From: a virus
Length of the DNA: 29,660 nucleotides
Direction: 5' to 3' (one strand)
IMG/VR virus record: IMGVR_UViG_3300036944_000382
Coordinates: 1-29,660 of that record
The position numbers were made by a program, and so were the translations under genes. The notes beneath the pieces were generated by a model. That model did not search any database. It saw only the letters and a list, made by a program, of their open reading frames with translations, and was not told the DNA's origin. Positions 1-29,660 of the stretch are shown here, piece after piece; within the stretch, counting starts at the first letter, position 1; every line of letters starts with the position of its first letter.

Positions 1-257
1 CTCCTATCGAAATGACAAGCGAAAATCAATTCGCTGAGTTAGTAAAATCAATCGTTACATCAATGAGCGTTGAAGTTGCTAAACAAATCGAAGCGGTTAG
101 AACTGAGTTAAGCTCACAAATCGCTGATGTTAAAACTTCTCAAGTAGATGTGAAAGCATCAACAAAAGCGAAACCCGAAGTTAAAGAGGTTTCAAACTCA
201 AACGTCAAAATGACGAGATCACAAAAAATACAAAATAATCTTAAAAACTTAAATTAA
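1..257 (+). CDS. C-terminal (scaffold) end of the XkdF-like protease/scaffold protein, partial
   Basis: This is the 3' end of the gene that begins at 28816. The frame is open from base 3 (Pro-Ile-Glu, then Met at 12). If the shared CTCC at the two window ends is overlapped, it continues the 28816 frame without a break, giving a protein of about 365 residues. The segment is rich in Lys, Glu, Ser and Val, without cysteine, and is probably helical, as expected of a capsid scaffold or delta domain located after the protease domain and before the capsid gene. The stop lies 3 bases before the capsid start. The ATG at 12 could also serve as an internal start giving a free 81-residue scaffold, as some phages do, but nothing here proves that. 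The scaffold role is inferred from position and composition. Confidence 0.7.
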   Translation, partial: PIEMTSENQFAELVKSIVTSMSVEVAKQIEAVRTELSSQIADVKTSQVDVKASTKAKPEVKEVSNSNVKMTRSQKIQNNLKNLN

Positions 258-260
258 AAA

Positions 261-1160
261 ATGGCTACAACTACAACTGTATCATCTAACTACGCTGGCC
301 GTGATGCGGGCGTGATTATTGGTCAAGCGTTCAAAACGATTGACACTATCGAAAAAAATGCGGTAACTATCGCTGAAAATGTAAACTACAAATTGTCTTT
401 GCGTAAAATCGCATACACTGACGGAACAACTGCATACACTTGCGGATTTGCTCCTGCTGGGACAATCGTATTAAACGAAAACTTAATCGAGCCGTTCAAA
501 TTCAAAAATGATTTTGACGTTTGTAAAGAGGATTTCCGTGCTACTTGGTCTGATGGAATCATGGGCGGCGGTGCTGCTAACCCTACCGCTCCTTCTGACA
601 TAATGGACGCTATCCAAGCTGAGGTTTTGGGTGCTATCGGAGAGAAATTGGAGACTGACATTTGGCAGTCATCAACAAACTTTGACGGTTTCATCACTTT
701 ATTTGCTGCTGACGGTGATGTAAACAAGCCAACTGCTGACGCTGCCGTAACTGAAGCAAACGTTTTGGCTAAGTATTTGAAACCTGCTTTGGCTGCCGTG
801 CCAATCGCTTTGAGAAACAAAGAATTGATTTTCGCTGTATCTCCTGACGTTGCTCAGTACTACGCTTTTTACTTGTCAACTCAAGGTATCGTATACGGAA
901 ACGGAAATACTGACTTCGCTTTAACTTTCGGACGTCACACAATGACCGTATTGAACGGATTGCCTGCAAACACCGTAGTTATCTACGAGCGTAAAAACTT
1001 AGTATTCGCTACTGGTTTAACTGCTGACCACAACCAAGTGGCTTTGGTAGACGAAGACGAAATCGGTCTATTGACTGGTAAAGTTCGCGGTAAAGTAGTT
1101 TACAACGTAGGTGTTGGATACTACAACGCTGAGGAAATTGTTTACTTGACTTTCGACTAA
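261..1160 (+). CDS. Major capsid protein
   Basis: A 299-residue protein directly after the protease/scaffold gene, the classic position of an HK97-fold capsid protein. The first 80 residues contain a polar N-terminus and a K-L-S-L-R-K-I strand, followed by acidic and aromatic segments (FKFKNDFDVCKEDFRATW) and long Ala/Val-rich stretches. The sequence resembles capsid proteins of Bacteroidetes siphoviruses of about 300 residues. Codon use is strongly biased (gct, gac, aac, gta), as expected of a very highly expressed gene and unlike the AT-rich early genes. The start ATG follows an A-rich stretch with no Shine-Dalgarno site. A hairpin lies just after the stop. Fold assignment is by position and overall resemblance; no single diagnostic motif was relied on. 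Confidence 0.82.
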   Translation: MATTTTVSSNYAGRDAGVIIGQAFKTIDTIEKNAVTIAENVNYKLSLRKIAYTDGTTAYTCGFAPAGTIVLNENLIEPFKFKNDFDVCKEDFRATWSDGIMGGGAANPTAPSDIMDAIQAEVLGAIGEKLETDIWQSSTNFDGFITLFAADGDVNKPTADAAVTEANVLAKYLKPALAAVPIALRNKELIFAVSPDVAQYYAFYLSTQGIVYGNGNTDFALTFGRHTMTVLNGLPANTVVIYERKNLVFATGLTADHNQVALVDEDEIGLLTGKVRGKVVYNVGVGYYNAEEIVYLTFD

Positions 1161-1170
1161 ATACTAATAA

Positions 1171-1197
1171 AGACCGCTCGTTAACTCGGGCGGTTTT
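1171..1197 (+). terminator. Hairpin after the capsid gene, probable (leaky) terminator
   Basis: ACCGCTCG (1173-1180) pairs with CGGGCGGT (1187-1194), 8 bp with one G-U pair and a 6-nt loop, followed by only four T. It lies between the capsid and tail tube genes, so partial termination or mRNA 3'-end stabilisation for the capsid message is plausible. Confidence 0.6.
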
Positions 1198-1214
1198 AAA
1201 TACATAAAAAATAT

Positions 1215-1739
1215 ATGGCCTGTTTAATTTCAGCGGGAAAATTACTTGGATGCCGTGATCAACGTGGAGGGATTAAAAATTTGTATTTTGCAAATTATGC
1301 CGACTACGGATTCACGATTGCAGCTCAGGAATTGACCGCACTCGGAACGCTTGCAGAAGTGTTCAAATACGAGGTTAAAGCTACAACAAACGCTTTGACC
1401 GAAACTGGTACAAGTTCAGAGGACAATGGAACATTTTTGAACGCCCAATCTTTGGCCGTTACACTTCCAAAGTTAGGTGCTGACTTGCAAGCTCAAGTTC
1501 AATTGATTTGCGCTGGACGCCCTTACGTTTTCGTTGAAGACTATAACGGAAATATTATGTTAATTGGTGCAACAACTGGCACAATGTCGAATTGCACTAA
1601 GGTATCAGGTGGAGCAGGAGCCGATTTAAGCGGTTACACTTTGACCATCGCTGCCGAAGAGTCAAACTTATCTCCATTCTTAACCAGTGCGATGGTAACT
1701 GCGCTTTATGCGTTAGTTTCTGAAGACGTTGTTTCTTAA
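1215..1739 (+). CDS. Probable major tail (tube) protein
   Basis: A 174-residue protein without membrane segments. It starts with a Cys/Gly-rich segment (MACLISAGKLLGCRDQRGG), followed by beta-rich alternating sequence. Features typical of tail tube proteins of Bacteroidetes siphoviruses are a FKYEVKATTNALTETGTSSEDNG-type region near residue 55-75, a G-R-P-Y-V-F-V-E-D-Y-N-G strand-turn near residue 100, and a closing G-Y-T-L-T-I-A-A-E-E segment. Like the capsid gene, it has biased codons suited to high expression. Its flanking hairpins (1173-1197 and 1763-1787) isolate it and the capsid gene as a high-dose pair. A head decoration protein cannot be excluded. The assignment is by family resemblance and by the lack of any better tail tube candidate in the genome. 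Confidence 0.6.
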   Translation: MACLISAGKLLGCRDQRGGIKNLYFANYADYGFTIAAQELTALGTLAEVFKYEVKATTNALTETGTSSEDNGTFLNAQSLAVTLPKLGADLQAQVQLICAGRPYVFVEDYNGNIMLIGATTGTMSNCTKVSGGAGADLSGYTLTIAAEESNLSPFLTSAMVTALYALVSEDVVS

Positions 1740-1762
1740 TTCTTTTCATAGTTTTGTCATTA

Positions 1763-1787
1763 AACGCTCCTTCAAGGGGCGTTTTTT
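1763..1787 (+). terminator. Intrinsic terminator after the tail tube gene
   Basis: AACGCTCC (1763-1770) and GGGGCGTT (1776-1783) form an 8-bp stem with one T-G wobble and a TTCAA loop, followed by a run of T to 1787. It lies directly upstream of the conserved late element at 1791, so it separates two late transcription units. Confidence 0.82.
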
Positions 1788-1790
1788 GTT

Positions 1791-1819
1791 ACAAAACAAC
1801 AAAATTCAGTTATTATAGT
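1791..1819 (+). promoter_or_regulatory. Conserved late-gene upstream element, copy 1
   Basis: ACAAA at 1791-1795, ten bases, TCAGTTAT at 1806-1813, four bases, GT, then the ATG at 1820. The same element with identical spacing occurs before 21437 and 28816. It follows a terminator, as expected of a promoter for the portal/fibre/lysis unit. Recognition by the phage sigma factor (18783-19208) is inference. Confidence 0.65.
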
Positions 1820-2128
1820 ATGTGGATATTCAATTTAACTGCGCCTTACCAATTCCGATGCATTCCAAGAGGCTACAATAGTGGCGAAATCACGTTTTTA
1901 TTGCGTGATGAAACGCGAGACATTACTCACGAAATTGATGTGACTGGCGTATATTACCAAAACAACGTTTTAGTGTTGGTTTTTAGCTTGCCAATCATGA
2001 CCGAAGGCCAATCGTTTGAAGTTACAATCAACGAGGATGACAATTTAATTTATAGAGGCAAGGCTTACGCAACGGCTCAAACTGACTTAGAAAATTTTGA
2101 ACTCAATAAAGGAGTTTTAAAAGTATAA
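1820..2128 (+). CDS. Small structural protein of unknown function
   Basis: A 102-residue protein, the first gene of the portal-to-lysis unit. The start at ATG 1820 is chosen because the conserved element ends just before it; the frame is open farther upstream, but that region contains the terminator. The sequence alternates beta-prone segments (MWIFNLTAPYQF, GEITFLLRDETRDITHEIDV, VLVLVFSLPI) and looks like a small immunoglobulin-like or barrel fold. It ends 3 bases before the portal start. The adjacent head genes suggest a virion or head-completion role; no family is recognised with certainty. Confidence 0.7.
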   Translation: MWIFNLTAPYQFRCIPRGYNSGEITFLLRDETRDITHEIDVTGVYYQNNVLVLVFSLPIMTEGQSFEVTINEDDNLIYRGKAYATAQTDLENFELNKGVLKV

Positions 2129-2131
2129 TTT

Positions 2132-3844
2132 ATGGAAAAATTACAAATAATAAACCTATCGAATTACATTCGCCCTGAGATTAAAGAGGTGAGCGGTAAA
2201 AAGTGGGTATTAAATGGAGACAAAAACTCGTTTTATCAAGTGATTATTGACGCCTATAACGGATCGCCTACAAACTCGGCGATTATTGATAGTTATTCGC
2301 AGTTTATTTATGGTAAAGGATTGACCTCAAAAGACAAAGCACGCAAGCCATCAGAATGGGCGGCTATTATATCACTCGTTTCTAAAAAAGATTTACGTAA
2401 AATATGCAAGGATTTTGAGATGTTTGGCGAGGCTTCACTGGAGGTCAAATATGTAAACGGCAAAATTCAAAGATGTTTTCACGTAGCAAAACAAAGAATT
2501 GTTCCCGAAGTTGCAAACGAGGAGGGCGATATAACAGGATATTACTACTCGTATGATTTTTCAAACGTAAACAAATATAAGCCCGAACGTATGGACGCGT
2601 TTGGATTTGGCGAAGGTTTAGGCGAACGCTCTGAAATCTATATTATTCGCGATTACCAAGTAGGGCAATTTTACTATTCTAACCCGAGTTATGTGTCGGG
2701 AATTAGTTGGGCGAAAATGGAAGAGGAAATATCAAACTACTCAATTAATCACATTCAAAAAGGTTTGAGCTTTGGCCATATTATTAATATGAACGCTGGA
2801 GTCCAAGAATCAATTGAAACAATCCAAGAGAATACACGCCAAATCCGTAACCACTTAACAGGATCACAAAATGCGGGCGCATTCTTTTTAAATTGGAACG
2901 ACAACAAAGACTCCGAGATTACAATCTCAGCTTTGGAGGTTAGCGACGCCCATCAACAATATGCATATTTGAGCGAAGAGGCAAGGCAGCAACTTTGCAC
3001 ATCGCACAAATTGACATCGCAAATGCTCGTTGGAATTTCAAGCTCAAAAGGATTTAGTTCTACGGCTGACGAAATACGAGTAGGATTTGAGGAGTTAATG
3101 ATAAATGTAATCAAACCAAAGCAAGAGATTATACTCGACGGATTGATGGAGATTTTTGCCGTGAACGGAATTACTTTGGACTTACAATTTGAAAGTTTGA
3201 GAAGTGAAGAGCAAGTAATTGTTGAGCCTCCAACCGAAATAGTTACGCAATTAGCAGCGCAAGGCTTTGATGACTTAGGAGAGGACATCGATTTAAACGA
3301 ATGGGAACTTATAAGTTCCGAAGCGGTAGACTATGAAAAAGAGGCCGAGCTTGACGCTGAACTTGATCGCTTAAATGGAGTTAGTACTCAACTCATGAGC
3401 GTGGCAATGGCTTCGGTATCGACAGGAACTGCAAGACCGAACGCAAAAAGTTATCAAGACGGCGCGCTTTTTAAAAGCCGTTATCGTTATAGCGGAAATC
3501 TATCGCCCGAGCGTGAATTTTGCAAAGCTATGATGTCAAAAGACAAGCTTTATCGTAAAGAGGACATCGAAATGATGAGCCAAAGAAACGTAAACCCTGG
3601 CTTTGGAATGCACCCTAATCCAAATCAGCCTTATGATATCTTCCTTTGGAAAGGAGGAGGCTTACAAAGTGAGGCATTTCCTTTCGGAACTTGTAAACAT
3701 TTTTGGATTAGAGAGACCTATCGTAAAAGAGCGGATGTAAACAACCCACTTGCGGAGACAATTACACCAGCGCAAGCGAGAAAAGCAGGCGAAATCCTAC
3801 CAACAAATAACCCTAAAGCGTACATCGCGCCTCACGACATGTAA
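2132..3844 (+). CDS. Portal protein with C-terminal MuF-like/head-protein extension
   Basis: A 570-residue protein. The first 400 residues have the look of an SPP1/HK97-type portal: an N-terminal segment ending in DAYNGSPTNSAIIDSYSQFIYG, a basic linker, a middle domain (KICKDFEMFGEASLEVKY) and a long helical part with QQLCTSHKLTSQMLVG, typical of portals that discriminate productive orientations. An acidic linker around 390-410 leads to a separate C-terminal module (about 449-570) with YRYSGNLSPEREFC, a YRKEDIEMMS segment, FLWKGGG (near 505) and CKHFW (near 521). That module recurs at the end of head proteins in Bacteroidetes phages and recalls Mu gpF-like minor head domains. Role: dodecameric DNA entry vertex binding terminase. 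The portal assignment is firm from context; the identity of the C-terminal module is inferred. Confidence 0.8.
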   Translation: MEKLQIINLSNYIRPEIKEVSGKKWVLNGDKNSFYQVIIDAYNGSPTNSAIIDSYSQFIYGKGLTSKDKARKPSEWAAIISLVSKKDLRKICKDFEMFGEASLEVKYVNGKIQRCFHVAKQRIVPEVANEEGDITGYYYSYDFSNVNKYKPERMDAFGFGEGLGERSEIYIIRDYQVGQFYYSNPSYVSGISWAKMEEEISNYSINHIQKGLSFGHIINMNAGVQESIETIQENTRQIRNHLTGSQNAGAFFLNWNDNKDSEITISALEVSDAHQQYAYLSEEARQQLCTSHKLTSQMLVGISSSKGFSSTADEIRVGFEELMINVIKPKQEIILDGLMEIFAVNGITLDLQFESLRSEEQVIVEPPTEIVTQLAAQGFDDLGEDIDLNEWELISSEAVDYEKEAELDAELDRLNGVSTQLMSVAMASVSTGTARPNAKSYQDGALFKSRYRYSGNLSPEREFCKAMMSKDKLYRKEDIEMMSQRNVNPGFGMHPNPNQPYDIFLWKGGGLQSEAFPFGTCKHFWIRETYRKRADVNNPLAETITPAQARKAGEILPTNNPKAYIAPHDM

Positions 3845-3847
3845 TTT

Positions 3848-4357
3848 ATGGCAACTATTATACTACTTAAAGAAAACGAACTCACTAAAAACACCCTATT
3901 GGGGGGCAATATTGACATCGATTTATATATACCTTGCATCGCAGACGCGCAGCGCACGCGATTGGAGGAGATTTTAGGCGAGACGCTATACGATAAGATT
4001 TGCGACGACTTCGATAACGACGATTTGATGGACGATTACTTGATTTTGTACGAAGATTACATTAAACCATTTTTAATCGCTGCAAGCGCAGTAGAATACC
4101 TCCTAATCGGAGCATACAAAGTAAACAATAACGGTATATTTAAGTCCCAACCCGACAACTCGGTGGCGATTGACAAAACCGAGGTTGACTATTTGGTAAA
4201 TAATATGCGATTAAAAAGCGAGATGTATCAAGACCGCATGTTGCGCTGGCTTAATAAGTTCCATTTACCTGAGTATGTTAGCAATTCCAATAATATCGTC
4301 AACCCTTTGCGTTCGCGTTTGATTTGTGGCAAATGGTGGCTTGATCGACCATACTAA
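3848..4357 (+). CDS. Head-tail adaptor (DUF6712-like)
   Basis: A 169-residue, mostly helical protein immediately after the portal gene, the usual place of the gp6/gp15-type connector that sits under the portal. It contains an early DLYIPCIADAQRTRLEEILG segment, a YDKICDDFDNDD segment, a long helix with IKPFLIAASAVEYLLIGAYK, and a C-terminal RMLRWLNKFHLPEY segment. This pattern matches the DUF6712-like proteins common in Bacteroidetes phages. The start is ATG 3848, 4 bases after the portal stop. Family recognition is from memory of the pattern; the connector role is inferred from gene order. Confidence 0.7.
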   Translation: MATIILLKENELTKNTLLGGNIDIDLYIPCIADAQRTRLEEILGETLYDKICDDFDNDDLMDDYLILYEDYIKPFLIAASAVEYLLIGAYKVNNNGIFKSQPDNSVAIDKTEVDYLVNNMRLKSEMYQDRMLRWLNKFHLPEYVSNSNNIVNPLRSRLICGKWWLDRPY

Positions 4358-4360
4358 AAT

Positions 4361-4495
4361 ATGAGAAAAGTAGACAAACGAACTGAGGAAAACATCAAAA
4401 AATTAAAACTATTTTTAAAAAATGGCATCGACACTAAACTTTACGACAAAAAGGGGGGACACCTTCAAACAAACCGACTTCCAAATAAACGTTAA
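4361..4495 (+). CDS. Small protein, 44 residues, unknown
   Basis: An open frame starting 4 bases after the adaptor stop and overlapping the next gene by 74 bases. It begins with a basic helix (MRKVDKRTEENIKKLKLFLK) that looks coding; the latter half (GGHLQTNRLPNKR) lies over the next gene and may be constrained by it. In the densely packed late operon a gap here would otherwise be unusual. No family recognised. It may be a real short gene or the translated leader of the gene at 4422. Confidence 0.45.
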   Translation: MRKVDKRTEENIKKLKLFLKNGIDTKLYDKKGGHLQTNRLPNKR

Positions 4496-4745
4496 CGAGG
4501 CACCTCTAAACCTAACTGGTGGCGATGTTAGAATGCAATTGCGAAAAGAGGCAGGCGGTGTCGTTGCACTTGAGGTGCCAATCACTATTTTTGACGCTAC
4601 AAACGGCGAGTTTTGTATTGACGAGCAAATAATCGACATACAAGCTTGCACCTATAAATACGATATTCAAATTACTCAAGCGAGTGGCGAGGTTGATACT
4701 TGGATTAGTGGACTCTTTACAGTAACCGACGATATTACACGATAA
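4422..4745 (+). CDS. Small beta-rich virion protein (BppU N-terminal-like)
   Basis: A 107-residue protein with an early R-G-D-T-F motif (residues 11-15) followed by alternating strands (DFQINVNEAPLNLTGGDVRM, EVPITIFDATNGEFCI, CTYKYDIQITQASGEVDTW, GLFTVTDDITR). The arrangement resembles the Ig-like N-terminal domain of phage upper-baseplate proteins (BppU family), which links fibres to the tail. It ends 2 bases before the fibre gene starts, which agrees with a role in attaching the fibre. Family level is tentative. Confidence 0.6.
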   Translation: MASTLNFTTKRGDTFKQTDFQINVNEAPLNLTGGDVRMQLRKEAGGVVALEVPITIFDATNGEFCIDEQIIDIQACTYKYDIQITQASGEVDTWISGLFTVTDDITR

Positions 4746-4747
4746 GC

Positions 4748-6838
4748 ATGGCTGACAACGTTAATATAATAGTACAAGACACGATTAACGACATCGTCGT
4801 AAATGCAGCCGTTGTAGTTGAGACAATCGACATCAACGTGCAAGCTGCGGTCGATGTGGTTGACATCGTAGCGAATCCAAATAACTACGTTGTAAATATC
4901 AACCGAATTATTGGCGAGCAAGTGCAATCGGATTGGGATCAAACGGACAACCAAGCTCCCGACTACATTAAGAACAAACCGAGCATTCCTGCGGCCCAAG
5001 TCAATTCAGATTGGGATGCAACGAGCGGAGTGGCTGAGATTTTAAACAAGCCGTCAATCCCAACTGCAACAAGCGATTTAACAAACGATGGCGAAGACGG
5101 GATAAATCCGTTTATTACTTTGGCCGACGTGCCAGTGCCTACAAATGGACTGCCTGCGGGTGGAACGGCGGGTCAAATACTAACTAAGGTTGATGCAACT
5201 GATTACAACGCAACTTGGCAAGAGAATTTCGCTGATTGGACTTCAGTTGTAAAACACACCGTTAAAAATAACGGCCTTAGTGGAACGATAACCAAAGGGA
5301 CTGCGGTATATGTAACGGGTAGCAACGGAACAAATATGCTCGTTGGACGTGCAAGTAACACAAGCGAAGCGACATCGAGCAAGACGATGGGACTAATGCA
5401 GTCGGACATAACAACAACGGGAGGCAATCAAACGGGGTTTGTGATAACTGAGGGTTTAATTCAAGGATTGAACACTGCGGGACAAACTGCGGGCGACCCT
5501 GTTTGGTTGGGTGTAAATGGCGCGTTAATTTACGGCCTTGCGAATAAACCTTATGCTCCTGCTCACTTAGTTTTTATTGGAATAGTTACAAAGATAAGCG
5601 CAGGAAATGGCGAGATATTTGTCAAAGTACAAAACGGGTTTGAGCTAAAAGAAATTCACGACGTCGACATCATTACAACCACTCCAATAAACGGCCACTT
5701 ACTTGGATTTGATGGCACGCTTTGGGTTAATAAAACAATTGCAACGTGGTTAGGGTTTACACCACAGGAAGCAATAACACTTACAACAACAGGCTCAAGT
5801 GGTGCAGCAACATTAGTTGGCGCAACATTGAATATTCCGCAATATAGTGGCACAAATATATATAATGCAGATGGCACGTTAACAAGCGCGCGAACTTTAA
5901 CAAGTGGAGGTTTTCCTTTAACTTTTACAGGAATCAACACGGCTGCAAGTGCAATAGCAAGAGGTTTAAATTTAACACATACTTTAATAGCTGCTGCAAA
6001 TAGCGATGTACTTGTGGGTTTAGATATTAACCCAACTTTTACAAATGGAGCGTTTACAGGGGTTAGTACATTTGGTTTAAGATTAAATAAAAGCATAACA
6101 ACTGCACCTGCTACATTTACAAATACAAACGACATACTTTTAAGAAATTCAGCTTCGGCTACGAGTAACTCCTTAGTTTCTCACTCTCCTGCCGTTTTTT
6201 ATAATGGTAATACATTTGATGGAGTATCAAGTATTCCAATTTCCTTTAGACAATACTTACAAGCAGGACTTGGTGGTGGAAATACCGTTGGTATATTATC
6301 TTTTGAGGGAAGTTATAATAATGCAACTTACGCACAAATAGCGTCAATAAGAACAGGAAGCGCATCGGGAAGTAATCAATTTAGAGTAACAGGAAATTCT
6401 AATGTAATAAGTTCAGTACCTGCAAATTCAGCAGCATTTATTGCAGGAAATGGAAGCGCAGGATTGGCTATTGCTAATTATGGAAATGGAGCAGCAGAAA
6501 TGCAAACTCATAATTATACTTCCATTCCTAATATACCATTAATTATAAATCGCCAAGGTGGAAACTTGCTAATAAACACCACGACCGACGCAGGCTTTAA
6601 ATTAGACGTAAACGGCACGGCGAGGATAGTTAATAAATTATCAGTTGGCACTCCTTCTGCTGCTTCTGCTTTAATGGAAATTACATCAACTACTTTAGGC
6701 TTTTTACCACCAAGAATGACAACCACGCAAAAGAATGCAATAGCTACACCCGCTGCGGGATTGGTTGTTTATGATACAACACTTTCAAAATTATGCGTAA
6801 GAACGGCCTCATCGTGGGAAACAATAACATCAATATAA
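4748..6838 (+). CDS. Tail fibre / receptor-binding protein
   Basis: A 696-residue protein of modular design. Residues 1-58 form a Val/Asn-rich N-terminal attachment segment. Residues 59-105 hold two copies of a QSDWD...NKPSIP module common in Bacteroidetes phage fibres. Near residue 133 is LPAGGTAGQILTKVDATDY, another recurrent fibre repeat. A middle domain follows (KHTVKNNGLSGTITKGTAVY). From about residue 345 the composition shifts to a Thr/Gly/Ala/Asn-rich, more AT-rich shaft. The end has LDVNGTARIVNKLSV and LPPRMTTTQKNAIATPAAG, motifs seen at the tips of Bacteroidetes fibre and adhesin-like proteins. It probably binds the host surface. The change in codon use between N-terminal and C-terminal halves suggests modular exchange of the tip. 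Confidence 0.8.
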   Translation: MADNVNIIVQDTINDIVVNAAVVVETIDINVQAAVDVVDIVANPNNYVVNINRIIGEQVQSDWDQTDNQAPDYIKNKPSIPAAQVNSDWDATSGVAEILNKPSIPTATSDLTNDGEDGINPFITLADVPVPTNGLPAGGTAGQILTKVDATDYNATWQENFADWTSVVKHTVKNNGLSGTITKGTAVYVTGSNGTNMLVGRASNTSEATSSKTMGLMQSDITTTGGNQTGFVITEGLIQGLNTAGQTAGDPVWLGVNGALIYGLANKPYAPAHLVFIGIVTKISAGNGEIFVKVQNGFELKEIHDVDIITTTPINGHLLGFDGTLWVNKTIATWLGFTPQEAITLTTTGSSGAATLVGATLNIPQYSGTNIYNADGTLTSARTLTSGGFPLTFTGINTAASAIARGLNLTHTLIAAANSDVLVGLDINPTFTNGAFTGVSTFGLRLNKSITTAPATFTNTNDILLRNSASATSNSLVSHSPAVFYNGNTFDGVSSIPISFRQYLQAGLGGGNTVGILSFEGSYNNATYAQIASIRTGSASGSNQFRVTGNSNVISSVPANSAAFIAGNGSAGLAIANYGNGAAEMQTHNYTSIPNIPLIINRQGGNLLINTTTDAGFKLDVNGTARIVNKLSVGTPSAASALMEITSTTLGFLPPRMTTTQKNAIATPAAGLVVYDTTLSKLCVRTASSWETITSI
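4922..5062 (+). repeat. Two degenerate SDWD...NKPSIP modules in the fibre gene
   Basis: Residues 59-82 and 85-105 of the fibre each begin V-(Q/N)-S-D-W-D and end N-K-P-S-I-P. The module lengths differ, so the repeat is at the protein level, not an exact DNA repeat. Such modules are commonly iterated in Bacteroidetes phage fibres. Confidence 0.7.
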
Positions 6839-6844
6839 ATAAAA

Positions 6845-7096
6845 ATGGCACAAATTCAACCGATTGATTTCCCCTTTACAGGCGAAGCAACACAACTAAA
6901 AGTTTTAATACTTAACTTTCCAACCGATGCGAATACTTGCACAACTTACAACGAACTATTAACCGAAGAGGGTGTAATGTGTGCAAATTGGAACTACACG
7001 CTAACCGATGACGAGTTTGCAGCGTGGGGCGAGGATAACACGTGGATTGAAAATTGCGTAGCAAAAGACAAAGGAATTACAATTTTAACATACTAA
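6845..7096 (+). CDS. Hypothetical small protein after the tail fibre
   Basis: An 83-residue acidic protein with three cysteines (near residues 26, 40 and 65) and several tryptophans, no membrane segment and no signal peptide. It starts 6 bases after the fibre stop. The first part, QPIDFPFTGEATQLKVLIL, and the strand-rich layout suggest a small beta domain. Proteins of this type often sit just after fibre genes in Bacteroidetes phages and may be fibre-tip chaperones or accessory proteins; that role is inference from position only. Confidence 0.65.
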   Translation: MAQIQPIDFPFTGEATQLKVLILNFPTDANTCTTYNELLTEEGVMCANWNYTLTDDEFAAWGEDNTWIENCVAKDKGITILTY

Positions 7097-7098
7097 AA

Positions 7099-7236
7099 AT
7101 GGAGGAGTTAAACGTACTTAAACAAGCGATTGAAATTGCAGTAAAAGCGGGAGTTTATCAAATGGCCGATGTTGTGGCTTTGTCCCAAATATTGGATAAA
7201 TTAGAGACAAAACTCAAAGAAAATGCAGACGATTAA
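7099..7236 (+). CDS. Hypothetical small helical protein
   Basis: A 45-residue protein beginning MEELNVLKQAIEIAVKAGVY and ending LDKLETKLKENADD. It is almost entirely helical, with charged termini. The start is set at ATG 7099, 2 bases after the preceding stop; an in-frame ATG at 7054 lies inside that gene and gives a less likely extension. Its end overlaps the holin candidate by 14 bases, so it belongs to the lysis operon. No family is recognised. Confidence 0.6.
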   Translation: MEELNVLKQAIEIAVKAGVYQMADVVALSQILDKLETKLKENADD

Positions 7237-7420
7237 GGAACACATTTTGCCAATTATTCTAATCGTTTTTGGAATACTTGACCAAACGACTCATTTGCTT
7301 GTTGATCTCATATCGCAATTAGGCTTGCCAGTTTACTGCGGGACAATTCTAAAAATAATAGTTATTACTTTGGGAGGGATAAAATTGTACCTTTCGCAGC
7401 CAAACAAATTAAACTCATGA
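7223..7420 (+). CDS. Holin candidate, two membrane segments
   Basis: A 65-residue protein with two hydrophobic segments, about residues 7-29 (ILPIILIVFGILDQTTHLLV) and 36-57 (YCGTILKIIVITLGGIKLYL), joined by a short turn, with a polar C-terminus. Size, two-segment topology and position two genes before the endolysin fit a class II holin that permeabilises the inner membrane. The first residues overlap the preceding gene. The next gene also has a membrane segment, so which of the two makes the hole, or whether they act together, cannot be decided from sequence. Confidence 0.62.
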   Translation: MQTIKEHILPIILIVFGILDQTTHLLVDLISQLGLPVYCGTILKIIVITLGGIKLYLSQPNKLNS

Positions 7421-7707
7421 GCATTGAAAGCGAACGCCTCGACCGAATAGAGCAACACATCAAAGAGATTAAAAAAGACTCCGAGATTCGCTCGGCTGAC
7501 ATCAAAGAGATTAAGCAGGCTCTACTCGGTAACGATCTCAACGGATTTCGTGGCCTTGTTTGGAAAATATCAGACATCGACACGCGAGTAATTGATTTGG
7601 AGGAGAACGATGCCGAGCTTAAAGTGTACGTTAAACAAGCCAAAGTCATAGCCGTAGCGTTCACCGCTGCGCTCGTTACATTATTATTTAAAGCCTTTGC
7701 AAAATGA
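7417..7707 (+). CDS. Coiled-coil protein with C-terminal membrane anchor (holin-associated)
   Basis: A 96-residue protein: N-terminal charged coiled coil (residues 1-70, with repeated I/L heptads such as RLDRIEQHIKEIKK and IDTRVIDLEENDAELKVYV) followed by one hydrophobic segment (AKVIAVAFTAALVTLLFKAF) at the C-terminus. This topology resembles XhlA-type holin accessory proteins. It overlaps the holin candidate by 4 bases and the endolysin by 4 bases, an ATGA-type arrangement implying coupled translation. Function as a holin partner is inferred from topology and context. Confidence 0.65.
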   Translation: MSIESERLDRIEQHIKEIKKDSEIRSADIKEIKQALLGNDLNGFRGLVWKISDIDTRVIDLEENDAELKVYVKQAKVIAVAFTAALVTLLFKAFAK

Positions 7708-8150
7708 AACTAAATAACGCGGGTTATCGATTGATTTGTAAATTTGAGGGGTTTAGCTCCAAGCCGTACCTTTGCAGCGCGAAAGTGCCGACCATAGGGT
7801 ACGGGAATTGCTACTATACAAACGGCAAAAAGGTCACGCTACTCGACCAACCAATCACTGAACTCGAAGCCTTTAAGTTGTTTAAGGTTATCGCTGATAA
7901 ATTCGCGGCAAAAGTGAGTAAATTAGTAACGGCTCCGCTTGATCAGGGACAATTTAACGCACTGGTTTCACTTGCGTACAACATAGGCCCTGCCAACTTT
8001 GAAAAATCCACGCTATTGCGTAAGGTAAACTTCAACCACTTGGATCCTTCGATTCGGGCCGAGTTCTTAAAATGGAATAAGGCAGGCGGGAACGTTTTAA
8101 AAGGTCTTACAATTCGACGCAAAACCGAAGCCGATATTTATTTTGAGTAA
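7704..8150 (+). CDS. Endolysin, GH24 (T4-type) lysozyme
   Basis: A 148-residue muramidase that cleaves the MurNAc-GlcNAc bond of peptidoglycan. The catalytic glutamate is E15 in C-K-F-E-G-F; T30 in P-T-I-G-Y-G-N matches T4 lysozyme T26. Position 24, equivalent to T4 D20 (E+9), is cysteine (Y-L-C-S-A), a natural variant known in GH24 enzymes. The family signature continues with QFNALVSLAYNIGPANF near residues 87-103 and a C-terminal GLTIRRKTEADIYF segment. There is no signal peptide, so release depends on a holin, in agreement with the two upstream membrane proteins. The length is normal for the family. Confidence 0.9.
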   Translation: MKLNNAGYRLICKFEGFSSKPYLCSAKVPTIGYGNCYYTNGKKVTLLDQPITELEAFKLFKVIADKFAAKVSKLVTAPLDQGQFNALVSLAYNIGPANFEKSTLLRKVNFNHLDPSIRAEFLKWNKAGGNVLKGLTIRRKTEADIYFE

Positions 8151-9150
8151 AACACAAATTACATACAAGGGCGAAATTGCCCGCGAGTATATTGCAAAGT
8201 TTCCAAAGTCATCAACGATGGCGATTTCAAGACTATTGCACCAAGACTATCCGATTGATTTTACGAGCGTTGACAATGCGCGAGGTATAGTGCGAACACA
8301 TCGCAACGAACACACTAATAGGCCACAAAAAGACGCAATCGGAGAACGGACTGAACAAGAAAAAAAGGACTTTATGAAAACAAGTGCATTTGAGTTACCA
8401 GAAAGCGACTACGAAAAGCAAGGCACGGTCATCGTTCCAAACAAAAACATTCTCTTTTTAACCGACATTCACTTCCCCTACCAAAACAACGACGCGCTTA
8501 GGCTTGCTATCGATTACGGCAAGGTCGAGAAGGTCGACTGTGTTTATCTTAATGGCGATACTATCGACATGTATATGTTATCGAGGTTTATTAAGGATCG
8601 CCGTTTGCGAAATATGGCCGACGAGCTTGAGATGACGCGCAACTTTTTAAAGAATTTACAGGATCACTTCCAATGTCCGATATATTTTAAGATTGGAAAC
8701 CACGAGGATCGTTGGCAAAACTTCCTCAAATTACAAGCTCCCGAATTGTTGGGTATTCCTGACTTTGAATTGGCAACTATTTTGCGATTTGGCGAGTTCG
8801 GAGTGCAAGAGGTTAAGAGTAAACAAATCGCAAAGGCGGGCAAATTACCACTATTGCACGGTCACGAATTCTTTAGCGGCTTTGCTCCACCTGTTAACCC
8901 AGCGCGTGGGCTTTATATGAAAGCAAAAGAGAGCTGTATTATTGGCCACCACCATAGAACAAGCGAACATACTGAGGTTAATCTTAGCGGAGACGTGACA
9001 ACCACCTGGAGTGTCGGCTGCCTTTCAGGATTAAGCCCGGATTATATGCCTTTCAACTCTTGGAATAACGGAATGGCCCACATTCGCGTTGAGAAAACAG
9101 GCGATTATGAGGTTAATAACCTTAGAATAGTGGAAAATAAAATTCGATAA
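8143..9150 (+). CDS. Calcineurin-like metallophosphoesterase with N-terminal HTH-like region
   Basis: A 335-residue protein. All metal-binding motifs of the calcineurin-like superfamily are present in order: D-I-H (108-110), G-D-T-I-D (138-142), G-N-H-E (185-188), H-G-H (239-241) and G-H-H-H (268-271). The first 60 residues (EIAREYIAKFPKSSTMAISR) look like a small helix-turn-helix module, so it may bind nucleic acid. The start is TTG at 8143, overlapping the endolysin end by 8 bases; the first in-frame ATG is at 8218 and would cut the N-terminal module. Related proteins are common in Bacteroidetes phages, but the substrate is unknown. The position inside the lysis cassette is odd for a DNA-repair-type phosphoesterase. 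Confidence 0.85.
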   Translation: MSKTQITYKGEIAREYIAKFPKSSTMAISRLLHQDYPIDFTSVDNARGIVRTHRNEHTNRPQKDAIGERTEQEKKDFMKTSAFELPESDYEKQGTVIVPNKNILFLTDIHFPYQNNDALRLAIDYGKVEKVDCVYLNGDTIDMYMLSRFIKDRRLRNMADELEMTRNFLKNLQDHFQCPIYFKIGNHEDRWQNFLKLQAPELLGIPDFELATILRFGEFGVQEVKSKQIAKAGKLPLLHGHEFFSGFAPPVNPARGLYMKAKESCIIGHHHRTSEHTEVNLSGDVTTTWSVGCLSGLSPDYMPFNSWNNGMAHIRVEKTGDYEVNNLRIVENKIR

Positions 9151-9160
9151 TATATTTATA

Positions 9161-9628
9161 ATGGAAAATAAAGTTACTTATATACTTATTATACTGTTAT
9201 TTGCGAGCTGCGGGGCGCGTAAAGTGAACAAAAGCACAACCGAAACGACCACAAAAAGCGAAATAACTGTAACCGATTCCACAAAAGTATATACAAAAGA
9301 GGTATCCGAAGGGGATATACACACCGACGAGTTTGAGATTACGCCAGTTGACACTCTAAAACCGCTCGTTATTATAGACTCGCAAGGCAAAAAGACTACA
9401 ATCGTAAACGGACGTATTAAGAAACGAACGCAAATAAGCCGATTTAAGGCTATTAAAACTCAAAGAGTACACAATACACGCAAAACTCAAAAGACTGCGA
9501 CACAATCGACCAAAGCAAGCGAAAAACACGTTGAGCGTAAAGAGTGGTTCAGTTGGATTTGGTTGATCCTTATAATTGCGGTAATTCTCTACATTTACCG
9601 CCGCTTTTTTATCTCTCGTTTTATTTAG
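9161..9628 (+). CDS. Unimolecular spanin (lipoprotein with C-terminal membrane anchor)
   Basis: A 155-residue protein. Residues 5-16 form a hydrophobic signal ending in F-A-S-C, with C17 as the lipidation site. Residues 18-130 are polar, rich in Thr, Lys, Ser and Glu, with no obvious globular core. Residues 132-146 (WIWLILIIAVILYIY) form a transmembrane segment followed by a basic tail. An outer-membrane lipoprotein N-terminus joined to an inner-membrane C-terminus is the topology of T1 gp11-type u-spanins, which fuse the two membranes in the last step of lysis of Gram-negative hosts. It is the last gene of the lysis cassette. The function is inferred from topology and place, which agree well. 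Confidence 0.78.
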   Translation: MENKVTYILIILLFASCGARKVNKSTTETTTKSEITVTDSTKVYTKEVSEGDIHTDEFEITPVDTLKPLVIIDSQGKKTTIVNGRIKKRTQISRFKAIKTQRVHNTRKTQKTATQSTKASEKHVERKEWFSWIWLILIIAVILYIYRRFFISRFI

Positions 9629-9674
9629 AATTGATATAAACAAGCACTAAAAACAAACTTTTTTTAATTTATTG

Positions 9675-9704
9675 TTGTTTAATTAATTTCTTGTTATATA
9701 TTTG
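9675..9704 (+). promoter_or_regulatory. Bacteroidetes-type promoter for the first early operon
   Basis: TTG at 9675-9677 and TATATTTG at 9697-9704, 19 bases apart, match the -33 TTG and -7 TAnnTTTG consensus of Bacteroidetes primary sigma factors. It sits in the only gap between the lysis genes and the small early genes, 28 bases before the ATG at 9733. Confidence 0.75.
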
Positions 9705-9732
9705 TACTCAGATAACAACAAATAAAAACACT

Positions 9733-9903
9733 ATGACAACAACAATTTATCAATTACTATCAACTGGAAGTTATGATGAAAAAGCAATCACTAAATTTTA
9801 TGCTAAACAAGTTAAATTAAATAATGGAAATATAGATTTAGCTGATGCAATGGTTAGAATTTACAAACATAATTTTTTAATAAGAACTAAAAAATCGTTT
9901 TAA
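9733..9903 (+). CDS. Hypothetical early protein, first gene of the operon
   Basis: A 56-residue protein, mostly helical (YDEKAITKFYAKQVKLNNG, LADAMVRIYKHNFLI). The start at ATG 9733 is preferred to upstream in-frame codons because it lies downstream of the predicted transcription start. Its codons are much more AT-rich than those of the structural genes (tta, aat, gat, gaa), as in the next gene. First genes of early operons often encode host-takeover factors, but nothing in the sequence names a function. Confidence 0.7.
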   Translation: MTTTIYQLLSTGSYDEKAITKFYAKQVKLNNGNIDLADAMVRIYKHNFLIRTKKSF

Positions 9904-9905
9904 TT

Positions 9906-10202
9906 ATGAAAAAAATTAACCCTCCTCAGTTTTTAGAAAAAATAACTGAATTAGAAAATAGAGCATATAAAATAAACGATGTCTATTGTATTGATTTAAT
10001 TCATCATTTTGAAATATTATTTAGCAAGCAAGAAAATGAATGGTTCAAAGCAGATAATAAAGCTTTTACTCAAACTTATGATGTTTGTGTAAAACTTTTT
10101 GAAATGAATTTAATCTGTAAAAAAGAAGAGCCAATTTATAGAAATAGTAGTTTTTGTGGCAATAACGTTTACTTTAAATATAATAAAAATCTAAAATATT
10201 AA
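9906..10202 (+). CDS. Hypothetical early protein
   Basis: A 98-residue, Lys/Asn/Phe-rich protein starting 2 bases after the preceding stop. It has a helical N-terminal half (FLEKITELENRAYKI, CIDLIHHFEILFSK) and four cysteines in the second half (VYCID, DVCVKL, LICKK, FCGN) without clear metal-binding spacing. Very AT-rich codon use matches its upstream partner and differs from the genes that follow, suggesting the pair arrived together. No family is recognised. Confidence 0.65.
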   Translation: MKKINPPQFLEKITELENRAYKINDVYCIDLIHHFEILFSKQENEWFKADNKAFTQTYDVCVKLFEMNLICKKEEPIYRNSSFCGNNVYFKYNKNLKY

Positions 10203-10206
10203 AACT

Positions 10207-10299
10207 ATGAAATACTTTTTATCACATCGCAAACCGCAGTACATTTTTTGTTTAATTATGGCCGCTTACTTTATCGGTCAACTAATCTTTAGATCGTAA
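10207..10299 (+). CDS. Tiny membrane protein, 30 residues
   Basis: An open frame with a basic N-terminus (MKYFLSHRKPQ) and one hydrophobic segment (YIFCLIMAAYFIGQLIF). The stop overlaps the next start in a TAATG junction, so translation is probably coupled. Too short for family assignment, but the join to the next gene and the lack of any other use for this stretch support it. Confidence 0.55.
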   Translation: MKYFLSHRKPQYIFCLIMAAYFIGQLIFRS

Positions 10300-10514
10300 T
10301 GGAAAACTTAGAAATCGAAATCAAAAAACACGAACGCGCCATCAAAATACTTGAGGCATTCAAAGAAAGCGACCGACGTTTTAATGACCACAAAAGTCGA
10401 ATCGAACGCAACGAGCGTTTATTTGGTTGGGATGTGCAAGACTGGAACAAACAACGAATGATTGCTAACTTTAATATTGGCCTTAGATTGGCTCGAATGT
10501 ATGAGAACTTATAG
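10299..10514 (+). CDS. Hypothetical helical protein
   Basis: A 71-residue highly charged protein, predicted coiled coil over residues 1-45 (LEIEIKKHERAIKILEAFK, RIERNERLF), with a W-D-V-Q-D-W-N segment and a helical C-terminus (IANFNIGLRLARMYENL). It begins at the TAATG junction with the tiny membrane protein and its end overlaps the next gene. No family is recognised; the charged coiled coil hints at protein or nucleic-acid binding. Confidence 0.65.
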   Translation: MENLEIEIKKHERAIKILEAFKESDRRFNDHKSRIERNERLFGWDVQDWNKQRMIANFNIGLRLARMYENL

Positions 10515-10671
10515 ACTATATTATTACACCGAGCAATACGATGAATGCTTTGATTACGACATAGACATTGAAGCCAGCAGCATCGCCGAGGCAATACTTA
10601 TTTTTAATCAATCCTCAATAGTTTGTAAGCGCGTGTGGCGTGTTGAGGAGTTACCATTTAGACACAAATAA
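10501..10671 (+). CDS. Hypothetical small early protein
   Basis: A 56-residue protein. The ATG at 10501 is chosen; an upstream in-frame ATG at 10462 lies deep in the preceding gene. The start MRTYRLYYYTEQYDECFDYD and the ASSIAEAILIFNQ helix give a beta-beta-alpha pattern. It overlaps its neighbour by 14 bases and ends in a TAATG junction with the next gene. No family is recognised. Confidence 0.6.
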   Translation: MRTYRLYYYTEQYDECFDYDIDIEASSIAEAILIFNQSSIVCKRVWRVEELPFRHK

Positions 10672-10820
10672 TGAGAAACGAACGAGGCGCAGGCCGTAAA
10701 ACTAAATTTGTAGAAGGCACACAAACAAAAATACTGCACAAGCTAATCCCAATAGACTCGGAAAACGAGGTAAAACAATCAATCGATAAAATTATTTTAA
10801 AATGGATGAGAAAAAAATAA
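10671..10820 (+). CDS. Small basic protein, possibly DNA-binding
   Basis: A 49-residue basic protein beginning MRNERGAGRKTKFVEGTQTK, followed by a helix (NEVKQSIDKIILKWMRK). The G-A-G-R-K-T-K start resembles short phage proteins with an AT-hook-like G-R-K/P-K segment. It starts at a TAATG junction and its last 19 bases overlap the next small gene. DNA binding is inferred only from charge and the short motif. Confidence 0.58.
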   Translation: MRNERGAGRKTKFVEGTQTKILHKLIPIDSENEVKQSIDKIILKWMRKK

Positions 10821-10927
10821 ACCTCAAAGAGGCTAAAAAGTTCGACAAATGGATGAAAAAAACCGTTAAGTCGGTTTACTATTCCGACAACAAAAAAATG
10901 ACTAACGCTTATTTAAAACTAAATTAA
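10802..10927 (+). CDS. Small basic protein, 41 residues
   Basis: An open frame between two better-supported genes, beginning MDEKKINLKEAKKFDKWMKK and ending MTNAYLKLN. It is helical and basic. It overlaps the preceding gene by 19 bases and stops 1 base before the next start, which fits the operon's packing. No family is recognised. Confidence 0.52.
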   Translation: MDEKKINLKEAKKFDKWMKKTVKSVYYSDNKKMTNAYLKLN

Positions 10928-10928
10928 A

Positions 10929-11378
10929 ATGGGAGCAACCGCAAAACTATTCCTTGAGAATTCCGAAGAGTTAATAACGATGTACGAGCCATCGTTTACA
11001 AAAAAAGACGCCATCCTTACTGGCAAGCGAATGGTCGACAATGTCATCGAGAGCGGAGATGTTGACAAACATATGTTTATGGCTAACATTTGCAGACTTA
11101 AAGAGGTCGTAAATTCAGCCGACGCGGAAATGCGTAAGCACTTACCTGAGGAGAAAATGACTTGCTACGGCGTTGAGTTCACTCCAGTGAATGGAGGCGA
11201 GACAATCAACTACTCGGACGATCCGATTTATCAAAACCTTAAGGCCGACCTTAAAGAGCGCGAGGAGCTGCTGAAATTGGCTTTAAAACAAACGCAAACA
11301 ATTTTCGACGCTTATGGTAACGAGGTGCCACAAGTATCAATAACGCCGCGAAAATCAAGTATAACATTAAAATTTTAA
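10929..11378 (+). CDS. Hypothetical replication-region protein with coiled coil
   Basis: A 149-residue protein. The first half is helical (AKLFLENSEELITMYEPSF, ICRLKEVVNSADAEMRKHL), a short Y-G-V-E-F-T-P-V-N-G-G strand-turn lies near residue 80, a second coiled coil follows (NLKADLKEREELLKLALKQ), and the C-terminus is basic and strand-like (ITPRKSSITLKF). Proteins with this shape recur in early operons of Bacteroidetes phages. The place, upstream of the DnaA-like and ssDNA-binding candidates, suggests a role in replication or recombination, but no motif proves it. Confidence 0.65.
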   Translation: MGATAKLFLENSEELITMYEPSFTKKDAILTGKRMVDNVIESGDVDKHMFMANICRLKEVVNSADAEMRKHLPEEKMTCYGVEFTPVNGGETINYSDDPIYQNLKADLKEREELLKLALKQTQTIFDAYGNEVPQVSITPRKSSITLKF

Positions 11379-11382
11379 TACA

Positions 11383-11589
11383 ATGGAAGTAGGACAAAAA
11401 GTAAGATTGCGCGAGACAAGTATTTTCGTAGCACTGGAAGACCGACATAACCCACGCGACAAGTACGGAACTGTTGTCGAAATAGGCAACGAGTCAAAGG
11501 ACAAACGCAGAACGCAAGAGCTGCCAATTGTAGTTGATTGGGGAGACTTTACAAATAGTTACCGTTATAACGATTTGTATGAGCTATAA
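11383..11589 (+). CDS. Small SH3-like/KOW-like protein, unknown
   Basis: A 68-residue protein starting 4 bases after the previous stop. The order MEVGQKVRLRETS, then KYGTVVEIGNE, then LPIVVDWGDFTNSYRYNDL has the strand pattern of a small SH3/KOW-type barrel, often found in phage accessory proteins that contact nucleic acid. Its last bases overlap an alternative start of the next gene. Fold is inferred from pattern; function unknown. Confidence 0.6.
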   Translation: MEVGQKVRLRETSIFVALEDRHNPRDKYGTVVEIGNESKDKRRTQELPIVVDWGDFTNSYRYNDLYEL

Positions 11590-11611
11590 TAGTTTCCACA
11601 AATCGAGTATA

Positions 11612-12013
11612 ATGGCAAGTAATATCGAGCGCGTCACTGGTATTGACGTGTTCGATAAAAGGAGAACGCTTGAGGTTGTTGATGCAAGGAGTCTTTTTTG
11701 TTATGTGTTGTATAAAAATTTCAGATACAAATTAACTGAAATACGCAATATAATTAGAAAACACAGGCCATATAGTCACGCCACAGTTAAATATAATATA
11801 AACCTATATGAAACTGACGTACAATTTAGAAGGCCCGAAATGGAGGAGCTACGCTTAGAGCTTATTAACCAGTATTCTCCTTACTTTTTAATGCTTAAAA
11901 AAGTAAAAGCAATAGACGACGAAAGTATAATGTTAGACGTAATCAATTTAATAGACCAATATGAAACCACAAAACAAAAAAGAGTTGATCTTTGTGACGC
12001 GAGCTGCGATTGA
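11612..12013 (+). CDS. DnaA C-terminal-domain-like DNA-binding protein
   Basis: A 133-residue protein from ATG 11612 (an ATG at 11579 would add 11 residues and overlap the preceding gene). Residues 4-60 match the helix-turn-helix of bacterial DnaA domain IV: R-V-T-G-I-D-V-F, D-K-R-R-T-L-E-V-V-D-A-R, F-C-Y-V-L-Y, L-T-E-I-R-N-I-I, and H-A-T-V-K-Y-N-I-N in place of the DnaA H-(A/T)-T-V signature. No AAA+ ATPase domain is present. It may mark the phage origin, recruit replication proteins, or compete with host DnaA for DNA. The family link is from the motif; the role is inference. It lies in the operon just before the putative origin region. Confidence 0.72.
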   Translation: MASNIERVTGIDVFDKRRTLEVVDARSLFCYVLYKNFRYKLTEIRNIIRKHRPYSHATVKYNINLYETDVQFRRPEMEELRLELINQYSPYFLMLKKVKAIDDESIMLDVINLIDQYETTKQKRVDLCDASCD

Positions 12014-12071
12014 GGCGGCTGCATTATTACTAATTATAACCGCAATAGGATGGCTAATTTCACACCTTTAA
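11961..12071 (+). CDS. Tiny membrane protein, 36 residues
   Basis: An open frame with a basic N-terminus (MKPQNKKELIFVTR) and one clear hydrophobic helix (AAIEAAALLLIITAIGWLIS). It overlaps the end of the DnaA-like gene and the start of the next small gene, which fits the operon's style. No family is recognised. Confidence 0.5.
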   Translation: MKPQNKKELIFVTRAAIEAAALLLIITAIGWLISHL

Positions 12072-12181
12072 CCAGGATTAAAAAAGTAATGAGATTTTAC
12101 TACAATAGAGGAGTAAATTCGGAACGAGTGAACGATTTATACAAAAAAATTTTGTCAGACAAATATAAATCAGTAATTTAG
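12050..12181 (+). CDS. Small basic protein, 43 residues
   Basis: An open frame beginning MANFTPLTRIKKVMRFYYNR and ending with a helix (SERVNDLYKKILSDKYKSVI). It is basic and helical and overlaps the tiny membrane protein gene by 22 bases. It fills the space up to the structured gap before 12248. No family is recognised. Confidence 0.5.
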   Translation: MANFTPLTRIKKVMRFYYNRGVNSERVNDLYKKILSDKYKSVI

Positions 12182-12247
12182 CACTATCATAATAACCGCA
12201 GCAAGGCTCGAGCTGCTTCATTTCGTGCCACAAAAAATAAATAAATT

Positions 12248-12922
12248 ATGAGTACTTCAAACCGCAGAGCTGCATTCTCGCAGCCAACAACAAACCCAGC
12301 AACAAAATTCTTCGAGTGGAAATCAAACGAGAAAACGTTTGCTTACTACGACAAAGAGAACAAAACAAACGTGAGCGTTGAGCTTCCGTTTAAATTCTTA
12401 GTTCTCGACGAACTCCATACCGTGAAAGGTTGGAACGACGCAACCGAAAGCGGTATTTATTCAAACGAGGTTAAGTATATCTCAAAGGATGAAATGATTG
12501 TTAAGCCGTTCAAAGGCAATGAGATTGCTCGAGGTCTTTACAAAGACATCAAAGAGAAAGCAAAGGCCGCAGGAGGTCACTACGTTAAGAGTATTTATAT
12601 AATGCTTGAGGGTGGAGAGATTGCAAACATACAACTTAAAGGTGCAGCCTGTCAAACGTGGGGCGATTTTACCGCAAAGAGTAAAAGCCGACTTGTTGAC
12701 GAGTGGGTAAGCGTAGTTGGATTTGACGAGGCTAAAAAAGGCAGCGTAAAATACACAACGCCAAAATTCGGTTATCTTTGCTCACTTGATGGAGCCGATG
12801 CCGACCTTGCCGACGAAGCGTTTAACACTTTGGAGGCGTATCTTAAAAGTTACCTCACGAAATCGGAGCTAGTAGTGGCCGAGATTGAGGTTGAGGTTGA
12901 TGCAGACGATTTAGAGTTTTAA
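12248..12922 (+). CDS. Putative ssDNA-binding protein
   Basis: A 224-residue protein. The core begins with TKFFEWKSNEKTFAYYDKE, then LPFKFLVLDELHTVKGW, a GIYSNEVKY strand, ARGLYKDIKEKAKAAGGHY, and LKGAACQTWGDF, a pattern I associate with a conserved replication-region protein of Bacteroidetes phages. The last 20 residues are acidic and end D-A-D-D-L-E-F, resembling the acidic, aromatic-ended tail with which SSB proteins bind partners. Beta-rich layout, high-expression codon use, and position between the DnaA-like gene and the primase/helicase support single-strand binding. This is inference, since no experimentally anchored motif is visible. A strong terminator follows. Confidence 0.6.
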   Translation: MSTSNRRAAFSQPTTNPATKFFEWKSNEKTFAYYDKENKTNVSVELPFKFLVLDELHTVKGWNDATESGIYSNEVKYISKDEMIVKPFKGNEIARGLYKDIKEKAKAAGGHYVKSIYIMLEGGEIANIQLKGAACQTWGDFTAKSKSRLVDEWVSVVGFDEAKKGSVKYTTPKFGYLCSLDGADADLADEAFNTLEAYLKSYLTKSELVVAEIEVEVDADDLEF

Positions 12923-12944
12923 ATTAGTTGGTTAAATAGTTGAG

Positions 12945-12970
12945 AAAGCGGTCTTCGGATCGCTTTTTTT
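12945..12970 (+). terminator. Intrinsic terminator with UUCG tetraloop
   Basis: AGCGGTC (12947-12953) pairs with GATCGCT (12958-12964) around a TTCG loop closed by C-G, the very stable tetraloop. Flanking A/T bases extend the stem, and T runs to 12970. It ends the first early operon. Confidence 0.9.
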
Positions 12971-12979
12971 ATTTATATA

Positions 12980-13091
12980 AAAGTGCTTTAGGGCACATCA
13001 AAAAGGGCTACTCTATTATATAGAAATAATCACTTTTTAAAATAAATTTTTTTTTTGAAAAATTGGGTTTCAATGTGCCCTAAAGCACTTT
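12980..13091 (+). repeat. Perfect 19-nt inverted repeat in the candidate origin region
   Basis: Left arm 12980-12998 (AAAGTGCTTTAGGGCACAT) and right arm 13073-13091 are exact reverse complements separated by 74 bases. The spacer contains a very AT-rich stretch (about 13038-13062). GGGCACAT occurs once more at 13130-13137. The 368-base gap 12923-13290 therefore holds a terminator, this repeat, a promoter and a structured leader. It could be a replication origin or an operator; the sequence alone does not separate these. Confidence 0.75.
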
Positions 13092-13151
13092 GATAGGTTA
13101 AAGCATTGAAAATCATAGAGTTTAGTACGGGGCACATTTATTTTTTTTGAT

Positions 13152-13185
13152 TTTGTTTTTTGTATTAAAATAAATACTATATTTG
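13152..13185 (+). promoter_or_regulatory. Bacteroidetes-type promoter for the primase/helicase operon
   Basis: TATATTTG at 13178-13185 matches the -7 box TAnnTTTG. Candidate -33 elements are TTTG at 13152-13155 (22-base spacing) or at 13159-13162 (15 bases). A second TATATTTG lies at 13211-13218 but has poor upstream support and overlaps a small open frame. The predicted transcript begins just upstream of the structured leader. Confidence 0.65.
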
Positions 13186-13198
13186 TTGCATATTGTAT

Positions 13199-13285
13199 TG
13201 GTGGATATGATATATTTGAAGACATTTTTAATAATCCTTTCGGGAGTAGTTGCCACCACAACGAAACCGAAGGGATTTATTTTTT
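13199..13285 (+). promoter_or_regulatory. Structured 5' leader, attenuator or pseudoknot candidate A
   Basis: AATCCTTTCGG (13233-13243) pairs with CCGAAGGGATT (13267-13277), 11 bp with one G-U, followed by a T run at 13280-13285, so it looks like an intrinsic terminator placed just before the primase/helicase start. Its loop holds GTTG/CAAC around CCACCA (13253-13258), which is complementary to TGGTGG at 13199-13204. The order upstream arm, stem arm, loop partner, stem arm is that of a pseudoknot or of mutually exclusive folds. The leader at 17492-17567 has the same order. Confidence 0.55.
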
Positions 13286-13287
13286 AA
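13207..13287 (+). CDS. Possible leader peptide, 26 residues
   Basis: An open frame beginning MIYLKTFLIILSGVVATTTK, hydrophobic then basic, stopping 3 bases before the primase/helicase ATG. It runs through the whole hairpin 13233-13277, so its translation would melt that hairpin. Three Thr codons in a row fall in the loop. It may be an attenuator leader peptide, a tiny membrane protein, or chance. Confidence 0.35.
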   Translation: MIYLKTFLIILSGVVATTTKPKGFIF

Positions 13288-13290
13288 TTT

Positions 13291-15678
13291 ATGAATGTAA
13301 CTATTTACAAAAAAGCTACCGACGTCTCCAATGGTTTTACTAAAGACGTTTTCTTTTGTCTTGAAAGGATAAAGCAAGGTAAGAGTAAAGAAATGGTTGA
13401 GCAACTTCGGTTGATGCCAAAAGAGGAATATGACAAAAGCAAATCCAAACTTCCTGGAGTATGTTTTAACGGTGTATTCGAGTATCGTTCTTTAACAGGA
13501 ATCAAAGAGCATTCGGGATTGATTATTTTGGATTTTGACAAATTCAATACCAATCATGATGCTATCAATTTTCGCGACTCGATTTCAGATGACGAGTTTA
13601 TTTTTGCTACTTGGATTTCCCCAAGCGGTAAAGGTGTAAAAGCGTTGGTTAAAATTCCTGCATCAATTGAAAATCACAAGGAGTATTTTAAAGCTCTTAA
13701 AAATTACTTTAATCACTCCAATTGGGATGACTCAGGGAGTGACGTGAGCCGATTTTGCTTTGAGTCATACGATCCTGAATTATTTATAAACCACAACTCA
13801 AAACTTTGGGATACAATTGAGGCACCCGACTTGGTTGATGTTGGAAGTTATGAGGTTTCAATAGCGGTTAAGTCGGACAATATTATTATAAATAACCTGC
13901 TAAAGTGGTTTGATAAGAAATTTCCTTTATCAAATGGCAATAGAAATAATAACGTCTATAAATTGGCCGCAGCTTTTAACGATTTTGGAATCAATAGGTC
14001 GGTGGCCGAGCAAACTTTGTTTCAATTTGAGAGCCAAGATTTTGACCGCAAAGAGATAGCCACTATTTTAAATTCAGCCTATAAAAAATCGGCTAATTTT
14101 GGGACTAAATTTTTTGAGGATTTAACCGTTAAAGAGAAAATTGAAAAACAAATCCGAAGCGGTAAAAATCGCAAGGAGGTAATCGAGTCCAATTCTGAAT
14201 TTGATAAAAAAGACGTTGAGAAATGCATCGATGAAATAAAGGAAGAAATAAGCGTCTCTGACTTTTGGGAATACAATGACAAGGGACGCATATCTTTAAA
14301 GCCTCACAAGTTTAAATTTTGGCTGCAACAAAACAATTTTTATAAGTACTTCCCAACCAACACCAGTACTTTTACATTCATAAAAATTGAGCAAAATTTG
14401 GTTGAGGAGACAAGCGAAAAACGAATTAAAGATTTTGTATTGAACAATTTACTCTCCAGGGACGATATTGGTTTCACTCCTTACGACTTTATGGCATCGT
14501 CAAATAAATACTTCCAAAGTGATTTCCTTGCTTTGCTTGAATCAACGGAAGTAAATATAAAAGAAGACACCCAAGAGGAGTGCTTTTTATACTTCAACAA
14601 CTGCGTTGTCCGAGTGACTGACACCGATATATCAAAAATAGATTATATTGACTTAGATGGCTTTGTTTGGAAGCGTCAAATCATAAACCGAGAATATATT
14701 GAAAGCGACCACCATAGCTCGACGTTTAGAAAATTCCTTTGGCTTATTGCAGGGCAAGATGCTGAGAAATATAACTCATTCAAATCGGTAATCGGTTACC
14801 TATTGCATTCGTTTAAGACCTCAGCAAACAATAAAGCCATTATTTTTAACGATGAGACTATCTCGGAAAATCCAAATGGAGGAAGTGGGAAGGGATTATT
14901 TTGGAACGCACTGGCTCAAATGAAAAAAGTCAGCTCGATTGACGGCAAAACTTTTGAATTTACAAAGTCATTTCCTTACCAAACCGTATCAACCGACACG
15001 CAAATACTTGTATTTGATGACGTAAAAAAGAATTTTAATTTTGAGAGCTTATTTTCTTTGATAACCGAAGGAATTACCCTTGAGTATAAAGGGCAAGACG
15101 CTATTAAATTACCTGTAACTAAAAGCCCTAAAATACTTATTACAACCAATTACACCGTTGGAGGTGTTGGAGGATCGTTTGAGCGTCGAAAGTTTGAGGT
15201 TGAGATGAGCGACTACTTTAGTTTTAAGCACACTCCAGTAGATGAGTTTGGGCATTTATTGTTTGACGATTGGGATGCTGATGAGTGGTTTAAGTTTGAC
15301 AATTTTATGATTAATTGCGTTCAATTTTACTTACAAAATGGATTGACTAAACACGACTTTAAAAACTTGGAAGTTCGAAAATTTATCAAAAATACTTGCT
15401 TTGAGTTTTACGAATGGAGCAAGCCTGATCAAGATGGAAAAAATGAAAATATCGAGTTTAACGTTCGCTGCAATAAGCAAAGTTACTACGACAATTTTGT
15501 AAATGAATACCCAGATTTTAGAACCTACAAGCTCTCACAAAAGAGATTTTCACAATGGATTGAACACTATTGCAAATTTTATGATTATAAATACTTAACA
15601 GGCAAATCAAACGGCGACCGCTGGTTTGAAATTGTAAACGAAAATTATAAAACTGAGAACGATGAAATATATTTTTAA
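13291..15678 (+). CDS. Primase (BT4734-like N-terminus) fused to SF3 helicase
   Basis: A 795-residue replication protein. Residues 50-175 match the BT4734/VirE-N type domain related to archaeo-eukaryotic primases (GVFEYRSLTGIKEHSGLIIL, D-F-D-K-F, S-P-S-G-K-G-V-K-A-L-V, D-S-G-S-D-V-S-R-F-C-F). The C-terminal part is a superfamily 3 helicase: Walker A G-G-S-G-K-G (530-535), Walker B I-L-V-F-D-D (aspartates 576-577) and motif C I-L-I-T-T-N (615-620), followed by an F-E-R-R segment. It would prime and unwind DNA at the phage origin, which probably lies just upstream. It is the first gene of the second early operon, overlaps the nuclease gene by 17 bases, and is preceded by a structured leader. 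Confidence 0.88.
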   Translation: MNVTIYKKATDVSNGFTKDVFFCLERIKQGKSKEMVEQLRLMPKEEYDKSKSKLPGVCFNGVFEYRSLTGIKEHSGLIILDFDKFNTNHDAINFRDSISDDEFIFATWISPSGKGVKALVKIPASIENHKEYFKALKNYFNHSNWDDSGSDVSRFCFESYDPELFINHNSKLWDTIEAPDLVDVGSYEVSIAVKSDNIIINNLLKWFDKKFPLSNGNRNNNVYKLAAAFNDFGINRSVAEQTLFQFESQDFDRKEIATILNSAYKKSANFGTKFFEDLTVKEKIEKQIRSGKNRKEVIESNSEFDKKDVEKCIDEIKEEISVSDFWEYNDKGRISLKPHKFKFWLQQNNFYKYFPTNTSTFTFIKIEQNLVEETSEKRIKDFVLNNLLSRDDIGFTPYDFMASSNKYFQSDFLALLESTEVNIKEDTQEECFLYFNNCVVRVTDTDISKIDYIDLDGFVWKRQIINREYIESDHHSSTFRKFLWLIAGQDAEKYNSFKSVIGYLLHSFKTSANNKAIIFNDETISENPNGGSGKGLFWNALAQMKKVSSIDGKTFEFTKSFPYQTVSTDTQILVFDDVKKNFNFESLFSLITEGITLEYKGQDAIKLPVTKSPKILITTNYTVGGVGGSFERRKFEVEMSDYFSFKHTPVDEFGHLLFDDWDADEWFKFDNFMINCVQFYLQNGLTKHDFKNLEVRKFIKNTCFEFYEWSKPDQDGKNENIEFNVRCNKQSYYDNFVNEYPDFRTYKLSQKRFSQWIEHYCKFYDYKYLTGKSNGDRWFEIVNENYKTENDEIYF

Positions 15679-16174
15679 AGCAAAAGAGCAAGTTTATAAC
15701 GGTGTAAAATTTAGAAGTACACTTGAGGCAAGATGGGCAATATTTTTTGATGCCTGCGGATTGAATTGGGTTTATGAGCCTGAATGTTTTGAGTTAGATG
15801 CAGGAAATTATACACCTGATTTTTATTTAAAAAAATATGATTTGTTTGTTGAAATTAAACCAAATTTAGATTGGCATAATGATGATAATGATTTTAATAG
15901 GTATGTACAATTTCCAAAAGAATTGCTTATTTTATCAGTTCCATTTCCATCAATTTGCGAAACAAGTGCTTTATTTAGACCTGAGAATGAAAAGTATAAT
16001 GAGTTTGGCGAAATATGTCGTTATGAAATGTATAATCGTGGTAATTTTTGCCCTAATCATAAACATGAGCCATTTTTTTTTACTTTTTTTAATATGTTAG
16101 GTTATGATAATGATTATTTTAAAGATCAATATATAAATGAAATTAATGCAGTAAAAAAACACCGATTTTTTTAA
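15662..16174 (+). CDS. PD-(D/E)XK nuclease
   Basis: A 170-residue protein with a small endonuclease core: R-S-T-L-E-A-R-W (E22), Y-T-P-D-F-Y-L (D53) and F-V-E-I-K-P (E64, K66), in the order E...PD...ExK of Holliday-junction-resolvase and phage T7-endonuclease-like enzymes. The C-terminal 80 residues carry C-P-N-H-K-H, which might bind metal. The DNA is clearly more AT-rich, with different codons, than the flanking primase and SF2 helicase genes, suggesting separate acquisition. It overlaps the primase gene by 17 bases and the helicase gene by 1 base. Likely roles are resolution of replication intermediates or a free-standing mobile endonuclease. Confidence 0.78.
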   Translation: MKYIFKAKEQVYNGVKFRSTLEARWAIFFDACGLNWVYEPECFELDAGNYTPDFYLKKYDLFVEIKPNLDWHNDDNDFNRYVQFPKELLILSVPFPSICETSALFRPENEKYNEFGEICRYEMYNRGNFCPNHKHEPFFFTFFNMLGYDNDYFKDQYINEINAVKKHRFF

Positions 16175-17391
16175 TGGAACTACGTGACTACCAAACAAAA
16201 ATCTCAGCTGAGGCGGTTGAGATTTTACGAAATAAACACATCGTGTATTTGGCGATGGAGGTGCGCACTGGCAAGAGTTTGACCGCTTTAAATACGGCGC
16301 AACTTTACGGGGCAAAAAAAGTATTGTTTTTAACAAAAAAGAAGGCTATCTCCTCTATCCAGTGGGACTACGACAACTTCGGGTTTACGTTTGATTTATC
16401 CATCATTAACGATGAATCGATGCACTTAGTGACGGGAAATTTCGACTTAATCATACATGACGAACATCACAGGTATGGTGCATTTCCTAAGCCTAACGCA
16501 ACGGCCAAAGAGTTTAAGAAACGATTTTCTAAACTACCGATGATATTCCTAAGCGGTACGCCAACACCCGAGTCATATTCTCAATGGTACCATCAATTTT
16601 GGGTAAGTGATTATTCGCCCTATAAAAACTATGCGAATTTTTATAAGTGGGCCGCTGAGTACGTCGACATAAAGGAGAAACGTTTAGGCTATGCCGTTGT
16701 AAAGGACTACTCAAATGCAAAAGAGAATCTCGTACGAAGATCCACACGGCCGTATATTATAACTTTCACACAAAAGGAGGCAGGGTTTACGACCAGCGTT
16801 AACGAGATGGTACTGGAGTGCGAGATGCAGCCAATCACTTACGAGGTTATTCGCAGACTTAAGAAGGACTTGATAGTTCGCAACGGACAAGGGCAGGTTA
16901 TTTTAGGGGATACAGGCGTTAAGTTGATGCAAAAAATGCACCAACTGTCAAGCGGTACTTGTAAGTTCGAAGACGGAACGAGCAAAGTAATCGACGACTC
17001 AAAGGCAAGGTTTATAAAAGAAAAGTTTCAAGGCGAGAAAATCGCAATATTTTATAAATTCAAGGCTGAATGGGACGCGCTGCTGCAAGTATTTGGAGCA
17101 GATTACTTGACAAATTCAGTTGAGGAGTTTGACTCGACCGATAAAAACATTGCCCTTCAGATACTTTCCGGAAGGGAAGGCGTCTCTTTAAAAAACGCAA
17201 AGTATCTCGTTTACTATAATATCGATTTTAGCGCGACGAGTTACTGGCAAAGCCGTGCGAGGCTAACTACAAAAGAGCGTTTAAATAACGAGGTCTTTTG
17301 GATATTCTCAAAAGGCGGTATCGAATACGATATTTATAAAACCGTGCAACAAAAAAAAGACTTTACACTTGCGATATTTAAAAAACTTTGA
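16174..17391 (+). CDS. SF2 DNA helicase (DEAD/SNF2-like)
   Basis: A 405-residue helicase. It has an N-terminal L-R-D-Y-Q segment, Walker A M-E-V-R-T-G-K-S (K34), a D-E-H-H box (96-99) in place of DEAH, motif III S-G-T-P-T-P (127-132), and motif VI Q-S-R-A-R near 359-363. The compact length and lack of extra domains match phage recombination or replication helicases. It may act in fork restart or branch migration with the nuclease encoded next to it. It is the last gene of the second early operon; a promoter-like box and a terminator follow immediately. Confidence 0.85.
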   Translation: MELRDYQTKISAEAVEILRNKHIVYLAMEVRTGKSLTALNTAQLYGAKKVLFLTKKKAISSIQWDYDNFGFTFDLSIINDESMHLVTGNFDLIIHDEHHRYGAFPKPNATAKEFKKRFSKLPMIFLSGTPTPESYSQWYHQFWVSDYSPYKNYANFYKWAAEYVDIKEKRLGYAVVKDYSNAKENLVRRSTRPYIITFTQKEAGFTTSVNEMVLECEMQPITYEVIRRLKKDLIVRNGQGQVILGDTGVKLMQKMHQLSSGTCKFEDGTSKVIDDSKARFIKEKFQGEKIAIFYKFKAEWDALLQVFGADYLTNSVEEFDSTDKNIALQILSGREGVSLKNAKYLVYYNIDFSATSYWQSRARLTTKERLNNEVFWIFSKGGIEYDIYKTVQQKKDFTLAIFKKL

Positions 17392-17399
17392 TATATTTG
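17369..17399 (+). promoter_or_regulatory. Promoter-like box just before a terminator
   Basis: TTG at 17369-17371 and TATATTTG at 17392-17399 are 20 bases apart. The terminator at 17432-17461 lies only about 30 bases downstream, so any transcript would be a short RNA without a gene. It may be a real small-RNA promoter or a chance match in AT-rich DNA. Confidence 0.35.
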
Positions 17400-17431
17400 T
17401 TCTGATTAAAAACATTTTCATTTATAAAAGG

Positions 17432-17461
17432 ATCTCGTATGCCAGTACGAGATTTTTTTTT
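17432..17461 (+). terminator. Intrinsic terminator of the second early operon
   Basis: ATCTCGTA (17432-17439) and TACGAGAT (17446-17453) form a perfect 8-bp stem with a 6-nt loop, followed by nine T (17453-17461). Confidence 0.92.
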
Positions 17462-17488
17462 GTTATTTAAAATAAATTTGTATATTTG
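17458..17488 (+). promoter_or_regulatory. Bacteroidetes-type promoter for the nuclease/sigma/terminase operon
   Basis: TTTTG at 17458-17462 and TATATTTG at 17481-17488, 18 bases apart, match -33 and -7 boxes. The -33 element shares bases with the T run of the preceding terminator. The start of transcription would fall at or near 17492, the first base of the pairing arm of the leader. Confidence 0.75.
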
Positions 17489-17491
17489 ACC

Positions 17492-17567
17492 ACCGCCAAG
17501 AGAAAACACACAACTAACAACACCCTTCTTTTGCACTTGGCGGTCAATTGAGGGGTGTTTGTTTTTT
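17492..17567 (+). promoter_or_regulatory. Structured 5' leader, attenuator or pseudoknot candidate B
   Basis: Two helices are possible. ACCGCCAAG (17492-17500) is an exact complement of CTTGGCGGT (17536-17544). AACACCCTTC (17519-17528) pairs with GAGGGGTGTT (17550-17559), 10 bp with one G-U, and is followed by TGTTTTTT, as in an intrinsic terminator. The second arm of the first helix lies in the loop of the second, so together they form a pseudoknot, or compete. There is no open frame through it. The gap 17392-17597 holds only this, the terminator and the promoters. Confidence 0.62.
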
Positions 17568-17597
17568 ATATAAGCAAATTTATTTGATTATTCACTT

Positions 17598-17684
17598 ATG
17601 AAATACATACTTATTTTCGCACTATACGAAATGCTTAGACCGTATTTAATTCGATTGTTTCACTACATAATATCACGACTTTGA
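17598..17684 (+). CDS. Tiny membrane protein, 28 residues
   Basis: First open frame after leader B, beginning MKYILIFALYEMLRPYLIRL. It is hydrophobic with interspersed Arg and His, and looks like a short membrane-active helix. Its stop overlaps the TTG start of the nuclease gene by 4 bases, so it may serve mainly to couple translation. Too short for family assignment. Confidence 0.45.
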   Translation: MKYILIFALYEMLRPYLIRLFHYIISRL

Positions 17685-17935
17685 CCGAGCAGCAGATCCA
17701 AACGAAAATTAAACGCAAACTAATTGAGCGCGGGTGGTATGTCACGAAACTGATAAAGACATCGACCAACGGCATTCCTGACCTACTGGCAATCAAATAC
17801 GGCAAGGCGATGTTCATCGAAGTAAAACGCGAAGGCGGGAAGCTATCGCCCATTCAAGAGCTGCGCATTGAGGAACTAAAAGCCGCAGGTGCAATTGTAA
17901 AGATTTGGACTGACTTTGATACTGATTTTAAATAA
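17681..17935 (+). CDS. VRR-NUC domain nuclease
   Basis: An 84-residue single-domain protein. G-I-P-D-L-L (D34) and M-F-I-E-V-K (E47, K49), followed by a G-G-K-L-S-P-I-Q segment, are the signature of the VRR-NUC family of PD-(D/E)XK nucleases, found in phage resolvases and in FAN1. The start is TTG 17681, overlapping the preceding stop; no ATG lies near the N-terminus of the domain. It probably cleaves branched DNA before packaging, in keeping with its place upstream of the terminase genes. Confidence 0.82.
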   Translation: MTEQQIQTKIKRKLIERGWYVTKLIKTSTNGIPDLLAIKYGKAMFIEVKREGGKLSPIQELRIEELKAAGAIVKIWTDFDTDFK

Positions 17936-17948
17936 AACAACCCTGACT

Positions 17949-18149
17949 ATGACACCAAAAGAAAAAGCAGATGAATTAGTAGGCAAATTTTATGTAAATA
18001 TCCCTTTGAGAGATTGTGATAATAAAAGACCTCATAAATTAGCATTAATAGCAGTTGATTTAATAATTTATCATACTGAAGAGGATAGCAGTAATATTGA
18101 TTTATATGAATTTTATTTAGAAGTTAAAAACGAAATCAAACTATTATGA
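17949..18149 (+). CDS. Hypothetical small early protein
   Basis: A 66-residue protein starting at ATG 17949 (MTPKEKADELVGKFYVNIPL), with a helical middle (HKLALIAVDLIIYHTEE) and an acidic helical end. Its codons are more AT-rich than those of its neighbours. It overlaps the next gene by 4 bases. The same MTPK start occurs in the next gene, though the remaining sequences differ. No family is recognised with confidence. Confidence 0.6.
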   Translation: MTPKEKADELVGKFYVNIPLRDCDNKRPHKLALIAVDLIIYHTEEDSSNIDLYEFYLEVKNEIKLL

Positions 18150-18388
18150 CACCAAAACACTACGACAACCAGCAGCAATACGATGTCATTGATATAATCA
18201 AGGATTACGACCTCAACTTTAACGAGGGTAATGCAGTCAAGTATATCGTAAGGGCAAGACGCAAAGGCGCACACCTTGAAGACCTACGCAAAGCGATGCA
18301 CTACCTCGACCGCGAAATCATACACCACGAGGCTAAACTAAAATTAAAAATAAATGAGAGCAGGATCAAAAATATACAAAGGTCTTGA
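18146..18388 (+). CDS. DUF3310 family protein
   Basis: An 80-residue protein matching the small phage family DUF3310: an early H-Y, then Y-D-V-I-D-I-I-K-D-Y, N-F-N-E-G-N-A-V-K-Y-I-V-R, and E-D-L-R-K-A-M-H-Y-L-D-R-E-I. These proteins are widespread in phage replication and nucleotide metabolism regions and are sometimes annotated as nucleotide-kinase-like, but the biochemical activity is not established. Overlaps with both neighbours indicate operon membership. Confidence 0.8.
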   Translation: MTPKHYDNQQQYDVIDIIKDYDLNFNEGNAVKYIVRARRKGAHLEDLRKAMHYLDREIIHHEAKLKLKINESRIKNIQRS

Positions 18389-18545
18389 GGTGCCAATAAC
18401 CGCACCCATGCACATCAATAAGCAAGGGCGAGAGTTTTATATCAGCGGGATTTGTTACAATACCGCTTTTTGCCGTTATATAGATACAGGAGAAATAATT
18501 GAAGTTAAAAGTAACTTGGTATCGAAATATTTAGTAGGTTTGTAG
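18354..18545 (+). CDS. Hypothetical small beta-rich protein
   Basis: A 63-residue basic protein starting at ATG 18354 inside the end of the DUF3310 gene (35-base overlap). Segments KIYKGLEVPITAPMHIN, EFYISGICYN and IIEVKSNLVSKYLVGL suggest a small SH3-like barrel. It ends 4 bases before the next gene. No family is recognised. Confidence 0.58.
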   Translation: MRAGSKIYKGLEVPITAPMHINKQGREFYISGICYNTAFCRYIDTGEIIEVKSNLVSKYLVGL

Positions 18546-18549
18546 CGAT

Positions 18550-18783
18550 ATGGTAAAACCGCACACTATAAGTACACAAATGTGGCTTGAACAAGAGGAC
18601 GATGATCTTGGAATGGGTGGGAGCTTTGTCGAGTTTCGAATAATGGTTGACGCAATTAACGGCTACTGGGTTGAGAACGAAAGCGAGATTTGTATCGTAG
18701 TGCAAGGAACGGTCTACTATGTCGAGAATAACGAGGCTCTATTGCTTTTTTTATCGGAATATTTTAATCCTATGACCCTGTAA
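18550..18783 (+). CDS. Hypothetical small acidic protein
   Basis: A 77-residue acidic protein with an E-Q-E-D-D-D-L-G-M-G-G segment, then strands (FVEFRIMVDAINGYWV, ICIVVQGTVYYV) and a C-terminal helix (NEALLLFLSEYF). It ends in a TAATG junction with the sigma factor gene, so the two are probably co-translated. It might be a partner or regulator of the sigma factor, but only the junction suggests this. Confidence 0.58.
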   Translation: MVKPHTISTQMWLEQEDDDLGMGGSFVEFRIMVDAINGYWVENESEICIVVQGTVYYVENNEALLLFLSEYFNPMTL

Positions 18784-19208
18784 TGCTCAAGGAATTAGCC
18801 AAAAAAGATGCCCAATGGCGCAAGATGGCTTTCCAAATATGCAAAGACAAGGACTTGGCCGACGAGTTAGTACAGGAAATGTATCTTAAATTGTATCAAA
18901 ATACCAATCTAATAAAAGAAGGGTATATATATACAGTTCTAAGAAACCTATTCTATGATTATGCAAAGCAGCAAAAGGATATAATAGTAGATTTTAGTAA
19001 TATCGAGATTGAGGACACTGAATACATCGAGCCAGTTGATTACTTTCAACTTATGAAAGGGTTAACTTGGTACGAGCGCACAATGTTTGAGCTTTCAACT
19101 TTGGTCGGTCAACGTGAACTTAGCCGTCAAACAGGCATACATTTACAAACTATCCATCGAGTTAATAAGATGGTAAAATCTAAAATAAATGGCAAAAAGA
19201 AGAACTAA
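18783..19208 (+). CDS. Phage sigma-70-like (ECF-type) RNA polymerase sigma factor
   Basis: A 141-residue protein. Residues 26-66 resemble sigma region 2, with A-D-E-L-V-Q-E-M-Y-L-K-L and Y-I-Y-T-V-L-R-N-L-F-Y-D-Y-A-K, the -10 recognition and polymerase-binding helices. Residues 92-134 resemble region 4: ERTMFELSTLVGQRELSRQT followed by G-I-H-L-Q-T-I-H-R-V-N-K, a helix-turn-helix for the -35 element. Only these two regions are present, as in ECF factors. Short sigma-like proteins upstream of terminase genes recur in Bacteroidetes phages. It probably directs host polymerase to late genes; the element shared by 1791, 21408 and 28787 is the natural target candidate. The target is inferred. Confidence 0.75.
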   Translation: MLKELAKKDAQWRKMAFQICKDKDLADELVQEMYLKLYQNTNLIKEGYIYTVLRNLFYDYAKQQKDIIVDFSNIEIEDTEYIEPVDYFQLMKGLTWYERTMFELSTLVGQRELSRQTGIHLQTIHRVNKMVKSKINGKKKN

Positions 19209-19563
19209 AAAAGAAATACAAGGTCTTGGCGATGTTATCGCTAATATTACCAACTCAGTTGGGATTGAGCCTTGCGAGGGTTGCAAAGAGCGTCAATTCG
19301 GACTGAATCGTTTATTTAATTTCAAAAGAGTTAAAAGCGAGATGTCAGCAGAAGACAAAGAATCATTTAAAAGCTTCCTCGACCTTAAAGGGCAACGCGT
19401 AATCGATGGAAAACGTACTGAGTTAAACTTTGACGACGTGACCTATTTAAACGCCTTATATCTCAAATACTTTGGTTTAGACAATAGCAATTGCCCTAAC
19501 TGCTCAAAAGTACATTTGCAAATGATCAAAGATTTATACAAATTGTATAATTATGAAGGATAA
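19189..19563 (+). CDS. Zinc-ribbon-like protein upstream of terminase
   Basis: A 124-residue basic protein with C-E-G-C near residue 29 and C-P-N-C near residue 103, two CxxC knuckles that could bind one zinc ion although far apart. The N-terminus is very basic (MAKRRTKKEIQGLG). It overlaps the sigma factor gene by 20 bases and the next gene by 11 bases. Proteins of this type often precede terminase genes in Bacteroidetes phages. A role in packaging or transcription is possible, but only metal binding is suggested by the sequence. Confidence 0.65.
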   Translation: MAKRRTKKEIQGLGDVIANITNSVGIEPCEGCKERQFGLNRLFNFKRVKSEMSAEDKESFKSFLDLKGQRVIDGKRTELNFDDVTYLNALYLKYFGLDNSNCPNCSKVHLQMIKDLYKLYNYEG

Positions 19564-19762
19564 CCAATTCAATCTATTGTGTGAATTTTTAGACAAATTA
19601 ATCGACAACAAACCCGAAGACGTTACTCACAACGAGCTTTGGCTTGCACCCAACCTATTTGATATTTTAAAACTCAAGGAATACCGCGATTTTAAGATAC
19701 AAACCGACGAAAATATACCAGTTAACCAAGTTATTATAGGACAATTCAATATTAATAGTTAA
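19553..19762 (+). CDS. Hypothetical small acidic protein
   Basis: A 69-residue protein, helical at the start (QFNLLCEFLDKLIDNKPEDV), then LAPNLFDILKLKEYRDF and a strand-like end (VNQVIIGQFNIN). It overlaps the CxxC protein gene by 11 bases and stops 12 bases before the small terminase gene. No family is recognised. Confidence 0.6.
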   Translation: MKDNQFNLLCEFLDKLIDNKPEDVTHNELWLAPNLFDILKLKEYRDFKIQTDENIPVNQVIIGQFNINS

Positions 19763-19774
19763 TTTGTATTAATT

Positions 19775-20044
19775 ATGGATAATAGAAAAAATAATGGCGG
19801 ACATAGCACAAAAGCAACTCGGCCTGATGACAAAAGAAAAAACAAATTCAAAGAGGAAATAAACGAAGCATTTAATACTGAAGACATTATTCAAGTTTTA
19901 ACAATGCTTAAAATAAAAGCAATCGGAGATCAAGACGTTCCAGCGGCTAAATTGTTTTTAGAGTATACAGTTGGTAAACCTGATCAAACTATCGATGTTG
20001 AAGGAGTTACAATTCCTGTAATTGATATGAGTAAATGGACATAA
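19775..20044 (+). CDS. Terminase small subunit (probable)
   Basis: An 89-residue protein. The basic, Gly/Asn-rich start (N-N-G-G-H-S-T-K-A-T-R-P) is followed by helical segments (FKEEINEAFNTEDIIQVLTM, VPAAKLFLEYTVGKP) like those of short TerS-type proteins of Bacteroidetes phages. It overlaps the large terminase gene by 10 bases. It would recognise the packaging site and stimulate the motor. Short for a TerS; assigned mainly by position and family resemblance. Confidence 0.7.
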   Translation: MDNRKNNGGHSTKATRPDDKRKNKFKEEINEAFNTEDIIQVLTMLKIKAIGDQDVPAAKLFLEYTVGKPDQTIDVEGVTIPVIDMSKWT

Positions 20045-21300
20045 TACCTCCAAATTTAACTACATACCAAAAAAAAATATTAAACTCAAAATCACGTTTT
20101 ACTATTACTGAGGCTTCAACCAAAGTAGGTAAAACGTTTTCTCATATTATATGGCTATTTGGTAAAGCTCATGAAAATGAAAACCAACAAGGCCACAACT
20201 ATTGGTGGGTTGCTCCTGTATTTAATCAATCTAAAATCGCATTTAATCGACTTAGACGATATTTGGCAGCTACAAAATTGTATAAATTTAACGAGACAAA
20301 TTTAATTATCTATTGTCCAAATGGAGCGGAGATACATTTTAAGTCGGCAGAAAAGCCTGATAATTTGTATGGGGAGGATGTTTATGCTTGTGTATTTGAC
20401 GAGGCGCCAAGAGCAAGAGAGGAAGCGTGGTTTGCTTTGCGTTCGACATTAACCTCAACAAATGCTCCTTGTAAATTAATAGGCAATTTTGGTGGGATTT
20501 CAAACTGGGTTCATAGATTAAAGGAAAAAGCCAAAACCGATAAAGAATACGAATATTTTAAAGTCACTTGTTGGGATGCAGTTGCTGAGGGTATTATTGA
20601 GGAGGAGGAAATACTGCAAGCAAAACGTGATTTGCCCGAAAAAATATTTAAGGAACTTTATGAAGCGGAGCAATCTGAAGACGAAGGCCAATTAATGACC
20701 AATGAAAGCATAGTAAAATTATTTTCAAACACACACATTGAAATCGGTATAAAATATATTACTGCGGACATCGCTCGATTAGGTCGAGACAAAACAGTAA
20801 TATTTTGTTGGGATGGATTTAGAGTTGTAGAAGTTTTTGAAATGCAAGTTTCAAGGGTTGACGAAAGCGTCGACGCTATAAATAAGTTAGCCGAAAAATA
20901 TAATGTAAACCGCAATAATATTATTGTGGATGAGGATGGAGTCGGCGGAGGAGTTAAGGATTATTTAAAATGCTTAGGATTTACAAATAATGCTAAACCT
21001 ATAAAATATAATAATAAAGAGGAAAATTTCCAAAATATTAAAACTCAATGCTATTATAAATTAGCCGAGACCGTAAACCGAAATGAAATATACATAAATT
21101 GCAATGAAAAACAAACTGAGCAATTAACTGAGGAGCTTGAAATGGTAAGATTAGCAAGAGAAACTGATGCTACAAAAATAGCTTTAATAAACAAAGACGA
21201 AATAAAAAAGAAAATAGGAAGATCTCCCGATTATTCCGACGCTTTAATGATGCGGATATATTTTGAATTAAAGCCAGTTCGTAAAGTTATCATAACGTAG
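20035..21300 (+). CDS. Terminase large subunit
   Basis: A 421-residue DNA-packaging motor. ATPase: Walker A A-S-T-K-V-G-K-T (27-34), Walker B V-F-D-E (E123 catalytic), and coupling motif L-I-G-N-F-G-G (148-154). RNase-H-fold nuclease: Y-I-T-A-D-I-A-R-L-G-R-D (D245), I-I-V-D-E-D-G-V-G-G-G (D299) and P-D-Y-S-D-A-L-M (D402). Start at ATG 20035 within the end of the small subunit gene. The DNA is AT-rich, like the small subunit gene, and unlike the structural genes that follow. It ends the third early/middle operon; a 136-base gap follows. Confidence 0.93.
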   Translation: MDIIPPNLTTYQKKILNSKSRFTITEASTKVGKTFSHIIWLFGKAHENENQQGHNYWWVAPVFNQSKIAFNRLRRYLAATKLYKFNETNLIIYCPNGAEIHFKSAEKPDNLYGEDVYACVFDEAPRAREEAWFALRSTLTSTNAPCKLIGNFGGISNWVHRLKEKAKTDKEYEYFKVTCWDAVAEGIIEEEEILQAKRDLPEKIFKELYEAEQSEDEGQLMTNESIVKLFSNTHIEIGIKYITADIARLGRDKTVIFCWDGFRVVEVFEMQVSRVDESVDAINKLAEKYNVNRNNIIVDEDGVGGGVKDYLKCLGFTNNAKPIKYNNKEENFQNIKTQCYYKLAETVNRNEIYINCNEKQTEQLTEELEMVRLARETDATKIALINKDEIKKKIGRSPDYSDALMMRIYFELKPVRKVIIT

Positions 21301-21407
21301 GTTATTTGATACCAATATGCACTTTTTGCATACAATAGCGGACACCCGATAAGGTGCAATTGCATGAATTTTTCCGAAAATCGTACCTAAGAGGGTACAA
21401 AAAATAA

Positions 21408-21436
21408 ACAAAACCACAAAAATCAGTTATATAAGT
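21408..21436 (+). promoter_or_regulatory. Conserved late-gene upstream element, copy 2
   Basis: ACAAA at 21408-21412, ten bases, TCAGTTAT at 21423-21430, four bases, GT, then ATG at 21437: the same spacing as copies 1 and 3. The gap before it (21301-21407) holds a TATGCA/TGCATA hairpin around 21317, palindrome GCAATTGC at 21356-21363, and GTACCT/GGGTAC (21383-21398), with no T run, so no clear terminator. Confidence 0.65.
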
Positions 21437-22129
21437 ATGAGAGTAGTTATTCCAACATCACTAAGCGAGATAAAATTGTCTCAATATTCGAGATACCAAA
21501 AGGTATTAAAGGACAATTTAGACGATGAAACCTTTGTTTGCATTCAAATGGTGGCGATATTTTGCAACCTAACGGTGGCCGATGTAATGAAAATCCCTGT
21601 AAATGATTTTACTAATATTATTGAGACTCTTGCAAAGGTATTGGATCAAAAACCGAAGCTCGTGCGCACGTTCAAAATGAATGGTGTAAACTACGGTTTC
21701 ATTCCGAACTTTGATAAGATTACACTCGGCGAGCACGCAACGATTGACACCTTACTGGGAACTGATGAAAATATACCGCTATTAATGTCGGTACTTTATA
21801 GACCTATTAAACGCAAAGCAGGCGAATTTTATGAGATTGAAGAGTACGATGGTGACGAAAGCAAGGCTGATTTTTATAAGGACGTCACAATGGATATTGT
21901 GGTGGGTTCGATGCTTTTTTTTTGGACTTTAAACAAGGAATTGTTGAGCAATATCCTATCGCATTTGGAGGCCAAAGCAGCGAGGGAGGGACTGAATTTG
22001 GAGGAAATTTTGGAGAGCGCTGGGGTTGGTATCAAAGCTTTGTTCGATTGTCGCGTGAACTTAGAATCCACGTTCGAGATGTGGGAAAAGAGCATCTTCA
22101 TGAATCACTCACGTTACTATCTTACCTAA
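21437..22129 (+). CDS. Tail assembly chaperone, gpG-like (0-frame product)
   Basis: A 230-residue protein, first gene of the tail operon, directly preceded by the conserved late element. It begins VVIPTSLSEIKLSQYSRYQK, a start typical of tail assembly chaperones in Bacteroidetes siphoviruses, and contains FVCIQMVAIFCNLTVADVMKI near residue 35-54. Around residue 159-162 (M-L-F-F) the gene crosses nine T in a row. Beyond this it continues as W-T-L-N-K-E-L-L-S-N and a helical end. It would coat the tape measure during tail assembly together with the frameshift product. Its distance from the tape measure gene (several genes) is greater than usual. Confidence 0.75.
   Translation: MRVVIPTSLSEIKLSQYSRYQKVLKDNLDDETFVCIQMVAIFCNLTVADVMKIPVNDFTNIIETLAKVLDQKPKLVRTFKMNGVNYGFIPNFDKITLGEHATIDTLLGTDENIPLLMSVLYRPIKRKAGEFYEIEEYDGDESKADFYKDVTMDIVVGSMLFFWTLNKELLSNILSHLEAKAAREGLNLEEILESAGVGIKALFDCRVNLESTFEMWEKSIFMNHSRYYLT
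21915..21923 (+). other. Poly-T slippery site for -1 ribosomal frameshifting
   Basis: The 0-frame reads CTT TTT TTT TGG. The run contains the heptamer T-TTT-TTT in register, which allows both tRNAs to re-pair after a -1 slip. The -1 frame is closed upstream by TAA at 21877 and stays open to 22179. Confidence 0.65.
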
Positions 22130-22179
22130 TCGATGAATCCTTAGAGGAGGCCAAACAAATTAAAAAACAAATGAAATAA
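21922..22179 (+). CDS. -1 frame extension of the tail chaperone (gpGT-like T part)
   Basis: A second open frame, -1 relative to the gpG-like gene, reachable by slippage at 21915-21923. Fusion after residue 162 gives a product of about 247 residues. It contains G-N-F-G-E-R-W-G-W-Y-Q-S-F-V near the middle, resembling the W-G-W-Y motif in T parts of Bacteroidetes phage chaperones, and a helical end (LLSYLIDESLEEAKQIKKQM). It ends exactly where the next gene starts. Between 21922 and 22129 both frames appear to code. Independent initiation at TTG 21922 is possible but less likely. Confidence 0.65.
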   Translation: MDFKQGIVEQYPIAFGGQSSEGGTEFGGNFGERWGWYQSFVRLSRELRIHVRDVGKEHLHESLTLLSYLIDESLEEAKQIKKQMK

Positions 22180-22643
22180 TGCGAACATTTTACCAAGCAA
22201 TTGACTACATAAAAACCACGCTCGAAAGTGCGCCGCTTTTGAATACAATCACTCAAGGCACGGACATAATCGACAACGTCAAAAAAAACATATTCCCATT
22301 AGCTCACATCAATGTACTATCGTCAGTCGTTAGTACTGGCGTTGTAACTTTCACTTTTGAGGTGGCAGTTGTTGACATTCGCAATATGTCAAAGGTGCAA
22401 ATCAAGGACAAATTTTTAGGCAACGATAACGAGCTTGACAACCTAAACACTTGCCACGCGATACTCAATTACATGATCACGAAAATGCAGCTCAGACGAA
22501 ACGAGAACGACATCGAACTTTTAAACGAGCCTAATTTGCAGCCGATATTTATGGCGTTTACAAATGCGCTTGACGGTTGGAAGTGTGACATTGAGTTAAG
22601 CGTTCCAAACGATCAATTCTCAGTTTGCTGCGATGGAAACTAA
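22179..22643 (+). CDS. Probable tail terminator / tail completion protein
   Basis: A 154-residue alpha/beta protein with an N-terminal helix (FYQAIDYIKTTLESAP), strands (VTFTFEVAVVDIRNM), a helix (ELDNLNTCHAILNYMITKMQ) and further strands (WKCDIELSVP). This layout resembles the tail terminator fold (lambda gpU-like), and the neighbouring genes fit. It starts on the last base of the frameshift frame and overlaps the next gene by 11 bases. The assignment is by layout and position. Confidence 0.5.
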   Translation: MRTFYQAIDYIKTTLESAPLLNTITQGTDIIDNVKKNIFPLAHINVLSSVVSTGVVTFTFEVAVVDIRNMSKVQIKDKFLGNDNELDNLNTCHAILNYMITKMQLRRNENDIELLNEPNLQPIFMAFTNALDGWKCDIELSVPNDQFSVCCDGN

Positions 22644-23166
22644 AATAGTTCAACAAGCCCTAAATGATTTTGGCGCGTTAGTTGTTCAACGAGCGCAGGA
22701 AAATCTTAAAACGGGAAGTAAAAAATATGGAACGCACAACGCAAGCGGCAACCTATCGAGGTCACTCACGTTCAAAACAAAGATAAATCCGAACTCGTTG
22801 GAGTTTGACTTCTTTGCTGAGTCGTATTGGAAGCTATTGGATTACGGAACAACAGGAAGTCAATCGAGTAGAAAGGCACCACAATCGCCATACAAGGCCA
22901 ACGCGTCAATAGGTGCGATTGATAAATGGGTGGTTCGTAAGGGACTAAAAGGCACCCGAAGTGCAAGTGGACAATTTACAAGCCGCAAATCGTTAGTCGC
23001 AGCGAGAACTCGCTCGATAAATAAGACAGGAACACCCGAGACGAAGTTTTTTCGCTCGGCCTTTGAATTAGAATATCAAAACTTTGACCAAATTGTGGCT
23101 GAAAAATACGGCTTAGACTTGGAAACATTTTTAAAATTTGTAGTAAATGAAAATATTAAACGTTAG
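22633..23166 (+). CDS. HK97 gp10-like head-tail/tail completion protein
   Basis: A 177-residue basic protein. The start (KIVQQALNDFGALVVQRAQ), T-H-N-A-S-G-N-L-S-R-S-L-T-F near residue 36-49, and Y-W-K-L-L-D-Y-G-T-T-G near 65-75 are typical of the HK97 gp10/neck type II family in Bacteroidetes phages, as is the P-Q-S-P-Y segment and the F-F-R-S-A-F near the end. It would connect head and tail. It overlaps both neighbours (11 and 20 bases). Unusually, it is encoded after the chaperone gene, not before the tail tube gene. Confidence 0.62.
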   Translation: METKIVQQALNDFGALVVQRAQENLKTGSKKYGTHNASGNLSRSLTFKTKINPNSLEFDFFAESYWKLLDYGTTGSQSSRKAPQSPYKANASIGAIDKWVVRKGLKGTRSASGQFTSRKSLVAARTRSINKTGTPETKFFRSAFELEYQNFDQIVAEKYGLDLETFLKFVVNENIKR

Positions 23167-24247
23167 AAGTCCCTATTTTTTACAAGTGCGCGAGGAGACT
23201 CAAGTCGCTGCACAAATACGGCTTTACATTTGGCACAAAGGCGAAACGCAACCAGCGCAACCGACCTATTACCTTGAGAAAAAAATACCTTCTCCAACTG
23301 ATTTTGAGATAGTATTCAATATCGCGCCGTTTATAGCCGAGCAAATCAATCCAATTGACGCTACTCCAGAAATTTATCCCGACCAAGAGAATAACGACGC
23401 TTGGGTGTATGTGTTTGCGGAGTCTTACTACCAAATCGCAGACGATAAAACGTGGTATATTGACCGAGAATTTAATTTTGTAGGCGTTACAGGTTTCACA
23501 TCTTACATGGATGGGTATAATCAAATCACGGACGCAAAGATTGCCTACTTGACAAATCCCGATATTAAATATTATTTTGACGAGGATTTAACTCAAGCCG
23601 AATTACCATATTTTAACGTTTTAATTGATCACGATGGGGAGTCACTTACGGAGGTTAAATGGACGAATCGTAGAAGTTTGTCCTCAAGTACATTCACTCT
23701 TTTGGATGGAAGTTTTGACGCTGACATTTATATGTTTAAAATCCCTGCAAAAAATGTAGAGATTACAAACCACAATTTCGGCAATGATATAATAATCGAG
23801 AGCGAGCTGGTTGAAACGATACAACCTACCGTAACAATGATACCAATTTGCGAGGGCAAATACACGCCAGTAGTGTGCGAGTTTTTAAATCGATTTGGAG
23901 GGTGGCAATTCCTTACGTTTTTCAAAGCGCAAACCAATAGTTTGCAAACTGAAAACTCAACCTTCCACTTATTGCCTGACGCGTTAGACTATAACCCACT
24001 TCGCAATCAGTTCCAATCGTTCAATTTTAGCGGTAAGCAATCAGTCACTTTAAATACAGGTTGGGTTGATGAGAACTTTGCAAATGTAATCACGGATTTG
24101 ATGCTTAGCGAGACTGTTTTACTTGACAACAAGCCTGTAAATGTAAAGACAAAATCGACCAATTTAAAAACTCGAATCAAAGATAAAAATATCAATTATA
24201 CAATTGATTTCGAGTACTCGTATAACCTAATTAACGACGTGATTTAA
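23147..24247 (+). CDS. Tail protein (possible distal tail/baseplate component)
   Basis: A 366-residue beta-rich protein with no membrane segments. Early segments (VRSPYFLQVREETQVAAQIR, L-Y-I-W-H-K-G, EIVFNIAPFIAEQINP) and later C-E-G-K-Y-T-P-V-V-C-E-F and G-G-W-Q-F-L-T-F-F-K resemble a conserved structural protein of Bacteroidetes siphoviruses encoded next to the large tail-tip protein. It stops directly before the next gene, suggesting tight coupling. Tail location is inferred from gene order. Confidence 0.65.
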   Translation: MKILNVRSPYFLQVREETQVAAQIRLYIWHKGETQPAQPTYYLEKKIPSPTDFEIVFNIAPFIAEQINPIDATPEIYPDQENNDAWVYVFAESYYQIADDKTWYIDREFNFVGVTGFTSYMDGYNQITDAKIAYLTNPDIKYYFDEDLTQAELPYFNVLIDHDGESLTEVKWTNRRSLSSSTFTLLDGSFDADIYMFKIPAKNVEITNHNFGNDIIIESELVETIQPTVTMIPICEGKYTPVVCEFLNRFGGWQFLTFFKAQTNSLQTENSTFHLLPDALDYNPLRNQFQSFNFSGKQSVTLNTGWVDENFANVITDLMLSETVLLDNKPVNVKTKSTNLKTRIKDKNINYTIDFEYSYNLINDVI

Positions 24248-26611
24248 ATGGTTGCATTATACATCTACGACTTTGACGGCCAAGCGGTAAATCGAATTGA
24301 GTTATTTAACGATGAGAAAATTTCAATCACATCGTCAATTCAAAACTTCAACGACATCGGGAAACTTTTTACCGACTATTCGCAGACGTTTACAGTCCCA
24401 GCGAGTAAGCATAACAACCAAATTTTTAAACACTGGTACGAGTCAGCCGTTGGACTTACTGACGAGGTCAATCCGTTAAACGTGGATTTTGCTTTTGACC
24501 ACAGGATAAAATACTACGGCTACATCGAGATTGACTCAATCCCATTCCGTGATGGTAAATTCTTAATGCAAAAGGCCAATAAGAAAAACAATTTTATCGA
24601 ATCATATACGATTAATTTTGTAGGTAATTTGGTGCAGCTTAAAGACAAATTTAAGGAGGACAAATTGAATAGTTTAAAAAACGAAGAGGGATTAAGCTAT
24701 TATAACGTATTAAATTGCGAGTATGATTTATTTAATATAGCAAGCAGAATTGATGCATCAACTACCTCAGCGGTTTATTTTCCATTAATTGGAAGTACAA
24801 GGCGATTTGAATATCAAACAGGAAATGTTGATAGTGATGTTACCTTATTAACAGGATCAATAAATTTTTTGGAATTATTCCCTTCAGTACAAGTCTCAGT
24901 TATTTTATATTATATTCAACAGGCTTATGGTGTAGAATTTACAGGCGAATTTTTAAATAGTCAAACATTTACAAAGTTGCATTTGTATTGCAAAAATGCT
25001 GATGAAATGACTACTAAAACCGAGTTAACACAATCGACCTTAGAATACGTAAGCACTGGATTACCAGTTCCAAATAATACGTTAACAATTAACTACGTTC
25101 CTGCATATAATTTTACAGGCCCTCCAACACTTTTGCAACCTGTTTGGAGTCAAAGAGTTTTTGTTTTTATAACTACCGTTTCAACAAATTACAATGTTTA
25201 TATTTATAACAACGGAACGCTTTACACTTCATTTTTAAATCAAAGCGGAAATATTCAAAGGCAGTTTTTTTATAGAGTCGGGCCATTTTCTGACACTTAT
25301 AATTTTACAGTCTTTGTAAATAGCGACGAGCTTACAACTTTTACTTTTGAAACTGATTTACAGGTTCAATTTACTCAACAAAGTACAGGTTTTACAAATA
25401 GCTATTCGTTAATTACAACCACACCAACTACGTCTTTAGCTTTATTAAATATTCAAAAATTTATACCCGATATTACTGTTAGCGATTTTATTACAGGATT
25501 GGTTAAAATGTTTAATTTAATAATAGTTCCAATCTCAGAGACTAAATTTGAATTTATACCAGTTGAATTGTGGTATCAAAATGGGAATGAAATTAATTTA
25601 ACCGAATTTGTAGAGGCTGAAGATATTAATATCGGAAAGCCGAATTTGTTTAAAAAGTTAGATTTTAAACACGAACAATCAGAAAATATTTTAAACACAA
25701 AATTTAGAGATTTTAACGACAATCAAGAGTATGGGAATTTATTTTTTGACAACCCCAACTCGGCATTTACTACAAATTACGAAGTTAAAACACCGTTTGA
25801 AAATATAATGTGGGAGCGCACAACGGGAACTGATTTTTTAACGGCAACTTGCTGGAATAAAGATAGGCAACCTTACACTCCAAAGCCTGTTTTATTATAT
25901 GACAATGGAGGTATATCTTTTGCAGATGTAACTGCTGATTATATTTATTTAAAAGACGATACAACAAATTTGCATTTAGATAGCTACCGCAGATTTTCAA
26001 ACGAAATTGAGCTTGGCGCAAGTGATTTGAACTATTTGCAAACTTTAAATTGGGGAGTTGAAAATTCGGTTTGGAATTTAGACATCGCTCCAAATGGATT
26101 ATATCAGCAATTTTATTCTAATTACATAAATAATTTATACAACCAGCGAACAAGGGTTTTAAATTTAAAAGCGCATTTTAACGTTAATTTATTTACTTCG
26201 ATAAAATTAAACGATCGTATTATTTTATCAAATAAACGATATTTAATAAACACCATGACGACCGACTTAACAACTGGCGAGGTAAACTTGGAACTAATTA
26301 ACGATTTTAGAGATGTGACCGAAAACACAACCTACTTGCGTTATGCAAATATTATGGTTATGCAGGTTGACAACACAGCTCAAAAAGTTGAGTTTATAAT
26401 TTACCGCAATAATTACGACACTTTTAACGTGGTAGCGTCGGGTGGCTTTTTAACTTATCCACTCAGCTCAGACAACGATACCGATATTATTTTTGAGGTA
26501 ACTATTCCTGCAAACACTTCGGGAGTTGAGCGCAGTGATTCTTTAGCCTTGCAGTATTATTTAAATGGAGTAGAAACCGAAGTAAAAATACCAGTATACC
26601 AAAATGCTTAA
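24248..26611 (+). CDS. Large tail-tip/baseplate protein
   Basis: A 787-residue protein. It opens with M-V-A-L-Y-I-Y-D-F-D-G-Q-A-V-N-R-I-E-L-F and TSSIQNFNDIGKLFTDYSQT, then F-T-V-P-A-S-K-H-N-N, an N-terminal block widely seen in Bacteroidetes siphoviruses. A Thr/Phe/Tyr-rich, AT-rich middle (about residues 150-450) is followed by FIPDITVSDFITGLVKMFNL, resembling a tail hub segment, and a C-terminal segment with a Bacteroidetes adhesin-like look (ending V-K-I-P-V-Y-Q). It is probably the tip component between tube and fibres. The role is inferred from size, neighbours and resemblance. Confidence 0.68.
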   Translation: MVALYIYDFDGQAVNRIELFNDEKISITSSIQNFNDIGKLFTDYSQTFTVPASKHNNQIFKHWYESAVGLTDEVNPLNVDFAFDHRIKYYGYIEIDSIPFRDGKFLMQKANKKNNFIESYTINFVGNLVQLKDKFKEDKLNSLKNEEGLSYYNVLNCEYDLFNIASRIDASTTSAVYFPLIGSTRRFEYQTGNVDSDVTLLTGSINFLELFPSVQVSVILYYIQQAYGVEFTGEFLNSQTFTKLHLYCKNADEMTTKTELTQSTLEYVSTGLPVPNNTLTINYVPAYNFTGPPTLLQPVWSQRVFVFITTVSTNYNVYIYNNGTLYTSFLNQSGNIQRQFFYRVGPFSDTYNFTVFVNSDELTTFTFETDLQVQFTQQSTGFTNSYSLITTTPTTSLALLNIQKFIPDITVSDFITGLVKMFNLIIVPISETKFEFIPVELWYQNGNEINLTEFVEAEDINIGKPNLFKKLDFKHEQSENILNTKFRDFNDNQEYGNLFFDNPNSAFTTNYEVKTPFENIMWERTTGTDFLTATCWNKDRQPYTPKPVLLYDNGGISFADVTADYIYLKDDTTNLHLDSYRRFSNEIELGASDLNYLQTLNWGVENSVWNLDIAPNGLYQQFYSNYINNLYNQRTRVLNLKAHFNVNLFTSIKLNDRIILSNKRYLINTMTTDLTTGEVNLELINDFRDVTENTTYLRYANIMVMQVDNTAQKVEFIIYRNNYDTFNVVASGGFLTYPLSSDNDTDIIFEVTIPANTSGVERSDSLALQYYLNGVETEVKIPVYQNA

Positions 26612-26741
26612 TAATATATTACAAATGCTCCAAATCACGGAGCAATACGAGAAAAACGAAACGATATCTATTGCCAAGGGGCGATACGAATACACGCGCA
26701 ACTATTTACAACTATTTAAAAAAGCACTGAAATGGCAATAG
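26604..26741 (+). CDS. Small tail-operon protein, 45 residues
   Basis: An open frame overlapping the tail-tip gene end by 8 bases and the tape measure start by 10 bases. It fills an otherwise empty 120-base gap. The helical sequence (MLQITEQYEKNETISIAKG, R-Y-E-Y-T-R-N-Y-L-Q-L-F-K-K-A-L) looks coding. No family is recognised; a small assembly factor is possible. Confidence 0.6.
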   Translation: MLNNILQMLQITEQYEKNETISIAKGRYEYTRNYLQLFKKALKWQ

Positions 26742-28660
26742 AGAAGGTAATTGATATAAAAGTACAAGGCAATGTCAACGAGGCGGTTGGCTCTTTACGA
26801 TCACAACTTAGAGCAGCGCAAGCGGAAGTCGCTACACTCTCGGATAAATTCGGAGCAACCTCGGCAGAGGCAGCGCAAGCCGCAAGACGTGCCGCAGAAC
26901 TTAAAGACCAAATCGGAGACGCTAAAGCCTTGACCGACGCATTCAATCCCGACGCTAAATTTAAAGCCTTAACGGCTTCTTTGTCGGGTGTTGCTGGAGG
27001 CTTTGCTGCGGTTCAAGGAGGCATGGCTTTAGTAGGTGTTGAATCTGAAAATGTAGAGGCTACACTTTTAAAAGTTCAATCCGCGATGGCTTTATCGCAA
27101 GGATTGCAAGCAGTTGGAGAAAGCCTTGACTCTTTTAAGCAATTAGGTGCGGTTATAAAAGAGCTTAATATTGTAAAATTAGCTTTTAATTTTATTGAGA
27201 CAGGGCAAATTGGACTCGTAAGAGCAAACACCTTAGCCAAAACTCAAGACGCTGCGGCAACCGCTGCTCTTACAACTGCAACCGCTGCATCAACTGCCGC
27301 TACTGGAACGGCTACTTTAGGATTAAAACTTTTTAGACTTGCAATAATTGGCACAGGAGTTGGAGCTTTAGTTATTGGACTCGTTGCTTTGTATCAAAAT
27401 TTTGACAAAGTAAAAGAGGCGGTTTATAATCTATTACCAGGTTTAAAAGACATTGGCGAATTTTTTGGTAATGTAATTACTTCGGTAACTGATTTTGTTG
27501 GGGCAACTTCTGACGCAAGCCGCGCACTTGATAGGCTAAAAGCCGATGCCGATGCTACTTTAGCACTCAACAAAAGGTTTATGCAGGAGCATGGCGATCA
27601 AGTTGACCAATACACCGCTAAAAAAATAGCCGCTAAAAACGCATATTTAGAAGCAATAAAAGAAGACGGCGCAAACGTAGCCGCATTGGGTCAGCGTTTA
27701 AATAGAGAATTGGCGGCAATAGATAAAGAGCGAGAGGCTGATCGTAAAAAAAATAGAGAGAAAATACAAAAAGAACAAGAGGAGGAGCAAAAAAAGGCAG
27801 ACGATAAAATAAAAGAAGACGCCGAAAAAGATAAAAAAGCAACCGAAGCGAGAAATAAACAATTGCAAGACGAGTCGGATTTTATGACTCGATTAAGAAA
27901 CGCACCTATTGAAGCCGAAGCCCGAGAGCGACAAAATAAAATTGAAGCCGAAGCCCAAGAGCGACAAAATAGATTGGATGCTTTACAGGAGTTTTTAGAA
28001 AAAGAAAATGAAATTGAAAATAACGCCTATATTTTAGCTGAAGCACAAAAAAAAGAATTTGCAGATAGAGAAATGGCTTTGGATATTGCAATAACAGATG
28101 CAAAACGTGCGGCGTTAGATACAGCACTTAATATATTAATGCAATTTGCGGGTAAAAATAAAACAATTGCTTTGAGTATTATTGCAATTCAAAAAGGGTT
28201 AGCAATTGCAGACGTAATTGTTGGAGCCTCAAAGTCTATCGCAGCAGCAACGGCCTCAGCAGCTCCAACAGCTTTAAACCCTCCATTTTTAGCCCCTGGT
28301 GTTGTAAACCCTTCGTTTGCAATAAATGCTAAGCTTGCAGCAAAAAGTATTTTATTAACTAAACTTACCGCAGGAACATCAATCGCTTCTATATTGGCAG
28401 CGGGAATTGGACAAGCCGCATCAATAACAAGCGGCGGAGGCGGCGGCGGAGCAGGCGGTGATAGCGGCGGAGGCGGCGGCGGAGCAGGAACAAACGCTCC
28501 TCAATTCAACGTTGTTGGAGCAACAGGTGTCAACCAATTAGCAGGCGCAATAGGTAATCGAGAGGCGGCTCCCGTGCAAGCCTATGTCGTTGCAAATAAT
28601 GTGACAACGGCCCAAAGTTTAGACCGTAACATTATTCAAAGCGCAACCTTAGGGGGGTAA
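26732..28660 (+). CDS. Tape measure protein
   Basis: A 642-residue protein. The first 80 residues form a helical coiled coil starting IEKVIDIKVQGNVNEAVGSL, typical of Bacteroidetes tape measures. Ala-rich helices follow, a hydrophobic segment lies near 203-220 (LAIIGTGVGALVIGLVAL), and a very charged coiled coil spans about 280-450. Residues 393-414 hold two copies of an 11-residue repeat. A second hydrophobic block lies near 470-490, then a Gly-rich linker (two GGGGGG runs) before the C-terminus. It sets tail length and is injected ahead of DNA. By the usual rule of thumb a protein of this size implies a tail near 100 nm; this is inference. Confidence 0.82.
   Translation: MAIEKVIDIKVQGNVNEAVGSLRSQLRAAQAEVATLSDKFGATSAEAAQAARRAAELKDQIGDAKALTDAFNPDAKFKALTASLSGVAGGFAAVQGGMALVGVESENVEATLLKVQSAMALSQGLQAVGESLDSFKQLGAVIKELNIVKLAFNFIETGQIGLVRANTLAKTQDAAATAALTTATAASTAATGTATLGLKLFRLAIIGTGVGALVIGLVALYQNFDKVKEAVYNLLPGLKDIGEFFGNVITSVTDFVGATSDASRALDRLKADADATLALNKRFMQEHGDQVDQYTAKKIAAKNAYLEAIKEDGANVAALGQRLNRELAAIDKEREADRKKNREKIQKEQEEEQKKADDKIKEDAEKDKKATEARNKQLQDESDFMTRLRNAPIEAEARERQNKIEAEAQERQNRLDALQEFLEKENEIENNAYILAEAQKKEFADREMALDIAITDAKRAALDTALNILMQFAGKNKTIALSIIAIQKGLAIADVIVGASKSIAAATASAAPTALNPPFLAPGVVNPSFAINAKLAAKSILLTKLTAGTSIASILAAGIGQAASITSGGGGGGAGGDSGGGGGGAGTNAPQFNVVGATGVNQLAGAIGNREAAPVQAYVVANNVTTAQSLDRNIIQSATLGG
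27908..27973 (+). repeat. Tandem 33-bp duplication in the tape measure gene
   Basis: Two copies, 27908-27940 and 27941-27973, differ at only two visible bases and encode I-E-A-E-A-(R/Q)-E-R-Q-N-(K/R). Such in-frame duplications change coiled-coil, and hence tail, length. Confidence 0.88.
28430..28488 (+). repeat. 26-bp direct repeat coding for the Gly-rich linker
   Basis: Identical 26-base units at 28430-28455 and 28463-28488, separated by 7 bases, are built from GGC/GGA codons and encode two S-G-G-G-G-G-G-A-G blocks. They are GC-rich against an AT-rich background. Confidence 0.88.
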
Positions 28661-28669
28661 AATATCAGT

Positions 28670-28707
28670 CTATAACCTTAAAAAAATATAAAATTTTAAG
28701 GTTATAG
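28670..28707 (+). repeat. Perfect 14-bp inverted repeat after the tape measure gene
   Basis: CTATAACCTTAAAA (28670-28683) and its exact complement at 28694-28707 flank a 10-base A/T loop. There is no T run, so it is a weak candidate as an intrinsic terminator; it may protect mRNA ends or bind a protein. It starts 9 bases after the tape measure stop. Confidence 0.75.
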
Positions 28708-28748
28708 GTTTAAAAACGAGTTAATTATTTAAATCTATTGGTTGAATA

Positions 28749-28768
28749 TTCAAGGTTAAAACCTTGAA
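28749..28768 (+). repeat. Palindrome sharing AAGGTT/AACCTT with the preceding repeat
   Basis: TTCAAGGTT (28749-28757) and AACCTTGAA (28760-28768) are perfect complements with two bases between. The AAGGTT/AACCTT core is the same as in the 28670-28707 repeat, so the gap 28661-28786 carries four copies of one hexamer in two inverted pairs. Confidence 0.72.
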
Positions 28769-28786
28769 AACGAAAAAAAGTTTATA

Positions 28787-28815
28787 ACAAACAATTAAAA
28801 ATCAGTTATAAGGGT
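28787..28815 (+). promoter_or_regulatory. Conserved late-gene upstream element, copy 3
   Basis: ACAAA at 28787-28791, ten bases, TCAGTTAT at 28802-28809, four bases, GT, then ATG at 28816. Spacing is identical to copies 1 and 2. It precedes the protease/capsid/tail tube unit. Confidence 0.65.
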
Positions 28816-29660
28816 ATGGACACTTACAAAGTAATGTTTAACGAGGAGGATAACGAGGGCGTTTACGCTGTTTCGCTCGTATCTGATCCTGCAATAGGGG
28901 TGCAATTTATCACTTTGTCACAACAAAAGGAGATAAAACTTGCAACCATAAACGAGGAAAAAAGAATTTTATTAGGGCCTATATTAATTCCCGACCAAGA
29001 GATACCTCGCTACCAAGACGGACACGAATTTAATATTGTATTCCCTGCGGAAACGATTAAGCAAGTGCAACAAAATTTCAGTCGTCAAGGATACCAGAAC
29101 AACTCAACTATCGAGCATTCAGGTACACAAATAGAAGACGTGACTTTTGTTGAAACGTGGATTAAAATGGACGAGGTACACGATAAATCAGTACACTACG
29201 GATTTAACGAGCCAGTGGGGACGTGGTTTGCTGCGATGAAAGTGAACAACGATGAGATTTGGAACGATTATGTTAAGACAGGCAAAGTCAAAGGCTTTTC
29301 AATTGATGGAGTTTTTGATATGGAGAAAGTAAATTTAAAAAGTGAATATAGTATGAATTTAAATGAAATCGTTAACGCGATAAAAGACGGTTTCGCTTCG
29401 GTAAAGTTATCAAGCGAGACTGAGCAAGTGGAAGTTGCAATGGCTACCATGATGCTCAAAGATGGTGTTACCGTTTTGGAAGCTGAATCATTTGAAGCGG
29501 GCGTGCCTGTTTTTATTGTAGCTGAAAACGGAGACAAAGTTCCTGCTCCAATCGGAGAACACGAACTTGAAGACGGACGAGTTTTGGTAATTACAGAAGA
29601 GGGTATGATTGCCGAAATTAAAGAGATGGAAGTTGAAGAGGTAGAAGTTGAAGAGGCTCC
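28816..29660 (+). CDS. XkdF-like prohead serine protease fused to scaffold (5' part)
   Basis: 281 codons before the window ends; the gene probably continues at 1-257. Residues 1-35 (Y-K-V-M-F-N-E-E-D-N-E-G-V-Y-A-V-S-L-V-S-D-P-A-I, given here with breaks) match the start of XkdF-type proteases. The likely catalytic pair is H101 in I-E-H-S-G and S162 in K-G-F-S-I-D-G, as in S78-like prohead proteases. From about residue 180 the protein becomes helical and acidic, ending here in an E-V-E-E repeat, the scaffold part. It would process the scaffold and capsid during prohead maturation. The capsid gene follows after the junction. Confidence 0.8.
   Translation, partial: MDTYKVMFNEEDNEGVYAVSLVSDPAIGVQFITLSQQKEIKLATINEEKRILLGPILIPDQEIPRYQDGHEFNIVFPAETIKQVQQNFSRQGYQNNSTIEHSGTQIEDVTFVETWIKMDEVHDKSVHYGFNEPVGTWFAAMKVNNDEIWNDYVKTGKVKGFSIDGVFDMEKVNLKSEYSMNLNEIVNAIKDGFASVKLSSETEQVEVAMATMMLKDGVTVLEAESFEAGVPVFIVAENGDKVPAPIGEHELEDGRVLVITEEGMIAEIKEMEVEEVEVEEA
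29657..29660. other. Terminal overlap with the window start (circular permutation)
   Basis: The last four bases, CTCC, equal bases 1-4. Collapsing them gives GAG GCT CCT ATC GAA ATG, which keeps the protease/scaffold frame open into 1-257. The window is thus probably one genome unit opened at an arbitrary point. A one-base overlap would also keep the frame. Confidence 0.65.

Follow-up and report, generated by a model that had tools for sequence, protein, structure and literature searches.

Organization of the window and its structural gene units

The window, by which we mean the whole stretch of DNA analysed here, is an entire virus record of 29,660 bases and carries three structural gene units on the plus strand, together with a terminase block and a gene for a putative sigma factor (Table 1). 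The ends of the contig meet inside a protease-like gene. In a near-identical contig (L018) the end and the start of the window are contiguous, with an overlap of 4 nt. The genome is therefore probably complete and circularly permuted, with the protease gene of the third unit continuing at window position 3. The phage is small and its host is probably a member of the Bacteroidota, as judged from the presence of promoter boxes of the host type and from matching phages of Nonlabens, Flavobacterium and Cellulophaga.

Matches to the host-type promoter pattern TTG-N19-24-TAnnTTTG are present in gaps of the early region near 9675, 13153, 13186 and 17369, the last of which is a possible source of the first sigma transcripts; at the level of pattern matching only, such sites are also found upstream of the sigma gene in relatives. 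Among the ORFs of the window there is none that is both large enough and unassigned to be a phage RNA polymerase, and a search for a T7-type RNA polymerase (PF00940) returned no match, its control likewise returning none.

Table 1 Features of the window discussed in the text.
Feature	Position	Strand	Description
Candidate late promoter element 1	1788..1819	+	-35-like TTACAAA 1789-1795; -10-like CAGTTAT 1807-1813; ATG 1820; head/portal unit; exact copy; 26.2 bits; orthologous site in ~79 related loci
Candidate late promoter element 2	21405..21436	+	-35-like TAAACAAA; -10-like CAGTTAT; ATG 21437; tail unit downstream of large terminase; exact copy; 31.3 bits; ~76 related loci
Candidate late promoter element 3	28784..28815	+	-35-like ATAACAAA; -10-like CAGTTAT; ATG 28816; protease/capsid unit across contig ends; exact copy; 19.3 bits; ~77 related loci
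Fourth element	18454..18485	+	GTTACAATA-N11-CCGTTATATAGAT; 22.4 bits; inside ORF 18354-18545
Intrinsic-terminator-like hairpin	1762..1789	+	Arms 1762-1772/1774-1784; T run adjoins -35 box of element 1
Perfect 14-bp inverted repeat	28670..28707		Between tape-measure-like gene and element 3; no T run
Host-type promoter-like site	17369..17399	+	TTG-N20-TATATTTG; upstream of VRR-NUC/sigma gene run; pattern match only
Unit behind element 1	1820..9150	+	102-aa head-region protein; portal 2132-3844; DUF6712 protein; tail-fibre-like ORF; lysozyme 7704-8150; phosphoesterase
77-aa ORF, first gene after element 4	18550..18783	+	Family searches gave no match
ECF-like sigma factor gene	18783..19208	+	141 aa; region 2, linker, C-terminal helix-turn-helix
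89-aa ORF	in block 19775..21300	+	Putative small terminase, by position
Large terminase	20035-21300	+	PF03237 2.3e-5; phrog_2 terminase 1.1e-29
Unit behind element 2	21437..28660	+	Phage proteins of unknown function; tail-completion-like ORF; tape-measure-like ORF 26732-28660
Unit behind element 3	28816..29660	+	Protease-like gene, cut at contig end, resumes at window start 3-257
Unit behind element 3, rest	261-1160, then 1215-1739		261-1160 likely capsid, by position

Three structural units begin with an identically spaced element

The initial annotation had described an element with invariant spacing before the structural genes at 1820, 21437 and 28816. Searching the whole window bore this out, as ACAAA-N10-TCAGTTAT-N4-GT-ATG occurs exactly at 1791–1822, 21408–21439 and 28787–28818, all on the plus strand, and no match to the full 32-mer beyond these three was found with up to three mismatches allowed. 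By chance a mean of 0.02 copies is expected (100 shuffles), and three copies were never reached. Each copy adjoins the ATG of its structural unit and lies, as had been noticed, in a gap (80, 136 and 155 nt, respectively), and the hairpins reported before two of the three are indeed present. The same annotation held these gaps to be free of the host-type TAnnTTTG box, which needs qualification: no such box lies downstream of any element at promoter distance, so that the elements do not have the form of a Bacteroidota sigmaA promoter, but the first gap does contain a TAGTTTTG box, at 1749, that has no -33 partner at host spacing. Elsewhere in the ORF list the motif is absent before 35 of the 36 other gene starts, the exception being 18550, where it lies 64 nt upstream.

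At each of the three gene starts, which are unrelated to one another, the element is kept in ~80 relatives, down to ~52% protein identity, and in these phages it stands before the gene that opens each structural unit. Comparison of orthologous upstream regions indicated that two boxes are conserved, a -35 box [A/T]ACAAA and a -10 core [A/C]GT[T/C], while the linker between them drifts; the invariant TCAGTTAT is a local form specific to the clade of the window. The -35 box is hard to see in two of the relatives (G008 and G009). We rejected a strict covariation of the core variant with the sigma variant, since one clade (clade C) mixes AGTT and AGTC.

Element 3 contains the dyad TTATAAC-N16-GTTATAA, as might be expected of an operator or of the site of an activator, similar to C of phage Mu, that controls promoters read by a host sigma. 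Neither elements 1, 2 and 4 nor the relatives keep this dyad, however (TTACAAA, TAAACAAA), and there is no host -7 box at a constant distance downstream; the operator reading was rejected on the first of these grounds, and we regard it as very improbable.

A fourth copy lies upstream of the sigma factor gene

From 125 distinct sites in relatives (less than 90% identity, taken from the three gene starts only and with the ATG excluded) we built a weight matrix and scored the window with it. The three known elements and a fourth site, which ends just before 18486, were the best-scoring positions (Table 1), with the next site at 12.2 bits; in 200 dinucleotide-shuffled windows the best score was 18.4 bits, below all four, and the mean best score was 9.9. 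The initial annotation, in which no fourth copy was noticed, is therefore incorrect on this point. The fourth copy reads GTTACAATACCGCTTTTTGCCGTTATATAGAT and is followed by ACAGGA, with no ATG; it lies 64 nt before the ORF at 18550 and ~300 nt before that at 18783, which places it ahead of both the sigma gene and the genes of the terminase unit. A further candidate site, at 19144 inside the sigma gene, was dropped because it lies in conserved codons of the helix-turn-helix (HTH).

Of 73 sequences from upstream of the sigma gene, 64 contain the element as the strict pattern and 4 more contain it with one core base changed (68/73). It was not found in the remaining 5 (L008–L012), and self-activation would thus not be universal; the clade formed by L008–L011 has no copy before the sigma gene yet keeps the elements at the gene starts.

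The fourth copy of the window lies inside an ORF, and coding constraint was considered as its cause. In a second clade the element is the best-conserved block of a variable stretch of ~170 nt ahead of the sigma gene, and in four sequences (L161, L164, L185 and L205) a stop codon within the element interrupts the overlapping frame; in another sequence (L202) the element lies directly before the ATG of the sigma gene. In the clade of the window the silent third positions of both boxes are invariant, a result to be read with the selecting pattern in mind, as this fixes both boxes, although all 30 clade members passed it and did likewise with a looser pattern. The in-element stops of the second clade and the invariant silent positions of the window clade led us to reject the view that coding constraint accounts for the fourth copy; since the ORF itself is conserved in the window clade, part of the conservation of element 4 may nevertheless be coding.

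These findings bear on whether the element is a promoter or, as the initial annotation allowed, a new signal for translation initiation just upstream of the ATG. That three copies end on an ATG at an exact distance would fit a translation signal, as would the use by Flavobacterium of A-rich, Kozak-like contexts with an A at -3 (PMC6847099). Against this, the fourth copy is conserved upstream of the sigma gene with no ATG of its own, and the motif extends ~29 nt upstream and is restricted to the first genes of operons. We therefore consider a translation signal to be extremely improbable. A promoter is favoured by the bipartite make-up of the element, by its rigid spacing, by its position at the first gene of structural units, and by a distance to the ATG that is that of ECF promoters; of the two possibilities first raised, it is the promoter with a leaderless or near-leaderless mRNA that is better supported.

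The phage encodes an ECF-like sigma factor

Within the genome a single ORF, at 18783–19208, matches sigma-70 region 2 (Pfam PF04542, E 9e-7, 29 bits against a cut-off of 24 for the window protein). PF04542 is matched by 13 of 18 family members, and the profile made from the alignment of 18 relatives matches the sigma factor in PDB 5uxx (9e-6) and 1h3l (SigR). The NCBIfam model sigma70-ECF (TIGR02937) is matched by 16 of the 18 (best 1.3e-11), but the window protein itself reaches only 25.2 bits (E 1e-5) against a cut-off of 42.9, and we therefore call it ECF-like and do not file it as a member. Region 4 is weak by sequence (its Pfam model is matched by 1 of the 18) and is suggested mainly by a helix-turn-helix in the predicted structure: the AF2 model (pLDDT 76, pTM 0.40) has a three-helix, HTH-like C-terminal part at residues 96–140, after a linker of low confidence. 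The best Foldseek matches of the model are ECF sigmas in RNA polymerase complexes (E 1.8e-4 to 7.5e-4), in whole-chain alignments with low TM-scores. In one homologue (L157, 9998–10528) the linker that joins region 2 to the HTH carries an insertion of ~35 residues.

Each of the 26 related contigs searched has the sigma gene. Phage 11b has a related terminase but neither an ATG-adjacent site nor a match to sigma. We consider it likely that the element is a promoter for host RNA polymerase carrying the phage sigma, and that these late promoters are autoregulated and mostly leaderless. Early genes would be transcribed from host-type TTG/TAnnTTTG promoters, which would also provide the first sigma. 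The -10 core [C/A]GTT would be recognized by region 2 of this sigma and the -35 box [A/T]ACAAA by its region 4, the spacing between them being rigid, as is typical of ECF promoters. The sigma would next switch on element 4, which precedes the sigma gene itself and the genes for the terminase, in a positive feedback, and also elements 1, 2 and 3, which would serve the portal/lysis, tail and protease/capsid units. Cellular ECF sigmas, too, often have a promoter before their own gene.

The elements could instead be late promoters that are read by an alternative (ECF) sigma of the host, or by its sigmaA, the phage sigma then having some other role. ECF sigmas are numerous in Bacteroidota hosts, and on either reading it is the core RNA polymerase of the host that the phage uses. 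The TAnnTTTG box of sigmaA is missing from the element, however; copies track the phage sigma gene in every relative examined, and one copy of the window lies before that very gene, which makes recognition by a host sigma quite unlikely.

The -10 core tends to lie at a fixed distance from the start codon

We measured the distance between -10 cores and the ATGs of long ORFs in a set of 23 genomes that are not independent of one another (20 related genomes, P12024S, phage 11b and the window). The core starts 12 nt before the ATG 70 times, as against 4–41 times at each other distance from 5 to 39, and once at the 12-nt distance on the reverse strand. The peak recurs in divergent lineages, with 6 cases in G006, 4 in G007, 5 in P12024S and 3 in the window. 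With a lenient pattern, ATG-adjacent sites in the window and the 22 other phages number 78 on the forward and 0 on the reverse strand, where ~8 are expected from shuffles.

The distance from the G of GTT to the start codon is 11 nt in elements 1–3. Published transcription starts of ECF and phage sigmas lie ~6–10 nt from this core (PMC6411747; PMC8948821), those of phage sigmas being placed 6–9 bp from the promoter element (PMC8948821). Together these distances would put the start of transcription at elements 1–3 within ~0–3 nt of the ATG. On this positional argument the late mRNAs of these elements should be leaderless or nearly so. Such messages would be unusual for the likely host phylum, since leaders of more than 10 nt are found in 87% of those Flavobacterium johnsoniae transcripts that have a probable promoter (PMC6847099).

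That figure, and the fact that element 4 tolerates a leader of 64 nt, would also suit a sigma promoter whose late mRNAs carry ordinary leaders and start well upstream of the ATG, an arrangement compatible with the sigma-promoter part of our reading. A fixed distance of 12 nt over very divergent phages would have no reason if transcription started elsewhere, however, and the phage-sigma start distances given above speak against it as well; we hold ordinary leaders to be unlikely. More broadly, it is possible, though less likely than not, that in a widespread lineage of the Bacteroidota type a dedicated ECF-like sigma both times late transcription and makes the structural mRNAs leaderless, a minority mode in Flavobacterium. 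If true, not just the class of promoter but also the way in which translation is initiated would change at the late switch.

Comparison with known sigma factors and promoters

Phage sigmas that drive late promoters are already known from phiEco32 and 7-11, and as in those systems the window has a phage sigma gene and a repeated element before late genes; its sigma would direct the host core RNA polymerase to the elements. According to the passages of PMC8948821 drawn on here, phage 7-11 uses a sigma with a region 4-like C-terminus (SaPh711_gp47) and host core RNA polymerase at eight bipartite promoters before late genes (GTAAtg-16-aCTA), has its early genes on host-sigma promoters, and counts sigma24 of Winogradskyella, a member of the Bacteroidota, among the closest cellular homologues of gp47. 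It differs in being an enterobacterial phage with other box sequences, and those passages mention neither leaderless transcripts nor a promoter before the sigma gene. They describe gp36 of phiEco32 as a phage sigma for middle and late genes that, unlike the present case, has no homology to region 4 and uses single-element tAATGTAtA promoters with no -35 box (PMC8948821).

Cellular ECF sigmas, such as SigH (PMC6411747) and SigL (PMC6372665) of M. tuberculosis, have region 2 and a C-terminal HTH, with a GTT core at -10, AAC at -35 and rigid spacing in their promoters, and the window sigma and its candidate promoters resemble them in these respects; the promoter of SigH is GGAACA-17-GTT with a rigid spacer (PMC6411747). 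The window sigma differs from them in being phage-borne and short (141 aa), in having no recognizable anti-sigma partner, and in a spacer of 15 in its clade, where 16–17 is usual for ECF sigmas. In Deinococcus-Thermus a -10 box beside the start codon likewise makes leaderless mRNA, there as a cellular pattern of the whole phylum (PMC12340547).

A cultured phage, Nonlabens phage P12024S (P12024S/L, Inhavirus), carries at the corresponding position ahead of the terminase a gene with sigma-70 region 2, gp33, annotated earlier only as 'contains sigma-70 region 2'. We found seven copies of the element in P12024S, before gp01, 05, 08, 35, 41, 44 and 45, which are structural or terminase-region genes. 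The geometry is AAC-N17-CGT(TA) at six of the seven and N16 at gp41, and AACA-17-GTT, present at most sites, is the geometry reported for SigH (PMC6411747). In contrast to the window, P12024S has the core CGTTA, a spacer of mostly 17 and no copy before the sigma gene, and its portal is only 36% identical; the window clade has an AC-containing -35 box and a spacer two bases shorter.

What is new here is the Bacteroidota-type lineage, the locking of the element to the start codon and the copy before the sigma gene in most members; a literature search that covered little of the subscription literature turned up no description of a late-promoter class in this phage lineage. With a promoter code that can be read alongside the sigma gene, late operons would be callable from sequence in many uncultured phages of the Bacteroidota type. 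Sigma and promoter are also a candidate orthogonal pair for Flavobacteria, and would provide a natural setting in which to see how ribosomes independent of Shine-Dalgarno sequences deal with leaderless messages.

Two further observations concern P12024S and a possible host. In P12024S (L098), host-type TATATTTG boxes that face the other way (2980, 5365 and 23927, minus strand) overlap three of the seven late elements, each box directly preceding a small minus-strand ORF (gp04, gp07 and gp40), CAAATATA near the -35 box being the reverse complement of the host -7 box; these overlaps are possibly back-to-back early and late promoters. A relative of the sigma with 38% identity is encoded on a contig (L247) binned in a Bacteroidetes MAG (isolate ZE-Jul18-81), other contigs giving weaker matches, and this contig, which is likely to be of phage or prophage origin, could name a host.
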